This document shows positions 1 through 63,799 of a stretch of DNA of 63,799 bases, one piece after another. How positions within the stretch are numbered: the first letter of the stretch is position 1; each line of letters opens with the position of its first letter. The notes under the pieces were generated by a model. The model worked only from the letters and a program-made list of their open reading frames with translations, was not told the DNA's origin and ran no database searches. This stretch comes from Candidatus Chloroploca asiatica (GTDB taxonomy: Bacteria; Chloroflexota; Chloroflexia; Chloroflexales; Chloroflexaceae): NCBI RefSeq assembly GCF_002532075.1, contig NZ_LYXE01000089.1:1-63799 (forward strand). The letters are read 5' to 3'. Position numbers and translations under genes: made by a program.

Positions 1-75
1 CACCCTGCGTGCGACTTGCATGCATTAGGCACGCCGCCAGCGTTCGTCCTGAGCCAGGATCAAACTCTGCGTTGA
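1..75 (-). rRNA. rrs: 16S ribosomal RNA, 5' end (partial)
   Basis: The reverse complement carries the universal bacterial 16S start AGAGTTTGATCCTGGCTCAG, followed by the conserved GACGAACGCTGGCGGCGTG block. The gene runs leftward out of the window, so only about 75 nt of the mature RNA are here. The mature 5' end is placed about 7 nt upstream of AGAGTTTG by analogy with E. coli. Confidence 0.97.
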
Positions 76-335
76 ATGGTGAAGCTCTGACCTTACGGTC
101 AGGTCTACGCCACTGAATAAACATGGACTCGCTGTATTTGCTACTGTGATCTGGTTGTGAAGGTGCCTGCTGAGAACAAACTGGGAAAACAAAACCAGGA
201 AGCTTCAGAATGCTCTGAGTTCCTGGCGACGTCTCTGATCAATACATCAGCGCGGTTCGCTCGGTTGTTGTTTCCACTTGTCTCGGTCTGCGTTGCCTTT
301 CGGCTTAGCGAGGCCTCGTTCGTTTCAGCCTCGGT
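76..335 (-). other. 16S rRNA leader (transcribed spacer)
   Basis: This non-coding stretch lies between the rRNA promoter and the mature 16S. It holds a small hairpin at 87-102 (CTGACC/GGTCAG, 4-nt loop). On the minus strand TTTGTTCTCA (171-180) resembles a boxA antitermination element, which is tentative. No credible gene lies here. Confidence 0.6.
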
Positions 336-364
336 AGTATATCACTGTGGCAAGAAGTTGTCAA
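336..364 (-). promoter_or_regulatory. rRNA operon promoter
   Basis: On the minus strand TTGACA (359-364) is followed after exactly 17 nt by TATACT (336-341). The -35 is a perfect sigma-70 hexamer and the -10 differs from consensus at one position. It is placed and oriented to drive the 16S gene. Confidence 0.9.
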
Positions 365-394
365 GTGTGTATTTTAAACCTTTGTGAGCAGGAA

Positions 395-425
395 TGACGT
401 GCGATATTAATAGATGTGCTACAAT
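395..425 (+). promoter_or_regulatory. Promoter for the ROK gene
   Basis: TACAAT (420-425) is preceded by TGc, giving an extended -10. A weak -35 candidate, TGACGT, lies at 395-400 with a long 19-nt spacer. It is back to back with the rRNA promoter and about 40 nt ahead of the start codon at 468. Confidence 0.5.
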
Positions 426-467
426 GCAGATGCGTTCAGCTTGGGAGTGCAAGAAAGGAGTCGTTGC

Positions 468-1436
468 ATGGCTACGTTAGAGACGTTGATCCGAGACCGT
501 CTGGCCCATAACCATTGGGGTATCCTTGGCAATCAGGGATATGTACTCGGGGTCGATCTCGGTAGCTATGGGCTCCGGGTGGCCCTAGCCAACCTGCAAC
601 ACCATACCTTCCATACCATGTCCAGCGAAGAGGTCAATGAGTCACCTGATGAGGTCGTTCAACGGGTCATTGCCATGGCACGTGCGTTGATGAACGCCCA
701 TGAGGTCACCCCTGATCATCTTGTTCGGGTTGGGGTAGGTTTTGGTGGCCCGGTGGATTTGCGTTTTGGTACGGTTCGACTGGCCCCACGGCAGCCCGGT
801 TGGGAACATTACCCCCTGCAGGAACGCTTTGAACAGGCCTTTGACGCTGTGACCGTGATTGATAATGATGCGAATGTGATTGCCCTTGGTGAAGCAACCT
901 TCGGTGTTGGGGCTGGATGTCAACACCTTGTCTATCTTCATTTAAGTAGTGGTGTCGGGGGTGGGTTGGTGCTGAATGGCCGCCTATACCACGGGGCAAC
1001 CTCGACTGCAGGCGAAATCGGTCACGCGGTGGTTGGCCAAGGATGGGACGGTACCGGTCGCCCCGAAACACTCGAAGAATTAGTGTCGATTACGGGTCTT
1101 TTACAGCGCGCCAGACGCTATGGCCTCGAGACTGATAACCTTGACCAGATCTTTGGAGAGAGCAGTATCGGCCAGCGTGTGGTCCAAGAGACGGTCGATC
1201 TACTCGCTGTGCGCTGTGCACAAACGGTGGCGCTGGTTGATCCTGAGATGATCGTACTTGGAGGTATCGTCGTTCGCATTGGTGGCGAGGATTTTGTGCG
1301 AGCTATTGCAGAGAAAGTGAACACCTTCATCGCACCACAATTTGCCCGCCCCTTGCCTGTCGTGGCCTCAGTCCTGGGGCCTGAAAGTGTCACCGTCGGT
1401 GCCATTGCCAATGCCCTTGATAGTCTCTCTGATTAA
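468..1436 (+). CDS. ROK-family protein (sugar kinase/regulator fold) without the zinc motif
   Basis: This protein of about 322 residues has the ASKHA sugar-kinase fold. The N-terminal phosphate-binding loop is GVDLGSYGLRVAL, followed by VGVGFGGPVD, the catalytic-Asp segment VIDNDANVIALGE and the ROK signature SSGVGGGLVLNGRLYHGA...GEIGH. ROK kinases phosphorylate glucose, N-acetylmannosamine or related sugars. The CxCGxxGCxE zinc motif that normally follows GEIGH is missing; the chain goes straight to GQGWDGTGRPETLEELVS. No N-terminal helix-turn-helix precedes the kinase fold, so a kinase-like role is likelier than an NagC-type repressor. The ATG at 468 is chosen over one at 414 because AAGGAG (455-460) lies 7 nt upstream and the earlier start overlaps the promoter. 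Substrate unknown. Confidence 0.85.
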   Translation: MATLETLIRDRLAHNHWGILGNQGYVLGVDLGSYGLRVALANLQHHTFHTMSSEEVNESPDEVVQRVIAMARALMNAHEVTPDHLVRVGVGFGGPVDLRFGTVRLAPRQPGWEHYPLQERFEQAFDAVTVIDNDANVIALGEATFGVGAGCQHLVYLHLSSGVGGGLVLNGRLYHGATSTAGEIGHAVVGQGWDGTGRPETLEELVSITGLLQRARRYGLETDNLDQIFGESSIGQRVVQETVDLLAVRCAQTVALVDPEMIVLGGIVVRIGGEDFVRAIAEKVNTFIAPQFARPLPVVASVLGPESVTVGAIANALDSLSD

Positions 1437-1559
1437 AGTTGCAGGGCCATAATGCGCATGGTATAATTGCGGATTGGTGACTGTTACGCCAAAAACATCG
1501 GGATCATGATCACGCTAGCCCTGCTCGATCCGATGAGCAGGGCTTAACATGGAGCAGGC

Positions 1560-1709
1560 ATGGACGCAAAAATGATTACCTTTGGCGATACCGCGATGGA
1601 GAAACTCCTGCAGTGGTTGCGCTCGGTAGGTGAACCAAAAGATATAGATGATCTTTTGCGGCAGTATCTCGAAATCCTGAGCAGCTTGGTGATGGAGGAG
1701 AACGAATGA
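1560..1709 (+). CDS. Small 49-residue acidic protein, first gene of a coupled unit
   Basis: A 49-residue ORF with GGAG (1551-1554) 5 nt before the ATG. Its stop overlaps the next start in an ATGA junction, so it is very probably translated and coupled to the 702-residue protein. The sequence is predicted helical (TAMEKLLQWLRSVGEP, then DIDDLLRQYLEILSSL) and ends in MEENE. No family is recognised. It looks like a small helical partner of the next product, but that is inference from position only. Confidence 0.6.
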   Translation: MDAKMITFGDTAMEKLLQWLRSVGEPKDIDDLLRQYLEILSSLVMEENE

Positions 1710-3814
1710 CCGGCGCACCACCAATGGGCACCGTTGAGCAGCACGATCTGGCTGATGAGATCTATCAACTGTTGATCGCCCAGGGGACATTGTTTGCCCT
1801 GCATGCACCGATCCGACAGACACTGACCAATCTCACCGAGTTCCTTGCTCTACGCTATCAGTATGACCACACAACTCTGGCAGCAGCCATTGAAGTAGCA
1901 CTTGAGGCCGATCCACGCTTTACCCGTGAGGAAGTTACCGGTGAGGTGCGTTTTGTGACCTCACGCCACGGGGCATATATGCCTCGCGATGACGTTGATA
2001 CCCATTCCTTTCGGCAGCGACTGCATGAGCCTGACCATCCGCTACCAGTTGATGATATTAGCGTCGTTGTTTCAACGTCACGCCCGGCGATTACTTCGGT
2101 TGAGCCCGTCTATATTTCTGATTACTGGCAGGTCCAGGTTGGCATGACGCCAGTTGAAGATGGGGGCGATGAAGACGAAGCAGCGACCGGGCAGTTTGTG
2201 GCTCCCATTCATGAACCAGATGCATCGATCGACCTTGTGAGTTCACCAGTCGTTCCCTTCGATGAGGGGCTGCCAACAGCCAATGTTGTCACGCTCGCTG
2301 AAACGGAACCAGCCATCACCGCCCAGGCTACAGGGCAACAAGAGGCAGTTGAAACTGAGGTGCTGCGCCCTGACATGCCTCAGACGGTTGTTGAACCAGT
2401 TGAGGGAGAGACGATCGCGCACGCACCGGTCGCACCGGTTACACCAGTCCCGTCAGTTCAAATGCCACCAGCAGGACGACAAACTGTCGAGCGTGCAACG
2501 ATCTTTACGCTGCCTGACGGAACGATGATCGATCTGCGGCAACCGAGTGAAGCCTTGTTGGCTGAGCATGGGAGCGCGATGGCGCAGCTGTTGGCTGATA
2601 AGATCGAGCAGGATCCTCTCCGCCGCATCGTCAGTTTTGGACGCTACTATTTCCCTGAAGCCAATGTCGTTAATCTGGGGAAGAACGACCTGCGCAAGAT
2701 CCGTGAGTACATGCTTGAGCGGAATGAGCCCTTGCTTGATGCCGAGTTGATCAACGACGTGTTTTATCATAATGCACGTCAGGCTGATTACGAAGGCCTG
2801 CGTTTTTCGATTAATTACCGGTTGCATCGCGAAAAAGACTTCGAATTTGTTGGCGTCGAGGGTGCTAACCTCTGGTCAACCCGAGGCTTGCCCGTGATTG
2901 GCGGCAAACGTATCAAGGCTGCTGAGATGGGACAGATCACCTCATATCTCGTCGAAGGCTTTGACGATAGTCGCGACAGCATTGATGAAGAGACGGCAAC
3001 TGAAGTGACCAGTGTCACGCATCAGTTGACCTTCTTTGAGTGGGAGTATGGGATTATTCCGCTTGATGCAGCCCTGGCAGCCTTGTTGCCTGGCCCAGTC
3101 TTGCCTGATCAACGCAGTGCCGTGCTCCGTTTTGACTTACCTCAGCGCTATAGCCAGGTTCTGGTTGAAGTGCGTTATCCCACAGGTAACCGCGGTGGCT
3201 GGCTACAGGGTTTCGAAGAGTTCTTCCACGAACATCTCGTGCCCAGTGCGCTGGTAACGTTGACGCGCACCGATGAACCGGGCATCTTTACCCTGACCTA
3301 TGAGGAAGGCAATGAGAGTGATGAGCGCATTCTGACCTTCGATGAGAAGAAGAATAAGCTCGGCTTCAACAATGTGACGTTCTATTGCGCGATTGATGAA
3401 GATCTCTTGCCCAGTCAAAGTCGCCTCGGTCGCTTGAATCGCCTCAAGGCTTTCCCTATGGGTGAGCGCCGCAAGGCCGAAATGATCCTGGAACATGTTG
3501 CCGAGGTGATTGGTGAACAGGTGGGCACCCGCGCTGAACCGAAGTATGCCATTACGCTTGACGATTTCTTTGTGGCTTACAATGTGCTCCGCCCTGCTTC
3601 AAAAAGGCTCCTTCGCTCGCTCATCGAGCATAGCCCCGGGTTTGTCGCCGATGAGACAACGCCCGATCTCTTTACCTATGTTCCGATGACCGGGACAGAT
3701 GTTGAAGCGAATGAGGACGAGGATGAGGAGCAGCGCGAACCAGAGGTCAGTCGCGCTGATGTACCACCCACCCGCCGCCGCTATGGTGGTCGGTATGATG
3801 AAGATGATGAGTAG
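1706..3814 (+). CDS. Unknown 702-residue protein with N-terminal winged-helix-like region and acidic tail
   Basis: No enzyme family is recognised. Three parts can be seen. Residues about 10-90 (DLADEIYQLLIAQG...LEADPRFTREEVTGEVRFV) look like a small winged helix of the HARE-HTH kind. Residues about 90-265 are low-complexity, rich in P, V, E, T and A, and probably disordered. Residues about 265-650 are a large folded alpha/beta region starting at ERATIFTLPDGTMIDL. The last 40 residues are strongly acidic, with an RRRYGGRY patch. There is no signal peptide or membrane segment, so it should be cytoplasmic. It overlaps its neighbours on both sides. A nucleic-acid or transcription-related role would fit the winged helix but is only a guess. 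Confidence 0.8.
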   Translation: MTGAPPMGTVEQHDLADEIYQLLIAQGTLFALHAPIRQTLTNLTEFLALRYQYDHTTLAAAIEVALEADPRFTREEVTGEVRFVTSRHGAYMPRDDVDTHSFRQRLHEPDHPLPVDDISVVVSTSRPAITSVEPVYISDYWQVQVGMTPVEDGGDEDEAATGQFVAPIHEPDASIDLVSSPVVPFDEGLPTANVVTLAETEPAITAQATGQQEAVETEVLRPDMPQTVVEPVEGETIAHAPVAPVTPVPSVQMPPAGRQTVERATIFTLPDGTMIDLRQPSEALLAEHGSAMAQLLADKIEQDPLRRIVSFGRYYFPEANVVNLGKNDLRKIREYMLERNEPLLDAELINDVFYHNARQADYEGLRFSINYRLHREKDFEFVGVEGANLWSTRGLPVIGGKRIKAAEMGQITSYLVEGFDDSRDSIDEETATEVTSVTHQLTFFEWEYGIIPLDAALAALLPGPVLPDQRSAVLRFDLPQRYSQVLVEVRYPTGNRGGWLQGFEEFFHEHLVPSALVTLTRTDEPGIFTLTYEEGNESDERILTFDEKKNKLGFNNVTFYCAIDEDLLPSQSRLGRLNRLKAFPMGERRKAEMILEHVAEVIGEQVGTRAEPKYAITLDDFFVAYNVLRPASKRLLRSLIEHSPGFVADETTPDLFTYVPMTGTDVEANEDEDEEQREPEVSRADVPPTRRRYGGRYDEDDE

Positions 3815-4727
3815 TTCGTCAACTCTTGAGCTTCAACTGATTCATCTGGGCGATCTTGATCGCCCCCTCGCATATGCAGAACTGAAGTCGCTGGCAGAGC
3901 TTGATACCGCAGGGTTCAAGCTCTTCCAAGCGACTTGGCCGACGTTCCCTGCCGAACGCCGGATCGCGATTCTTCGTGCCCTGAACGAACTCGGCGAAGA
4001 TAATCTTGACCTCGATTTTCGTCCGATTATGCGTGAGTGTCTGCATGATAGCGAGGCTGATGTCCGTGCTACAGCAATTGTCGGGCTATGGGAAGATCAG
4101 TATGCAACAACAATGGATCAGCTCATTATGCTCATGACCGATGATCGCGCAGGGGTTGTACGCGCAACGGCAGCAGTCGCCCTGGCCCGTTTTGCCTATC
4201 AGGCTGAAGTTGGGGAACTTGAGCCAGCCGTGGGTCAACGATTGTTGTCAGCGTTGCTCAACGTCACGATTGATCCAGAACAACCACTAGAGGTTCGGCG
4301 ACGAGCTATTGAAGGCCTCGGGTATTTTGCCGAATCAAAAGAGGCGCAGGCCGAGATTGGACGCGCCTATGCCCACGCCGAACTGGCAATGCGTGAGAGT
4401 GCGGTGCTCGCGATGGGTCGTTCGATGAGGCCGACGTGGCTTCCCTATATTGAGCGTGAATTACAGAGTCCTTCGCCAGCACTGCGTTATGAGGCGGCAC
4501 GCGCCGTCGGTGAGTACGCAGAGGATGGGCGTCCACTTTTGCCAGCGCTCTTGCCCCTGGTTGAAGATGACGATACCGAGATTGCCCTGATGGCAATCTG
4601 GGCACTTGGTCAGGTTGGTGGGCCAGGAGCCAAGCGTGTGCTTGAACGACTCGTACGTTCGCGTGATGCGGCCCGTCGCGAGGCAGCGACGGATGCGCTC
4701 GATGAGTTGAGTCTCGATGAATTGTAG
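3804..4727 (+). CDS. HEAT-repeat protein
   Basis: A protein of about 307 residues made of helical HEAT/PBS-lyase-like repeats, for example DSEADVRATAIVGLWED, DDRAGVVRATAAVALARFA and SPALRYEAARAVGEYAED. Such proteins are scaffolds for protein contacts and have no catalytic residues. The ORF is open from 3699, but that start lies deep in the preceding gene and encodes low-complexity sequence. The ATG pair at 3804/3807, overlapping the end of the 702-residue gene, is preferred and implies coupling. It probably works with the two preceding gene products. Confidence 0.85.
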   Translation: MMSSSSTLELQLIHLGDLDRPLAYAELKSLAELDTAGFKLFQATWPTFPAERRIAILRALNELGEDNLDLDFRPIMRECLHDSEADVRATAIVGLWEDQYATTMDQLIMLMTDDRAGVVRATAAVALARFAYQAEVGELEPAVGQRLLSALLNVTIDPEQPLEVRRRAIEGLGYFAESKEAQAEIGRAYAHAELAMRESAVLAMGRSMRPTWLPYIERELQSPSPALRYEAARAVGEYAEDGRPLLPALLPLVEDDDTEIALMAIWALGQVGGPGAKRVLERLVRSRDAARREAATDALDELSLDEL

Positions 4728-4760
4728 CAAGCACTCGGTTGAGCACACAACGGAAGAGAC

Positions 4761-5570
4761 ATGCCCCTCCACTATACGAGCCTGAAGCAACTGACGCAAG
4801 CCTATCGCCATCTGGTGCTTTCACCGCACCTTGATGATGCGGCTCTCTCGTGCGGGAGCATGCTAGCAGGCTTTGCTGCCCGCAAACAGCCAGCCCTGGT
4901 CGTCAATATTTGTAGTGGAAGCCCGCCCCCAACAACCCGCTGGAGCCGTTTTGCGGAGGCCCTGCATAAACAGTGGGCTTTACCTGCAGCTGAGGCTATG
5001 CGGTTACGCTTGCAGGAGGATAAGGCAGCGCTCGAAATTCTCGGTGTAGATAGTTATCAACTTGATCTGCTTGATGCGATCTATCGGGTGCCTCACGCCT
5101 ATGTCGATGATGCAACCCTCTTTGGCACGATTGCCCAAGACGATCCGCTTGCTGGTGAAGTACGCCCACATATCGAGAAGCTGATCGAACGTTTCCCTGA
5201 TGCTACCGTCTATGCCCCTCTCGCCGTGGGTAATCATGTTGATCATCAAGCTGTCTATCGCGTGGCCGCCGAGTTGGCGCGTAACGGGGTGAGCGTTGCG
5301 TTCTATGAGGATGTGCCATATGTGGCAAAACCAGGTGCCTTTGACGCACGTATGACGGTTCTGGGCGGAATAGAGGCATTTACTCCAATCCTAATGCCAG
5401 TTGATGCGGTGACCCTGGCGCGCAAGCTTGATGCGATCAAGGCGTATCATAGCCAGATCGCAACAGTTTTTGGCGATCTCGCGGCAATGACAGCGACGGT
5501 GACGCATTATACCGCCTCGCTTGCTGGTGAAGAGAGCAGTGGTGCCGAACGGCTCTGGGTACGACGATGA
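4761..5570 (+). CDS. PIG-L/LmbE family zinc N-deacetylase
   Basis: 269 residues. The zinc site is visible as the N-terminal SPHLDDAALSCG (HxDD) and the later GNHVDHQAV (HxxH). Family members remove acetyl groups from N-acetylglucosamine conjugates (GlcNAc-inositol lipids, mycothiol or bacillithiol precursors, glycan intermediates). The substrate cannot be read from the sequence. GGAAGAG lies just before the ATG. The stop overlaps the next start (ATGA), so it is coupled to the FemAB-type transferase, which hints at envelope or small-thiol chemistry. Confidence 0.88.
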   Translation: MPLHYTSLKQLTQAYRHLVLSPHLDDAALSCGSMLAGFAARKQPALVVNICSGSPPPTTRWSRFAEALHKQWALPAAEAMRLRLQEDKAALEILGVDSYQLDLLDAIYRVPHAYVDDATLFGTIAQDDPLAGEVRPHIEKLIERFPDATVYAPLAVGNHVDHQAVYRVAAELARNGVSVAFYEDVPYVAKPGAFDARMTVLGGIEAFTPILMPVDAVTLARKLDAIKAYHSQIATVFGDLAAMTATVTHYTASLAGEESSGAERLWVRR

Positions 5571-6658
5571 TAACGCCCCCCCTGCGTACACCAGGCCCTC
5601 AGCAACGCCAAGCCCTGGCGTTGCTTGAACCAGATCCTTCAGTGTGGGACGCTTTTGTCAAGCAGCATCCCCAGGGAAGCCTGCTGCAGCAACACAACTG
5701 GGGACAACTGAAAGCTTCGTTCGGCTGGCGCATGCAACGCCTTGCCGTTGTAGGCACAGATGGGGCGTTGAAAGCCGGCGCGTTGGTGTTGTTCCGTTCG
5801 CGCTACGGTTTGAGCATTGGCTATACGCCACGCGGCCCGCTCTGGTCAGGCGACTCAGCGATCGATCACCTACTGCTCAAAGGTCTTGAACGGGTAGCCC
5901 GACGCGCACGTGCAGTCTTTCTGCGACTCGAGCCAAATCTCACTGAGCATGATCCGGCTGCGGCACAATGGCATACATGGTTCTTGCGCCAGGGCTTGCA
6001 ACCAGTGCCAACGATTCAGCCGCGCAGTTCGCTTCATGTTGCGCTAACCTGTAGCGAAGAGGCGCTGCGGGCGGCCTGCTCGAAGGGGCATCGCGCCGAT
6101 ATACGCCGGGCGCAGCGGAATGGGGTGGAAGTACGCCTTGGTGGTGAAGCTGACCTGAGCGCCTTTTTTGCACTCATGCAGGCCACGGGCGCACGGGCAC
6201 AGTTCAGCGTGCATAGTGCTGACTACTATAGTACCGCCTGGCGGCTCTTTCAACCTGATGCCTTGCTGCTCGTGGCCGCAGTTGACGGTGAGCCAGTTGC
6301 CGCACAGATGGTCTTTGCCGATCCAACGACCGGGTACTACCTCTACAGCGGGGGCAACAGCGTTGGGATGAAGAGTGGGGCCAATCATCTACTCACCTGG
6401 CATGCCTTGAACTGGGCACGCGAGCGCGGCTGCGCCTGGTACGATCTCTGGGGCATTCCCGACGCGTTTGGTCAGATGATCAATGCGCCTGACGAGACAA
6501 GTCGTGTAGCGCTCGAAGAGGCTGCGCAGGATGACCCATTGATTGGTGTCTACCGCTTCAAAAAAGGGTTTGGGGGGAGCATTGCGCGCTATCTTCCCGC
6601 CTATGATCGCGTCTTGCTCCCCCCGCTTTACCGTCTGGTGCGCCAACGGATCGGCTGA
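5567..6658 (+). CDS. FemAB/FmhB-type aminoacyl or GNAT transferase
   Basis: 363 residues with the double GNAT fold of the FemABX/lipid II peptidyltransferase group. Recognisable parts are the N-terminal HPQGSLLQQHNWGQLKASFGW, the central SKGHRADIRRAQRNGVEV and the C-terminal ARERGCAWYDLWGIPD followed by YRFKKGFGG. In Firmicutes these enzymes add amino acids from aminoacyl-tRNA to peptidoglycan precursors. In other phyla they serve polysaccharide assembly. No signal peptide. Its start overlaps the PIG-L stop by 4 nt. The exact substrate is unknown. Confidence 0.85.
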   Translation: MITPPLRTPGPQQRQALALLEPDPSVWDAFVKQHPQGSLLQQHNWGQLKASFGWRMQRLAVVGTDGALKAGALVLFRSRYGLSIGYTPRGPLWSGDSAIDHLLLKGLERVARRARAVFLRLEPNLTEHDPAAAQWHTWFLRQGLQPVPTIQPRSSLHVALTCSEEALRAACSKGHRADIRRAQRNGVEVRLGGEADLSAFFALMQATGARAQFSVHSADYYSTAWRLFQPDALLLVAAVDGEPVAAQMVFADPTTGYYLYSGGNSVGMKSGANHLLTWHALNWARERGCAWYDLWGIPDAFGQMINAPDETSRVALEEAAQDDPLIGVYRFKKGFGGSIARYLPAYDRVLLPPLYRLVRQRIG

Positions 6659-6673
6659 CGACGTTCCTCTCCT

Positions 6674-7495
6674 CTATCCGCCAACGGTAGCAAGGGCGGC
6701 CTCATCGCCGTGGGGAGTGCGTTCATCACTCTGGAGCGCGTATTCGCGTGCCCAGAGTTGAATGCCTTCCCATTCGCGCAAGGCCGCCTCGTGAACAGTC
6801 TCGGGACGCCATCGCTCGACAATGTAGGCCTGATCAACCGCAGGTGGGTGGTAACTCACCACTGGGATAACGGTAGCCGTATCGCCTTTGCCCCATTCGG
6901 TCTCTTCGCCCGGACCAAGGGGGAGCGCAATTTCATGGAACGTAACCGGTTCGGCATGGGTGGTGCGGTCAATCAGTTGATCGGCGAGCTCGCACACCCG
7001 GCCATGATCGAGCAGCGCTTTCAATAACTCGTCGGTCATCCTCGACCGCACCGAAAATTGCACCAAACGGAGATAGCCGACCTTGACGAGCGGGCGGAGA
7101 AATCCTCGCACGGCGAGTTTGCTCCGTTCACCATTGGCCCACCGCAACCCAATGCCTGAAGATGCTGTCTCACGTGCGTTGCCCCCCGCAAGACTGCCAG
7201 CCACCGTTGTGGCAACTGGCCCACTGGTAATTGGATAGATCTCGATACTCTCACCGAGATCCCAGTGCTTGATGACCTCGGCCCCTCCGGGACGCTGGTG
7301 CTTGATCTCGCACTGGCTAATGCCCGCGTCGCGCAGCGCTTCATCAAGGGCCGCGTCGCGCCCGGCTTCGATATGAAAACCAATATATGGGCTAAACCGA
7401 CCGCTTCCGATGGTACGCCGGGCAACACTTTTGCCGTTGGCATACTGAAGGGTAGCCGCGTCGTGGATCGTCCGCACTTTGTTACGCCCGATCAT
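6674..7495 (-). CDS. Unknown protein, about 273 residues, divergent from the photolyase
   Basis: No family is recognised. The start at 7495 (MIGRNKVRTIHDA) is chosen because GAGAGG (7505-7510) lies 9 nt upstream; an in-frame start 11 codons earlier has no such site. The product is soluble, with a basic N-terminus, a central RWANGERSKLAVRGFLRPL segment, a helix SRMTDELLKALLDHGRVCELADQLID, and a polar tail. No membrane segments or metal motifs are seen. It has a near-consensus promoter of its own, so it is likely to be well expressed. The tail-to-tail end with the FemAB gene leaves 15 nt. A nucleic-acid-binding role next to phrB is possible but unproven. Confidence 0.75.
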   Translation of the reverse strand: MIGRNKVRTIHDAATLQYANGKSVARRTIGSGRFSPYIGFHIEAGRDAALDEALRDAGISQCEIKHQRPGGAEVIKHWDLGESIEIYPITSGPVATTVAGSLAGGNARETASSGIGLRWANGERSKLAVRGFLRPLVKVGYLRLVQFSVRSRMTDELLKALLDHGRVCELADQLIDRTTHAEPVTFHEIALPLGPGEETEWGKGDTATVIPVVSYHPPAVDQAYIVERWRPETVHEAALREWEGIQLWAREYALQSDERTPHGDEAALATVGG

Positions 7496-7566
7496 GTCCT
7501 GATTCCTCTCGTGATCATTGCAATACACTGAAAGCGTTGAAGAGCATTGTCTGTTCCTTATAGCTC

Positions 7567-7594
7567 ATTGTAGCACAAAAGTTCTTTTTGTCAA
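7567..7594 (-). promoter_or_regulatory. Strong promoter for the unknown gene ending at 6674
   Basis: On the minus strand TTGACA (7589-7594), a 16-nt spacer, then TACAAT (7567-7572) preceded by TGc, so both hexamers and an extended -10 are present. It lies about 70 nt before the start codon at 7495. The photolyase start on the other strand is only 40 nt from the -35. Confidence 0.85.
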
Positions 7595-7633
7595 GAACTG
7601 GCGCAGACGCAAGACCTGTGTCACAATAGCTTT

Positions 7634-9121
7634 ATGCATCCAATGATCCACTGGTTTCGGCGCGATTTGCGCCTTACAGACAATACCGCCCTGGCGGCAG
7701 CGGCACAGGCAAGTGGCGGGGCCGTGCTAGCAGTCTATATCTTCGATGAGACGATCCTCCACGGGCGCTTTGCCAGTCCGGGGCGTACAGCCTGGTTGCT
7801 CGCGAATCTGCAGCAACTCGAGGCGGATCTGCGTACACGTGGGATCCCACTTGTGGTGGCCCGGGGCAATCCAGTTGAGGTGCTACCGGCCCTGGTGCGA
7901 GCAACCGGCGCTCGTGGAGTCTACTGGAACCGCGATTATACGCCCTATGCGGTACGGCGCGATGCTGCGCTAAAGACGCAGCTGCGTGAGGCGGGGTTCG
8001 AGGCCGAGAGTTTCAAGGACGCAGTCATCTTTGAGTTTCACGAAGTCCTGACGAAAGAAGGCCGTCCCTACACTGTCTATACGCCGTATGCCCGACGCTG
8101 GCGGCAACTCCTTGCTGAGCAACCGGTGCGCAGCATTGGCATACCAGACCTGATTCCCTATGTGCGCCCACCAGAACTAGCGACCACGAGCGAAGTTTTG
8201 CCAGCTACAACTGGGGCCACCCTCGCTCAATTTGGGATGGAATTACCGTATCCGCTGCCGGATGCTGGCGAACACACCGCCAAAACATACCTGGCTCGTT
8301 TCGTCTCCCTGCACCGTGACGCGCCTATTGCAGCCTATGCTGAACAACGCAATCTGCCCGGGATTGCTGGAACCTCGCGTCTCTCGCCGTATCTCCGGCT
8401 TGGCATCATTTCGCCACGTCAATTGCTGACGGCAGCGCTGACATTGCGCGATCATCCTGATGGTAACAACGCGCTCACCGGAGTCGAGGCCTGGCTCGGA
8501 GAACTGATCTGGCGTGATTTTTATGTGCAGGTGCTCTATCATCATCCGTATGTCCTGCGCGGGGCTTTTCGTCAGGCCTACGATGCCCTGGCATGGGAGA
8601 ATGATCCAGCCCATTTCGAGGCCTGGCAAACCGGTCATACCGGCTACCCAATTGTTGACGCAGCGATGCGCCAGTTGCGGCAGGAGGGTTGGATGCATAA
8701 CCGGGCACGGATGATTGTAGCTTCGTTTTTAACCAAAGATTTGCTCGTTGATTGGCGTTGGGGTGAACGTCACTTTATGCACTGGCTCCTTGATGGCGAT
8801 CCAGCGGCCAATAATGGAGGTTGGCAGTGGGCGGCAGGTACTGGCACTGATGCGCAGCCCTTTTTTCGAATCTTTAATCCAGTCAGTCAAGGGCAAAAAT
8901 TCGACTCCGAAGGCGCCTATGTACGGCACTACCTCCCCGAACTGCGCAATGTCCCCAATACATTCATCCACGAGCCTCACCGGATGGCATCAGCCGACCA
9001 GATTCGGGCTGATCTCCAGATCGGACGGGATTATCCACATCCAATCGTTGAGCATAAAGTTCAGCGCGAACGGGCGCTCGCGCTGTACGCTACCGTACGC
9101 AAAGCTCAGTCTGAACCATAA
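7634..9121 (+). CDS. phrB: Deoxyribodipyrimidine photolyase (class I CPD type)
   Basis: A flavoprotein of 495 residues that repairs UV-induced pyrimidine dimers using light. The N-terminal antenna domain begins IHWFRRDLRLTDNTAL. The C-terminal FAD domain has RLSPYLRLGIISPRQ, WLGELIWRDFY, the WMHNRARM segment, DWRWGERHFM and NGGWQWAAGTGTDAQPFFRIFNP, all standard for class I photolyases. Length matches the family. Its last 16 nt overlap the end of the convergent glucosidase gene. A cryptochrome role is less likely given the intact repair-type motifs. Confidence 0.95.
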   Translation: MHPMIHWFRRDLRLTDNTALAAAAQASGGAVLAVYIFDETILHGRFASPGRTAWLLANLQQLEADLRTRGIPLVVARGNPVEVLPALVRATGARGVYWNRDYTPYAVRRDAALKTQLREAGFEAESFKDAVIFEFHEVLTKEGRPYTVYTPYARRWRQLLAEQPVRSIGIPDLIPYVRPPELATTSEVLPATTGATLAQFGMELPYPLPDAGEHTAKTYLARFVSLHRDAPIAAYAEQRNLPGIAGTSRLSPYLRLGIISPRQLLTAALTLRDHPDGNNALTGVEAWLGELIWRDFYVQVLYHHPYVLRGAFRQAYDALAWENDPAHFEAWQTGHTGYPIVDAAMRQLRQEGWMHNRARMIVASFLTKDLLVDWRWGERHFMHWLLDGDPAANNGGWQWAAGTGTDAQPFFRIFNPVSQGQKFDSEGAYVRHYLPELRNVPNTFIHEPHRMASADQIRADLQIGRDYPHPIVEHKVQRERALALYATVRKAQSEP

Positions 9122-10815
9122 GGCGCACATGGATCAAGCTCAGCGATCAGGATTTCATACGGCACAAGCGTTACACTGGCAAGAGGCAACTGCGGCTCAC
9201 TGCGCGAACCGCTGGAAAAGAGCAACCGTGCCTCAGGACGGTTGCAGGTGAGGGTGAGTTCCTGGACATGTGCGGAGAAGTTGAGCAAGATCAAGCAGAG
9301 CTGGCCCGATAATGGATCATGACGCAGAAAAGCGAGGTAGTGCTCGCTGTGCGGGTGCAAGACGCGGTAATCACCGGCAATGAGGGCGGGCGTTCTTCGG
9401 CGCAAAGCGAGTATTTGCCGACAAAAACTCAGCATTGATTGGGGGTCACTTTTTTGATCCTCAACAGTAATGCCCTGCAAATAATTGGGATGCACGGGCA
9501 ACCAGGTCGCCGATGAAGCCTGACTGAAGCCGGCATGACGCGAGCGATCCCACTGCATTGGGGTACGGCAACGGTCACGCGTACGGGCCAGGACGTGCTG
9601 GAGCGCGTCGGCATAGCCGACGCCAGCCTGTTCAGTCAAGAGACGGAACTGGTGCAGCGCGATCGTATCACGCACATCACTAAGGGCGCTGAAGTGCAGA
9701 TCGGTCATGCCCAACTCTTCGCCATAGTAGAGAAACGGTGTACCTCTGAGGGTCAACAGCAACGCCAGATGGACGCGGGCCAACGCATCATTGTGCAAGC
9801 CATCGCCATAACGGTGCCACATCCGCGAGACATCGTGATTACCAAGGGTATTGCACGGCCAAGCCCCAGAGGGAAGATCAGTCAGGCGTAGGGCTTGGTT
9901 GTCACGGATATGAGCCGGGGTCAACGCATGCGTCTGCATCAGGGGAAAGTTGAAGACGAGATGCAACTCGTTGTCACCATCGCCGTGAAACATTACATTC
10001 TCATCTTCACCAACCAACACCCGCTCACCGGGATAGGTATCAACCAGCGTGCGCAATTCCTGCATCAGTTCGTGGAGGCCAGGCTGGTGGATCTGGAACT
10101 GCAAAATCTGGCGGATTTCCTCGCCTGAAAGAGACCCGATATCAATGATTGGTTTGTGGGTGAGGGGAAACTGGTGATTGGAGAGATCGGGATGTTCAAA
10201 AATGGTACCAATCGCATCAAGGCGAAAGCCATCAACGCCCAGGTCAAGCCAGAAACGCACGACTTGCCACATCGCCTCTTTGACGTCTGGATGACACCAG
10301 TTGAGATCGGGCTGTTCTTTCAAAAATGCATGATAATAGTATTGACCAGTCGCTTCATCATAAGTCCAGGCTGAACCGCCAAAGATCGAAACCCAATTAT
10401 TCGGCGGGCCATCGGGAGTGCCATCACGCCAGACATACCAGTCCCGTTGCGGATGCGTGCGGCTTGAACGCGAGGCTTGAAACCAGGGATGCTGATCAGA
10501 GGTATGGTTCAGGACCAGATCGATGATCACCCGTAGACCACGGGCATGCGCTGCCGTCAGAAAACGGCAAAAACCATCGAGCGAGCCATATTCGGGTGCC
10601 ACGTCAGTATAGTCCGCAATATCATAGCCACAATCACGAAAAGGCGAAGGATAGTGTGGCGAGAGCCAAATCGCATCAACCCCCAGTTCGACCATGTGGT
10701 CGAGCCGCGCAAGCATGCCAGGAAAATCGCCAATGCCGTCACCATTGCCATCGGCAAAACTCCGTGGATAGATTTGATAAAAGACCGCCTGTTGCCACCA
10801 CTTGAGTGTCTTCAT
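9106..10815 (-). CDS. GH13 alpha-glucosidase / oligo-1,6-glucosidase
   Basis: 569 residues, a (beta/alpha)8 glycosidase of the alpha-amylase family acting on short alpha-glucans, probably in the cytoplasm (no signal peptide). Region I is IDLVLNHTS. The nucleophile is D200 in [10 protein letters not shown], the acid/base E270 in VLVGEDEN, and the transition-state Asp D328 in TLGNHDVSR. The N-terminal [20 protein letters not shown] is typical of oligo-1,6-glucosidases and alpha-glucosidases. It overlaps the galT stop by 4 nt (ATGA), so galT and this gene are coupled. Exact linkage preference cannot be told. Confidence 0.92.
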
Positions 10816-11828
10816 AGGGCGCGCAGCCGTGCAGCCGCCTCCTCAGGAGTCAAATCACGTTGAGGTTCGCCAAGCATTTCGTAACCAACCATAAATTTAC
10901 GGATCGTTGCCGAACGCAAGAGCGGCGGATAGAAGTGGGCATGCAGGTGCCACTCGGGGAATGGGTCGCCATCAGTAGGGCGCTGATGAAACCCCATCGA
11001 ATAGGGAAACGTCACCTGGAAAAGGCGATCATAGCGCTGATTGAGGTGCTGCAACATCCAGGCCAAGCCGTCACGCTCTTCTGCCGAGAGATCGGTCAGC
11101 GCCCCGCAGTGACGACGCGGCAAGACCAGCGTCTCGAACGGCCACATCGCCCAGAAGGGCACCAGCGCCACAAAATAGTCGTTGGCACAGACAATGCGTT
11201 CTTGCTGTTGAAGTTCCAGCGCCAGATAATCACAGAGCAGGCACGAGTTATGGGCAGACAGGTACGCCCGCTGTTGCGCCAGTTCTTTCAACGCCTCATT
11301 CGGCAGATGCTCAGTTCCCCAGAGTTGTCCGTGGGGATGGGGATTACTGGCCCCCATCATAGCCCCGCGATTTTCAAAGATCTGCACGTGGCGCACCCAA
11401 TCAATGGCGCTCAATTCTTCATACTGCGCGGCCCAGGCATCAACAATTGCCCGGATCGCCGTGCAATCCATCTCACCGACGGTCAGATCGTGGCGCGGTG
11501 AAAAACAGATCACCCGGCAGATGCCACGCTCGTGCTGCGCCGTCAACAACGAATCGACGGGTTCACTCAGATCCTCAGGGGGATCTGGGCGCAACGCACT
11601 GTAGTCATTTTGAAAGACAAAGGTTGTCGTATAGTGAGGATTCTGCTCCCCGTTCGCCCGCCGATTGCCAGGGCAGAGGTAGCAGTCGGGATCATGGGAG
11701 CGTTGCGGAGGCGCGGCAACTGGTTCGATCTGGCCGAGCCAGGGGCGAGCCGTACGATGCGGCGAAACAACCACCCACTCACCCGTAAGACGATTGAGAC
11801 GGCGGTGCGATCCTTTGATCGAGGCCAT
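10812..11828 (-). CDS. galT: Galactose-1-phosphate uridylyltransferase
   Basis: 338 residues, the histidine-triad-like enzyme of the Leloir pathway that swaps UMP between UDP-glucose and galactose-1-phosphate. The active-site HPHGQ (164-168, nucleophile H166) sits in the conserved [14 protein letters not shown]. Zinc ligands C49 and C52 are in [14 protein letters not shown] lies 7 nt before the ATG. galK and galE are not in the window. The downstream glucosidase is coupled, so this looks like a sugar-utilisation or glycogen-linked unit. Confidence 0.95.
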
Positions 11829-11844
11829 GCTTGCTCCTTTTCCA

Positions 11845-13965
11845 TTAGGGGCGACTCGCCGGGCGCAGCGACGGGTTCAGCAAAACAATGCTCAAGGCAC
11901 GCTGGCTACGCGAGTCAGCCTCAACCGTTGTCGGTGCCGTTAAAAAGACGTGTTGTTCGCCGGGTGGTAAGAGGAGATGCAAGGTCACACGCTGTTCGCG
12001 CGGTTGGGCAGGAATAGTGTACGAGATTGCTGGCGTATCCGCAAGCCTCAGTTGCAGGTCACGAGGTTCAGCATAACTCGCCATCGTCAACTCAAGTTCA
12101 ACCGGCTGCACCATGGGCAACGGATTGATCAGGCGCAGCATTGCTTCGCCCTCCATCCAGCGCCAGACGCGTCCCGGCTCACGTTCCTGGGGATACCAGC
12201 CTTCACCATAAAGGCCAAAGGGCTGACGAGGGCCGTCAGGCAGGGTATAGATCGAGAGCAGATCATCCTGGTACGTCGGGGCAAGCTCGGGCAAATAGGT
12301 CGCCAAGAGCGCACGCACACCGGGGCGAAGATCGGGGCGAACAAGATCCCAGCGCACCACCACACTCGTGAAGTCATAGGCCTGGAAGATCGCGAGCGCC
12401 TCACCCGGATCGCCAAAGAGCCGGGCATCGTCTGGTTGCATATACCAAAACTGCCGTATCAGTGGAATCTCCTCGACCAGGGGCACCAGCGGCATCCGGG
12501 CCAGATAGCCACCGAGAATGGGGCGTTCGTGGCTCATCTGCACCTGTTGGGGGACAACCCGTTTGAAACTTGCCGGCGGAACATCCATCACCGCCCCCGG
12601 CAAAGCCTTCAGTTGGGCATAAGCCGGGTGAGTTACAGGCTCAAGCCGCGGCCAAAATGGCGGGGCATATTCCAGGGTGAGCAAGCCAATCACAACCACC
12701 AACAACGGCACCTGCATTCGTGGGGCAACCCGACTCAAGAGCCAACGCAGACCATAGACCGCCAGGATCGCCAGGAAGAGGGTAATCAGTGCGGTAAAGA
12801 GGAGTGGACGGCGCCCGAGGGCGGCCCCGGGGAGCGCCTCGAGCAGCAAATAGGGCAAGGGCAGGTTGAGTCGCCAGGGGCCAGCCTGAAGGACAGGGCC
12901 GAAGGTCAAGAGCAGAAAAAACCCTGTCAGGATCGTCCAGCGCCAGGTTTCGCGCCAAGTCATCACCAAGCCAAGGAACGCCAGCGACAAGACAAGATAG
13001 CCCAGCGCCACATTCCAATCGCCGGTCAAGGTATGCCAGACCGAACCACGTTGCCAGGCGAGCTCACCCCAGAGCGGATGGAGGTAACTGGGCAGGAAAA
13101 AATCGACCAGATTCGCCGAACGATTGAGCACCTCATCAGGATTGGGGCTCAGATATGCACCCTGGGGAGACACAAGCACGGGCACCAACAAGGGTACGAG
13201 CAAAACCAGGGCCGTTACACCAACGAGCAGCAAACCAATCAACCGCTGGAACCACTGCGCATACGTCGCACGCCACGGCCACCAGAGCAACACCGCGAAG
13301 AGGCTATAGAGACCCGCCGCAAGCGCATAATAGAGACTGGTGTAGGTTGTCAGAGCCAGCAAGGCCCCAGCCAGCAAGGCACGAGGATATGAAGGTGCCT
13401 GAAGAAAACGGAGTAACGCCAGAACATAGAAGGCAAGCCACTGGAGGGTCAGCAACTCGAGTTGCCCATCCCAGAGGCGGGTCAGATGAAAAGGAGAAAA
13501 CGCAAAGATCGCCCCGCCGATCAAGGCGAGGCAGACATCATCCACCAGATGAAAGATGAGCAGATACGCAGCGAGGCCCGAGAGGACAAAAGCCAGCACC
13601 ACGGCCAGATTATAGCCTGCGATCGGCCCCCAGAGCAGTGTCACTGGGGCAACCAGCAACCCATTGCTCAGATTAAGCGGCTGTAGATGGAGGGCCACCC
13701 CTCCGGGATGGTAGAGCAGCGGCGTAACAAACGGATCGAGCCCATTGCGCAGAGCATGGGCGGCCCACCAGAGATGCCAAACATTTTGCCAGCCATCAAC
13801 CTCAGCAATTGCCCCACCAGGAATCGCCCACCCAAAGGCAGGCAAAAAGGGGCTTAGCATCAAGAGCGCGAGCGCTAGATAGAGCAAACCGGCCAGCACC
13901 AGACGCAACCGGCGCTTTGACGGTGGAGAATGGCCTGGCCGGTTACGAACAAACAGACTGGACAT
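11845..13965 (-). CDS. Polytopic membrane protein, GT-C-like
   Basis: 706 residues. An N-terminal basic stretch is followed by about a dozen hydrophobic helices up to about residue 430 and then a soluble, mostly beta C-terminal domain (about 450-706). The first loop holds [23 protein letters not shown], consistent with the acidic first loop of GT-C lipid-sugar-dependent glycosyltransferases, and YLLIFHLV-type helices follow. The fold assignment is by overall shape only. The gene begins 3 nt after the acyl-CoA-binding protein stop and ends 16 nt before galT, so all four leftward genes probably share a transcript. Confidence 0.75.
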
Positions 13966-13968
13966 GAG

Positions 13969-14235
13969 CTACTTGACAGCAGACTTCAGTTGGTCAACCA
14001 GCGCAATATAATCGTTCATCGCCTGCTCATTAGAGGTACCCTTCAATTTCACCCACGAGTCATACTTCATCCGCCCCTGCATATCAAGAATTCCCGGGCG
14101 AGAACCGGTTACGTCACCAAGCGTCCCCTGCTTGTAGAGCGCATACAACTTCAGCAAGGCATCATTATCGGGGCGCTTTGGCAACTGCTGTACTTGCTGG
14201 GCTGCCTGCTCAAAGCGAGCCTTGAGATCACTCAT
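13969..14235 (-). CDS. Acyl-CoA-binding protein
   Basis: 88 residues, the usual length of ACBP, a four-helix cytosolic carrier of long-chain acyl-CoA. The family core is visible: DALLKLYALYKQGTLGD, then RPGILDMQGRMKYDSWVKLKG and ALVDQL. The start at 14235 is fixed by AGGAGG (complement of 14241-14246) 5 nt upstream; an ATG 28 codons earlier lacks support. ACBPs are mainly eukaryotic and only patchily found in bacteria, so the presence at the head of this unit is notable. Confidence 0.92.
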   Translation of the reverse strand: MSDLKARFEQAAQQVQQLPKRPDNDALLKLYALYKQGTLGDVTGSRPGILDMQGRMKYDSWVKLKGTSNEQAMNDYIALVDQLKSAVK

Positions 14236-14350
14236 CGTATCCTCCTTGATACACTCTCTACCGCACAATACGTAGAGTAGAACAGGACTGATCGTACCAT
14301 TGGTAGTGCGTCTGTGCAAGTCAAAACGAAACGAGGAAGCCGTTCATCGT

Positions 14351-14356
14351 TATAAT
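14351..14356 (+). promoter_or_regulatory. Candidate -10 for the glycosidase gene
   Basis: A perfect TATAAT with no convincing -35. It leaves a leader of about 100 nt holding two GC-rich hairpins (GGGCC-tgt-GGCCC and GGGGCC-tgc-GGCCCC) before the start codon at 14464. Confidence 0.35.
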
Positions 14357-14380
14357 AGTGTGGGGACGTTGCCGTTGGCT

Positions 14381-14407
14381 AAAATCCGAGGGCCTGTGGC
14401 CCGCAAA
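14381..14407 (+). repeat. Module A copy 1, short intergenic repeat
   Basis: A 27-bp sequence built around CCGAGGGCCTGTGGCCCGC. A second copy at 15821-15847 matches 23 of 27 positions. The two flank the glycosidase gene in direct orientation. Confidence 0.6.
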
Positions 14408-14463
14408 TGGAAGGGGCCTGCGGCCCCCAAGAAGATCGAAGTTTTGAGAAAGATTAGACAGGT

Positions 14464-15822
14464 ATGATAGCCCAGAGATCAATTCCAGGCATGATGCTGC
14501 TCATCGTCGTTATGCTGATAAGCCTATACGTCCAACCATCCCGCGTCTACAGTGACGCCCCAGAAGCGCCCGGCCTGATTGACCGCGAACTCATTGGGAT
14601 GGTCGTACGCGATCCATGGTACGACTTTAACGCCAATCCGATTTTCCCCAACGAGGTCGATTATGTTGCCCAGGATCGCATGGGACAGGAACTGGCCGCT
14701 GCGGGGGTGCGCTGGGTACGCCTTGAATTCATCATCGACGAACAGGTAGGGAGTGTTGAAGAGAATCTAGCGCGGTACGACTACTTCCTTACCCAGGTAG
14801 CCCCACGCTACAATCTCAAGGTGCTAGGCTTGCTCGGGTTTGCCCTGGTGATCAATGTAGATCCGCGCCACCCCGAGTACGGCCTGGTTGTCGCAGGAAG
14901 CATTGATCCCAATTATGGCGGCGGCGTCAATGGCTACATGCGAACCTGGCTTGATCGGGCACTCACGATTGCGACGCGTTACGAAGGACAGCTTCATGCC
15001 TATCAGATCCTCAACGAACAAAATCGTCTGCCTGTCTCGCCAGGGCAATTTGGCGGTGGCGAGGGGCTCGATCCGGTTCTGATAGGGCGTCTGCACACCA
15101 AATTCTACCGTTGCTTCAAACGCAACGAATGCGCCTTCACCTCACCTGATCCAGCCTGGCGTGCAGGCCTTGACATCGTTTCCGGCGGCTTGCATCCTCG
15201 TGGCAGCGACCGGCTCTTGCCCAGCAATCGCATCCAGGTCGACGGCAAGCCAATCAGCGACATCGCCTATCTCCTCGAACTCTTTGCCACCGAACCTTTT
15301 CGCGACTATTTTCTTGCTAACGGGCGGTATCCGCTTGATGGCTTGGGGTACCACCCCTATCCCGTCGAAATCGTCACCACCCTGGCTACCATTGAAAGTG
15401 ATGTAGCACGCATGGACCAGCGGCTGAACGAGGTACGCACAGCCCTCACCAATGGCGCAAGCCCAGCAGGAGCCAGCGTGCCCTTCTGGATCACCGAGGT
15501 GGGCTACAATGTCGCCTACAGTCGCCAGACCATCGCAGGCCAGAGTCTCTTCCTCCGAACGGTCTTTCTGCAACTGGCTCAGCGCAATGATCTGGCCCGC
15601 ATCTTCTGGTTCAAATACGAAGATTTCCCGCCAGCCGAGGGGCCCAATGCCCAGCAATGGGGGATCGTGCATATCCCCTTCACCGAAGATAGCCGTTGCC
15701 CTGGAGGGGCATGTTACGTGCCTGGCGGGGAACCGGCCTACCGACGGCCCTCCTTCTGGGCCTTGCGCGAATTAGCGGGGTTGCCCGTAGATCGAATCTA
15801 TCTGCCGTTACTACGGCGGTAA
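14464..15822 (+). CDS. Secreted clan GH-A glycoside hydrolase-like protein
   Basis: 452 residues with an N-terminal signal peptide (hydrophobic 9-24, probable cleavage near residue 30). The TIM-barrel shows the two clan GH-A glutamates: acid/base E185 in YQILNEQN and nucleophile E345 in PFWITEVGYN, with DGLGYHPYP between them. It should act outside the cell on a polysaccharide, perhaps of the sheath or filament matrix; substrate unknown. The C-terminus IYLPLLRR resembles a short YLPL-type end common on secreted Chloroflexota proteins (from memory). It stands alone between repeat modules. Confidence 0.8.
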   Translation: MIAQRSIPGMMLLIVVMLISLYVQPSRVYSDAPEAPGLIDRELIGMVVRDPWYDFNANPIFPNEVDYVAQDRMGQELAAAGVRWVRLEFIIDEQVGSVEENLARYDYFLTQVAPRYNLKVLGLLGFALVINVDPRHPEYGLVVAGSIDPNYGGGVNGYMRTWLDRALTIATRYEGQLHAYQILNEQNRLPVSPGQFGGGEGLDPVLIGRLHTKFYRCFKRNECAFTSPDPAWRAGLDIVSGGLHPRGSDRLLPSNRIQVDGKPISDIAYLLELFATEPFRDYFLANGRYPLDGLGYHPYPVEIVTTLATIESDVARMDQRLNEVRTALTNGASPAGASVPFWITEVGYNVAYSRQTIAGQSLFLRTVFLQLAQRNDLARIFWFKYEDFPPAEGPNAQQWGIVHIPFTEDSRCPGGACYVPGGEPAYRRPSFWALRELAGLPVDRIYLPLLRR

Positions 15823-15847
15823 AAGCCGAGGGCATGCGGCGCGCAAA
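15821..15847 (+). repeat. Module A copy 2
   Basis: Second copy of the 27-bp module seen at 14381-14407 (4 mismatches), starting at the stop codon of the glycosidase gene. It is followed directly by modules C and B. Confidence 0.6.
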
Positions 15848-15855
15848 AAGCTTAA

Positions 15856-15904
15856 CTGCCCTGGTCGAACAAGCGAGCAAGGCTCGCTTGTTCGACCAGG
15901 GCAG
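15856..15904. repeat. Module C, 23-bp perfect hairpin with 3-nt loop
   Basis: The arms 15856-15878 and 15882-15904 are perfect complements around the loop AAG. The arm contains TGGTCGAACAA, which recurs in the hemD-hemB gap (35972-36018). There is no U-tract, so it is not a textbook terminator, but its place after a stop codon suggests transcript end protection or termination. Confidence 0.8.
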
Positions 15905-15911
15905 AGCAGGG

Positions 15912-15931
15912 TTGAGGGCTGACGCCCTCAA
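15912..15931. repeat. Module B copy 1, palindrome
   Basis: The palindrome TTGAGGGCTGACGCCCTCAA. The identical 20 bp occur again at 34851-34870 between hemE and hemB. Confidence 0.75.
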
Positions 15932-16055
15932 GATCCGCAAACCCCAGGAGATTGCCCTGGCATACGAACAGGTGAAGAGGTATAATCACCATGATCACCA
16001 ATGGCAAGCCACATGTGCATCAGCGTCATGCTGGTGTATCCCTGGAAAGTAATGT

Positions 16056-16487
16056 ATGGACACCACCATTGCCGATCAGCTTGCCCATCGGCTAAGCCAG
16101 GAACATGCCCTCATCTGTCAGCGTGTTGCGACACGTATGCTTGACAGGTTTCCAGAACTACAACGGTCGCTGCGCCTCGAAGAAAACTACTCGCCGATCG
16201 AGCGGCTCTCGGAGGTAGCCGTTGAGCGGTTGAATGAACTGGTACGTTCCGTCTTGCTCTTTGATCTACCCTCGCTAGCCGATAATGAACTCGAGTGGGC
16301 CTCGGGCGTTTTGCCGCGTCGTGGCGTTACCTTTGAACATCAAGACGCAATGGTACGCTGGTTCTTCGAGGAAGTGCGCCAACTGCCACTTAACGAAGGC
16401 GAACAGGCGGTCATCATCACAACCGAACAACATTTTTTGCGTGCGCTCTATCACGCTTACGGCAAGAAGCTACAGGAACAAAGCTGA
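16056..16487 (+). CDS. Unknown small helical protein
   Basis: 143 residues, predicted all-helical and soluble, no family recognised. Notable segments are SQEHALICQRVATRMLDRFPEL, NELVRSVLLFDLPSLADNELEWASGVL and FEHQDAMVRWFFEEVRQLP. The layout resembles stand-alone four-helix sensory input domains of bacterial regulators, but no ligand residue can be named. GGAAAG lies 7 nt before the ATG. It converges on the auracyanin gene, with a hairpin between the two. Confidence 0.7.
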   Translation: MDTTIADQLAHRLSQEHALICQRVATRMLDRFPELQRSLRLEENYSPIERLSEVAVERLNELVRSVLLFDLPSLADNELEWASGVLPRRGVTFEHQDAMVRWFFEEVRQLPLNEGEQAVIITTEQHFLRALYHAYGKKLQEQS

Positions 16488-16523
16488 AGCCCTATCGCGG
16501 AGAAACAGGAGTCGATCTTAATA

Positions 16524-16554
16524 CACCAGAGGCCAGCAAAGCTGGCCTCTGGTG
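16524..16554. terminator. Hairpin between convergent genes
   Basis: Perfect 14-bp stem (16524-16537 and 16541-16554) with the loop AAA. It lies between two convergent genes and may end both transcripts; no U-tract follows. Confidence 0.55.
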
Positions 16555-16587
16555 CGTACAGCCAAGTCGGATTATCGTTCCCCAAGC

Positions 16588-17085
16588 CTACTGGACGATC
16601 AACGTCCCCTGCATGATTGGATAATGTCCAGGCACCGTACAGATATAGAGATATGTCCCAGGGGCAGGGGCCGTGAAAGTGACCGAGCCCGACTCACGAC
16701 CATTGAGCACGCCCGTATGAGCAATGATCTTTGACCGATCAGCGGGCAAATATTCGCCCTGCAAGCCAGCCAGAATCCCAGCCTCGGCAATCGGACGCGA
16801 GACATCTTCACCGCCATCAACGAGTACCCAGTTGTGCTGTTGCGCAATCGAAGTATTTTGGAAATTGAGCGTCACCACTTGACCTGCTTCGACGGTAAGC
16901 GTGGTTTTATCAAAGGCGAGCATTTCACCATCAGAAGCAAGATCAATCGTCACACCATCACCTGCCGTACCCGTACGCCCACCGCCACTGCCCTCAGTAG
17001 AACTTTCACGCCCACCACAGGCCGCCAGCAAAAGCGCCAACCCCAGCACCAAGACAACGCTCAGGGAGCGCACCATGCTCTTCAT
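16588..17085 (-). CDS. Auracyanin-like blue copper lipoprotein
   Basis: 165 residues. The signal ends in a lipobox with C23 (LLLAACGG), so the protein is lipid-anchored on the outer face of the membrane, with a Gly/Ser/Thr linker and then a cupredoxin domain. The type I copper ligands are all present: H84 in QQHNWVLVDGG, then C149, H154 and M158 in YICTVPGHYPIMQG. The segment ESGSVTF..PAPGTYLYIC is characteristic of auracyanins, the Chloroflexales electron carriers between alternative complex III and the photosynthetic reaction centre or respiratory chain. AGAAGG precedes the ATG. It lies immediately downstream of efp. Confidence 0.92.
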   Translation of the reverse strand: MKSMVRSLSVVLVLGLALLLAACGGRESSTEGSGGGRTGTAGDGVTIDLASDGEMLAFDKTTLTVEAGQVVTLNFQNTSIAQQHNWVLVDGGEDVSRPIAEAGILAGLQGEYLPADRSKIIAHTGVLNGRESGSVTFTAPAPGTYLYICTVPGHYPIMQGTLIVQ

Positions 17086-17105
17086 CGTAAACCTTCTTCT
17101 AGATC

Positions 17106-17675
17106 CTAGACACGCTCAATATACTCACCACTCCGGGTATCAATCTTCAAGCGATCGCCCTCATTAACAAACCCAGGCACCTGGATCACCGCCCCCGTCT
17201 CGAGAGTGGCCGCCTTGGTCACATTGGTTGCCGTATCACCGCGTACCGCAGTCGTCGTCTCGACGACTTCCAGTGCGACAAAGATCGGCAACTCAACGCC
17301 CAGCAAGACCTCACGGTCGGCATCATAGACGAGATCAGCATTATCATTCTCTTTGAGGAAACGAGCCGCATCACCCATCATCGCTTCCGTGACAGGGATC
17401 TGATCGAAGGTACTGTTATCCATAAAAATCAAACTCTCGCCCTCGCGATAGAGATACTGCATGGGCCGACGTTCAATCCGCACAATATCAATATCAGCCC
17501 CCGCACGGAAGCGATCCTCCATCACCTTGCCATTATTAAGATTCTTCAGCTTGACACGCACAAAGGCACGCCAGTTGCCTGGCGCGACATGCTGAAATTC
17601 CACCACCTGAAAGAGGTCATTGTTGTAACGAATGACCATACCATTGCGCAAATCAGTTGTTGTTCCAGCCGCCAT
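17106..17675 (-). CDS. efp: Elongation factor P
   Basis: 189 residues, full length, with the KOW-like N-domain and two OB domains ending in the signature KIDTRSGEYIERV. EF-P relieves ribosome stalling at proline runs. The loop that in E. coli reads PGKGQAF, with modified Lys34, here reads PGNWRAF, so Asn stands at the tip and an Arg two residues later. AAGGAG lies upstream of the ATG. The auracyanin gene follows 20 nt downstream and is probably co-transcribed. Confidence 0.95.
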   Translation of the reverse strand: MAAGTTTDLRNGMVIRYNNDLFQVVEFQHVAPGNWRAFVRVKLKNLNNGKVMEDRFRAGADIDIVRIERRPMQYLYREGESLIFMDNSTFDQIPVTEAMMGDAARFLKENDNADLVYDADREVLLGVELPIFVALEVVETTTAVRGDTATNVTKAATLETGAVIQVPGFVNEGDRLKIDTRSGEYIERV

Positions 17676-17764
17676 CAGAAACTACTCCTTTTAAGGATAT
17701 GAAGCTCTTTTTCAATGGTACCACTATAGCCGGGGTCTGCGTTCTCGGCAAGTTTTCGGTGAGG

Positions 17765-18481
17765 CTAGCAGAACGCCCCCACGACTTCGACGCCATTTTG
17801 CGCCAGATGGTGCAAAAAGAGCAGATGGTGCAAGTCGCCATTATGCGCCATAATGCCGAGTTCATGCGCCACCTCTACGGGCGTATCAAAGGTATCGACC
17901 GTGGCGGCAGCCACCAGGACGCGACGCTGACGATTCAAGGCATTCGCTTCTAAACGCAAATGCATTGCGGCACTGTAGATACAGAGATCGGTGCAATCGC
18001 CCACGACAATGAAGGTTTCCAACGCGGGACGCTGGTCGAGCCACGCTTGAAAGGTGGTGCCCAGGTGCGAACTGAGCGAATTCTTGGGGATGACCGTCAT
18101 TTCGTCGGCAAAAGGAAGCGTCGCGAGTTCGACGATCGTCTGGCTCTCTTCGGTGCCAGCAAGGCAATGCGGCGGGTACGCGGCAAACTCAGGAGCCTGC
18201 GGATCGTGGGTGTCCTGACTCAAGACGAGGTTGCGCACCCCAAACGCATAGGCGCGCTGCATCAAGGCCGCCACTGGTTCGCTCAAGGCGGCGACCCGTG
18301 GCCCACTCAACGGGCCTGCTTTGCAAAAGCCGTTGATCATATCAACCGAGAGAACCATCACGCGCTCGGGCTGCGTCCCAATCACCTCGGCCAACGCAAC
18401 GGTTGGCAAGGTCGCATACCACTGCTCGAGATAGTCGAGAAACGGGGCCGACCGTTCCGTCAAACGGGTCATTGTTGGCAT
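17765..18481 (-). CDS. Isochorismatase-family cysteine hydrolase, nicotinamidase-like
   Basis: 238 residues. The fold markers are VLSVDMINGFCKAGPL (catalytic Asp), SQDTHDPQAPEFAAYPPHCLAGT (metal-site Asp/His as in nicotinamidases), IPKNSLSSH (catalytic Lys) and VVGDCTDLCIYSAAMHL (nucleophile in the DLCIY turn). Nicotinamidase turns nicotinamide into nicotinate for NAD salvage. The metal-type DTHxxxxxEF pattern favours nicotinamidase over isochorismatase. AAGGAGAAG lies before the ATG. Its promoter carries a clean palindrome over the -10, so repression by a dedicated regulator is likely. Confidence 0.85.
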   Translation of the reverse strand: MPTMTRLTERSAPFLDYLEQWYATLPTVALAEVIGTQPERVMVLSVDMINGFCKAGPLSGPRVAALSEPVAALMQRAYAFGVRNLVLSQDTHDPQAPEFAAYPPHCLAGTEESQTIVELATLPFADEMTVIPKNSLSSHLGTTFQAWLDQRPALETFIVVGDCTDLCIYSAAMHLRLEANALNRQRRVLVAAATVDTFDTPVEVAHELGIMAHNGDLHHLLFLHHLAQNGVEVVGAFC

Positions 18482-18523
18482 CGTATCTTCTCCTTGCGGT
18501 TAGGCAAACCTCATGTAATTGAT

Positions 18524-18544
18524 TTAGTGTAAATACGACACTAA
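18524..18544. promoter_or_regulatory. Operator-like palindrome over the nicotinamidase promoter
   Basis: Perfect inverted repeat: TTAGTGT (18524-18530), 7 nt, ACACTAA (18538-18544). It overlaps the last two bases of the -10 and covers the start of transcription, the usual place for a repressor. The regulator is not identified. Confidence 0.75.
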
Positions 18545-18571
18545 TATACCAGGAGAGGCGAGCTTTGTCAA
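18543..18571 (-). promoter_or_regulatory. Promoter of the nicotinamidase-like gene
   Basis: On the minus strand TTGACA (18566-18571), a 17-nt spacer, TATATT (18543-18548). Confidence 0.85.
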
Positions 18572-18597
18572 GTGAATATGGTATACTGGGAAGCACT

Positions 18598-19761
18598 ATG
18601 ATCAGCAATGCAACGATAATCGCAACCGAACAGCAGCATACATCGGGCCTCTATCCCAAGCGTGGCGTAGCACTAGTACGTGGCGAAGGGGCGCGGCTGT
18701 ATGATGCCGAGGGCCGGGTCTACATTGATTGTGTTGGCGGGCAAGGGGCGGCCAATTTGGGTCATTGCCATCCGGCGGTAGTCGCTGCGATCCAGGCTCA
18801 GGCAGCAACCCTGATGAGTTGCCCCGAGATCTTTTACAACGACCAGCGCGCTGCGTACTTGCAGGCACTCGCAGGTGTGCTGCCGTTTCCAGCACGGATC
18901 TTCCTCTGCAATTCAGGGGCCGAAGCGATCGAAGCGGGCCTCAAGTTTGCCCGCCTTTTGAGCGGTCGCCACGAGGTAGTCGCGACGATGCGAGGGTTCC
19001 ATGGACGGACGATGGGGGCGCTCAGTGCAACCTGGGAACCAAAGTATCGCGAGCCGTTTGCACCGCTCGTGCCTGGCTTTGCCCATGTGCCCTATGGCGA
19101 TACCGAAGCGCTGGCCAACCGCGTCAATGCTTCTACCGCAGCGGTCTTGCTTGAGCCAGTCCAGGGCGAGGGTGGGGTTCGCCTCGCCCCGGCAGGCTAT
19201 CTTGAGGCAGCGCGTGCGATCTGTGATCGTCACGGGGCCTTGCTCCTGATTGATGAGGTACAGACAGGCTTTGGCCGAACTGGGCGTCTCTTTGCACTTG
19301 AACATAGCGGGGTTGTGCCCGACATCCTCCTGCTCGCCAAAAGCATTGCAGCCGGCTTACCGATGGGGGCCGTCGCCATCCACGAACGCCACGGGAGTCT
19401 ACCGGGCGGGGCGCATGGCACAACCTTTGGAGGCAATCCCCTGCTCTGTGCTGCGGCCCACGCTGCCCTGCAGGCCTATCGCGACGAAGAGTTGCCGCGC
19501 CAGGCAACTGAAAAAGGGGCATGGTTACTTGAGCGGCTGACAGCTTTGCACTTGCCGCCGGTCCGTGAAATCCGTGGCCTCGGCTTGCTGGTTGGGCTTG
19601 AATTAAAAACCCGGGTACAACCCTACCTCCAGGCGCTCCTTGATCAAGGCGTGCTCGCCTTGCCCGCAGGCCCCAATGTGCTGCGCCTGTTACCCCCTCT
19701 GGTCATTGGGTACGAGGATCTCGAACAGGTCATCGCAACGCTACAGACTGTGCTGTCATAG
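18598..19761 (+). CDS. argD: Acetylornithine / LysW-aminoadipate semialdehyde aminotransferase family
   Basis: 387 residues, class III PLP aminotransferase. Seen in order: YIDCVGGQGAANLGHCHP, FLCNSGAEAIEAGLKFAR, RGFHGRTMGALSATWEPKYREPF, LLEPVQGEGGVR, IDEVQTGFGRTG, the PLP lysine in LLAKSIAAGLPMGAV, and HGTTFGGNPL. The sequence runs close to the Thermus LysJ/ArgD type, so either arginine or lysine (LysW-bound) synthesis is possible. No LysW or other arg gene lies nearby. The ATG at 18598 is chosen (GGGAAG upstream). A TATACT at 18582-18587 is so near that the leader would be only a few nucleotides. Divergent from the nicotinamidase gene. Confidence 0.88.
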   Translation: MISNATIIATEQQHTSGLYPKRGVALVRGEGARLYDAEGRVYIDCVGGQGAANLGHCHPAVVAAIQAQAATLMSCPEIFYNDQRAAYLQALAGVLPFPARIFLCNSGAEAIEAGLKFARLLSGRHEVVATMRGFHGRTMGALSATWEPKYREPFAPLVPGFAHVPYGDTEALANRVNASTAAVLLEPVQGEGGVRLAPAGYLEAARAICDRHGALLLIDEVQTGFGRTGRLFALEHSGVVPDILLLAKSIAAGLPMGAVAIHERHGSLPGGAHGTTFGGNPLLCAAAHAALQAYRDEELPRQATEKGAWLLERLTALHLPPVREIRGLGLLVGLELKTRVQPYLQALLDQGVLALPAGPNVLRLLPPLVIGYEDLEQVIATLQTVLS

Positions 19762-19775
19762 AAATCGGATCGCAG

Positions 19776-21281
19776 ATGCAAAAGATCGGGATTATTGATC
19801 TTGGATCGAACACGACCCGTCTCATTGTGATGGCCTATGAGCCAGAACGCTGTTTTCGCCTGGTTGACGAAGTAAGTGAAGTCGTTCGCCTTGCCGAAGG
19901 GGTCGGAGCCACGGGCCGGCTTCAACCAAAGCCTATTCGGCGTGCCGTAGTTGCCCTCAGCATGTTTGAAACCCTGTGCCGCCGCACGGGGGTAGATCAT
20001 GTCATTGCCGTGGGCACCAGCGCCATCCGCGAAGCCGAGAATCAGCACGAGTTCTGGGACGCGCTCCGGGCGGAAACAACGCTTGATTTACGCATCATCA
20101 GTGCCCAGGAAGAAGCGTTTTACGGCTTTGTCGGCACAGCCAATGCCCTCGGCTTGCGCAATGGCTTCACATTTGACACTGGTGGCGGCTCGACCCAGGT
20201 TGTGGCCGTGCGCAATGGACAACCAACCGAGACTTATTCGGTACAGGCTGGCGTGGTGCGGTTTACCGAGCGTTATGTCTCCAGTGATCCGATCAGCAAA
20301 CGCGATCTTCGCAACCTCCGCCAGGCGGCACAAGAGTCATTCGCAGGCCTGACATGGTTACAGGCTCACCCCGATTATCGGCTAGCTGGGATGGGCGGGA
20401 CTATTCGTACCCTGGCCCGCATTGACCAGAAACAACGGCAGTACCCCCTTGATCGGGTTCACGGCTATCAACTGAGTCGCGAAGCGCTGAGCAACATCAT
20501 TGAAGTCTTAAGCCGCTCGAATCGGCGCGAACGCGAGCAGATACCAGGGCTCAAAACCGATCGCACTGACGTCACCCTAGCCGGAGCGATCATCATTGAA
20601 CAACTGATGACTTGTGGCCGCTTTGAGAGCCTGACGGTCAGCGGTCAGGGCGTGCGCGAAGGGCTTTTCTATGCCCATTTCCTGCAGGGGATTGAACCGC
20701 CACTGCTCGATAATCCCCGGACGTTTAGCATCAAAAACCTGGCCCGCCTAAGCAACTATGAAGAGGCCCACTGCGACAAGGTTGGTTCACTGAGCCAGAG
20801 CCTCTTTGATCAACTCGCCCCATTGCACGGCTACGGGGCCTGGGAACGGGAATTACTTGGGTATGCTGCGATCATTCATGACATCGGCGTAGCTGTTGGC
20901 TATTACGACCATCACAAACACAGCGAATATCTGGTGCAAAACGGAACCTTGCTTGGCTTTACCCATCGCGAGATCGCCATCCTCGGCGCATTGGTGCGCA
21001 ACCATCGCAAAGGCCAGGCAGATCTCTCCCCGTATGCCCAGATCTTCGCAGCCGATGATAGTCAGCGCATTGCCCGGCTGAGTTCGCTCTTACGCATTGC
21101 CGAATACCTAGAACGCAGCAAAAGCCAGGTCGTCCGAGCCGTGCGCGTTGAACTAGGCGAAAGCATTCGCATCGTGGTTGAAGCTGATGGCGATGCCTCG
21201 GTAGGCATCTGGGATGCCAACCGGCGCACCGGTCTTTTTCGCAAAGCGTTCGAACGCGACGTTGAGATTGTGCAGGGCTGA
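19776..21281 (+). CDS. ppx: Exopolyphosphatase / guanosine pentaphosphatase
   Basis: 501 residues. The N-terminal ASKHA phosphatase domain has IIDLGSNTTRLIVM, AVGTSAIREAEN, FDTGGGSTQVV and AGMGGTIRTLARI. The C-terminal HD-type domain has LGYAAIIHDIGVAVGYYDHHKHSEYLV. This full Ppx/GppA layout serves polyphosphate or pppGpp breakdown in phosphate and stress control. It starts 14 nt after argD, so co-transcription is likely. Ppx and GppA cannot be told apart from sequence alone. Confidence 0.92.
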   Translation: MQKIGIIDLGSNTTRLIVMAYEPERCFRLVDEVSEVVRLAEGVGATGRLQPKPIRRAVVALSMFETLCRRTGVDHVIAVGTSAIREAENQHEFWDALRAETTLDLRIISAQEEAFYGFVGTANALGLRNGFTFDTGGGSTQVVAVRNGQPTETYSVQAGVVRFTERYVSSDPISKRDLRNLRQAAQESFAGLTWLQAHPDYRLAGMGGTIRTLARIDQKQRQYPLDRVHGYQLSREALSNIIEVLSRSNRREREQIPGLKTDRTDVTLAGAIIIEQLMTCGRFESLTVSGQGVREGLFYAHFLQGIEPPLLDNPRTFSIKNLARLSNYEEAHCDKVGSLSQSLFDQLAPLHGYGAWERELLGYAAIIHDIGVAVGYYDHHKHSEYLVQNGTLLGFTHREIAILGALVRNHRKGQADLSPYAQIFAADDSQRIARLSSLLRIAEYLERSKSQVVRAVRVELGESIRIVVEADGDASVGIWDANRRTGLFRKAFERDVEIVQG

Positions 21282-21301
21282 TGTTGTGACCTCAGGGCCT
21301 G

Positions 21302-21310
21302 TGCTATAAT
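21302..21310 (+). promoter_or_regulatory. Extended -10 promoter for nrdR
   Basis: TGc directly before a perfect TATAAT (21305-21310), about 40 nt ahead of the nrdR start. TTGTGA (21284-21289) could serve as -35, but the 15-nt spacer is short. Confidence 0.65.
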
Positions 21311-21349
21311 GCACAGAATGGCAAACACTGTGCGGTTTACGGATAGCCT

Positions 21350-21805
21350 ATGCGCTGCCCTTCATGCTCGTATGCTGAAACTGAAGTTCTGGACACACGC
21401 AAGCTGAATGACGGTGAGATGACACGTCGTCGGCGCAAATGTCGCGCCTGTGGGCGGCGTTTCACGACCTATGAACGGGTCGAGACCGTCAGTTTGACGA
21501 TCGTCAAAAAAGACGGCAAACGTGAACCGTACGACCGGGAAAAGATGATGCGGGGGATCCGCACCGCCTGTTATCGTCGTGCGATTGCCGTAACCCGAAT
21601 GGAACAACTTGTCAACGATGTAGAAAATGCGATCATGGCGATTGACGACCAGGAGATCAGCAGTACTGCTATCGGTGATGAGGTGATGCGCCGCCTTCGT
21701 GAACTCGATGATGTAGCCTATATCCGTTTCGCTTCAGTCTATCGCTCGTTTGCCGATATTGGCAAACTCCGTGAAGCCGTTGATGAACTCTTAGAGAATT
21801 CATAA
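21350..21805 (+). CDS. nrdR: Transcriptional repressor NrdR
   Basis: 151 residues, typical length. The N-terminal zinc ribbon is CPSC (3-6) paired with CRACG, followed by the conserved [19 protein letters not shown]. The ATP-cone is at about 49-139 ([19 protein letters not shown]). NrdR senses ATP/dATP and represses ribonucleotide reductase genes. No nrd gene is in the window. It heads a rightward run into the membrane Mrr-like gene and fabG. Confidence 0.96.
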
Positions 21806-21823
21806 TGTTGGGAGCAATGTCGG

Positions 21824-22738
21824 ATGAGTGTTGATACCACGCCCGAGCAGCGCGAACAGCGTGCGCCCGAGGCAAGCACCCCGCGGCCCAGTTGGAGTGA
21901 ACGCGTTGTCGGCTCGTTCAAACGTGTCGAGTGGCAGCAGACCCTCCTGATTGCCCTGATGATGGCAATTGGCTGGTGTGCGCTCTTTCTCGGAAGCAGT
22001 ATCTTGCAGATTCTTGCGGGGATTGTGCCGGTCATGGCGGGGCTCTACCTTGGCCGTCGCGTCAAAGGTGACTGGTTGATGCACGGTCTGGTGCTGGGGG
22101 TGAGCGGTTTTTTCTTTGGCCTGGTTGTTGTTTTGATCTACGGTGGGCTCGGCGAAGCAGGCTTTGTTGAATTGCCGGCCTTGCAAATCAGTCCTGAGGG
22201 TGAACCCACACAGGTCACGATGCAAGAGTTGCTCTTTTTCTATGCCACCTTCTCGGTCTTTGCCCTGATTCCCTTTCCAGCCTTCGGCACCGTCATGTCG
22301 GGGCGCGCCGAGCAGCGCAATCGCCAGTTGCAGCAAGAGGTTGCCGAGCGTGGTGGGCGGCTCGAACGACCGGGCGTCGTGCGGACGTTGGAAGATCTGC
22401 GCGGGCTCTCGTTGCCCCAGCTCGGCTCCTTTGTGCTGAACCTGTATCGCAAGAAGGGCTTTGAATTTACGGATTATCGGTTTACCGATAAAGATAAACA
22501 CCTCGACCTCGACATGGTGTATGAAGGTGACGCGTATATCTTACGTTTGACCGTTGCCGACAAAGTCCGCCCCGGTACGCTCGAGAGTCTGATCCAGGAT
22601 ATGCGTCGGCGCTCGATCAACAAAGGCCTGGTGATTACATCGACCGAATTCACGCCCGATGCGATGAAGAGCGGGCGTGATCGCAAAAATATCATCTTGA
22701 TTGATGGGCAAACCCTCTTTGATATCTCGGAGAGCTAA
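21824..22738 (+). CDS. Membrane protein with C-terminal Mrr-like restriction-endonuclease fold
   Basis: 304 residues. Residues about 40-135 hold three hydrophobic helices (TLLIALMMAIGWCALFLG, a GVSGFFFGLVVVLIYG segment, LLFFYATFSVFALIPF). The C-terminal 110 residues (LGSFVLNLYRKKGFEFTDYR, HLDLDMVYEGDAYILRLTVADKV, INKGLVITSTEFTPDA) follow the Mrr_cat order. The (E/Q)xK motif that should end the second strand reads LTV, so nuclease activity is doubtful. It may sense or scaffold rather than cut. It lies 18 nt after nrdR and ends 5 nt before fabG. Confidence 0.7.
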   Translation: MSVDTTPEQREQRAPEASTPRPSWSERVVGSFKRVEWQQTLLIALMMAIGWCALFLGSSILQILAGIVPVMAGLYLGRRVKGDWLMHGLVLGVSGFFFGLVVVLIYGGLGEAGFVELPALQISPEGEPTQVTMQELLFFYATFSVFALIPFPAFGTVMSGRAEQRNRQLQQEVAERGGRLERPGVVRTLEDLRGLSLPQLGSFVLNLYRKKGFEFTDYRFTDKDKHLDLDMVYEGDAYILRLTVADKVRPGTLESLIQDMRRRSINKGLVITSTEFTPDAMKSGRDRKNIILIDGQTLFDISES

Positions 22739-22743
22739 CGCGG

Positions 22744-23499
22744 ATGAAGGTAGACCTGACAGGACGAGTCGCCCTGGTAACTGGCGCAGGCCGTGGCATC
22801 GGGCGGGCGATTGCGCTTGAACTGGCCGAAGCAGGGGCAACAGTCGTGGTAAACTATCGCGAAAGTGCTGTTGGAGCCACCGAGGTTGTGGAGACCATTA
22901 CGGCCAGCGGTGGGCAAGCGATGGCACTTCAGGCCGATGTGAGTGAGAGCGACGCGGTTGAGGCGATGGTCAAGACAGTGCTTGCGACCTATGGACGGCT
23001 CGACATTCTCGTCAACAACGCGGGGATCACGCGTGATGGCCTGCTTTTGCGGATGAAGAATGAGGACTTTGACCAGGTGATCGCCACCAACCTACGCAGC
23101 GTGTTTGTCTGTACACGCGCCGTGTTGCGCCAGATGAGCAAGCAGCGCAGCGGGCGAGTTATCAACCTCGCCTCGGTGATCGGGTTAATAGGCAATGCCG
23201 GCCAGGCGAACTACAGTGCCGCAAAAGCGGGGATCATTGGCTTTACCAAAGCAACAGCCCGTGAAATGGCCGGGCGCAACGTGACAGTCAATGCAGTTGC
23301 ACCAGGTTTTATCGAAACTGAGATGACCAATGTCTTGAATAACGAAACGCGCACAGCGATTCTCGAGACAATTCCCCTCGGGCGTTTTGGTCAGGCCCGT
23401 GAGGTAGCGCAACTCGTCTGTTTTTTGGCTTCTGATGCGGCAGCCTATCTGACCGGGCAAACAATAACGATTGATGGCGGCATGGTGATGCATTCCTAG
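22744..23499 (+). CDS. fabG: 3-oxoacyl-ACP reductase
   Basis: 251 residues, short-chain dehydrogenase. The NADP site is VTGAGRGIGRAIALELAEAG, with LVNNAGITRDGLLLRM, catalytic Ser in INLASVIGLIGNAGQANYSAAKAG (YxxxK) and APGFIETEM. It ends in the FabG-typical DGGMVMHS. It reduces 3-oxoacyl-ACP in fatty acid elongation, which fits the nearby accC and acpP. Confidence 0.93.
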   Translation: MKVDLTGRVALVTGAGRGIGRAIALELAEAGATVVVNYRESAVGATEVVETITASGGQAMALQADVSESDAVEAMVKTVLATYGRLDILVNNAGITRDGLLLRMKNEDFDQVIATNLRSVFVCTRAVLRQMSKQRSGRVINLASVIGLIGNAGQANYSAAKAGIIGFTKATAREMAGRNVTVNAVAPGFIETEMTNVLNNETRTAILETIPLGRFGQAREVAQLVCFLASDAAAYLTGQTITIDGGMVMHS

Positions 23500-23520
23500 C
23501 TTGTCAGAAATGGCGGAACA

Positions 23521-24894
23521 ATGCTTAACAAAGTGCTGGTAGCAAACAGGGGCGAGATCGCAGTTCGGATTATACGGGCATGTCAGGAACTGGGCATCAA
23601 GAGCGTTGCGGCCTTTAGTGAGGCTGATCGCGACTCGCTGGCCGTCCGCATGGCCGATGAGGCGATTTGTATCGGGCCACCGCCTCCTGCGCGTTCGTAT
23701 CTTAATCCACCGGCCCTGATCAGTGCGGCTCTGATCACTGGATGCGATGCGGTGCATCCCGGTTACGGGTTCCTCTCGGAAAACCCCTATTTTGCCGAGA
23801 TGTGTACCGACTGCAACCTTGAATTTATCGGGCCGACCGCCGAGACAATGCGACTGATGGGTGATAAGTCGATTGGACGCCAGACGATGCGCACAGCCGG
23901 CGTCCCCACGGTACCTGGCTCAGAGGGAGAGCTCAAGAGCGTGGAAGAAGCAGTTGAGCTTGCCCGTCAAATCGGCTATCCGGTCTTGCTCAAACCATCG
24001 GCTGGTGGTGGTGGACGAGGGATGCGGGTTGCCAATGACGAGAGCGACCTCGTGCGTGCGTTTCCCACCGCACGTGCTGAAGCTGAAGCGGCCTTTGGTC
24101 GCGGCGATCTCTTGCTCGAGAAGTTTCTGACCAAAGTGCGCCACGTCGAGATCCAGGTGCTTGCCGATAAGCACGGCCACGCGATTCATCTTGGTGAACG
24201 CGATTGTTCAGCGCAGCGCCGCCACCAGAAGATCCTCGAAGAAGCTCCTTCACCAATTGTGAGCCCCGAAGTACGTGAGCGGATGGGCCGCGATGCGCTG
24301 AGTGGCATCACCTCGATTGGGTATGTCAATGCAGGTACTCTGGAATTTCTGATGGATCAAGAGGGCAATTACTATTTTATCGAGATGAATACCCGCATCC
24401 AGGTCGAGCATCCAGTGACGGAACAGGTCACCGGGGTCGATCTCGTGCGCTGGCAACTCATGATTGCGGCCGGCGAACGCTTGACGCTCCAACAGAAAGA
24501 TATTACAATAGCTCGGCATGCGGTGGAATGTCGCATCAACGCCGAAGATCCTGAGCGTGACTTTTTGCCAGCTGGCGGCGAAATCGAGTTTTATCTGCCG
24601 CCCGGTGGCCCTGGTGTACGTGTTGATTCGCATCTCTATGCGGGTTATACGCCTCCAGGCAACTACGACTCGTTGCTCGCCAAGATTATCACTTTTGGCG
24701 AAACACGTGACGATGCGCTCAATCGTATGCGGCGAGCCTTGCACGAGTGTGTTATTACGGGAATCAAGACAACGATTCCGTTCCAACTGGTCTTGATTGA
24801 TGATCCAGAATTTCGGGCGGCCCGCCATCATACTGGCTACGTCGCAGAGCTGTTGCGTCACTGGAAAGAAGAACGCGCAGCAACGCTGGTGTGA
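23521..24894 (+). CDS. accC: Acetyl-CoA/propionyl-CoA carboxylase, biotin carboxylase subunit
   Basis: 457 residues, full-length biotin carboxylase. It starts NKVLVANRGEIAVRIIRAC. The ATP-grasp glycine loop is KPSAGGGGRGMRV, with ERDCSAQRRHQKILEEAPSP, EMNTRIQVEHPVTE and ECRINAEDP. It carboxylates biotin on the carrier protein. accB is not adjacent, which is unusual. In Chloroflexales the subunit may also serve the 3-hydroxypropionate bicycle (known for the group, not shown here). Confidence 0.94.
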   Translation: MLNKVLVANRGEIAVRIIRACQELGIKSVAAFSEADRDSLAVRMADEAICIGPPPPARSYLNPPALISAALITGCDAVHPGYGFLSENPYFAEMCTDCNLEFIGPTAETMRLMGDKSIGRQTMRTAGVPTVPGSEGELKSVEEAVELARQIGYPVLLKPSAGGGGRGMRVANDESDLVRAFPTARAEAEAAFGRGDLLLEKFLTKVRHVEIQVLADKHGHAIHLGERDCSAQRRHQKILEEAPSPIVSPEVRERMGRDALSGITSIGYVNAGTLEFLMDQEGNYYFIEMNTRIQVEHPVTEQVTGVDLVRWQLMIAAGERLTLQQKDITIARHAVECRINAEDPERDFLPAGGEIEFYLPPGGPGVRVDSHLYAGYTPPGNYDSLLAKIITFGETRDDALNRMRRALHECVITGIKTTIPFQLVLIDDPEFRAARHHTGYVAELLRHWKEERAATLV

Positions 24895-25005
24895 TTGTGA
24901 ACTGTTGCTTAACAACTGTCACCAGTCTCTGTGACCGTACGTGGTTGCATCAACTGGCAGGTCTACGCCCGATGGTACGTCTGTCCCTGATCGGGGAGGT
25001 TCCCT

Positions 25006-25437
25006 GTGGGTAGTCTACGTCATCGCGTGCGGGTTGCCACGCTACAGATCCTTTTTGAGGTTGATGCGACGGATCATGCACTCGATGTGGTTTATGAACG
25101 TCGTCGTGAAGAAGATCACGTAACCGGTGATGGGGTGGAGTTTCTGCATCGTCTGGTTTTTGGTGTCTGGGAACATCGCTCCTATCTTGATCGCATTATT
25201 GAAGAGGCGGCCCCCAACTGGCCCTTGCTCCAGATGCCAGGTGTTGATAAAGCGATTTTGCGGATCGCACTGTTTGAACTTCTGCTCGATGAGGTTGAGC
25301 AGACCCCTGTAAAAGCAGTCATCAACGAAGCGGTTGAACTTGCCAAACAGTTTGGAAGCGATAATTCGAGTCGTTTTGTGAATGGGGTTCTTGGAACTGT
25401 GGTCAACCGCTATCGGCCAGAACCTGACGAATTGTAG
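25006..25437 (+). CDS. nusB: Transcription antitermination factor NusB
   Basis: 143 residues, all-helical. It has [16 protein letters not shown] at the N-terminus and the family core [14 protein letters not shown], then [31 protein letters not shown]. NusB binds boxA RNA with NusE for rRNA antitermination. The GTG start is supported by GGGAGG about 8 nt upstream. The 110 nt before it show no gene. Confidence 0.94.
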
Positions 25438-25453
25438 AAAGGGTAACATATCT

Positions 25454-25705
25454 ATGGCTTCGCCTGAAGTTGAGGAGCGTCTGAAGAAGATTATCGCTGA
25501 GCAGTTGGGGGTGGACGAGAGCAAGATCGTTCCCAGTGCTTCGTTTGCGAAAGATCTGAATGCCGACTCGTTGGATCTTGTTGAGTTGATTATGTCAATC
25601 GAAGAAGAGTTCGGGGTTGAGATTAGTGATGCCGAGGCCGAGAAAATCCTGAGCGTTGAAGACGCGCTCATGTATCTTGATGCCCATGCGACCGCAAGTG
25701 AATAA
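25454..25705 (+). CDS. acpP: Acyl carrier protein
   Basis: 83 residues, acidic, four-helix. The 4'-phosphopantetheine serine lies in [20 protein letters not shown]. The start at 25454 gives the usual length and [18 protein letters not shown]. The longer reading frame from 25382 overlaps nusB and has no family support. It lies 16 nt after nusB and is followed by a terminator. Confidence 0.96.
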
Positions 25706-25750
25706 CGCTAAGTAGGGCAACGATCCACCTACGCTGTTGAGCCATGTTCA

Positions 25751-25784
25751 AGCTCTGGCCTGTATAACAGGCCAGAGCTTTTTT
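25751..25784 (+). terminator. Rho-independent terminator after acpP
   Basis: A 12-bp stem (AGCTCTGGCCTG with its complement, 5-nt loop) followed at once by a run of T. It is the only classical terminator found in the window. Confidence 0.92.
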
Positions 25785-25862
25785 ACAAGGCGATCGTACG
25801 CTGGCCCCAGGTCAGGGCAGACTGGTGCCCGTCAAACTGCATGAGCCTGTCCTGATGGCACT

Positions 25863-26195
25863 TTAATCACCATCAGCCGCCAGATACTCTGCTCGTGGTG
25901 GTACAAATGTATCAATGACCAGGGCATCTTCTAGGGCCCAGACGGCATGGGGGGTGTTGCCAGGCACGGCAACCGCTTCACCAGGTCCAGCTTCGGTGAT
26001 GGTATCACCGGACTGAAAACGTAACCGCCCGCGTACTACATAGCTAATCTGCTCTTGTGGGTGCTGATGCACCGGGACAGTACTCCCTGCTTCGAGCGCA
26101 ACCTCCATCAGATATGATTGATCGGTCGCAAGCAGACGATGACGCCGTACGCCAGGAAAGACCTCCAACCAGTTTGCACTCGGTCCTTTCATCAT
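25863..26195 (-). CDS. Single-domain cupin protein
   Basis: About 110 residues. A small beta-barrel with the metal ligands of cupin motif 1 (VPVHQHPQEQISYVVRGRLRF: two His, a Gln in the usual Glu place, then E/Q) and motif 2 (GPGEAVAVPGNTPHAVWAL). Such proteins act as enzymes or sensors; the substrate is unknown. The ATG at 26195 is chosen because GGAGG (26204-26208) lies 8 nt upstream. Confidence 0.85.
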   Translation of the reverse strand: MMKGPSANWLEVFPGVRRHRLLATDQSYLMEVALEAGSTVPVHQHPQEQISYVVRGRLRFQSGDTITEAGPGEAVAVPGNTPHAVWALEDALVIDTFVPPRAEYLAADGD

Positions 26196-26310
26196 TGTTT
26201 CATCCTCCATCTACCCTTGCACCTACACCTTATTGGGCCTGCACAACACTCATGCATGATAACACGGTCGCAACACCTTCAGGGGTGGTACCCCGCTAAG
26301 GAGTACAAGA

Positions 26311-27372
26311 ATGGCATCAGAACAGGTCTTGTTGCTCGCAGGTAGCTATGCTGCAGCTGATCAGCCCGGGATCTATCTCTTCGCCCTTACCAGCGCAACA
26401 GGAGAACTGACTCCACTAGGAGCGTGTGCCGGGGTAACAAATCCCTCGTTTCTCGCCTTACACCCTGGGGGTGACCTTGTACTAGCAACAAGTGAGACCG
26501 GGGCGGGCGATGGCAACCCGGGAGGGGTAACAAGCCTGCGGCTTGACCGGGCCAGTCACAGCCTGACGATCCTCGGGTGGCAACGCTCGGGGGGCGATTG
26601 GCCGTGTCATGTCACGCTGGATCCGCGTGGGACATGGGCCATTGTTGCCAACTATGGAGGGGGCAGCGTTGGCCTCTTGCCCCTCACCGCCGAAGGCGTC
26701 CTCGGGCCGCTGCGTGATGTAGCGCAACACGAGGGGCGCAGTGTTGATCCTGAACGGCAGCAACATCCCCATCCACATGCCAGCACCGTGAGTGCGGATG
26801 GGCGTTTTGTCATTGCGAGTGATCTCGGGATCGATCAGCTACGGATCTATACGCTTGACACACCGCACGGAGGCCTCACACCGCACACCCATACACTGGC
26901 CCGTCGCGGAGCTGGCCCACGCCACCTGTGCTGGCACCCAAACGGGCGAGTCCTCTATGTTGCAAATGAACTGGACAACACCATTGCCGTCTACGGGTAT
27001 GATCCAGGCAAAGGCACCCTGGTTGAGCGCCAGATTATCAGCACACTTCTGGTCAAGACAGGCGCAAACCAGGTTGCGGATCTTCACCTCGACAAGCAAG
27101 CCTCGCGACTTTATGTTTCAAACCGGGGCGACAACAGTATTGCCATCTTTACGGTCGAACGTGACGGTAGTTTGCAGCTAGCCACAGTCAAGCCATGCGG
27201 TGGTAACTGGCCCCGCAACTTCACGCTAAGCCCAGATGGCAACTTTCTCATCGTTGCCAACCAGTACAGCAGCGAGCTTGTGGTCTTACCGGTACGAGAG
27301 GATGACGAGGCGCTCGGAGAGCCTCTTGCGCGGGCGAAGGTTCCCCAGGTAGCGTGCGTCATCGTAGCTTAG
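26311..27372 (+). CDS. pgl: Lactonase-family beta-propeller, probable 6-phosphogluconolactonase
   Basis: 353 residues, seven-bladed propeller of the YbhE/Pgl type. Repeated blades carry NPSFLALHPGGD, ANYGGGSVGLLPL, QQHPHPHASTVSADGRFVIASDLG (active-site His region), GAGPRHLCWHPNG and GGNWPRNFTLSPDGNFLIVANQ. Pgl hydrolyses 6-phosphogluconolactone in the oxidative pentose phosphate pathway. Related lactonases act on other substrates, so the assignment is probable. GGAG lies upstream of the ATG. Confidence 0.85.
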   Translation: MASEQVLLLAGSYAAADQPGIYLFALTSATGELTPLGACAGVTNPSFLALHPGGDLVLATSETGAGDGNPGGVTSLRLDRASHSLTILGWQRSGGDWPCHVTLDPRGTWAIVANYGGGSVGLLPLTAEGVLGPLRDVAQHEGRSVDPERQQHPHPHASTVSADGRFVIASDLGIDQLRIYTLDTPHGGLTPHTHTLARRGAGPRHLCWHPNGRVLYVANELDNTIAVYGYDPGKGTLVERQIISTLLVKTGANQVADLHLDKQASRLYVSNRGDNSIAIFTVERDGSLQLATVKPCGGNWPRNFTLSPDGNFLIVANQYSSELVVLPVREDDEALGEPLARAKVPQVACVIVA

Positions 27373-27878
27373 GATTCTGCTGGGAAGAAAGCCTCCCACC
27401 AGAGGCGCCAATTTTCACGACGCACCGTTTCTGAGAGGACAGAAGGTTCAGGCGCTTCTACGACCGGCTCATCGACGGGGACAGGAGTAACGAGGCGCGG
27501 TAAAATGACCGTATCCTCGGGATAGGCGTAGCTCAGGTGATCGCGGGCGGCACGCTCCACATACACATCAGACTCAGTAAACGCAACAGCTCCTTCGAGC
27601 CGTGCATTTTCGGCATGGATACGCTGAAGCTCAGCTTCACTTTCGACACGCTGTGCTTCAAGGCGCCCACTCTGCATCACCTGACCGACAAAATTGACGA
27701 TGAGCAAGGCAATGAAGGTCATCATCACCAGAGCCAAGCCAATCGTGAGCGCACTTTTGCCACTCAAGTGCAACAAGCCAAGCATCGAGTCAACGCGTAG
27801 GCGGAAGCCTGTCGCTTGGCGTCGTACGCGCGGACGCCCAAAGAGTTGCCGACGCGCATGCTGTAACCGTCGCTTCAT
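27369..27878 (-). CDS. FtsB/DivIC-type septum formation initiator
   Basis: 169 residues. A basic cytoplasmic N-terminus of about 35 residues, one membrane helix (SALTIGLALVMMTFIALLIVNFVG), a coiled coil (RLEAQRVESEAELQRIHAENARLEGAV), then the DivIC-type end YVERAARDHLSYAYPEDTVIL. This topology matches the division proteins that link FtsL and FtsQ at the septum. The proline-rich C-terminal extension is not part of the family core. Its stop overlaps the end of the convergent lactonase gene by 4 nt. Confidence 0.88.
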   Translation of the reverse strand: MKRRLQHARRQLFGRPRVRRQATGFRLRVDSMLGLLHLSGKSALTIGLALVMMTFIALLIVNFVGQVMQSGRLEAQRVESEAELQRIHAENARLEGAVAFTESDVYVERAARDHLSYAYPEDTVILPRLVTPVPVDEPVVEAPEPSVLSETVRRENWRLWWEAFFPAES

Positions 27879-27885
27879 CCATGTC

Positions 27886-28299
27886 CTATGTTTCGCTTGG
27901 GCGCGGAGCTTCGAGCATCAATGGCTCATCAATATTACTGACCATCGAACTCTGCCCACGGAAGAGACCACCGGGTTCAATATGCAACGCACCTGCAGTA
28001 ATATCACCCCAGACTTTACCCGTCGGTGAGATCTCGAGTTGCTCGATCACCGTAATTTCGCCCTTGACGGCACCAGAGACGTGAACGTTTTGCGCTTTAA
28101 TCATCGCCACAACCCGCCCGGTCTCACCAACGATCAAGTTACCCAGGATCTCGACATCGCCTTCAACCGAGCCATCAATCCGCACATTGCCATCAGAGGT
28201 AAGCGTACCCTGAAAACGGGTATTGGCCCCGATAACGGTTTCAGGCTTCGTATTCATTGTTGACGGCATCGACTGGTTTTTTTTCGAACTACCAAACAT
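27886..28299 (-). CDS. Bactofilin
   Basis: 137 residues, a polymer-forming cytoskeletal protein. The right-handed beta-helix repeats are visible as IGANTRFQGTL, DGNVRIDGSVEGDVEILGNLIVGETGRVVAMIKAQNVHVSGAVKGEI and ISPTGKVWGDITAGALHIEPGG. Bactofilins form membrane-bound filaments tied to cell shape. The start at 28299 is supported by AGGAGG 11 nt upstream. It lies 7 nt before the FtsB-like gene, so cell-shape and division genes are paired. Confidence 0.93.
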   Translation of the reverse strand: MFGSSKKNQSMPSTMNTKPETVIGANTRFQGTLTSDGNVRIDGSVEGDVEILGNLIVGETGRVVAMIKAQNVHVSGAVKGEITVIEQLEISPTGKVWGDITAGALHIEPGGLFRGQSSMVSNIDEPLMLEAPRPSET

Positions 28300-28465
28300 A
28301 ATAGACAGAACCTCCTCGCTGGTGCTGCATACACTCGCCACCTATGAGTTGGGGATGCGATCAGGGCTGAGGGCAATGAGGATGCGCAGATCAAAGGTAT
28401 GCAACGCAATCCATTATAATCTACCTGGCTTTAACCGGCAACTGAACTGCGGCTGATGCATCACC

Positions 28466-29095
28466 CTATGGTGCAAGGCGAACGATCTGCCAACCCTGAG
28501 CGATGCGTTGATAGAGGATCCGGTCGTGCAGGCGACTCGGACGGCCTTGCCAAAACTCCAACCGATCAGGAGCGACTCGATAGCCTCCCCAAAAGGAAGG
28601 GCGTGGAGGATCCTGGGTGTGGAATTGTTGAGCCACCGCATTGAAACGGGCATCAAGTTCAGCGCGATCAGCGACTACCTGGCTCTGCGGTGAAGCCCAG
28701 GCCCCGAGGCGCGCGGCAAGGGGCCGTTCGGCGAAATAGGCATCTGATTCGGCAGCGTCGAGACGGGAGACGGTGCCTTCGATCCGAATTTGGCGCTCGA
28801 GGTCAGTCCAGTAAAAGATGAGTGCGGCCAGACCGGAAGCATCGAGGGCCTGTGCTTTACGACTGGCATAATTGGTAAAAAAGGTAAAACCAGCCTGATC
28901 AAAGCTTTTCATCAAGACAATGCGCGCCGAGGGGCGACCATCACGATCAACCGTCGCCAACGTCATCGCATTTGGTTCACGGAGACCGGAGGCAATGGCA
29001 TCATCGAACCAGCGTTGGAACTGCATGATTGGATCAGCCGCAACTTCATATTCGGCTAACCCACGCAGGGTATAGTCTTTGCGGAGCTCTTGCAT
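28466..29095 (-). CDS. pdxH: Pyridoxamine 5'-phosphate oxidase
   Basis: 209 residues, an FMN enzyme making pyridoxal phosphate. Conserved segments are MTLATVDRDGRPSARIVLMKSFDQAGFTFFTNYASRKAQ, RQIRIEGTVSRL, YFAERPLAARLGAWASPQSQVV, PSFWGGYRVAPDRLEFWQGRPSRLHDR and the C-terminal WQIVRLAP. Length and ends match the family. Confidence 0.95.
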   Translation of the reverse strand: MQELRKDYTLRGLAEYEVAADPIMQFQRWFDDAIASGLREPNAMTLATVDRDGRPSARIVLMKSFDQAGFTFFTNYASRKAQALDASGLAALIFYWTDLERQIRIEGTVSRLDAAESDAYFAERPLAARLGAWASPQSQVVADRAELDARFNAVAQQFHTQDPPRPSFWGGYRVAPDRLEFWQGRPSRLHDRILYQRIAQGWQIVRLAP

Positions 29096-29273
29096 CGGTA
29101 AAACTCGTGGTTATGAGATTCGTGTGGGGCCGCAGACGCTCTGCGTATTACGGTCAAGGCTGCCCCTTTCATAGTATACCCCAGGATAATCCGAGTTGCA
29201 GAGGGCGCGTGGCTGCCGTACAATAGCGCGGCGCTATGCGAGCGCTCTATAGTAGGAATCGTGATAGCCTGTT

Positions 29274-30488
29274 ATGTTGCAGACCATTCTTATGCTTGCC
29301 TCGACGAGTTTCTTCTCAGATTATGGCAATCATGTGCGCATCTGGGAAGAGGTGCGGGCCATTCAACGCCGCGGCCATCGGGTCATCCTGGCAACCTATC
29401 ATAACGGCGATAATATGCCCGGGCTTGATATTCGGCGTTCGTGGGATGTGCCCTGGATCAAACGCGCCGTGGTCGGCTCTTCGCGCCACAAGCTCTATCT
29501 TGATGTTGGCCTGGCCTGGCGTGGCCTGCGGGTAGCCGTCCAAGAGCGTCCGACGATTATTCACGCCCATACCCACGAAGCTGCCGCAATTGGTTTACCC
29601 CTGCAGCGGCTCTTGAAGGTGCCGTTGATCCTCGATTATCAGGGGAGCATGACCAGCGAGATGCTCGATCACGGCTTTTTGCGCAAGACGAGTCCGCTCT
29701 ATCTACCACTCGTACGCCTCGAACGACTGCTTGATCAACAGGCGGATGCCGTCTTGACCTCAACTCATAATGCGGCGGAACTCTTGCGGCGTGACGGGAG
29801 TCTAGCTGAGCACCGATTGCATGCGGTTCCTGATGGCGTTGACACCGAACGGTTTCGGCCATACGATCATTCATCGGCCTGGGCTGCGCAACGGCATGAG
29901 TTGCGGCAACAACTGGGCATTCCTGAGGGGCGACGGGTTGTGGTCTATATTGGCCTACTTGCCCCCTATCAGGGAACAAACGTCTTGATTGAGGCCGCAC
30001 GCCTGCTCGTTGCCCGTCGTCCCGAGGTTCATTTTTTGATTATGGGCCATCCTGATCCACAGAGTTACCGTCGTTATGCAGCGAGTCTGGGGATCGAGGA
30101 CCACGTGACCTTGCCTGGACGGATTATCTACCGTGATCTGCACAGCTACCTGGCTCTTGGTGAGCTTGCCGTGGCCCCCAAGATGAGTCTGACCGAAGGC
30201 AATGGCAAGATCGCAAACTATATGGCAATGGGTCTGCCAACCGTTGCCTTTGAGACGCCGGTCGCGCGCGAGATCCTGGGCGACACAGGGATCTATGCGC
30301 GCCACGGGAGCACCGAGGATCTGGCGGCCAAGCTGGAACTGTTGCTTGATGAGCCAGACCTTGCGGCCAGGCTTGGCCAGGCGGCACGTGAACGTGCCGT
30401 GGCGGCATTGTCCTGGGATCGCGCCGCCCAGCAGATCGAAGCAATCTATGCCAACGTGCAAGCGGCTCGCACAACGAAACTGGTATAA
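29274..30488 (+). CDS. Family 4 glycosyltransferase
   Basis: 404 residues with two Rossmann domains (GT-B). The acceptor side has SDYGNHVRIWEEVRAIQRRGH and IIHAHTHEAAAIGLPL. The donor side has VVYIGLLAPYQGTNVLIEAARLL, HFLIMGHPD, and the sugar-nucleotide motif SLTEGNGKIANYMAMGLPTVAFETP (Glu-rich EX7E-like region). It would build surface glycans or glycolipids; donor and acceptor unknown. It is a single gene ending at a strong hairpin. Confidence 0.88.
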   Translation: MLQTILMLASTSFFSDYGNHVRIWEEVRAIQRRGHRVILATYHNGDNMPGLDIRRSWDVPWIKRAVVGSSRHKLYLDVGLAWRGLRVAVQERPTIIHAHTHEAAAIGLPLQRLLKVPLILDYQGSMTSEMLDHGFLRKTSPLYLPLVRLERLLDQQADAVLTSTHNAAELLRRDGSLAEHRLHAVPDGVDTERFRPYDHSSAWAAQRHELRQQLGIPEGRRVVVYIGLLAPYQGTNVLIEAARLLVARRPEVHFLIMGHPDPQSYRRYAASLGIEDHVTLPGRIIYRDLHSYLALGELAVAPKMSLTEGNGKIANYMAMGLPTVAFETPVAREILGDTGIYARHGSTEDLAAKLELLLDEPDLAARLGQAARERAVAALSWDRAAQQIEAIYANVQAARTTKLV

Positions 30489-30524
30489 TAGAATAATCCG
30501 AACCAGTTGGTAAAAGTGTTTGTG

Positions 30525-30555
30525 TGCTGGCTCGTGGTTACGCCACGAGCCAGCA
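30525..30555. terminator. Hairpin after the glycosyltransferase gene
   Basis: Perfect 13-bp stem (TGCTGGCTCGTGG and its complement) with loop TTACG, no U-tract. Probably a 3'-end structure. Confidence 0.55.
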
Positions 30556-30597
30556 ACAGCACCTTCTCACATGATTTAAGAATGAAATAGATCTGTT

Positions 30598-31524
30598 ATG
30601 CATGATAAAATGTTGCGTCAAAAAAGTGCGCCTGCAGACCCGTTTGAAGAGTCACCGCACACGCCTAGCGTAGAGCGCTTGTATCATGGGCTTGATCCAG
30701 CGCTGGCGCAAACCCTGAGTATCGACCGGGCGACACGGGATCGTCTGGTTATCTTTGATCCAGCGTCGGCACCGCTGTTGCGGCCTCTAATCCGCGCTGC
30801 AGCGGTGTTACCGTGGCGGATTCGCGCAGAACAGCGCTGGATCATCGCTGTTCCCGAGGCGCAGGCAGCAACGATACATCAGTACACGGCGTTGGCGCGT
30901 CATCTGGATAGCCTGACGCCACCACGGCAAGAGGCAAACTCGGCGACACCCTGGTGGGTTCTTCCTGATGAGGCACTACGTCCAGTCGCCGCACCACGCA
31001 TTCTTGTGCGTGAGGATGAGGCAACCGTTGCGTGGGATGACACGACGGCCCTGATCGCCGGGCCGACCCAGATCATCGCAGATGCCGACCCCTTCTGGCT
31101 GGCATGGCTCGGATCGGCAACTGGGTTGGCTGCGCTACGCAAAGGGATTGCCCTGGAGTCATTGCGGATTCCCGAGGTACCAGGGCCGACCCAGAGCAAC
31201 CTTGCCGGTCTTGCCCTGGAAGCAACCCACCTCGCCTCACAGATTGACGAATTAGAAGAGGCCGTCTTGCGGCGCATCCTGGCCGACTTTGGGCCACCGG
31301 GGCGACAACCTGGCCCGCGTCTGCTTCGCTGGTGGCGGCTCGATTTTGAGCAGTTGCACCAGGCGGTGCTTGATGAATTGAGAAATGACATCCCCGAGCG
31401 TTACCGGCCTACGTGGGAACAGATCCATCATGACCAGCGGACAACGCACGCCAAGGCGAGCGCACGCCTTGGCACGATCATTGAGGCCATCGATACTCAG
31501 GTAGCTGCGCTAGCCGAAAACTAA
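30598..31524 (+). CDS. Unknown protein, resembles a type IIG/TaqI-like specificity domain
   Basis: 308 residues, soluble. Residues about 110-215 (PWWVLPDEALRP...PRILVREDEATVAWD..TALIAGPTQIIADADPFWLAWLGSATGLAALRKG..LESLRIPEVPG) follow the order seen in target-recognition domains of Eco57I/TaqI-type enzymes. There is no methylase NPPY or endonuclease motif anywhere, so it would be an orphan specificity-like protein. The C-terminus is helical (LDFEQLHQAVLDELRND). The similarity is judged by eye and is weak. There is no clear ribosome site before the ATG. Confidence 0.6.
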   Translation: MHDKMLRQKSAPADPFEESPHTPSVERLYHGLDPALAQTLSIDRATRDRLVIFDPASAPLLRPLIRAAAVLPWRIRAEQRWIIAVPEAQAATIHQYTALARHLDSLTPPRQEANSATPWWVLPDEALRPVAAPRILVREDEATVAWDDTTALIAGPTQIIADADPFWLAWLGSATGLAALRKGIALESLRIPEVPGPTQSNLAGLALEATHLASQIDELEEAVLRRILADFGPPGRQPGPRLLRWWRLDFEQLHQAVLDELRNDIPERYRPTWEQIHHDQRTTHAKASARLGTIIEAIDTQVAALAEN

Positions 31525-31632
31525 GCGCCATACGTTTCAAATACGGCGGTTTTGTTGACGCAAAGACCAGATCCCGTAGCTATGCTATCATAGAAAGAGC
31601 TACACGGAAAAAGCGAGCCAAGAAGTGAGACA

Positions 31633-32073
31633 ATGCGTATTTCAAGCAAGGGTGATTATGGCCTGCGGGCACTCTTTGATCTAGCCCAGCAATATGGCAA
31701 GGGTCTTGTGCAGAGCGAAGAAATTGCCAACCGTCAGGGGATTCCGGTCAACTATTTAAATCAGTTGCTGATCACGATGCGGCGCGCCGGCTTGATCGAG
31801 AGCGTCCGCGGGCCACAGGGCGGCCATATGCTCGCCCGTGCCCCTGAGACGATCAATCTTTTCGAGATCCTAACCGCCCTTGAAGGCCCCCTGTTGCCTG
31901 ATGAACCAACACGTGATGATCTGGTGCCTACTGTGCCTGAGGATCACGAAGTAGTGAGTGAAGTTTGGGTCGATCTACGCACACGCATGGAACGGATGCT
32001 CCGCGAAACGACGCTTGATGATCTCTGTCAGCGCAAGCGCCAGCGTACGGGCAATGTGATGTACTATATTTAG
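31633..32073 (+). CDS. Rrf2-family transcriptional regulator
   Basis: 146 residues with the N-terminal winged helix MRISSKGDYGLRALFDLAQQYG, IPVNYLNQLLITMRRAGLIESVRGPQGGHMLA. The three-cysteine Fe-S cluster site of IscR/NsrR is absent (only one Cys, in DDLCQ), so it is of the CymR-like, cluster-free kind and may sense cysteine metabolism or a protein partner. TGcTATCAT (31583-31591) is a possible extended -10, and CTATG/CATAG around it could be an autoregulatory site (weak). Confidence 0.9.
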   Translation: MRISSKGDYGLRALFDLAQQYGKGLVQSEEIANRQGIPVNYLNQLLITMRRAGLIESVRGPQGGHMLARAPETINLFEILTALEGPLLPDEPTRDDLVPTVPEDHEVVSEVWVDLRTRMERMLRETTLDDLCQRKRQRTGNVMYYI

Positions 32074-32121
32074 CCTCCGGCTGGGGTTTTGGGGGCATAG
32101 CTCTGCCCAAGGAGTCTTTTG

Positions 32122-32162
32122 TGCCGTGAAAAAAGCCAGCGTAGCTGGCTTTTTTCACGGCA
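32122..32162. terminator. Bidirectional hairpin terminator (module D)
   Basis: Perfect 19-bp stem with the loop GTA. The arm contains a run of six A, so each strand has a T-run inside the stem. It lies between the convergent Rrf2 and hemL genes. The apex CAGCGTAGCTG recurs at 35990-36000. Confidence 0.75.
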
Positions 32163-32473
32163 CAGAGCGCGGGCTTGGTAGGCGGAGGCCTGCGGCGCAA
32201 CGGCTTTTTTCACGGCACAGAGCGCGGGCTTGGTAGGCGGAGGCCTGCGGCGCAACGGCTTTTTTACGGCACAGAGCGCGGGCTTGGTAGGCGGAGACCT
32301 GCGGCGCAACGGCTTTTTTACGGCACAGAGCGCGGGCTTGGCAGGCGGAGGCCTGCGGCGCAACGGCTTTTTTACGGCACAGAGCGCGGGCTTGGCAGGC
32401 GGAGGCCTGCGGCGCAACGGCTTTTTTCACGGCACAGAGCGCGGGCTTGGCAGGCGGAGGCCTGCGGCGCAAC
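32156..32473. repeat. Tandem array of six 54-55 bp units abutting hemL
   Basis: Units begin at 32156, 32211, 32265, 32319, 32373 and 32428, each reading (C/T)ACGGCACAGAGCGCGG, then a GGAGGCCTGCGGCGCAACGG part, then a T-run. Copies differ by single bases (GGTAGG or GGCAGG; AGGCCT or AGACCT). The last copy is cut off exactly at the hemL stop codon. Long reading frames exist through the array on both strands, but they are products of the repeat and are not genes. Confidence 0.92.
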
Positions 32474-33790
32474 CTACCCCTTCAAGACCTCGCGGGCGGC
32501 ATCCAGCGTGCGTGCGACATCTTTGTCGGTGTGGGCGGCGCTGATGAAGCCTGCTTCGAATTGCGAGGGGGCCAGGTAGACACCTCGTTCGCACATGGCC
32601 CAGAAGAAACTGGCGTAACGGGACGGATCGACCATCTGCTTTGCCTCGGCGTATGAGCGCACGTGAAGGCCAGACTCTTTGAGGAAGTAGAAGCCAAACA
32701 TGGTGCCGACCTGGCCGACCTGCAAGGGCACGTCCAGTTCTTCACCGATCTTTCGCATACCCTCGGCGAGTGCCCGCGCACGAGCCTCGGCCTGCGCAAA
32801 GGGGCTTGCCTGCGCATCGCCGTGGGTGCCAAACGCAGTCTGCAACGTCGCCAGGCCCGCCGCCATCGCGAGCGGGTTGCCCGAGAGGGTGCCGGCCTGG
32901 TACATCGGGCCAGCCGGCGCAACATGTTGCATGATTTCGCGCCGCCCGGCATAGGCACCCACTGGCAAACCGCCCCCAATCACTTTGCCGAGACAGGTGA
33001 GATCCGGTTTCAGGCCCCAGAGGCCCTGGGCACCACCGGGGGCCACCCGGAAGCCGGTCATGACTTCATCGAGGATCAGCAAGGCACCGTAGCTGTGGGC
33101 GAGTTCAATCAGCCCTTCGAGGTAGCCCGGTTCGGGAAGAACAAAGCCCATGTTGGCCGCAATCGGCTCGACAATGATCGCGGCAATCTCGTTGCCCTGT
33201 TCGCGGAAGATCGCTGTCGCAGCCTCGAGATCATTGTATTCGGCAGTCAGCGTGTTTGCTGCGGCACCTGCGGTGACGCCAGGGCTATCAGGGAGGCCGA
33301 GGGTTACGACGCCTGAACCAGCCTGGACGAGCAGCATATCGGCATGGCCATGATAGCATCCGGTAAACTTGAGGATCTTTTCGCGCCCGGTATAGGCCCG
33401 CGCCAGGCGCAGAGCGCTCATCGTCGCCTCGGTGCCCGAATTGACGAAGCGTATCTGCTCGATGCCCGGCATGAGTTTGATGACCTCTTCGGCAAGCTCG
33501 GTCTCCTGCTTGGTCGGGGCACCAAAACTTGTGCCGTGCGCCGCCTGCATAGCAATCGCTTTGACGACAACCGGATGGGCGTGGCCCAGCAAAAGCGGCC
33601 CCCACGAAAGCACATAGTCGAGGTAGCGATTGCCATCAACATCGGTGAGCCATGGGCCCGAGCCGCTGGCAAAGAAGATCGGGGTGCCACCAACCCCACG
33701 AAAGGCACGTACAGGCGAATTAACCCCACCAGGAATCACCTGCTGTGCGGCGGCAAAGAGCTCTTGCGAGCGCGTGTAGCGTTCAGACAT
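32474..33790 (-). CDS. hemL: Glutamate-1-semialdehyde 2,1-aminomutase
   Basis: 438 residues, PLP enzyme making 5-aminolevulinate. Recognised by [80 protein letters not shown], and the PLP lysine in [18 protein letters not shown]. Last gene of the hemA-C-D-B-E-L run, 2 nt after hemE. Confidence 0.97.
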
Positions 33791-33792
33791 GA

Positions 33793-34833
33793 TCAGGCCT
33801 CTCCCGCATAACGATAGTTCTGGACAAACTCAACGAGGCGTGCGACGTGTTCTTCAGGGGTCTCGGTGATGATACCGTGACCAACATTGAAGATATGACC
33901 TGGACGGCCAGCGGCCTGATCGAGGATCGCTTTGGCTCGTCGTTCGATTTCAGGCCAGGGCGCGTGCAGCGTCGTCGGGTCGAGGTTGCCCTGGACGGCG
34001 ACATCGTAGCCATACTGTGCCCATCCGTCGGCGAGCCTGATGCGCCAGTCAAGCCCAAGCACATCGGCCCCGGTCGCCCGCAGGAGGGGCAGCATGCCAT
34101 TCATATCGGTGCCAAAATAGACGATCGGCACGCCGGTTGCCGCACGGGTTTCAGCGACGGCGCGTTGGACATAGGGCAGCACATACTCGGCGAAATCGCC
34201 GGGGCTCAATGCACCTGCCCACGAGTCAAAGATCTGCACCACATCGGCCCCGGCCTGAACCTGGGCAATCAGGTAGGCCACGACAAGATCAGTCAGCTTG
34301 GTCATCAGGGTCTGCCACGACGCCGGGTCGCGGTACATCATAATCTTGGTACGCCGATACTCACGGCTACCACCGCCCTCAATCGCATAGCTTGCCAGGG
34401 TAAACGGTGCACCACTGAAGCCAAAGAGCGCCGTTGTTTCGGGAAGGGCCGCCCGGACGATCCGCAACGCTTCGAGGGTATACCCCGAAACCGCCTCGGG
34501 CTCGTAGGGTCGCAGCGCCGCAATATCAGCGGGTACCCGAATGGGATTATGGATAACGGGGCCTTCACCCTTCTCAAAGGTCAACTGCAAGCCCAACCCC
34601 TCGAGGGGAGGAAGGATATCGGCAAAAATAATTGCCGCATCCATGCCAAATGCCTCGATCGGCTGCAACGTCACCTCAGCAGCCACATCGGGTTGCTTGA
34701 CCATCTGCAGAAAACCGTGGCGCTCGCGCACCGCCCGATAGACCGACATATAGCGTCCCGCCTGGCGCATCAGCCAGATTGGTGTGCGTTCGACCGGCTC
34801 ACGCCGACACGCACGGATGAGTAGCCTGGTCAT
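33793..34833 (-). CDS. hemE: Uroporphyrinogen decarboxylase
   Basis: 346 residues. It has the family signature [12 protein letters not shown], then [47 protein letters not shown] and [23 protein letters not shown]. It converts uroporphyrinogen III to coproporphyrinogen III, the branch both haem and bacteriochlorophyll use. It is preceded by two hairpins after hemB. Confidence 0.97.
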
Positions 34834-34848
34834 GTGGTGTCCTTTATT

Positions 34849-34872
34849 TTTTGAGGGCTGACGCCCTCAAAA
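34849..34872. repeat. Module B copy 2, palindrome between hemE and hemB
   Basis: Arms TTTTGAGGGC and GCCCTCAAAA around TGAC. The inner 20 bp are identical to 15912-15931. Confidence 0.75.
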
Positions 34873-34876
34873 CCTA

Positions 34877-34909
34877 TGCTTTCACTGGCGAAAACAGCCA
34901 GTGAAAGCA
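34877..34909. repeat. 13-bp hairpin between hemE and hemB
   Basis: TGCTTTCACTGGC (34877-34889) and its perfect complement (34897-34909), 7-nt loop. It lies just after the hemB stop, within the operon, so it may stabilise or attenuate the transcript. Confidence 0.65.
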
Positions 34910-34920
34910 AAAACGAAAGA

Positions 34921-35940
34921 TTAGCCCCCGGCGCGGAGCCATCCAACAGCATCTTTTGCCCAGTAGGTGATGATCATATCGGCCCCAGCGCGCGCAATCG
35001 AGGTGAGGCTCTCCATGGCGACGCGGCGCTCATCGATCCAGCCACGCTCGGCGGCGGCTTTGACCATACTGTATTCACCGCTCACCTGGTAGGCCGCGAG
35101 TGGCAATGCAAAGTTGTCGCGCACCTTGCTAATAATATCGAGGTACGCGAGGGCCGGTTTAACCATGAGCATATCGGCCCCTTCCTCGACATCAAGGCGC
35201 ACTTCGCGCATGGCCTCGCGGGCATTGCCCGGATCCATCTGGTACTGGCTGCGATCCCCAAAGCCAGGAGGGCTCTCGGCGGCGTCACGGAAGGGACCGT
35301 AGAAGCCCGAGGCATATTTGGCTGCGTAGCTCATGATCGCTGTATTGATCAGACCAGCCTCATCGAGTGACGTACGGATCGTGTGGATCATGCCATCGAT
35401 CATGCCCGAGGGGGCGATGACATCAGCCCCAGCCTGCGCATGAACGACCGACGCCTTGGCGAGAAGTTCAAGCGTTGCATCGTTCAGCAGATAGCCTTCG
35501 CTCTCGTGCTCGTCATACCCAGGGACACCGGGCTGGTTGATGAGACCACAATGGCCGTGGTCAGTATATTCGCAGCAGCACATATCCGAAATCACGATCA
35601 ACTGCGGCACGGCTTGCTTGATGGCATAGGCTGCCTGAGGGACAATGCCTTCGGGATCGAAATTTTCACTACCACATGCATCTTTGTGGTTGGGAATGCC
35701 AAAGAGTAAAACGGCAGGCAAACCAAGCTCAGCCAACTCCTCGGCTTCACGCACCGCACGATCAACCGACAGTTGCGCGTGCCCGGGCATCGAACCAATC
35801 GGGCGACTCACGCCCGTCCCATGACGAATAAAGAGCGGCGCGATCAACTGATCAACCCGGACAGTCGTCTCACGCACCATCCGGCGCAGGGCGTCTGTCC
35901 GCCGTAAGCGGCGCGGGCGAATGTGGGGATATCCAGCCAT
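34921..35940 (-). CDS. hemB: Delta-aminolevulinic acid dehydratase (porphobilinogen synthase), zinc type
   Basis: 339 residues. It joins two 5-aminolevulinate molecules. Motifs: [26 protein letters not shown], the zinc-binding [16 protein letters not shown] (three Cys in the C-x-C-x7-C spacing, plus an extra Cys), IAPSGMIDG, and the second Schiff-base lysine in [15 protein letters not shown]. The Cys site marks the zinc form rather than the magnesium-only form. Confidence 0.97.
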
Positions 35941-35971
35941 GCGGTGAACCTTTCTTGAGGTACTGGTACTG

Positions 35972-36018
35972 TGCGCTGGTCGAACAAACCAGCGTAGCTG
36001 ATGTGTTCGACCAGCGCA
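35972..36018. repeat. Module C variant hairpin between hemB and hemD
   Basis: Outer arms TGCGCTGGTCGAACA (35972-35986) and complement (36004-36018) are perfect. The inner part has a few mismatches around CAGC-gta-GCTG. It shares TGGTCGAACAA with 15856-15904 and its apex with 32137-32147. Confidence 0.7.
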
Positions 36019-36022
36019 ACAC

Positions 36023-36808
36023 TCAACTTTTTATGTCAAGCAATGCTGCAATCAAACCCTCTTCGGTATATGGGTCAGCGACAGCGGCGGGGAGGAGGGT
36101 CAATTCGCGGCAGACATCAGCAGTCGCCGGGCCAATGCAGATAATCGTCGTATGCCGAGCGGCGTCAAGGCCATGCACGCCGATCTGTTGGACAAAATAG
36201 CGTGCCGTGGAGCCACTGGTAAAGAGGATGACATCAAGCTCGCCTGCAGCAAGCATGGCCGCCAGTTCCTCGCCGCCAGGGGCCGGGACAGTGCGATAGG
36301 CAATCACCCGGTCAACGATCGCCCCGGCAGCCCGGAGCCGTTCTTCGAGCACCGGACGCGACAGGTCGGCGTTGGGTAAGAGGACATGGCGTCCGACCAG
36401 CTCACCCATCACCCCAGCGAGTTCTTCACCAAGAAAGCGCTCGGGCATAGCCGCCGGGGTCACCCCCAATAACCGCTGACATGCTTCAGCCGTCGCTGGG
36501 CCAACGGCCCCGATCTGCAACAGTGGTTGCGTGCGCAATTGACCGACCTGATCACCGAGGCCACAGGCAACCGCCTCGACCGTAGTCACACTGGTCAAGA
36601 GCAACCAGTGATAGGCACCTGCCGCCAACCGGGTCAAGGCTTCGGCGAGCAGGGCAGGCTCGGCGGGAGGCCCATAGGCGATGGTTGGACGCACCAGTGG
36701 GATCGCGCCCAGATTGTGTAGACGCTGAACCAGACCATCCGAGCGTTCTGCCGCCCGCGTCACCAGCACACGCACCCCGTCCAGCGGCAACTCTTGTGCC
36801 ACGCTCAT
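36023..36808 (-). CDS. hemD: Uroporphyrinogen-III synthase
   Basis: 261 residues. The sequence is variable in this family, but the two-domain layout is recognisable: [33 protein letters not shown] at the start, [75 protein letters not shown] and [14 protein letters not shown]. It inverts ring D and closes the macrocycle. Its place between hemC and hemB confirms it. Confidence 0.95.
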
Positions 36809-36829
36809 CGTTGACGTCCCTTCTTCCCG

Positions 36830-37813
36830 CTAGCTACCGACGACCTGCTGCAAAATTGCGGCCGCACCCTGTGCCAGCAAGTCATCAGCCAACGCCAGGC
36901 CGAGGGCTTCAGCGTCATCAGGCGAACCATAGCATACGCCTTGCACAACAGTCGTGCCATCAACAGAACCAACGAGACCACGCACATACAACGTTCCATC
37001 GGCCTCGCGTTCAGCATAGGCAGCCATCGGCACCTGACAACCGCCCTCCAGGCGCCGCAAGAAAGCCCGTTCAGCCAGCGCGGTCGCCCGGGTGACCGCG
37101 TGGTCAAGAGGCGCAAGCAGATCGAGGGTCACGTGATCATCAGCGCGGCACTCGATTGCCAGCGTACCCTGGGCCACGGCAGGCAGCATCATCTCGGCAG
37201 GGATCGGATAGGCAACAAACGCCACCCCATCACTCTCGAGCGAACCATCGGGTTCAAGCAAGCCAAGACGGGCCAGACCAGCCGCCGCGAGGATCAACGC
37301 ATCATACTGACCCTCGGCCAATTTACGCAGGCGCGTATCAACATTGCCGCGCACATCACGCAGATCCAGATCGGGCCGGAGCGCCCGCAACTGGCAGGCA
37401 CGCCGCAGCGAACTCGTCCCGACCACAGCGCCCTGCGCCAAGCCAAGCACCCCATCAAGCGCGCCCTGCCCCTGGTCAGGCACCACCAGCACATCAAGTG
37501 GCGAGACCCGCTCGGGGAAAGCGGCGAGGGTCAAGCCATCAGGAACCTGGGAGGGCAGATCTTTGCAACTATGGACACAGAGATCAACCTCGTGATCGAG
37601 CAGGGCCTGCTCGAGTTCTTTGACAAAGAGCCCCTTATCGCCAACCGCCGAGAGGGCCACATCGAGCACCCGATCGCCTTTGGTCGAAATCACCTTCAAC
37701 TCGATCACCAGACCGGGGTGCAACATCCGAAGCGTTGCCGCCATCATCTCTGACTGCGCCAGAGCCAACCGTGAACCACGCGTGCCAAGAATAAGCGGAC
37801 GTTCCATACGCAT
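36830..37813 (-). CDS. hemC: Porphobilinogen deaminase (hydroxymethylbilane synthase)
   Basis: 327 residues. It starts RPLILGTRGSRLALAQSEMM; KGDRVLDVALSAVGDKGLFVKELEQALL and HSCKDLPSQVPDGL follow. The dipyrromethane cofactor is held by the Cys in RRLEGGCQVPMAAYAE. It condenses four porphobilinogens. It lies 20 nt after hemA and 21 nt before hemD. Confidence 0.97.
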   Translation of the reverse strand: MRMERPLILGTRGSRLALAQSEMMAATLRMLHPGLVIELKVISTKGDRVLDVALSAVGDKGLFVKELEQALLDHEVDLCVHSCKDLPSQVPDGLTLAAFPERVSPLDVLVVPDQGQGALDGVLGLAQGAVVGTSSLRRACQLRALRPDLDLRDVRGNVDTRLRKLAEGQYDALILAAAGLARLGLLEPDGSLESDGVAFVAYPIPAEMMLPAVAQGTLAIECRADDHVTLDLLAPLDHAVTRATALAERAFLRRLEGGCQVPMAAYAEREADGTLYVRGLVGSVDGTTVVQGVCYGSPDDAEALGLALADDLLAQGAAAILQQVVGS

Positions 37814-37833
37814 TCTGTCCTTGCCAGACGGTC

Positions 37834-39150
37834 TTACATCGTCTCAAGATTAAAGAGTTCTGTCACCATTGCGGCATAACGCTGACCATCACCGTGCGCT
37901 GCAGCATCACGGAGACAACGCGTCGGTGGATGCAACAACTTGTTCACCAAGCTGCGCGTAAGGCCCTCAATCACCGTACGTTGCTCGGGCGAAAGATCGC
38001 GTAGGCGGCGCAGGGCACGATCAAGCTCGGCATTGCGTACCGTCTCGGCCCGTTCGCGCAAGCGGGTCAAAGCCGGCACGGCATCCTGGGTTTGACACCA
38101 GGCTTGAAAGGCTGCCACCTCGGCTGTCGCAATCGCCTCGGCCGTACTGACAGCCCCGGCTCGATGCCCCAACGTCGCTCGCACCACCTCTTGCAGATCA
38201 TCAACCGTGCAGAGATGGACACCGGGCACCGTCGCAACATCACCGGCAATATCACGTGGAACAGCCAGATCAATCAAGAGCATACAGGGCTGTTCGCGTG
38301 GGCCCGACACACCCACGGCGCGCGCCTGCGCCTTGGTCGTCATCGCATTCGCAACGTGCTCACGATAGATGATCGGCACCGGTGCGGCGGTCGAACTGAT
38401 CACGATATCAGCCATCGACAGTGCCTCGGGAAGATCGTCGAACCCCATCGCAATCGCGTTGTACTGCCGGGCCAGTTGCTGCGCACGCGCCGAGGTACGG
38501 TTCACGATGATGAGCGAGTCGGCCCCATTCGCGAGCAGATTCTGGGCAGCCAGTTCACTCACCTCACCGCCACCGACAAGCAAGATCCGACATCCGGCCA
38601 GATTGCCCAGACGATGTCGTGCGAGTTCAACCCCCGCCTGCGACACACTGGCCGCCCCCTGCCCGAGGGCCGTCTCGCTGCGGACACGCTTGCCAGACGT
38701 CAGCGCATGCTGGAAGAGCCGGTGCAGAATCGGCCCAATGCTCCCGGCCGACTGGGCGGCTTCAAACGCCGTTCGTACCTGACCCTGGATCTGCGCCTCA
38801 CCGAGCACAAGTGAACGCAATCCAGACGCCGTCGCACAGAGGTGGCGCGCAACACTTTCGCCACTGAAAAAGAAGAGCGCCTGGGCAAACTGCTCTTCGT
38901 CCAGGCCGTGAAAATCGGCCAAGAAACGCACAAGACTCTGTGCTGTCGTTGCGCCGTGCGTAACGCCATAGATCTCAACCCGATTACAAGTCGAGAGTAT
39001 CACCGCTTCAGAGAGCAGTGCGGGGCAATCATCGTGAGCGGTTGTCAGTTGCATCAGTGCCGCCGGAATATCCGTCGTGCTGAAGGCCAGCCGTTCGCGA
39101 ATCTCCACCGGTGCCGTTGTGTGATCGAGCCCAGCAAGGAGAAGCTTCAT
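37834..39150 (-). CDS. hemA: Glutamyl-tRNA reductase
   Basis: 438 residues. First enzyme of the C5 route. The catalytic Cys lies in [13 protein letters not shown] near residue 54. [20 protein letters not shown], the NADPH motif [28 protein letters not shown] and the C-terminal helical dimer domain [17 protein letters not shown] all fit. Leader gene of the leftward hem operon. A weak promoter candidate (TTGTCT, 17 nt, TTTATG) lies just upstream on the minus strand. Confidence 0.97.
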
Positions 39151-39352
39151 ACCTGAGATCCTCAGTATTCCTTCATAAACCTAGGCAAATCTAGACAGAC
39201 AAGAAGAACATAACACCCTAGAGAGTCGATCACTCCCTTGTGATACGGTATCCTTCTCGCTGTGTGTCTACAGGCTTATCCGTCGGCCATCGCGAGCGCT
39301 GGCTCTTGTATCGGGACACGTCCAGCAGCAAAACCAGGGGCATCGACCCGCG

Positions 39353-40651
39353 CTATGCATCACCTGCTACGGCAATCAGCGTCGTAATCTTCTGCTGTTC
39401 GCCACGGAACGCCGAGACATCAATCCGCTGGAGCAAGACCAACGCCGCACAGAGCATCAACGCCTCCAGCATAAAGACGGTGACATACGCACCAACCGGA
39501 CTACCGAGCGTGACACTCATTACATCACGTACAGCCCCGGCCATCACATTACCGACGCCGCGTGCGGCGGCATCGGCCATGCCCCAGGCACCAATAAAGA
39601 GACCAACATTCGCGGGGGTAGTCATATCGAGCATCAAGGCCAGGTTGGTCGTCGTTGCAATACCCGTTCCCAGGCCAAGCACAACGATACCAAGAATGAA
39701 GAGAGGTTGCATATGGAACAGACCACTTGACGCGATCAGGATAAAGCCACAGGCCGCCACGGCTGCCCCAATCGTTGCCGCCGTCTTTTTGGCCAGAAAG
39801 CGGCTCAACAAGAGTCCTTGCAGCAACAGAGAGAAGAGCGTCGCGCTTCCCCAGATCGCTGTGAGTTGCGTCGTTTCACGGACGCTCATGCCAAACGCCT
39901 GCGCCCCAAACGGCTCAAGCAAGACATCCTGGCCAAGGATGGCGGCAAGCAACAGCATCAAATAGACAAAGAAGACCTGAGCGTGGGGATTGCTGACCAC
40001 GGCGCCGACCGCTTCGCGCACACTATGGCGCGCCTGCTCGGTCAACTGCGCATTGCGTGGTTCGAGGCCAATCAGACCAATGGCACTCAGCACAAACGCC
40101 ACCAGGCCACATCCCATAAAGACGCGAACCAGCGCCTCAGAGCTATAGTTTTCCAGCGCTCGTCCAGTGATGGTCGCCGTCAAAATGACGGCGGTGATCA
40201 TCATAAACCACATGACCGCAATCGTACGCGAGCGATCGTTTTCGCCAGACATATCACTAGCGAGGGAGAGGTATGAGACCACCGAAAGGTTATAACCCAA
40301 CCCCCAGAGCGCAAAGGCAAGAATTGAGAAGGCCAGGCCGGGCCAGAAGGTTGCATCCATCATTAGCGCAGCCATCGGTGTCAGCACCGAGCCGGTAATG
40401 CAGAGCAACAGGCCCAACGCAATATAGGGCGTGCGCCGATAGCCAAAAAGAGGATGGTGATCAGAATATTGGCCGAGAAAGGGCTGCAACGGCGACATTA
40501 GGTTGGGCAAAACAATCAGGCCCGCGACCAGGGTCGCCATCAACTGCATCTCGTGGATCATAATCCGGTTGAGGATACCGGTAATCGGTACAAGACAGAC
40601 AGCCACAGCCACATGGAGCAACCCCAGACGAAAGTTCTTGACGATGTTCAT
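39353..40651 (-). CDS. pucC: PucC/BCH2-type major facilitator protein
   Basis: 432 residues with about 12 membrane helices. The BCH2/PucC group is marked by LVAGLIVLPNLMSPLQPFLGQYSDHHPLFGYRRTPYI, GLGYNLSVVSYLSLASDMSGENDRSRT and the LGLGTGIATTTNLALMLDMTTPANVGLFIGAWGMADAAARGVGN stretch. Relatives lie in photosynthesis gene clusters and are thought to help insert bacteriochlorophyll into light-harvesting proteins. It ends the bchM-to-pucC half of the tetrapyrrole region, about 60 nt after hemY. Confidence 0.9.
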   Translation of the reverse strand: MNIVKNFRLGLLHVAVAVCLVPITGILNRIMIHEMQLMATLVAGLIVLPNLMSPLQPFLGQYSDHHPLFGYRRTPYIALGLLLCITGSVLTPMAALMMDATFWPGLAFSILAFALWGLGYNLSVVSYLSLASDMSGENDRSRTIAVMWFMMITAVILTATITGRALENYSSEALVRVFMGCGLVAFVLSAIGLIGLEPRNAQLTEQARHSVREAVGAVVSNPHAQVFFVYLMLLLAAILGQDVLLEPFGAQAFGMSVRETTQLTAIWGSATLFSLLLQGLLLSRFLAKKTAATIGAAVAACGFILIASSGLFHMQPLFILGIVVLGLGTGIATTTNLALMLDMTTPANVGLFIGAWGMADAAARGVGNVMAGAVRDVMSVTLGSPVGAYVTVFMLEALMLCAALVLLQRIDVSAFRGEQQKITTLIAVAGDA

Positions 40652-40712
40652 ACGCTTCTCCCTGCAATCCTTATCCTTGCCTCATCGTAGGCCATACGAG
40701 AGCCTTCAGTAC

Positions 40713-42125
40713 TTATTTCTCTACTGCCACCTGGGCGGGTTGAGCGTGCAGCGCTGCAGCGACCCGTTCGCCCATCGTAGCCCCGTTCTTCCAGCATTTC
40801 GGCACGCCAACCCCACCCCGGTAATTGCCCACAAAGAAGAGTCCTGGCAGGCGTTGCTCGGCCGCTTCGAGGGTAGCAATGCGCTCGGTGTGCCCAAAGG
40901 TATACTGCGGCAACGCGTGTGGCCAACGTGCGACGTTACTCATCGCGGGGAGACCGGTAATGCCCAGCACATCGGCATTCTCGGCGGCAATCGTCTTGAC
41001 CAGACTAGCATCGTCTAGTTCAGTCAGATCAGGCCGCAACGAGCCACCAACCAACGTCGTCGTCAAAACCTTGCCCTCGGGGGCGCGCCCACGGAAGAGC
41101 GTGGAAGACCAGAGAATGCCGAGGAAGTTACGCTGCTCACATGAAGGAGCCAGGACACCAAAGCCATCGAGCGGGTGAGCGACCTGGTCACGCCGATAGC
41201 CAAGATGCACCACATTGACGGGCGCATAGGGAATAGCGCGCAACGCCGCCGCCGCCGCGTTTGCAATGGCGTCAATCAGGTCGGCGGCAACAAAGGCCGG
41301 GGTAGCCAGCACCACCGCCCGCGCCACGACCGGCTCGGTACGGCCATCGCGCTCGACCACCAACCGCCAGTTTGCGCCTTCCTGGAAGAGATCAGTTGCC
41401 CTGGCTGAAGACCAGACCCGATTTGGCCCAAGCGTCCGCGCAATTGCTTTGGGCCAATCGGCGATCCCGCCGGGGAACCCAAAGAGCACACTGCGCATCT
41501 TGGGGCCTTTGGGGGTGCCCTTGGCCGGTCGCTGCCGCCCTTTCAGCATGCCACGCACAATGCTGCCGCCACGCTGCTCGGCCTCCCAGAGCGAAGGAAA
41601 AGCTGCCTTGACCGACATCTTGCGCGGATCACCCGAGTAGACGCCCGAAACAAACGGATCAATCAGGCGTTCGGTTGGTTCAGGACCAAGCCGACGGGTA
41701 AAGAAAGCGGCGACACTCTCATCGGGAGCCCCACTGCGCGGGACAAAGGGCTCACGAACAAAGCGCAACTTGGCCGCCGTCGAGAGCAGCGGAGTCTTGA
41801 TAAGCGCGGGGGGCGAAGAGGGAATGATGGCCGGCTTGCCATCAAGCAAAATATAGCGTTTGGTGCCACTACGATCAGCCGCGATCAACGAATCAAGCAA
41901 CCCCAGATCAGCAAACTCGGCCCACAGCCGCGCATCTTTGGTGGTTACGGTATTGGGGCCACAATCGAGCACATAGCCATCAGGGGTTGTCATGCTCTGC
42001 ATCGAGCCACCAACCTCGGCATGGGCCTCGATAACAAGCACCTCAAAGCCGCGCTTATAGAGCGTATACGCTGCACTCAAACCACTAATTCCACCGCCAA
42101 CAATGACCGCATCATAGGTATGCAT
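40713..42125 (-). CDS. hemY: Protoporphyrinogen oxidase, oxygen-dependent (HemY) type
   Basis: About 470 residues. The FAD site is the N-terminal YDAVIVGGGISGLSAAYTLYKRGFEVLVIEAH. PPO features are VLDCGPNTVTTKDARLW, RLIDPFVSGVYSGDPRKMSVKAAFPSLWEAEQRGGSIVRGML, and the C-terminal LPGLFFVGNYRGGVGVPKC. It oxidises protoporphyrinogen IX to protoporphyrin IX. The ATG at 42125 has GGTGGAG 7 nt upstream; the earlier start would overlap the permease gene. An O2-using enzyme beside hemN, which is anaerobic, is of interest. Confidence 0.93.
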   Translation of the reverse strand: MHTYDAVIVGGGISGLSAAYTLYKRGFEVLVIEAHAEVGGSMQSMTTPDGYVLDCGPNTVTTKDARLWAEFADLGLLDSLIAADRSGTKRYILLDGKPAIIPSSPPALIKTPLLSTAAKLRFVREPFVPRSGAPDESVAAFFTRRLGPEPTERLIDPFVSGVYSGDPRKMSVKAAFPSLWEAEQRGGSIVRGMLKGRQRPAKGTPKGPKMRSVLFGFPGGIADWPKAIARTLGPNRVWSSARATDLFQEGANWRLVVERDGRTEPVVARAVVLATPAFVAADLIDAIANAAAAALRAIPYAPVNVVHLGYRRDQVAHPLDGFGVLAPSCEQRNFLGILWSSTLFRGRAPEGKVLTTTLVGGSLRPDLTELDDASLVKTIAAENADVLGITGLPAMSNVARWPHALPQYTFGHTERIATLEAAEQRLPGLFFVGNYRGGVGVPKCWKNGATMGERVAAALHAQPAQVAVEK

Positions 42126-42139
42126 CTTGCTACTCCACC

Positions 42140-43102
42140 CTAAGATCCACATTCATCTTCATCTGCGCCGGCATGGGTACGATGGTCTTGCGCCATTTCA
42201 GGGGCAAGCAGATCGCGCAAGCCATCGCCCAGCAGATTGAACCCCATCACACTGGCTGTAATTGCCATCCCCGGAAAGAAAGCGACCCACCAGGCCCGAT
42301 CCATGCTATCCCGACCCGAGGCCAATAACGCACCCCATTCGGGGGTTGGTGGTTGCGCCCCAAGGCCAATAAAGCTCAACGCGCCTCCAGCGAGAATGAC
42401 TGTCCCCAGCCGGAGCGTAATGAGCACAACCAGGGGCGAAGTAAGATTGGGCAAGATGTGACGCAGCAAAATACGCCCATCACCAAGCCCCATCGTACGA
42501 GCCGCCTCGACATAGAGCATCTCGCGCGTTGAGAGGGTACCATTCCGCACCATACGATAGTAGCCAGGGATACCCACAAGCCCCAGCGCAATCACGGTCG
42601 TCTGCAACGAAGGCCCGAGCAGGGCCACAAAGACAATCGCCAGCAGCAGGCCCGGCAAGGCCAACCAGGCATCCATGATCCGGGAGAGGATCTGATCAAG
42701 CGGGCCACAATAGTAACCAGCCAGCAAACCAAGGATGATCCCCGAAAACGAACCAATCATCACCGCCGGCACGGCCATCTGCAAAGCTGTGCGCGCACCA
42801 TAGACAACCCGACTAAAGAGATCCCGCCCGAGCCCATCCGTCCCAAACGGATGCGCCAGACCGGGCGGCTGAAAGCGGCTCGCCGGCGCAATCGCATCAG
42901 GGGGTGCCACGGCAAGGAGCGGCGCAAAGAGCGCAGTCAACAGGAGTGTCCCAATCAAGAGGCCACCAACCGTCAGGTTCAACCGCTGCAGTGCCCACAT
43001 CAGACCACGCCGCTGCCGAGTACGCGCCCGACGCAGCGCCCGACGCAGGGGAGCGTGCGCCTGCTTACTCTGATGGAGCCCTGGCTCGATCCGCACTGTC
43101 AT
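42140..43102 (-). CDS. Peptide/nickel-type ABC transporter permease (DppC-like)
   Basis: 320 residues, six membrane helices after a basic cytoplasmic N-terminus. DppC marks are HPFGTDGLGRDLFSRVVYGARTALQMA, LLAGYYCGPLDQILSRIMDAWLALPGLLLAIV and the ATPase-coupling EAARTMGLGDGRILLRHILPNLTSP. It pairs with the permease 2 nt upstream. No ATPase gene (DppD/F) lies in the window, so the ATPase must come from elsewhere. Confidence 0.93.
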   Translation of the reverse strand: MTVRIEPGLHQSKQAHAPLRRALRRARTRQRRGLMWALQRLNLTVGGLLIGTLLLTALFAPLLAVAPPDAIAPASRFQPPGLAHPFGTDGLGRDLFSRVVYGARTALQMAVPAVMIGSFSGIILGLLAGYYCGPLDQILSRIMDAWLALPGLLLAIVFVALLGPSLQTTVIALGLVGIPGYYRMVRNGTLSTREMLYVEAARTMGLGDGRILLRHILPNLTSPLVVLITLRLGTVILAGGALSFIGLGAQPPTPEWGALLASGRDSMDRAWWVAFFPGMAITASVMGFNLLGDGLRDLLAPEMAQDHRTHAGADEDECGS

Positions 43103-43104
43103 CG

Positions 43105-44034
43105 TTAGACTGCCTCGTGGCCAATGCGTGGGTCAAGCAACGCATGGACAACATCTACCAGCACATTCAGGAACACGACGATTACCGCAATCAACAGCAC
43201 CGCCCCAAGCACCACCGGCAGATCACGGTCAAAGACCGCCTGCACGAGCAAGCGCCCCAACCCGGGCCACCCAAAGATCGTCTCGATCACAAAGGCCCCG
43301 CCGAGCATCTGCCCAAGGTAGAGCCCGATCAGCGTAATGACTGGCATCAGGCTATTGGGCAAGAGATGCCGCCCCCAGACCGTAACTGGCCCAAGCCCTT
43401 TGGCGCGAGCGGTACGCACATAATCGGCACCCTTCACATCAAGCAGACTGGCCCGCACCAACCGTGCCACCACCGCCGCCGCTGGCAAAGCCAGCGCGAC
43501 CGTTGGCAGGATCAGATGCTGTGGGGTACCTGCGCCAAGCACAGGTAACCAGCGCAAATGCAGGCCAAAGACCAAGATCATCAACAGGGCAATCCAGAAG
43601 GTCGGCAACGCCTGCCCCAACGTCATAAAACCCATCACCAGCAGATCAAACCAACCCCGCGGACGCGCCGCAGCGACGGCACCAGCCAAGCCACCCACGG
43701 CAACGGCGACACTCATCGCCGTCACCGCAAGCACAAACGTATACTTAAACCGCTCGGCTACCAGTGTGCCCACCGAACGCCCCGAAATCACCGAGCGTCC
43801 TAGATCACCTTCAAAGACTGCCGCCGTGAGAAAGTTGCTATAACGTACCAATAACGGCAGATCCAACCCCATACTGCTGCGGATCGCCGCCATCTGCTCG
43901 GCACTGGCGGTTTCACCCACCAGCGTATCGGCCGCATCACCAGGGGCCAGTTCCAGCATCACAAAAGTGAAGAAACTGACAGCCAGCAATACAGCAAGCG
44001 CCCCTAGCAGACGGCGAACGAGAAAACGCAGCAT
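43105..44034 (-). CDS. Peptide/nickel-type ABC transporter permease (DppB-like)
   Basis: 309 residues, six membrane helices. Typical DppB sequence: LRFLVRRLLGALAVLLAVSFFTFVMLELAPGDAA, MGLDLPLLVRYSNFL, GDLGRSVISGRSV, and the coupling loop YVRTARAKGLGPVTVWGRHLLPNSLMPVI, then GGAFVIETIFGWPGLGRLLVQAV. It follows the binding-protein gene by 13 nt. Confidence 0.94.
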   Translation of the reverse strand: MLRFLVRRLLGALAVLLAVSFFTFVMLELAPGDAADTLVGETASAEQMAAIRSSMGLDLPLLVRYSNFLTAAVFEGDLGRSVISGRSVGTLVAERFKYTFVLAVTAMSVAVAVGGLAGAVAAARPRGWFDLLVMGFMTLGQALPTFWIALLMILVFGLHLRWLPVLGAGTPQHLILPTVALALPAAAVVARLVRASLLDVKGADYVRTARAKGLGPVTVWGRHLLPNSLMPVITLIGLYLGQMLGGAFVIETIFGWPGLGRLLVQAVFDRDLPVVLGAVLLIAVIVVFLNVLVDVVHALLDPRIGHEAV

Positions 44035-44047
44035 AAGGACAATCCTC

Positions 44048-45745
44048 TTACTCTTCTACCGTGGCATCGTTCAGCAACACCCGTCCCATCGCCGACAAGA
44101 CGACATCCTTGACGCGCCCATGCACAGCCAACATATCCACCGGAGTATAGAGTGGCTGCCACGGGGCATCGGCCATAATCAGCCGTTGGGCTTCAACATA
44201 GATCTGGGCGCGTGCCGCAGGATCAAGCTCACGACTAGCCGCATCAAGCAGCGCATCCACCTCAGGGTTGCTATAGGCGACCCGGTTCGTGCTGCCAATC
44301 CGGCTCGAACTGAGGTTGATATTCAACACATCTGGGTCATTCCAATCGTAGCGCCAGAGCAACAGGTCATACTGACCCTCGACGGCCTGCCGACCGGCCG
44401 CCGGTGCGTCAAGTTGCTGAATCTCGACCGGAATGCCGACGTCCTTCAGTTGAGCCTGAATAACCGTCGCAATATCCTGGTTTGGTGCGCGCGTAAAGGT
44501 GAGCAACGTCAACGCCAGCGGCGTCCCATCTTTGCTCCAGGAACCATCACTACCCTGCACAAAGCCAGCCTCGGTCAAGAGCGTTGTCGTCGCCTCGGGA
44601 TCATAGGCCAGTTCACCACTTTGCAAACTCGGGTCAAAACCGGGTAGCGTCACGGCCATCGGCGCAAAAGCAGGCGTACCTTCGCCACCGGCAGCAGCCT
44701 GGACAATAACGTCTTTATCAATCGCGTGCGAGATCGCTTGGCGCACCAGCAAGTCATCAAAAGGCGCTCGCACCATGTTAAAGCCCAGATAGGACAGACT
44801 GTTGAGCGTCAGGGGGAGCAGATTGATCGTAGCCTCCTGACGAAGCCGAGTAATCTGATCGGGCAAATTGAGGAAGATCAGGTCAACTTCACCCGCCTGG
44901 AGTGCGGTCAATTGAGTCGAGGCATCAGGGACAACTTTGAAGATCGCGCCATCGAGGTAAGGAGCGCCCTCATTCGTCACCATTGGGGGAGCCCACGCAT
45001 AATCCTCGTTGCGCTCAAGCGTAATATCGATGCCCGTATTCCACGCTCTCAACTTGAAGGGGCCACTGCCCACCGGCTGCTGGGCAAAGCCTTCGCCAAG
45101 CGCCTCAACCGCGGTCGGGCTCACGATACCAGCATACGGGGAAGTGATGGTCGCAAAAAAGACTGCCGAGGGTTCGCTAAAGTCAAAGCGCACCGTACGT
45201 GCATCAACCGCTTCGATAGTTGTGACGTTACTCAAGCTGGCCCTCATAGGCGAAGTGCTCTCAGGGGCACGCAGGCGCTCGAAGCTGTAAACGACGGCAT
45301 CAGCATCAAGCGGCGTCCCGTCGTGGAACGTAATGCCTTCACGCAACGTAAAGACAATGCTCAACGCATCTTCACTGACGTCCCAGCGCTCTGCGAGCAA
45401 CGGCTGGGTTGTGTTCGTCACATCAGCGGCAACGAGCGTATCAAAGATGTAGGGCAAAACAACATTCTGACCAGAACCCTGCGCACCTGCCGGATCAAGC
45501 CCGGTTGGCTCGGTTGTCAGCGCACGGGTGACAAAACCACCACGCACTGGCCCAGTTGGTTGCACCTGAGGCTCTTGCGTAGGAACTTCGGTCGGCGCAG
45601 CAGGAACCTCGGGGACAGTGGTGGCCGGCTGTTCAGCCACAGGAGCATCTGTCGGGGCCGCAGTCGGGGCGGCCACCGGGGGGCTGCCACAGGCGACCAG
45701 CACCAGCAAAACAACGAGCGATAACACCAGACGAAACGGTCGCAT
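44048..45745 (-). CDS. ABC transporter substrate-binding lipoprotein, family 5 (DppA/OppA-like)
   Basis: About 565 residues. The signal ends at lipobox Cys19 (LLVLVACGSPP), followed by a disordered Pro/Ala/Thr/Val linker of about 50 residues. The SBP_bac_5 fold is seen in GLDPAGAQGSGQNVVLPYIFDTLV, ERWDVSEDALSIVFTLREGITFHDGTPLDADAVVYSFERL, GSGPFKLRAWNTGIDITLERNEDYAW and IDKDVIVQAAAGG. The ATG at 45745 has GGAGAG upstream. Family members bind peptides, nickel, haem or 5-aminolevulinate. The setting suggests a tetrapyrrole-linked ligand, but this is inference. Confidence 0.92.
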   Translation of the reverse strand: MRPFRLVLSLVVLLVLVACGSPPVAAPTAAPTDAPVAEQPATTVPEVPAAPTEVPTQEPQVQPTGPVRGGFVTRALTTEPTGLDPAGAQGSGQNVVLPYIFDTLVAADVTNTTQPLLAERWDVSEDALSIVFTLREGITFHDGTPLDADAVVYSFERLRAPESTSPMRASLSNVTTIEAVDARTVRFDFSEPSAVFFATITSPYAGIVSPTAVEALGEGFAQQPVGSGPFKLRAWNTGIDITLERNEDYAWAPPMVTNEGAPYLDGAIFKVVPDASTQLTALQAGEVDLIFLNLPDQITRLRQEATINLLPLTLNSLSYLGFNMVRAPFDDLLVRQAISHAIDKDVIVQAAAGGEGTPAFAPMAVTLPGFDPSLQSGELAYDPEATTTLLTEAGFVQGSDGSWSKDGTPLALTLLTFTRAPNQDIATVIQAQLKDVGIPVEIQQLDAPAAGRQAVEGQYDLLLWRYDWNDPDVLNINLSSSRIGSTNRVAYSNPEVDALLDAASRELDPAARAQIYVEAQRLIMADAPWQPLYTPVDMLAVHGRVKDVVLSAMGRVLLNDATVEE

Positions 45746-45865
45746 AACTCTCTCCACACTAGACACTTATCAATGACATCTTTTGGGAAGATAGGGGCAC
45801 CTGAACGCTACGTCCAACCAACCTTCCCCGAAGATGCCTGATCTGCCTGTGGTTGGGGGCGCAAG

Positions 45866-45895
45866 CGGCCTGCCCATCGAGCGAGGGGCAGGCCG
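45866..45895. terminator. Hairpin between hemN and the ABC genes
   Basis: Perfect 10-bp stem CGGCCTGCCC/GGGCAGGCCG with a 10-nt loop in the 136-nt gap. There is no U-tract, so it is more likely a processing or attenuation structure than a full stop. Confidence 0.5.
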
Positions 45896-45902
45896 AACAA
45901 GG

Positions 45903-47261
45903 TTACACCGTCTTGGAGAAGATCGGACGACCAGCCGTACGTGACAGATGGGCATCCAGTTCCATGCAGAGATTACGGACAAAATAACGCCCGAGCGGGG
46001 TCACGACGATCCGATCAGGATGGACAATGACCAGGCCTTCATCGGCATAACCTGCCACCCGCAAGAAGGATTCGTGCATAGCCTCATCAGCCGCCATCGC
46101 AAAGGGCAATTCGAGGTTGCACATCAGATGGGTAATCGCCGCCCGCCGCCGCTGATCATCTTCGGTGAGCTTCATACCCCGCACAACCGGCAGTTTGTCA
46201 GCATCAAGACTCTTCTGATAACGCCCCAGACCGACATCATTTTGCACATAGTAGCCAGCCATATCACCGATCGAACTGACCCCAAAGGCCACCATGTGCA
46301 TCGCCGGGCGCGTGGTGTAGCCCATAAAATTGCGATGGAGCCTGAGTTCACGGGCGGCCACGGCCATTTCATCGGCCTCAAGCGCAAAATGATCCATCCC
46401 GACCCAGTCGTAGCCCGCATCAGTCAGGCGCTCGACCGCCATCTGGAAGAGCCCGAACTTGGCGTATGGCTCGGGCAGGCCATTGGTATCAACCTGCTTC
46501 TGATTGGAGCGCGATTGGGGCAAATGGGCATAGCTAAAGCAGGCTAACCGGTCAGGCCGCAACCCGATGATAGCATCAAGCGTCCGGCCAAAGACCGTAG
46601 CGGTCTGATAGGGCAAGCCATAGACCAGATCAACGTTGACACTCGCAAAGCCGAGTTCACGACAGGCTTCATAGAGGCCTTCGGTCTGGCTAAAAGGCTG
46701 AATCCGGCCAATCGCAACCTGAACCTGCGCGTCAATATCCTGGACACCGAGGCTCACCCGATTGAAGCCCAGCTCACGGTAGAGTTCAACCTGAGCGCGG
46801 CTACCGATCCGAGGATCCATCTCAAGCGAAACTTCGCCATTGCGGTCAATAAGAAAGGCTTCGTCAAGCATCGCCATCAAGCGCCGCGTCTGGGCTTCAT
46901 TGAGAAAATTCGGCGTGCCCCCACCCCAGTGCAACTGCACCACCTGGCGTCGCCCACCAAGTTGGGGAGCCACCAGCGCAAGCTCGCGCTCGACACGATC
47001 CAGGTAGGCGTCCACCACATGGGGGTGGCGCGTCACCGTTGCATTGCAGCCACAGTAGGCACAGCGCTCGGCACAGAAAGGCAAGTGAACATAGACAGAG
47101 AGTCCATCATCAGGCTGGGTTGCAACCGCAGCCAGGGCCTCACGATAGTCAGCTTCGCCAAACGTATTATCCCAGACCGGGACTGTCGGGTAGCTGGTAT
47201 AGCGGGGGCCGGGCTTATTGTAGTGATCGATCTGTTCAGGCGTCACGCGCACACGGTTCAT
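45903..47261 (-). CDS. hemN: Oxygen-independent coproporphyrinogen III oxidase
   Basis: 452 residues, radical SAM enzyme. The cluster site is HLPFCAERCAYCGCN (Cys 63, 67, 70, 72), the CxxxCxxCxC form of true HemN. HWGGGTPNFLNEAQTRRLM, SLEMDPR, FNRVSLGVQDID, NVDLVYGLPYQT and the C-terminal GMKLTEDDQRRRAAITHLMCN are also HemN-specific, unlike the HemW chaperone. The ATG at 47261 has GAGGAG 6 nt upstream. It lies about 20 nt after bchH. Confidence 0.95.
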   Translation of the reverse strand: MNRVRVTPEQIDHYNKPGPRYTSYPTVPVWDNTFGEADYREALAAVATQPDDGLSVYVHLPFCAERCAYCGCNATVTRHPHVVDAYLDRVERELALVAPQLGGRRQVVQLHWGGGTPNFLNEAQTRRLMAMLDEAFLIDRNGEVSLEMDPRIGSRAQVELYRELGFNRVSLGVQDIDAQVQVAIGRIQPFSQTEGLYEACRELGFASVNVDLVYGLPYQTATVFGRTLDAIIGLRPDRLACFSYAHLPQSRSNQKQVDTNGLPEPYAKFGLFQMAVERLTDAGYDWVGMDHFALEADEMAVAARELRLHRNFMGYTTRPAMHMVAFGVSSIGDMAGYYVQNDVGLGRYQKSLDADKLPVVRGMKLTEDDQRRRAAITHLMCNLELPFAMAADEAMHESFLRVAGYADEGLVIVHPDRIVVTPLGRYFVRNLCMELDAHLSRTAGRPIFSKTV

Positions 47262-47285
47262 CACAAACTCCTCATCTTAGGCCAC

Positions 47286-50200
47286 TTATGCCTGCGCCAC
47301 TCCGATACCCTCTAACTGGTCTTCCAGATCCTCATAGAGCGTGCGCAGACGCTCGATGGTCGCTTCATCCGCATCCCAGAAACCGCGGCCATTGGCTTCA
47401 AGGAGGCGGCGAACCATGCCAGCCGCCGCGTGCGGGTTCAACTTCGCCAGGCGCTCGCGCATCTCGTCGTCGAGTGCGTACGTCTCGGCAACCCCCTGGT
47501 AGACCCAACCCTCCACCGCATTCGTCGTCGCACTCCAGCCATAGGTATTGTTCAGGCGCGCCTCGATTTCGCGGGCACCTTCGTACCCATGGGACAGCAT
47601 CGCTTCATACCACTTAGGATTAAGCAACTTGGCCCGGGTCTCCAAGCGCACCATCTGGTCTAACGAGCCGACCCGGTTCGCCCCCGTGCTGACCGCGTCT
47701 GAGACAAGGATCGAGGGGCGCTCGCCACGCAGATGCTCAATGCTCTTGGTCACACCGCCGAGGCTCTCGTAGTAGGTATCAATATCCGAAATACCCACCT
47801 CGAAGCTATCGACATTTTGGAAAGTAACCTGGACATTCGCGAGGGCTTTTTCGAGCAACGGGCGCGAGTCATTCCACTCGCCACCTTTGCCCATCGTGAA
47901 ACCCTTGCGACTGAGGAAGGTCTCGCTCAATTGCTCATCATCTTCCCACGAACCGCTCTCGACCATGTGGTTAATATGGGCACCATAGCTACCAGGTGCA
48001 TTGGCAAAGACGCGGGTAGCGGCCTCTTCCAGAGGAAGGCCAAGTTCGGCAGCGGTTGCCAGCGCGTGGCGCCGCACCGCGTTGCCCTCGAGGGGCTCAT
48101 CGGCACAGGCAGCCAGACGGGCCGCCTTGTCAATCAAGCGCATTTGATGCCCAAGGAGATCGCGGAAGATGCCGCTGACCGTCACCACCACGTCAACGCG
48201 GGGGCGACCCAGTTCGATGAGCGGAATAAGGGTGACATCCGAGATATTGCCCAGTTCATCAGGCACCGGGCGTGCACCCATCAAAGCCAGCACCTGCGCG
48301 ACACCTTCGCAGTCACTCTTGAGATTATCACTCCCCCAGAGCACCACCGCCACGCTTTCAGGAGGCGCACCCGTATCGGCAACGGCACGCGCCAGCAACT
48401 CATTCGTCAGGCGCTCGGCCTTCTCGACCGCCTGGGCCGTTGGCGCACGGGCGGGATCGAGGCTATAGACATTGCGCCCGGTTGGCACCACCGACGGATC
48501 ACGCACAATATCATTGCTCGGCGATGGGGTCACAAAGCCACCTTCGAGCCCGTGCAACAAACCGGTGAGTTCATTATCGCTACTGAGGCGGTTGAGCAAA
48601 TCGCCAAGGAAATCAGCAAGCGGATCAAGATCACGATGATGAAGACCGGGCACGTGAAACGGCCCGCCCTCGACAAACCGACGGATCGCGTCCTTGCCAA
48701 GCCCTTCGATCCGCTGCCAAGCGGCCTGTGCCTCAAGATCGGTCGTGAGGCGTTCACGGAGGGCGGCATATTCCAGGCCGAGACTGCGTGCGATCAACTC
48801 TGGGAAGGTCACGAGCGCACCCCGCAACGGGAACTGATGGAACGTCGCCGTCAGACTCAGCAGATCAACCATCTCAACTGGTTCAGGGGGTTGACCAAAG
48901 ACGTGCAGGCCAGCGGGGATCATGCGCTCTTCGATCTGCAGCAACTCGTGGCTCAACGCAGCCAGGTAGGTATCTGGCGCAACCTCAAGCGTCGCGTGCG
49001 CCTCACCAACACCGTGCTGCAAGGTCGCATTGACCTGCTGCATACCAAGTTTAGCGGACTGCTCACGGATCACATCGAGCATCCCGGGGTCGGGCCGCTG
49101 GCGATAGGCGTCGATACTATCCTTGAGTTGACGGAGACCCTTATAGAGACCGGCCTGCTGCAAGGGGGGCACCAGATAGCTCACGAGCGTTGCGGCACTC
49201 CGGCGCTTGGCAATCGCGGCCTCACTCGGATTATTGACACTATAGAGGTAGAAGTTGGGCAGTTCGCCAATCAAGCGTGAAGGCCAATCATCAGCACCGA
49301 GGCCAACCTGCTTGCCGGGCATAAATTCGAGCGCCCCGTGGGTACCGATATGCACCACCGCATGCGCGTCAAACGTATGGTGCAGCCAGGTATAAAAAGC
49401 AGCAAAAGCATGGTTGGGGGCCGCATCACGGGCCATCAGCATCCGCATCGGATCACGTTCGTAGCCAAACGGCGGCTGAACCCCAATAAAGATATTGCCC
49501 AATTGCCGCCCGAGGATACGGAAGCGTCGCCCATCGTTCAACAACTCACCGGGGGCCCGCCCCCAGCATGGCTCAATCTCGGTATAACTGGGGAAGAGGC
49601 GCATATAGTGCTCGACGGGGAAGGTCGCCGCCACGTTGGCATCAGCCCCGTGGGCCAGCGCATTGCCACCAACCACCAGATTGCGCAGGGCTTCGGCATC
49701 CTCAGGCACCTCCACCTGATAGCCTTCTTCCTTGAGCGCCACCAGGAGCTTATGGAGACTACGGAAGACATCGAGGTAAGCGGCAGTACCAAGATTGCCA
49801 AGATTCGGGGGAAAGCTAAAGAGCACCAGGGCAAGCCGTTTGGCATGGTTAGGGGTACGGCGCAGCGCCAAACGGCGGGCGATCCGCCCGGCGAGCAACT
49901 CAACCTCAGCCGTCGCCGGGACAAAGCCATCACCAGCCGCAGTGGGACCACCATAGACCAGCGGATCAGCGGCCCCTTCGAGTTCAGGCACGGCCACACT
50001 CAACGCCGCCTGCACGGGTGTCAACCCGGCCCAATCACGACGCCAATCCTCCACGCGCTGAAACGCCAGCGGCACTGGCGCAAGATAGCCAACATCGAGC
50101 GCGCCGAGCGCAGCGCGAGCATCGGCGGGACGGCTCTCGGCGGGGCCACCGACCAGCGCAAAACCACTCGCATTGACCAGCAAATCAACGGTCGCGGCGT

Positions 50201-51119
50201 GTCCATTGGTCGTAGGGGCACCCTTTTTCGCCTTGCCATGGGCGTGGGACTGAAAAAAGGTCGTGATGGCTGGCCGCATATCAAGACCAGTCGCATAGGC
50301 CATCCGGGCCTCGATACCACGGGCTTCAAGGGAGCGTACCAGTGCATCGAGGTGGGCCGTATTGCCACTAAGCGCCACGGTTCGCATCGCCAGAATACCC
50401 ACGCTCCCCTGCTCACCAACCCGCTTGTTGCCGCGCAGCGAACGTCGCCACTTCTGATACTCCTCAAGCGTCGCAAAGGGTGCCGGGGCATCAGGATGGA
50501 TCAGCGCCTGATCGGGATACGTCACAGGATCAAGCACCGGCAACTTCCCCTTATAGCCCGGCACATACGCCTCGATCAAGAGACAGACCAGGCGATAGAC
50601 ATTTTCGGGCGAGCTATTGGTCCAGTACTGATGCGCAACAATATAGGTATAGAGATCACGCGCCTTGCCGGGGATAAGCTTGAGCACCTTACTAAGGTTG
50701 CGGAGCACCGCCAATTGGCGACGCGCCTCACCGGCCCCACCTTGCGGGCGCAACTTCTTGACCCACTGGCGCAACATGCCGCCCGACTCTTCTGCCTGGG
50801 GGGCGAGACTAAACTTACCAATGCGGGTCATACGGATCAGCGCCGGATTGGACGTAATCACAAGCACCGGACACGACGCCGCGCCAAGCAAACGCTCGAG
50901 GGGACGCACATACTCCTCACCAAAGAGGCGCGCCCCAAAGACAAACGCAGCCCCCTTGAGATCACGTTCAAGGCGCTGCCAACCCGACTCATCGCGAAGC
51001 GAAGCCGCGTCGTAACACGCTGCATGCACCTCAACGCCGTGCTCGGTCTTGATCCGGGCAGCGGCAGCGTGCAGAGCCGCAGCGTGATTGCCATCAATGG
51101 TGAGAAAGATAATCCGCAT
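47286..51119 (-). CDS. bchH: Magnesium chelatase subunit H
   Basis: 1277 residues, the usual size of the porphyrin-binding subunit that inserts Mg2+ into protoporphyrin IX with BchI and BchD. The CobN/BchH pattern is clear: the N-terminal MRIIFLTIDGNHAAALHAAA, LALVLFSFPPNLGNLGTAAYLDVF, VHIGTHGALEFMPGKQVGLG, LYSVNNPSEAAIAKRRSAATLVSYL and the C-terminal AGMVRRLLEANGRGFWDADE. Chloroflexus carries several BchH paralogues (bchH, bchS, bchT), so the exact paralogue is open. The ATG at 51119 is chosen over a TTG two codons earlier because GGGAAGGG lies 7 nt upstream. Confidence 0.96.
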   Translation of the reverse strand: MRIIFLTIDGNHAAALHAAAARIKTEHGVEVHAACYDAASLRDESGWQRLERDLKGAAFVFGARLFGEEYVRPLERLLGAASCPVLVITSNPALIRMTRIGKFSLAPQAEESGGMLRQWVKKLRPQGGAGEARRQLAVLRNLSKVLKLIPGKARDLYTYIVAHQYWTNSSPENVYRLVCLLIEAYVPGYKGKLPVLDPVTYPDQALIHPDAPAPFATLEEYQKWRRSLRGNKRVGEQGSVGILAMRTVALSGNTAHLDALVRSLEARGIEARMAYATGLDMRPAITTFFQSHAHGKAKKGAPTTNGHAATVDLLVNASGFALVGGPAESRPADARAALGALDVGYLAPVPLAFQRVEDWRRDWAGLTPVQAALSVAVPELEGAADPLVYGGPTAAGDGFVPATAEVELLAGRIARRLALRRTPNHAKRLALVLFSFPPNLGNLGTAAYLDVFRSLHKLLVALKEEGYQVEVPEDAEALRNLVVGGNALAHGADANVAATFPVEHYMRLFPSYTEIEPCWGRAPGELLNDGRRFRILGRQLGNIFIGVQPPFGYERDPMRMLMARDAAPNHAFAAFYTWLHHTFDAHAVVHIGTHGALEFMPGKQVGLGADDWPSRLIGELPNFYLYSVNNPSEAAIAKRRSAATLVSYLVPPLQQAGLYKGLRQLKDSIDAYRQRPDPGMLDVIREQSAKLGMQQVNATLQHGVGEAHATLEVAPDTYLAALSHELLQIEERMIPAGLHVFGQPPEPVEMVDLLSLTATFHQFPLRGALVTFPELIARSLGLEYAALRERLTTDLEAQAAWQRIEGLGKDAIRRFVEGGPFHVPGLHHRDLDPLADFLGDLLNRLSSDNELTGLLHGLEGGFVTPSPSNDIVRDPSVVPTGRNVYSLDPARAPTAQAVEKAERLTNELLARAVADTGAPPESVAVVLWGSDNLKSDCEGVAQVLALMGARPVPDELGNISDVTLIPLIELGRPRVDVVVTVSGIFRDLLGHQMRLIDKAARLAACADEPLEGNAVRRHALATAAELGLPLEEAATRVFANAPGSYGAHINHMVESGSWEDDEQLSETFLSRKGFTMGKGGEWNDSRPLLEKALANVQVTFQNVDSFEVGISDIDTYYESLGGVTKSIEHLRGERPSILVSDAVSTGANRVGSLDQMVRLETRAKLLNPKWYEAMLSHGYEGAREIEARLNNTYGWSATTNAVEGWVYQGVAETYALDDEMRERLAKLNPHAAAGMVRRLLEANGRGFWDADEATIERLRTLYEDLEDQLEGIGVAQA

Positions 51120-51146
51120 GCGCAAACCCTTCCCCGAGAGGATGAT

Positions 51147-51169
51147 TGTAGTTCAGACTGTGAACTACA
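51147..51169. promoter_or_regulatory. bch operator, site 1 (upstream of bchH)
   Basis: Inverted repeat TGTAGTTCA (51147-51155), 5 nt, TGAACTACA (51161-51169), lying in the 112-nt bchM-bchH gap and about 28 nt before the bchH start. Its core matches site 2 at 18 of 21 positions in the same orientation. Confidence 0.8.
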
Positions 51170-51231
51170 GCAACATTTTAAGACAATAATTATTTCGCCT
51201 GAAAAGATCTATCAATCCGACGGAGACCCGG

Positions 51232-51912
51232 CTAGCGCTGGGCCTGCACCAGCGTTACGTGATAGAAACCACAGCTAATACGCTGGGCGCGACACACCTT
51301 CATTCCGGCATCAGCGAGGGTTGAGCGCACCAACGCATCAGGGATCATCTGGATGGTCGTGCGACGCTGACTGCGGGGAAAGAACCCACCAACACGATGG
51401 AGTGCAGCGAGCAGCGTACTGTGAGGTGCATAGGTGAAGAGGAGGGTCTGTTCGCAGCAATTGGACAACTGGGCCAACATCAAGGCAAAGGGCTGGGCTG
51501 GATAGTGAATGAGCACATCGAAACAGGCAACCACGTCATAGCGTTCCTGCAACTCTTCGACATCGGCGACTCGCGTCGTGACCTGCTCAGCGAGGCCTGC
51601 CTGAGCTGCGGCCTCGGCGGTTGCCGCGACCATCTGAGGGGCCAGGTCAGTCGCCGTGACCTGAAAACCACGACGGGCGAGCTCCAGGGTAAAGAGCCCG
51701 GTGCCACAACCTGCGTCAAGGGCTGTCGCATCAGCCGACATAGCCGTTGCGTCGAGCCACTGACTGGCAACGGCAAGCATGGTGGTATGGCCTTGCCGAA
51801 TCGACCGTCGAATCGGTGAAAGTTCGGCCTGGCCATAAATTGCCGACCAGCGTTCAAAACCTACTCCATTGAAATACTGGCGCAACTGAGCCTTGTGCCG
51901 AACCAGATCCAT
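51232..51912 (-). CDS. bchM: Magnesium-protoporphyrin IX methyltransferase
   Basis: 226 residues, SAM-dependent. The BchM N-terminus YFNGVGFERWSAIYGQAELSPIRRSIRQGH is diagnostic. SAM motif I is ALDAGCGTGLFTLELARRG, followed by TDLAPQMVAAT and VACFDVLIHYP. It methylates the ring C propionate of Mg-protoporphyrin, the step after BchH. First gene of the leftward region. Confidence 0.96.
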   Translation of the reverse strand: MDLVRHKAQLRQYFNGVGFERWSAIYGQAELSPIRRSIRQGHTTMLAVASQWLDATAMSADATALDAGCGTGLFTLELARRGFQVTATDLAPQMVAATAEAAAQAGLAEQVTTRVADVEELQERYDVVACFDVLIHYPAQPFALMLAQLSNCCEQTLLFTYAPHSTLLAALHRVGGFFPRSQRRTTIQMIPDALVRSTLADAGMKVCRAQRISCGFYHVTLVQAQR

Positions 51913-51940
51913 AGCCCCCCCACACTTCCAGACAGGTTTC

Positions 51941-51961
51941 GTAGTGCAGACTGCAAACTAC
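51941..51961. promoter_or_regulatory. bch operator, site 2 (upstream of bchM)
   Basis: Starts GTAGT, has CAGACTG one base later and AACTAC two bases after that, as in site 1. The inner part TGCAGACTGCA is itself a perfect palindrome. It lies 14 nt downstream of the bchM -10, inside the early transcribed region. Confidence 0.8.
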
Positions 51962-51975
51962 ATTCGTGCAACAAG

Positions 51976-51984
51976 ATTATAGCA
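51976..51984 (-). promoter_or_regulatory. bchM promoter, extended -10
   Basis: On the minus strand TGC directly precedes a perfect TATAAT (51976-51981). No good -35 hexamer is seen at 17 nt. Confidence 0.75.
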
Positions 51985-51996
51985 CTATAGTCAACA

Positions 51997-52014
51997 TTGC
52001 ATGTGTATATGCAA
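51997..52014. promoter_or_regulatory. Second palindrome in the bchM promoter
   Basis: TTGCAT, 6 nt, ATGCAA. It sits where the missing -35 of the bchM promoter would be, which fits an activator site. The rest of the 270-nt gap shows TGtTACAAT near 52160 as a possible -10 for the rightward cyclase gene. Confidence 0.5.
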
Positions 52015-52182
52015 AACCTGTGCAAGGTTCATCTTCAGATGTTATTTGTCATTCTGATGGGCTAAAACGATGTTTAGAGCTTGCTATTATTCATAATAAA
52101 GACCTTTTTTCACAAGGAATTATGTTGTGGTAAAGGCCATATGTTACAATAGAGACAGTCTTGGCAAACCAGGGTTGAGGCC

Positions 52183-54831
52183 ATGTCAATCAATAGCATT
52201 CTCATTTTCCTTCTTGCCGTATCCTCCATCGTAGCCTTTTTACTGGCCCTCTATGCCCTACGCCACCGGGCGATGCCCGGCGCTGTCTCGTTTAGCTTGA
52301 TGCTCGGCGGCCAGAGCGCGTGGGCAGCGTTTGCCCTTGGCAAAGCCGTAACCCCGACCCTCACAGGACAACTCATCTGGGACAGCCTGATTTTTCTCGC
52401 CGTTGACCTGACGGTTGTCGGGGCCTTGCTCTTTGCCCTCAGCTATACTGGCCGTCAAGAACTAGCCCGTCGGCTCCGTTACCTGCTGATGATCATCCCG
52501 TTCCTCAATGTCCTGATCATCTGGTCGGATGGGTTTCACGGCCTCGTACGAACCAATGTTACGATGCTGACTGATGGAGCCTTTCCCTGGCTCTTCTACA
52601 GCTACGGGCCGTGGTTCTGGGTCATCACGAGCTATCAATACCTCTTAATTGGGTCAGCCATTCTGATACTTGCCGAAGCTGCTGCGAAGGCAACCCGCTA
52701 TGCCCGTTTGCAAGCCTGGGCTCTACCTATAAGCCTGCTCTTGCCCACCATGATTTCGCTCTTGGTCGTGATGCAGATCGTCCCCGTGCCAGCCATCCCC
52801 GACTTTGAGGTTTCACCAATCAGTTTTCTGGTTGGCTACCCGATTATGGGCTGGAGCATCTTTTATAAACGGCTCTTTGAGTTGATGCCCATTGCCTATG
52901 ACATGCTCTTTGAGAAGTTGCCTGATAGTGTGCTCATTCTTGATGAGCACAACCAGGTCGTAGCGATGAATCAAAAGGCATATGAACGCCTGGGAGCGAA
53001 ACAACGCCTACCCATCAGCCTAACGAGCCTGCTCCCAGAACTGGGGCCCACGACGAAGCCGAATAATAGCGAGTTGTTCATCACAAGCCTGAGCCATACA
53101 GAAGCCAACGGCAAACGGGTGCTCTACGAAGCCGTGATAACGCGCCTGCACGACCGTTGGGGCAGGGTCGGAGGGATGCTAGTGGTACTGCGTGATATTA
53201 CGACGCAGGCTGAAGCGAACGAAGCGCTACGTGAGAGCGAAGGAGCCTTTCGGGAACTCGCGTTTGAACATGCCCGTCTCTATGAAGAGGCCCGGAAGCG
53301 TGCCGATCAGGTAGAGACACTCCGACAGGCGGTTGCCACCGTTGCGGCCACCCTGGATGCCAACGAAGCCGTTGGCCGGATGATGGAGCAGCTGGCCCAC
53401 GTGGTGCCTTATGACAGCGCATCGGTGCAACTGCGGCGCGGCGAATACAGTGAAATCTTTGATTGCCGCGGTTTTGCTCATCCAGCGCAGGTCAAGGGCC
53501 TACGTTTTCAGATCAAGCCAGGGAGCTATGAAGAGGCGATCTACGAGCGTGCCGAGACAATCCGACTGGACAACACCGAACTGGAGCATCCTGAGTTTAC
53601 CCATCCACCGGGTATGATCATTCGCTCTTGGCTCGCCTTGCCCCTGATTGTTGGCGAGCGCGTGATCGGTATTCTGACGATTGACAGTCAGCGAGCGAGC
53701 TTTTTCACCGAAGAAGACGCCAGTATCGGGCGGATGTTTGCCAGTCACGTCGCGGTCTCACTTGAACAGGCCCAGATGTATGGACGTGAGGTGCGCATGC
53801 AGCGCCGCCTGACCAAATTGCAACAGGCGGCCCGCCAGATTGCAGCCAATAGCGCCAACCCTGCGGCCCTCTTTCACGAGGTCTATCGTGCTGTAGAGGA
53901 GCTCCTGGCGGCCGAAGTGCTGGTGATCAGTCGTTTTGACCTGGCCCGCAGCGAAGTTTGCGATCTCTATATCGCTGATCCGCGTGAGAGTCGCGAGGGT
54001 AGTTGTTATGCCTTTGCGCATAGTTTCGCCGAGACGCTGCTCAACCGTGGTCAGACCTGGTGTCTCACGCATCTGAATGACACCGAATTGCACCCCGAAC
54101 TTCCGGGTTTCAGGCTCGCGACTCGCACCGTGCTTGCCACGCTGCTGCATGGACGTGAGGATGTCATTGGGATGATGGTGATCCATAGCCCGCAGGCTTT
54201 TGCCTATAGTGACGATGATCTCGCCATCTTTGATCTGCTTGCCTCGCATGTGGCGACAGCGATGGAAAATTGTACGCTCTTTGCCGAAGTCGAACGGCTC
54301 GCAACAACCGATCCGCTAACGGGCCTGGCAAATCGACGTCATTTTTTCGCCGTGATGTGGCAGGCCATCCTGAACGCACGGCGGCAACGCCAGCCGCTTA
54401 CACTGCTCTTGCTCGATCTTGATCACTTCAAACTGATCAACGATACCTATGGGCACCAGGCAGGCGACCGTGTCTTGCAATGTGTCGCCCAGACCTGTCA
54501 GGCGTGCGTGCGTGCCGAAGACCTTGTGGGGCGATATGGAGGGGAAGAATTATCCGTCCTGATGCCCAGTACTAATCTTGAAGGAGCCGCACGGGTGGCT
54601 GAGCGGATCCGGCATGCGATCGAAAGCTTGCGTGTCCAGTTCGACGAACAGGAGATCCAGGTCACGTCGAGTATCGGCGTTGTCGTGGAGACTTGTCTCC
54701 ACAATACGCACCTCGATGAACTGATCAACCGGGCGGATCAAGCTCTCTATGCAGCCAAAGATGCTGGTCGCAATTGTGTGCAGATCTGGGGTGAAACGGA
54801 GAGCCGCTCGCTCGAGCAGACAGTGCCGTAA
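52183..54831 (+). CDS. Membrane diguanylate cyclase with 7TM, PAS and two GAF domains
   Basis: 882 residues. Residues 1-220 form seven membrane helices of the histidine-kinase 7TM sensory type. A PAS domain (about 235-340, PDSVLILDEHNQVVAMNQKAYERL), two GAF domains (about 375-535 and 545-700) and a GGDEF domain (about 705-870) follow. The active site is RYGGEEL, with TDPLTGLANRRHF and LDLDHFKLINDTYGHQAGD upstream. The inhibitory RxxD is present (RAED), so product feedback is expected. It should make cyclic di-GMP. It is divergent from bchM and shares its promoter region. Confidence 0.93.
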   Translation: MSINSILIFLLAVSSIVAFLLALYALRHRAMPGAVSFSLMLGGQSAWAAFALGKAVTPTLTGQLIWDSLIFLAVDLTVVGALLFALSYTGRQELARRLRYLLMIIPFLNVLIIWSDGFHGLVRTNVTMLTDGAFPWLFYSYGPWFWVITSYQYLLIGSAILILAEAAAKATRYARLQAWALPISLLLPTMISLLVVMQIVPVPAIPDFEVSPISFLVGYPIMGWSIFYKRLFELMPIAYDMLFEKLPDSVLILDEHNQVVAMNQKAYERLGAKQRLPISLTSLLPELGPTTKPNNSELFITSLSHTEANGKRVLYEAVITRLHDRWGRVGGMLVVLRDITTQAEANEALRESEGAFRELAFEHARLYEEARKRADQVETLRQAVATVAATLDANEAVGRMMEQLAHVVPYDSASVQLRRGEYSEIFDCRGFAHPAQVKGLRFQIKPGSYEEAIYERAETIRLDNTELEHPEFTHPPGMIIRSWLALPLIVGERVIGILTIDSQRASFFTEEDASIGRMFASHVAVSLEQAQMYGREVRMQRRLTKLQQAARQIAANSANPAALFHEVYRAVEELLAAEVLVISRFDLARSEVCDLYIADPRESREGSCYAFAHSFAETLLNRGQTWCLTHLNDTELHPELPGFRLATRTVLATLLHGREDVIGMMVIHSPQAFAYSDDDLAIFDLLASHVATAMENCTLFAEVERLATTDPLTGLANRRHFFAVMWQAILNARRQRQPLTLLLLDLDHFKLINDTYGHQAGDRVLQCVAQTCQACVRAEDLVGRYGGEELSVLMPSTNLEGAARVAERIRHAIESLRVQFDEQEIQVTSSIGVVVETCLHNTHLDELINRADQALYAAKDAGRNCVQIWGETESRSLEQTVP

Positions 54832-55150
54832 CGCAACAGGGGCTGGACTGATGGCAAGGAGTTGTGTCCGCACCTCGTCGGTTAGCGTCAGATAACCGTG
54901 GCGTTCGAGCACTGGCATCAGTTCGGGAAGGAACGGTACCAGACGCTTGGCACAGATGCCGTTGGTCGCCTCCCAGGCGAGCCGGAGCGCCGCCTGCACC
55001 TCGGGCCCATCGCGTCGCTCCCGCGACCGGGTGATGGCGGGGCGAGGGGCGACGAGCGGGCCGGTCAGCAACCGGACAGCATACGTGCGGGCAGAGCCCG
55101 TGGCAGCGACAAACTCGTCGAGGATGACCGACTTCTGTTGATGGCTAGCC
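54810..55150 (-). pseudogene. Transposase remnant (integrase-core family, N-terminal part)
   Basis: On the minus strand KSVILDEFVAATGSARTYAVRLLTGP, then ALRLAWEATNGICAKRLVPFLPELMPVLERHGYL and RTQLLAISPA match the N-terminal region of a common transposase family of the integrase-catalytic-domain kind. The DDE part is missing, and the reading frame runs into the end of the cyclase gene instead. It is a decayed fragment; no terminal repeats were found. Confidence 0.75.
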
Positions 55151-55314
55151 TCACGTCGCTGGCCGCGCCGCTGGTGTATGAACCGCTGGGATCGGCGGCT
55201 GCACAAACGATGATCGATCTGCGCTCGTCCACTATCCGCGATCTCAGCAGCACCGACCTGCCCCAGGTAAGCGCTGGTGGTCGCCTAACGTGTGTAATCA
55301 AAGGATGGCGGCTG

Positions 55315-55842
55315 ATGAACGTACCACCATATCTTCATAGCTTTCCCCCGATCAGCGCTGAGACAGCGGAACGCTTGATCCTTGGCACGATGCCGGGCAA
55401 GGCCTCGCTGGCAGCCGGGCAATACTATGCGCATCCGCGCAACCTCTTCTGGCGGCTCATGGCGGAAATCCTGGGGTTCTCGCCCGAGGCTTCGTATGAG
55501 CAACGTCAGTTGGCCCTCCAGGCCGCCCGGATCGCGCTCTGGGATGTGGTGCAATGCTGCACGCGTACGTCGAGCCTCGATGCAGACATTGATGCCAGGT
55601 CGGTGGTGCCCAACGACCTGGCGCTGTTTTTGGCCAACCATCCCTACATTCACCAGGTCTGTTTCAATGGTGCCAAAGCGAAGGCTATCTACGACAAGCA
55701 TCTAGCAGCCAGGATCCGTGCCGTGCGCCCAGATCTCGTCTATGTTCAGCTGCCGTCGACCAGCCCGGCCAACGCAGCGATCCCGTACGCACGCAAATAT
55801 GCGGCGTGGTCGCAAGCGTTGCGCTCAGCACCCCAACCTTGA
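55315..55842 (+). CDS. DNA-deoxyinosine glycosylase (uracil-DNA glycosylase superfamily)
   Basis: 175 residues. HSFPPISAETAERLILGTMPGKASLAAGQYYAHPRNLFWRLM is the family hallmark (active-site loop GTMPG and the HPRN segment). ALWDVVQCCTRTSSLDADI and VQLPSTSPANA follow. It removes hypoxanthine, the deamination product of adenine. The frame is open from 54898, but the upstream part is antisense to the transposase remnant. The ATG at 55315 with AAGGA 9 nt upstream gives the family length. Confidence 0.88.
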   Translation: MNVPPYLHSFPPISAETAERLILGTMPGKASLAAGQYYAHPRNLFWRLMAEILGFSPEASYEQRQLALQAARIALWDVVQCCTRTSSLDADIDARSVVPNDLALFLANHPYIHQVCFNGAKAKAIYDKHLAARIRAVRPDLVYVQLPSTSPANAAIPYARKYAAWSQALRSAPQP

Positions 55843-55896
55843 AACCTGGCCTCCAACGACCCAAAATTTTATCTATAGGAGCGGGCAGCAGGCGAG

Positions 55897-56721
55897 TTGG
55901 AGCACCACCAGATGCAGTACTGGCGCTGGTCGCTGGAGTGGTTTGTCGCCTGCGCCGAGGGCCGCTACGCACGGGCCGAGGAGTTGATGCGCCCGGCGCT
56001 GGAGCGGGCCATGTCGCTGCGCAATGGCTTTGTCCCGATCCTCGCGACGCTCCAGCTTGCCGACGCGGTCTTTGGGCAGGGCGATAGGGCCGAGGCCGAC
56101 CAACTCTACCTGGACGCCCTGCAGCGTGGGCAGGCCCTGGGCGCGCCGCTGCTCGCATGCCTAGCGCTGCTGGGGCGAGGGCGGGTAGCAGAGCAGCGCG
56201 GCGAAAATCCACGTGCGCTGGTCCTCGCCGACGAAGCCCTACGCCTAGCCTACGAGGAAGGCTTCCAGCGCCTGATCCCGCGCACGTACGTCATGCTCGG
56301 ACACACGCAGGCCGGGCTCGGCCGCTTCGCCGCGGCGGCAGAGAGCTTCACAAAGGCTTTGGAGTACGAACTCGTTTTCGCCCACAGCGCCCGGGTTGCC
56401 GCCGACAGCGTCGCCCTCGCAGCGATACGCCACGCCCAGGGCGATCGCACTGGCGCGATCGGCGTGATCGCGCCCCAGCTCACGCTGCTGCTCGGTGGCC
56501 CACTGACGGGGATGGACGAGCCGATCCGCACGCTGCTGAGCGCCGCCGAGACGCTGCGGGCTGCGGGCGATCCACGGGCCGAGCAACTCATCGCACGGGC
56601 CAAGCATGAGCTAGCGCACCGCACCGAGTTGGTACGCTCCGAACGACGCGACACCTTCCTGAGCGGGATCCCAGCCCATCGTGCGCTCACAAACGGCGCA
56701 AAAACGATGGGTATTTGGTGA
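55897..56721 (+). pseudogene. 5'-truncated TPR protein (C-terminal part of a MalT/AAA-type regulator)
   Basis: 274 residues of helical TPR-like repeats (YWRWSLEWFVACAEGRYARAEELM, LAYEEGFQRLIPRTYVMLGHTQAGLGRFAAAAESFTKAL), ending ERRDTFLSGIPAHRALT. That ending is characteristic of the C-termini of large AAA-ATPase/TPR regulators. The ATPase part is absent and the frame begins abruptly after 55 nt of unassigned DNA, so this is a fragment. GC content looks higher than the neighbours, consistent with transfer or rearrangement. Confidence 0.65.
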
Positions 56722-56823
56722 ACTCAATTCCCCAGCCCGCCGCTGCCAGGTGGATGCAGGGTTGCGCTCTTGGTAGCGACGTTGGAGCGAGGCAAAGCGC
56801 TCGTCCAACAGTTCAGTCGTCAT
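56722..56823 (-). pseudogene. Stub of a gene after dnaX
   Basis: An ATG 5 nt after the dnaX stop opens MTTELLDERFASLQRRYQER, a plausible helical N-terminus. The frame then runs antisense into the TPR fragment. It may be the first 35 or so residues of a dnaX-operon gene whose rest was lost when the TPR fragment arrived. Confidence 0.35.
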
Positions 56824-56828
56824 AGCGA

Positions 56829-58676
56829 TCAGCCCTCGTCGGTTTCAATGTCAACAATGTGCGCTTCAAAGATATTCATCGCTGCCCGCACAAGGTCATC
56901 CTTGCGCGCTTCGCGGATTTTCCCCCGCAGATCTTGGACCTCGGCACGGGCCTCGATGGTGCAACGGATCCCGTAGGTGCCACCGAGTTGACGGCTAATG
57001 ACGTCTTCGACAATGCGGCGATTGGCGATTTTTTCGAGATTCTCTTTATGAAAAGCCGACGAAGCAAGCAAAACAATCGTCGCGCCTTCGACATCAACCG
57101 GGCGCACACTATGCAACAGCGCCTGCACCGTGGGACTCTTGGGGCGCACGTCGCGCTTGATCTCTTCCCAGGCATGCTCGATCTGTTCGAGTACGCTGAA
57201 ATCGGCATTGGCTGCCGCTGCCTCATCCGGTGAGCGCGGCGCACGCGCGGGACGGGGCACCGTGGGCGGGGGATCAGCCTCGGTGCGCGTCCCTTCGTGC
57301 GGCACCTCATCGGGGGCCGCTTGTTGCGCTGGGACTGCTTGAGCGGACGCCTGGGCGGCATCTTCCGCATGCTCGGCTGCGGCAACCCCTCCTGTTGGAG
57401 GCAGGTTTTGCTCGGTTGGTGGCGTCACAGGGTGAGCCGGAGCCTCCTGGCGCGGTGGTGCCGGGCGTGGAACTGGTGGCGGCGTAGCAAGAGGCGGCGC
57501 AGCCGGGCGTGGGCGGGCCGGGGGCGGCGTCGCACGCGGGGCCGACGGAGTTGCCGTAGCGCGGGGCGGCGCGGAAGGCGCGGCGACGACAGGCGTCACG
57601 AGGGCTTCGACGACGGCCAGTTCGAGCGGCAGGTGACCGTAGGGCGTCGTGCGCAACTGATAATCGAGGCCACTGAAGAGCTTGATCCAGTGCAACAGCC
57701 GCGGGATATCGGCGCGAGGGGCCCAGGTAGCGAGCAACTGGAGCTCATCAGCGCCAACATCGGCGAGCGCCTGATCGCCCGAGGCAAGCAACAAGAGCAA
57801 TGCGCGCAGACGTTCCACCAGATCGCGGGCAAATTGGCGCAGATCGGCCCCCTGGTCGGCGACCCCGTTGATCGCACGCAACGCCTCGGCCATGGAAGCA
57901 TCGAGCAACGCCTCGATGAGCGCATAGACCTCGGCGGCAGACGTCATGCCGAGCAGACTATGCACCTCAGCGAGCCCGATGGTGCCGGTGGTAAACGATG
58001 CCAGTTGCTCGAGCACGCCGAGCGCATCACGCATACTGCCCGTCGAGGCGCGGGCAATCGCCTCGGGCACACCTTCTTCGAGCGCAAGCGCCTCGGCCTC
58101 GGCGACGCGGCGGAGATGGACTGCGGTACTGGCAATGCCGTGGCGGGTAAAGGTGAAACGCTGACAGCGCGACAGGATCGTCGCGGGCACCTTATGCACC
58201 TCGGTGGTCGCAAGGATAAAGATCGCGTGGTCGGGTGGCTCTTCAAGCGTCTTGAGCAGCGCATTAAAGGCAGCAGTCGAGAGCATATGACACTCATCGA
58301 TCGTATAGACCTTGGTGCGCAACTCGGCGGGGCGAAACTGGACACGTTCGATCAACTCGCGGGCATCTTCGACTGACGTATTCGAAGCGGCGTCCATCTC
58401 GATCACATCAACCGCACGGCCCTCGGCAATCGACACACACGCGGGACAGGTACCACAGGGGCGGTGCGCTGGATCAGGGGCAAGGCAATTGACCGCCTTG
58501 GAGAGCAAGCGGGCCATACTCGTCTTGCCGACGCCACGCGGCCCGGTAAAAAGATAGGCATGGGCAACCCGCTCATCGACAATCGCATTGCGGAGCGTCT
58601 GCACAACGTGCTCTTGCCCCACGAGTTCATCGAAGGTTTGCGAGCGCCACTTACGATAGAGTGACTGAGCGGCCAT
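56829..58676 (-). CDS. dnaX: DNA polymerase III subunits gamma and tau
   Basis: 615 residues. The N-terminal YRKWRSQTFDELVGQEHVVQTLRNA, Walker A in FTGPRGVGKTSMARLLSKAVNC, the zinc module CPACVS with its partner Cys, Walker B in KVYTIDECHMLSTAAFNALLKTLEEPP and the sensor ATTEVHKVPATILSRCQRF mark the clamp-loader ATPase. Residues about 370-480 are a Pro/Ala-rich linker, and the last 130 residues form the tau-specific domain. No slippery A-run for a gamma frameshift was noticed. Confidence 0.97.
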   Translation of the reverse strand: MAAQSLYRKWRSQTFDELVGQEHVVQTLRNAIVDERVAHAYLFTGPRGVGKTSMARLLSKAVNCLAPDPAHRPCGTCPACVSIAEGRAVDVIEMDAASNTSVEDARELIERVQFRPAELRTKVYTIDECHMLSTAAFNALLKTLEEPPDHAIFILATTEVHKVPATILSRCQRFTFTRHGIASTAVHLRRVAEAEALALEEGVPEAIARASTGSMRDALGVLEQLASFTTGTIGLAEVHSLLGMTSAAEVYALIEALLDASMAEALRAINGVADQGADLRQFARDLVERLRALLLLLASGDQALADVGADELQLLATWAPRADIPRLLHWIKLFSGLDYQLRTTPYGHLPLELAVVEALVTPVVAAPSAPPRATATPSAPRATPPPARPRPAAPPLATPPPVPRPAPPRQEAPAHPVTPPTEQNLPPTGGVAAAEHAEDAAQASAQAVPAQQAAPDEVPHEGTRTEADPPPTVPRPARAPRSPDEAAAANADFSVLEQIEHAWEEIKRDVRPKSPTVQALLHSVRPVDVEGATIVLLASSAFHKENLEKIANRRIVEDVISRQLGGTYGIRCTIEARAEVQDLRGKIREARKDDLVRAAMNIFEAHIVDIETDEG

Positions 58677-58719
58677 AAGTATCCAGAGAGTAGACGAGCG
58701 ACCACCAGAAGGTACCGCC

Positions 58720-58728
58720 AGTATACCA
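58720..58728 (-). promoter_or_regulatory. dnaX promoter, extended -10
   Basis: On the minus strand TGG precedes TATACT (58720-58725), 44 nt before the dnaX start. No clear -35. Confidence 0.6.
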
Positions 58729-58761
58729 TAGAGCGCTTCGCACGTTTGAGCGTAGGGGGTA

Positions 58762-58770
58762 TGCTATGAT
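58762..58770 (+). promoter_or_regulatory. MFS gene promoter, extended -10
   Basis: TGc before TATGAT (58765-58770). The hairpin at 58767-58802 begins inside this -10. Confidence 0.5.
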
Positions 58771-58802
58771 AGGTTCGAGGCCATCCGGCCTCGAACCTAT
58801 CA
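58767..58802. repeat. 16-bp perfect hairpin over the MFS promoter
   Basis: TGATAGGTTCGAGGCC (58767-58782) and its perfect complement (58787-58802), loop ATCC. It overlaps the -10 and the expected transcription start in the dnaX/MFS divergent region. Confidence 0.75.
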
Positions 58803-58869
58803 GCAAGGGCCGCAGCCGCAGGTTTTCGCACACTACACGAGAAAGATGGAGGCCGGAGGCCAACAGCCT

Positions 58870-60507
58870 ATGCAAAACCAGCAGATCGATCGTGTCAGGC
58901 GCAATCTAGAGGATGATGAGACGGGGATCAAGGTCGCTGGTGATGATCAGCGGCGCTGGTGGATTCTGGCGGCGTGTTGTCTGGTGGCCTTTGCACAGAC
59001 AGCCGAGCCACGCCTGTTGATGCTCGTCTTTGATACGCCAGCAGAAGCGTTTACGACCGAGTGGGCCTGGGTACGCATCATCACCAATATCGGGGTGGTG
59101 CTCTTTGTTGCGTTTCAATTGGTCGGTGGAGTGCTAGGGGATCTACTGGGGCGACGGCGCATCTTCTTGCTTGGCGCGGGCGGCTTTTTGCTTGGCAACC
59201 TGCTGACAGCGCTTGCCACGAATGCCCCGATGCTGCTCGTCACCCGCACCATCACCGGGGTGATGGGAGCCCTGGTCTTCCCCCTCACCGTCGGGATCAT
59301 CCGGCTGATCTTCACCGGCCCGGCCCGTCCACGGGCCTTTTTGATCTACACGGCTGCCACAGGTTTAGGCACCCTCGCAAGCCTGCTGGCCCTTTTGATC
59401 AACGACTGGGTTGGCCTACGGGCAACGCTGATCATTCCGACCGTGATCGGCAGCATCGGCACCTGGCTTGCCTGGCGCTACCTGCCCGAGAGCCGAGCCA
59501 GGGGCGGGTTTGGGCGAACCGAAGCGATCGTCGCCGCATCGTGGACGCTCGTCTTTCTAGCGCTCATCTTTGCCGTCGGGATTGCCCGTGTGCTTGGCTC
59601 ACTCTTCAACCCGATCACGCTCAGCGCGCTGCTGATCAGTGGACTTGGCACATGGGTGATGCTCACCTGGTCACAACGCTCACTCTACCGGGGGCTGCGT
59701 GGACGACCGAACCGGGTTTCGCGGCAATTTCTCTCGTTGATGCTGCTGATCTCGGCAACGCTCAGCTTTGCGTTGAGCGGCTATATTCTGCAACTCTACG
59801 GCTTCTTTGCCACCGTACAGCAAAACTCGGCCATGGTCAGCGGGATCATGCTCAGCCCGATCCTACTCGTGCCGATCCTCGCGCTGCGTCAAGTTGATCG
59901 CTTTGCACGCGACAAACCGGGGTATCTCGTGGTGGCGACAGGGCTTCTGTGCATGGCAGCCGCCATCTTTCTCACCGCACTCGCACGACCCGGGCTTCCC
60001 TATCTATTGCTAATCCCGGTGCTCGGGCTCTTTGGCATCGGCTTTTTTCTTGCCTCAACCTCGTGGAACAACATCTACCTGAGTGTCTTGCCACCGGATC
60101 TGGTGGGGGCGAGCTCAGGCATCAGCAAAGCTGCGGGGTTGGTTGGCGGGGGCCTGGCCGGTGTCATCCTGACGACAGCGGCGCAACTGACGGGTTTGCT
60201 TGATTTTCAGCGGCGGCTCGAAGCCCTAGGGGTAACGAGCGAACAACAGGAGCAGGCCCTGGCGATCTTGAATGACGTCTTGTGGAGTGGTGGCCTCATT
60301 GACGAAGAGGCCCCAGAAGCCATCATCCAACTCGGCCTGCTCGACTTTTACCGCGAAGCCTTTGCGGTAGGCATTGCCTCAGCGCTCGTCACAGCAGCTG
60401 TCGTTTGCCTGGTGACCGGGTTGATCGCCTGGCAATGGCTAAGCCGCTGGGCACGGGACATCAAGGGTCGCAAGCTTGAGGCCGAAGATCTGACGGAACT
60501 AATCTGA
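58870..60507 (+). CDS. Major facilitator superfamily transporter, 14-helix type
   Basis: About 545 residues with about 14 membrane helices, the size of DHA2-type drug exporters. The A-like loop reads LGDLLGRRRIFLLGAGGFLLG, the motif C-like helix MLLVTRTITGVMGALVFPLTVGIIRLIF, and the second half has GFFLASTSWNNIYLSVLPPDLVGASSGISKAAGLVGGGLAG. Substrate unknown. The ATG at 58870 is preferred (GGAGG 10 nt upstream); an in-frame ATG at 58846 is the alternative. Confidence 0.88.
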   Translation: MQNQQIDRVRRNLEDDETGIKVAGDDQRRWWILAACCLVAFAQTAEPRLLMLVFDTPAEAFTTEWAWVRIITNIGVVLFVAFQLVGGVLGDLLGRRRIFLLGAGGFLLGNLLTALATNAPMLLVTRTITGVMGALVFPLTVGIIRLIFTGPARPRAFLIYTAATGLGTLASLLALLINDWVGLRATLIIPTVIGSIGTWLAWRYLPESRARGGFGRTEAIVAASWTLVFLALIFAVGIARVLGSLFNPITLSALLISGLGTWVMLTWSQRSLYRGLRGRPNRVSRQFLSLMLLISATLSFALSGYILQLYGFFATVQQNSAMVSGIMLSPILLVPILALRQVDRFARDKPGYLVVATGLLCMAAAIFLTALARPGLPYLLLIPVLGLFGIGFFLASTSWNNIYLSVLPPDLVGASSGISKAAGLVGGGLAGVILTTAAQLTGLLDFQRRLEALGVTSEQQEQALAILNDVLWSGGLIDEEAPEAIIQLGLLDFYREAFAVGIASALVTAAVVCLVTGLIAWQWLSRWARDIKGRKLEAEDLTELI

Positions 60508-60523
60508 GCACACTACATGATTA

Positions 60524-61090
60524 TTAGTCTTTTGGCTCAATTTTCACATCAGCGACAGCAATTTTTTCGTAAGTAAGAATATCATGGCGATAAGGCCAGT
60601 GATCATAGAGTAGAATTTCGGCAGGGCGCCAGAGCGAGACCCAGCCAATAATAATGAAACTATCACTAAGAATATAAAAAAGGCGTTCAGCCCAGAGATC
60701 CGTAGCCGTCTCGGAGAGGCCAGCAAAGAGGGTAGCGAGCAAGAGACTTGTAATGAGAATCACCAGACCATAGAGCACAGCGCGTTGGCCATCGCGGCGC
60801 AGCGCAACGAGGGAGCGCTCAAGGCGCTGGATATTCCAGCGGCAATAGCGTTCAAGCGCCTGTTTCGTCTCGGCTTCGAGCGTTGGCGTGATCTGGTCAG
60901 CGGGCAATTTGATCCTGAGCGCACAGGGATCCATGAGCGGGCGGGCCTCGAGATCGACAATGATCGTCTCGATACCGGCCTCAAAGGGGCCATCGCCAGC
61001 GAAGGGGTCAATCTCAGGTTCCTCAAACAGTTCATACATCGTATTGAGCGAGAGCACTGCAGTATAGAGTTGCGGCTCGGCCATGACCAC
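60524..61090 (-). CDS. Unknown membrane protein
   Basis: 188 residues. A soluble N-terminal part (FEEPEIDPFAGDGPFEAGIETIIVDLEARPLMDP) and a helix (LEAETKQALERYCRWNIQRLERSL) are followed by two membrane helices (AVLYGLVILITSLLLATLFAG and LFYILSDSFIIIGWVSLW) and a short polar tail. No family recognised. Convergent with the MFS gene, 16 nt apart. Confidence 0.7.
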   Translation of the reverse strand: MVMAEPQLYTAVLSLNTMYELFEEPEIDPFAGDGPFEAGIETIIVDLEARPLMDPCALRIKLPADQITPTLEAETKQALERYCRWNIQRLERSLVALRRDGQRAVLYGLVILITSLLLATLFAGLSETATDLWAERLFYILSDSFIIIGWVSLWRPAEILLYDHWPYRHDILTYEKIAVADVKIEPKD

Positions 61091-61244
61091 CTCACACTAA
61101 ACAGAACGCACCCATAGATTATATGTTATATTGAGGTTCGTTGCATCACGTTACAGTCAACAATTTGATCGAGACCACATCTGGTCTGATGCCGGTACCT
61201 GCGCTGTAGCGTGAGTTGCCTATATGTCGGAAGGGCGGAGCGTG

Positions 61245-61294
61245 GGGCACGGCGGTGCCGTGCCCCAACGGGGCGGGCGCGGTAGGGGCACGGC
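61245..61294 (+). repeat. 50-bp direct repeat, copy 1
   Basis: GC-rich 50-bp unit beginning GGGCACGGCGGTGCCGTGCC and ending GGGGCACGGC. An identical copy lies at 61417-61466. Between them, 61309-61325 and 61358-61374 are perfect 17-nt complements. The whole 61230-61480 block lies in the 400-nt gap upstream of the PqqD-like gene, where no other gene is seen. Confidence 0.9.
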
Positions 61295-61308
61295 GAACAC
61301 AATCGTAA

Positions 61309-61374
61309 GGCCGAAGCACGCGCCCACCCAAGCGTGGGGTGACCGCACCGGTACGGGGGGCGCGTGCTTCGGCC
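61309..61374. repeat. Inverted repeat between the two 50-bp copies
   Basis: Arms GGCCGAAGCACGCGCCC and GGGCGCGTGCTTCGGCC with a 32-nt GC-rich loop. Confidence 0.85.
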
Positions 61375-61416
61375 CAACGGCCATGGGGCGGGCGATGGGC
61401 GCGGGGGGGACGCAAC

Positions 61417-61466
61417 GGGCACGGCGGTGCCGTGCCCCAACGGGGCGGGCGCGGTAGGGGCACGGC
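61417..61466 (+). repeat. 50-bp direct repeat, copy 2
   Basis: Identical to 61245-61294. It is followed by a further CACGGCACCGCCGTGCCCG palindrome and then the PqqD ribosome site. Confidence 0.9.
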
Positions 61467-61493
61467 ACCGCCGTGCCCGTACAGGAGAAGCAT

Positions 61494-61928
61494 ATGCATT
61501 TACATCTTAATCAGCCGGCGGTCATTAGTGAGATCGTTGATGGCGAGGCGATTGTGGTCAATCTCGAAAGTGGGGCGTACTATAGTATGCGCGCCAGTGC
61601 CGGGGTGATCTGGGCGGCCCTGCTTCACGGCAAGGATGCGCAGGCAATTGCCACCCTGCTCGGTGAGGTCTACGCGGTGCCGGTGGAGGCGGTTGCACAT
61701 GAGGTAGATATCTTTATTGAGCAATTGCTTGCTGAGCAACTGGTTGTTCCCGCCGCGAACCCGCCTGAGGCAATGCCCCCTTTATCGATTGATCTCCCAC
61801 CTGATGAAACCTTCACTCCTCCTCTGCTTGAGAAGTATACCGATATGGCCGATCTGCTCTTGCTTGACCCGATCCATGAAGTTGATGCAGAAACTGGCTG
61901 GCCACAACCTGCGCCAAAGCGTCATTGA
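61494..61928 (+). CDS. PqqD-family RiPP recognition protein
   Basis: 144 residues. The winged-helix PqqD/RRE core is visible in VDGEAIVVNLESGAYYSMRASAGVIWAALLHGKDAQAIATLLGEVY, followed by the helix VEAVAHEVDIFIEQLLAEQLVV. Such proteins bind leader peptides of ribosomal peptides and hand them to modifying enzymes. A 50-residue acidic, Pro-rich C-terminal extension is unusual. The ATG at 61494 has AGGAGA 5 nt upstream. The nucleotidyltransferase gene follows 18 nt later. Confidence 0.85.
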   Translation: MHLHLNQPAVISEIVDGEAIVVNLESGAYYSMRASAGVIWAALLHGKDAQAIATLLGEVYAVPVEAVAHEVDIFIEQLLAEQLVVPAANPPEAMPPLSIDLPPDETFTPPLLEKYTDMADLLLLDPIHEVDAETGWPQPAPKRH

Positions 61929-61946
61929 CGGTGAGGAAACCCTATC

Positions 61947-63104
61947 GTGCAACCTACCTTGAATCCGCGTGCGACCTGGCCCGCCTGGTTGGTTCCGCAA
62001 GAGGATGATCGCCACGTTTTGGCATCGCTGGAAACAATGACGCCCGTGGCTTGGTCGGCATTGATCGCGGCGGCGGCGCGGCATAATCTGGTTGGCATGC
62101 TGGTCTGGCGGCTCAAGCAGTCTCCCATGGCGGATGTTGTGCCCGCGCATGTGCGGGCAGAGGTGAGCCGGATCCAGCGTATGGCTGCGGTGCGGGGTCT
62201 TATCCATCAGGCTGAGTTGCATCGGGTGTTGCGTGCCCTCGGCGCGGTCGGGGTGCAACCGGTCGTCTACAAAGGGGCTCTGGTGGCGCATACGCTCTAC
62301 CCCGAGCCGAGTTGTCGCCCGATGGGGGATATTGATCTCTGGATCACTGATGACGAGGTTCCCCTTGCGTGGCAAGCAATGGAGGGACTGGGCTATCAGC
62401 AGCGCTCGAAGTCGCGGCGTCCGTTGGCGTTGCAACGTGAGCGCGATGGCGAGATCCAGTTTTATAGCGATGCGCCAGGGCACGGGCTGATCGAATTGCA
62501 CTGGGGCGTCTTTGCGGGCGAGTGGTTGCGCTGGGCCTCGTCGGTTGATCGTGAAGGCGTGCGCGAGCGGATTGAGCCAATCACCCTGGTGGGGCACCCG
62601 GTCTACCGGCTTGCCAACGAAGATGCGCTGATCCAACTGGCGGTGCATGCCGTGATCAATCATCAACTCTCGGGCAATGCGCTGCGCTCGCTGCTTGATG
62701 TGGCCTTGCTGGCGCGGCAGGGGATCGATTGGGACGTGCTTGCGCAGCGTACGCGAGCATGGGGGTTGGCAACAACGGTTGGCCTTGTCTGTATGCTCGT
62801 CGCGGAGATCTACCATGTTCCCGAGATCTTGCCCGGGCTGGCCTTGCTCCCGCTTTCGGTACGGCGCCAACGGCTGATTACCCGTTTTACCAACGCGCAG
62901 CGCATCCTGGAAGGCTACGATCTCTCGGCTTCGCCGCAGCGGTTGCTTTTTCAACTGGCGTTGATCGACCGACCAGGTGACACCCTCCGCCTGTTGCGTG
63001 GGGCCCTCTGGCCTGAGGCTGGCTGGCTTAGCAGGCGTTATGGGTCGAGTGATCTGCGGACGCGGTTGCAGCATACGCTGGGGGTGTTGCAGGGGAAAGT
63101 GTAG
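61947..63104 (+). CDS. Nucleotidyltransferase-fold protein of the RiPP-associated type (PF14907-like)
   Basis: 385 residues. The nucleotidyltransferase core is VQPVVYKGALVAHTLYPEPSCRPMGDIDLWI, with catalytic acids in GDIDLW. HGLIELHWGVFAGEWLRW and YRLANEDALIQLAVHAVINHQLSGNALRSLLDVALLAR follow. These proteins are often encoded beside PqqD in lasso-peptide and other RiPP clusters, where their role is not settled. The start codon at 61947 appears to be a GTG. The stop codon lies inside the first unit of a repeat array. Confidence 0.85.
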   Translation: MQPTLNPRATWPAWLVPQEDDRHVLASLETMTPVAWSALIAAAARHNLVGMLVWRLKQSPMADVVPAHVRAEVSRIQRMAAVRGLIHQAELHRVLRALGAVGVQPVVYKGALVAHTLYPEPSCRPMGDIDLWITDDEVPLAWQAMEGLGYQQRSKSRRPLALQRERDGEIQFYSDAPGHGLIELHWGVFAGEWLRWASSVDREGVRERIEPITLVGHPVYRLANEDALIQLAVHAVINHQLSGNALRSLLDVALLARQGIDWDVLAQRTRAWGLATTVGLVCMLVAEIYHVPEILPGLALLPLSVRRQRLITRFTNAQRILEGYDLSASPQRLLFQLALIDRPGDTLRLLRGALWPEAGWLSRRYGSSDLRTRLQHTLGVLQGKV

Positions 63105-63243
63105 GTAAGCGGGGGAACCCGGTTCCCCCGCACCCCGCCGCGAGGGAACGGGTAGGTAGCTGGGGAACCCGGTTCCCCCGCACCCCGCCGCGAGGGAACG
63201 GGTACGAAGACGGGGGAACCCGGTTCCCCCGCACCCCGCCGCG
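63101..63243 (+). repeat. Three-unit 50-bp GC-rich tandem repeat
   Basis: Units start near 63101, 63152 and 63202, each with GGGGAACCCGGTTCCCC (a palindrome), then GCACCCCGCCGCG and AGGGAACGGGTA. The third is truncated. The first unit includes the TAG of the preceding gene. Confidence 0.9.
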
Positions 63244-63264
63244 TTTAAGGGCGGACAGAACATA

Positions 63265-63305
63265 TGAGTGATCAAGCGTTTTACTGCATCGGTACGCCCT
63301 CGCTG
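63265..63305 (+). pseudogene. Possible 5' end of a third RiPP-cluster gene, interrupted
   Basis: An ATG opens MSDQAFYCIGTPSLL, with GGGCGG upstream, 160 nt after the nucleotidyltransferase gene. The frame soon enters DNA that is antisense to the transposase, so only a stub can be native. The exact junction with the insertion sequence is not visible. Confidence 0.3.
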
Positions 63306-63799
63306 CTATGCCGCCGTGCGATCAATCCCGGTGCCCTGCGGGGCATGGTGGGCCCGACTTTCCGCCGACCAGGTGGGGCGATCGAAGCCCTCCAACGTCC
63401 ATGTGATCGGCGTGCGGTCGCCCTGCCAGATGCGCTGCCAGAAGCGATCGCGCCCCTGCCGGAACAGGCTGTGCCCGCCGGCCCACGTCCGCCGCTGACT
63501 GCCCCGTGGCGGCGTTTGCCGCTCGGCTGCGGCCGCCTCGGTGCCCAACACCAGCGTGATCAGCGTCGCGAAGGCCAGGCCCAGCAGCAGCCGTTCCTGA
63601 TGGGCCAAGTCGCGCACCTGGCTCGCTTCCCAGTCCCACCCCGCCGTCTTCCAGTCGCGGAACAATGCTTCAATGGCGGCCCGTTGCTTGTACAGCGCAA
63701 CCAGATCCCATCCCAACGGCAGGCTACTCGCCAGCAGCAGCGGATCGCGGTGACGCTGCCCCCACAGCACGACGACACTGCACGTGCGCCAGCCTTCGC
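63306..63799 (-). mobile_element. IS4-family transposase, C-terminal part (runs off the window)
   Basis: The frame is open to the right edge. The IS4 signature Y-(2)-R-(3)-E-(6)-K is exact in YKQRAAIEALFRDWK, followed by the family-typical WEASQVRDLAHQERLLLGLAFATLITLVLG. E is the last residue of the DDE triad. The other catalytic residues lie beyond the window. Terminal repeats could not be placed. Confidence 0.9.

Follow-up and report, generated by a model that had tools for sequence, protein, structure and literature searches.

The window, by which we mean the whole stretch of DNA that was analysed (63,799 nucleotides of Candidatus Chloroploca asiatica, contig NZ_LYXE01000089.1), carries bacteriochlorophyll (BChl) and heme-precursor genes, and an inverted repeat, referred to here as the operator, stands before bchH and again before bchM. 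The features on which the analysis rests, listed from upstream to downstream, are:

51976-51981, minus strand: probable -10 box for bchM, TATAAT with a TGC ahead of it, separated by 13 bp from the operator (from sequence; same arrangement at 28 of 33 bchM sites)
51940-51962, minus strand: 23-bp operator upstream of bchM, reading TGTAGTTTGCAGTCTGCACTACG in the direction of the gene (whole-genome model E 0.14; training site)
51232-51912, minus strand: bchM, Mg-protoporphyrin IX methyltransferase (PF07109, E 1.3e-29)
51175-51180, minus strand: possible -10 box for bchH, TAAAAT, separated by 5 bp from the operator (from sequence; weak, without statistical support of its own)
51147-51169, minus strand: 23-bp operator upstream of bchH, reading TGTAGTTCACAGTCTGAACTACA in the direction of the gene (whole-genome model E 0.0022; training site)
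47286-51125, minus strand: bchH-type Mg-chelatase large subunit (PF02514, 1129.6 bits, and PF11965; start TTG at 51125 or ATG at 51119)
45903-47264, minus strand: radical SAM coproporphyrinogen oxidase of the hemN type, the gene immediately following bchH (PF04055; PF06969 at 23.9 bits, cut-off 24)
40713-42152, minus strand: protoporphyrinogen-oxidase-like (PPO-like) gene (PF01593)
39353-40651, minus strand: PucC-family gene (PF03209)
32474-39150, minus strand: hemACDBEL, downstream of the PucC-family and PPO-like genes (hem families)

Between 32474 and 51912, bchM, bchH, hemN, three transport-type genes, the PPO-like gene, the PucC-family gene and hemACDBEL are codirectional over about 19 kb, and the two operators stand at the head of this bchM-to-hemACDBEL run. 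The names PPO (amine oxidase family) and hemL are what we take these genes to be. Two further gene labels need the same caution: bchJ has a weak basis (a V4R match of 28.7 bits, under the cut-off, and no match in L008), and acsF rests on a match to the Rubrerythrin family.

Over 21 bp, the two sites read GTAGTTCAGACTGTGAACTAC at 51148-51168 and GTAGTGCAGACTGCAAACTAC at 51941-51961. They agree at 18 of 21 positions in the same orientation, as the original prediction had stated, and the mismatched positions are 6, 14 and 15. From the end of the 21-bp site it is 22 bp to the TTG of bchH and 28 bp to the ATG of bchM. With up to three mismatches allowed, the 21-bp pattern is expected by chance 0.03 times per window and was observed 3 times, one of these matches being the reverse strand of the bchH site. 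Two further sites at 2 mismatches lie outside the window in the 5.84-Mb source genome; the one on contig C187 precedes a bchN-like gene and the one on contig C62, in which one arm is damaged, precedes a PucC-family gene. Together with its upstream TGC (TGC-TATAAT), the proposed -10 box of bchM occupies 51976-51984 on the minus strand, and a scan of the leader with a sigma-70 pattern gave 4 matches against 1.3 expected, none of them at this box.

Comparison with relatives showed that the conserved unit is 23 bp long, with Y and R added at the ends of the 21-bp unit proposed earlier, and that its consensus is YGTAGT-NCAGA-N-TCTGN-ACTACR around a deep core of GTAGT-N11-ACTAC. Among 123 distinct sites the arms GTAGT and ACTAC are nearly invariant, and the inner CAGA/TCTG is less well kept and asymmetric (65 sites have the better 3' half, 32 the better 5' half, and 26 show a tie; these sites are not independent). 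The original prediction had also argued for a protein-binding site from a conserved non-palindromic centre. This held only in part: such a centre is common to the two sites, but the argument fails beyond near relatives, and across relatives the centre is a weak palindrome, CAGA-N-TCTG, of which one half is usually better kept. Paired operators occur as well. In L010, L011, L012 and L013, from genomes which we take to be Chloroflexus-like, two operators stand 81-84 bp apart before bchM, a spacing of about eight helical turns that could allow looping or cooperative binding, and at L342:1290-1523 (G015) and L344:1291-1523 (G025) paired operators lie about 210 bp apart before bchH-type genes (PF11965, PF02514).

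A scan of 61 relatives with up to three mismatches alone gave hits in 54 genomes and was dropped, because it was too noisy against a reversed control pattern, which gave similar counts in many genomes. It was replaced by R1, a sequence-only model built from 38 sites of the source genome and its family, each in both orientations, with training sites chosen by sequence (pattern matches with intact arms) and not by gene context. The thresholds were E<=10 for most genomes and E<=3 for the last batch of relatives; only the best 150 first-look candidates per genome are scored, so that sites can be missed. With R1, the operator was found in 44 of the 46 phototrophs and in 0 of the 15 genomes without bchM. 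Phototroph status was assigned by a bchM match or, for G039 and G058, by the reaction-centre gene PF00124, and 'without bchM' means no match stronger than about 1e-9; the status of those 15 genomes rests on bchM alone, and G045 and G049 (methyltransferase matches of 6.5e-10 and 2.2e-9) are counted among them. Within the window's family, 35 of 37 phototrophs carry the operator; the two without it, G008 and G017, are phototrophs with incomplete assemblies (81% and 88%). The match in G058 is weak (E 1.66). When only the exact core was sought, G058 gave 3 sites where the reversed control gave 5, G017 gave a single site against 15, and G008 had none; none of the four core sites of G058 and G017 lies by a bch gene, as far as this could be read.

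In five genomes of the family, 18 of 18 places (9 of them training sites, 9 not) precede BChl, pucC or protoporphyrin genes, namely bchM, the acsF or bchH operon, bchN, pucC, bchJ-bchE, and hemN followed by the PPO-like gene, at distances of 10-161 bp and once 475. Across 14 genomes of other families, none of which was used in training, R1 found 21 places in 8 genomes, and all 21 lie beside phototrophy genes: the acsF operon, pucC, bchJ/radical SAM, the gap that separates pufLM from a MerR gene, and, in one case, a rhodopsin gene (PF01036) that the site precedes. Six of these 14 genomes have no bchM or pufL match and no R1 place. A later batch, which included the outgroup G316, gave 15 places: tetrapyrrole, pucC or reaction-centre genes adjoin 12 of them, dxs adjoins one, and the other two have none of these beside them; for the last batch of relatives presence was counted and places were not classified one by one. 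Moreover, 27 of the 29 bchM loci retrieved in the window's family carry at least one site of score >=19, several of these being training sites. We also compiled 141 distinct sites, 135 of them within 700 bp of a listed gene and 6 not; since the loci had mostly been fetched for their matches, this context count is biased and was not used as a test. One of the 6 unplaced sites, L293, was later placed before hemQ-hemH. Both observations that could have refuted the original prediction, namely a lack of enrichment before bch genes in related genomes or a lack of conservation in orthologous bchM/bchH leaders, were thus not made: the enrichment holds at 18/18 places, half of them training sites, and at 21/21 untrained ones, and the conservation at 27/29 family loci. 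The proposal of a regulator of the Mg-branch is supported with the amendment that the regulon is wider, extending to hemN, PPO, hemQ/hemH, bchN and pucC-bchF. What defines an operator regulon, an inverted repeat that stays conserved ahead of genes of related function across many genomes, is present here.

Some sites fall outside this core set. G039, which has a pufL match and no bchM match, carries an operator-like site at L204:9984-10006 (also L163:1501; score 20.7), 173 bp before a bacteriorhodopsin-like gene at 10180-11127 (PF01036). At L297 a site lies between convergent genes, for which we found no explanation.

Outside the family of the window, an outgroup with bch-associated sites is G316, which belongs to another family of the same class, was singled out by a profile scan of 400 genomes of the phylum with the candidate protein c8 described below, and which we take, as a guess, to be Chlorohelix, a lineage with a type I reaction centre. 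Here the arms alone are kept and the inner CAGA/TCTG is lost. We counted 10 copies of the exact core GTAGT-N11-ACTAC, against 6 of the reversed control; five of these sites stand 70-174 bp ahead of bchM-bchH, bchN, bchF-pucC, a PPO-like gene and a gene resembling chlorite dismutase (hemQ), the hemQ site falling within the end of hemD, and the remaining five adjoin unrelated genes. Under a generous assumption of 40 transcription units with 200-bp leaders, the chance of five or more out of ten is about 1e-12. The bch sites surfaced only with the exact core, as R1 itself gave two places in this genome, one by dxs and one unrelated. The former is a half-degenerate operator (L339:1500) 106 bp before dxs (PF13292; isoprenoid synthesis). 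The motif also hints that the chlorophyll trunk has long been under control in this class.

The position of the operator relative to the promoter was examined at 121 sites. TATAAT-like boxes ending 10-14 bp upstream of the site were found 39 times against 2.6 expected, with lesser peaks of 11 boxes at 20-24 bp and 17 boxes at 40-44 bp, where 2.5 are expected in each range; orthologous sites are not independent, and the shuffles preserved single-base content only. The 10-14 bp geometry belongs to bchM (28/33) and bchN (8/9), and it is rare elsewhere (pucC 0/28, acsF side 2/26, bchH 2/10, bchJ 0/7). At bchM and bchN, a site 10-14 bp past the -10 box would cover the first transcribed bases, and a protein bound there would block transcription. 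The additional peaks and the missing geometry at other genes indicate that some sites may act otherwise.

Taken together, we consider it likely that a single dedicated DNA-binding protein regulates the synthesis of bacteriochlorophyll and protoporphyrin and has the two sites as its operators; this regulator would be conserved in phototrophic Chloroflexota and is most likely a repressor. The operator site, its conservation, its regulon and its position behind the -10 box at bchM and bchN are shown, as is the absence of RNA-type covariation described below; protein binding, repression and the signal are inferred, and no binding or expression data are available. Of the earlier claim of a protein-binding site, it is hence the DNA site that is supported. 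In the proposed model, the regulator, probably as a dimer, would read the GTAGT half-sites in inverted repeat and bind just downstream of the promoter, so that RNA polymerase would be blocked when pigment is unwanted (dark, oxic), and the repressor would be released in light or anoxia. In C. aurantiacus, light under air raises bchM 25-fold (PMC7308566, Kawai et al.), pufL, pufBA and csmM likewise respond to light, and the transcription factors for these genes are stated to be unidentified (PMC7308566). In G029, all five R1 places precede bchM, acsF, bchN and hemN, and the whole-genome R1 scan found no operator at its puf and csm genes. As puf and csm genes are light-responsive and yet the operators of G029 lie elsewhere, the operator does not explain the whole light response. 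BChl synthesis has been suggested to precede reaction centres and chlorosomes (PMC9316378), which fits a separate switch for the pigment trunk. Furthermore, pigment genes are scattered over the genome, and a shared operator is what their coordination would need.

A different reading, in which the inverted repeat folds into a hairpin in the leader RNA and works through protein-RNA contacts or on translation, is in our view highly improbable. Many sites lie 10-50 bp before start codons and could fold, but the inner pairs 7/17, 8/16, 9/15 and 10/14 show no compensatory pairing and match no better than shuffled columns (123 distinct sites), and some sites are located more than 100 bp from the start. 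The nearly invariant outer arms are uninformative for this test, and it is because the inner positions do not covary that we favour a DNA site over an RNA hairpin. The leading candidate for the regulator is the 141-aa protein c8, an N-terminal fragment of an IS1634-type transposase (three-stranded sheet) with a helical tail that may have been recruited as a transcription factor; this is no more than a possibility, and binding of c8 to the operator has not been proven. In its favour, c8 is present in 44 of 46 phototrophs and in 0 of 15 other relatives; among 400 genomes of the phylum it was found in G316, two other weak matches spanning only 24-25 residues; at 44 of 56 loci bch or pucC genes are no more than 6 kb away, and at 23 of 56 an operator is no more than 1.3 kb away; in G316 it adjoins both an operator and bchF-pucC; and G008 has neither c8 nor operator. 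The relationship of its N-terminus to IS1634 transposases is supported by a best E of 0.02 and an hhalign probability of 98.7 over 34 columns (residues 22-55), but the five sequences in the latter test had been picked by the same search, which makes it partly circular. AlphaFold2 models c8 as three strands and four helices (pLDDT 89.4), and fold searches gave it no clear structural neighbour and no convincing match to a DNA-binding protein. Against c8, any gene for phototrophy would co-occur with the operator in this way, no operator stands beside c8 in the examined Chloroflexus, Oscillochloris and Roseiflexus-like genomes nor in G014, G017 has c8 without an operator, and G058 has a weak operator without c8.

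CarH-like and Rrf2 proteins fit less well than c8. A CarH/LitR-like MerR protein whose B12-binding domain would sense light, and whose gene diverges from pufLM across the operator, is an unlikely regulator. CarH holds its targets repressed in darkness and comes off its operator on illumination (PMC4557120), which would fit, and in some Chloroflexales such a protein is encoded across the operator from pufLM. The intervening operator is found in G040 and G039, in which the proteins carry PF13411, PF02310 and PF02607 (the B12 match of the G039 protein, at 31.4 bits, is just under the cut-off of 32.1), and it is degenerate in G058 and Roseiflexus-like genomes. However, described CarH/LitR proteins control carotenoid genes, and the best match to the puf-linked type is 131 bits in the 37 genomes of the window's family against 176-298 in seven genomes of family f4, a gap from which this type seems to be missing from the window's family; on this ground it was rejected as regulator of the whole group. 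Another, more widespread MerR-B12 type occurs also in genomes without bchM and without operator and, in the window's family, adjoins a squalene/phytoene synthase gene. The MerR-B12 proteins score 120.1 and 187.3 bits against an NCBIfam CarH cut-off of 400. We regard as equally doubtful the Rrf2-family protein encoded at 31633-32073 in the window, adjoining hemL. An 11-1-11 inverted repeat resembles the sites of Rrf2 proteins such as NsrR, and the gene lies beside hemL in three genomes of the window's genus, while four genomes of genus g5 have its relative next to bchJ. Rrf2 regulators (IscR, NsrR) use inverted repeats of 23-25 bp, but their arm sequence is unlike that of this operator. The Rrf2 protein is also kept in genomes without bchM and without operator, its DNA-binding region being very similar there (two sequences, G038 and G053), for which reason it was rejected; no tetrapyrrole gene was seen within 1.5 kb of the other 23 Rrf2 loci, and G019, G032 and G034 have the operator and no Rrf2 match. 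An unknown helix-turn-helix protein is as likely a regulator as c8, Rrf2 or MerR-B12.

Several observations made along with these candidates are recorded here. MerR-B12 genes divergent from pufLM are found at L150/L201 (G040), L203 (G039), L198 (G042) and L335 (G058), and in G039, G042 and G058 the gene is followed by one for a protein of 145-147 aa, two of which were scanned without finding a Pfam family. The protein encoded at L191:73-2223 (716 aa) combines B12-binding domains with a weak DICT sensor match, and long B12-binding frames like this one are present in many genomes of the window's family. Such DICT-B12 proteins were rejected as candidates, as they do not seem to be in all genomes.

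Returning to c8, its 56 loci were collected with two peptide patterns and are not exhaustive. Most are labelled Chloroflexales or Chloroflexi, the exceptions being a Gracilibacteria MAG, an entry labelled Thermoflexus, a Herpetosiphonaceae MAG and an entry labelled only 'bacterium'. The c8 of the window's genome is identical to that of Candidatus Chloroploca strain Khr17. In MAG TC_22 (L293) the order is c8, operator, hemQ-like gene and ferrochelatase, and in Roseiflexus-like records the chelatase large subunit adjoining c8 is of the bchH type (PF02514, PF11965). Structure comparison gave best Z scores of 5.3 (whole protein) and 5.5 (residues 1-75), to proteins of other kinds, and Foldseek gave best E values of 0.11 and 0.2, respectively; an AP2-type DNA-binding entry (6sy0, Z 3.5) in the fold search is at noise level, and a search of PDB sequences returned two matches (E 0.4 and 1). 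When 46 c8 members were compared with Pfam, only isolated matches to 16 unrelated families were obtained (best E 0.0042), member 1 had none, and no catalytic transposase domain was detected. Thus, c8 has the N-terminal segment (residues 22-55) in common with IS1634-family transposases and, unlike these, is 141 aa long and occurs once per genome (in two pieces in G018). A bolder reading, which we put forward only as conceivable, is that a domesticated IS1634 N-terminus reads GTAGT-N11-ACTAC and controls chlorophyll and heme-precursor synthesis class-wide, including the family of G316. We found no description of a transcription factor of the c8 type in the open-access literature searched.

Among known systems, the closest parallel is the PpsR/CrtJ regulon of purple bacteria, in which bch genes are under coordinated control, with aerobic repression, through a palindromic operator near the promoter. 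The Chloroflexota operator resembles it in this coordinated control through a palindrome near the promoter. The two differ in that the regulon in G029 includes no operator at puf or csm genes, and, as originally predicted, in the site itself: TGT-N12-ACA has no match within either window site, and a PpsR/CrtJ reading was rejected because the required spacing is absent. PpsR homologues have not been found in C. aurantiacus, C. aggregans, C. islandicus, Chloroflexus sp. MS-G and Roseiflexus castenholzii (PMC7308566). Our literature search, which covered open-access literature by best-ranked titles and abstract starts and left subscription journals mostly outside, found no description of this operator or of a bch regulator in Chloroflexota, and none is named there for green filamentous phototrophs, which supports the original claim of an undescribed regulator. 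The same palindrome before many BChl genes points to one unidentified regulator of pigment synthesis in these organisms, and the motif can serve directly as pull-down bait, comes with a set of target operons and leaves one small protein, c8, as a candidate to test.

Finally, a conserved protein of 109-112 aa is encoded between bchM and acsF (L059:10154-10486, L083:8784-9116, L158:1556-1885 and L160:1141-1479). It has a hydrophobic N-terminus, the one member scanned matched no Pfam family, and it may conceivably be an accessory of the aerobic cyclase. The operator lies 10-33 bp before the gene for this protein at 23 of 26 sites.
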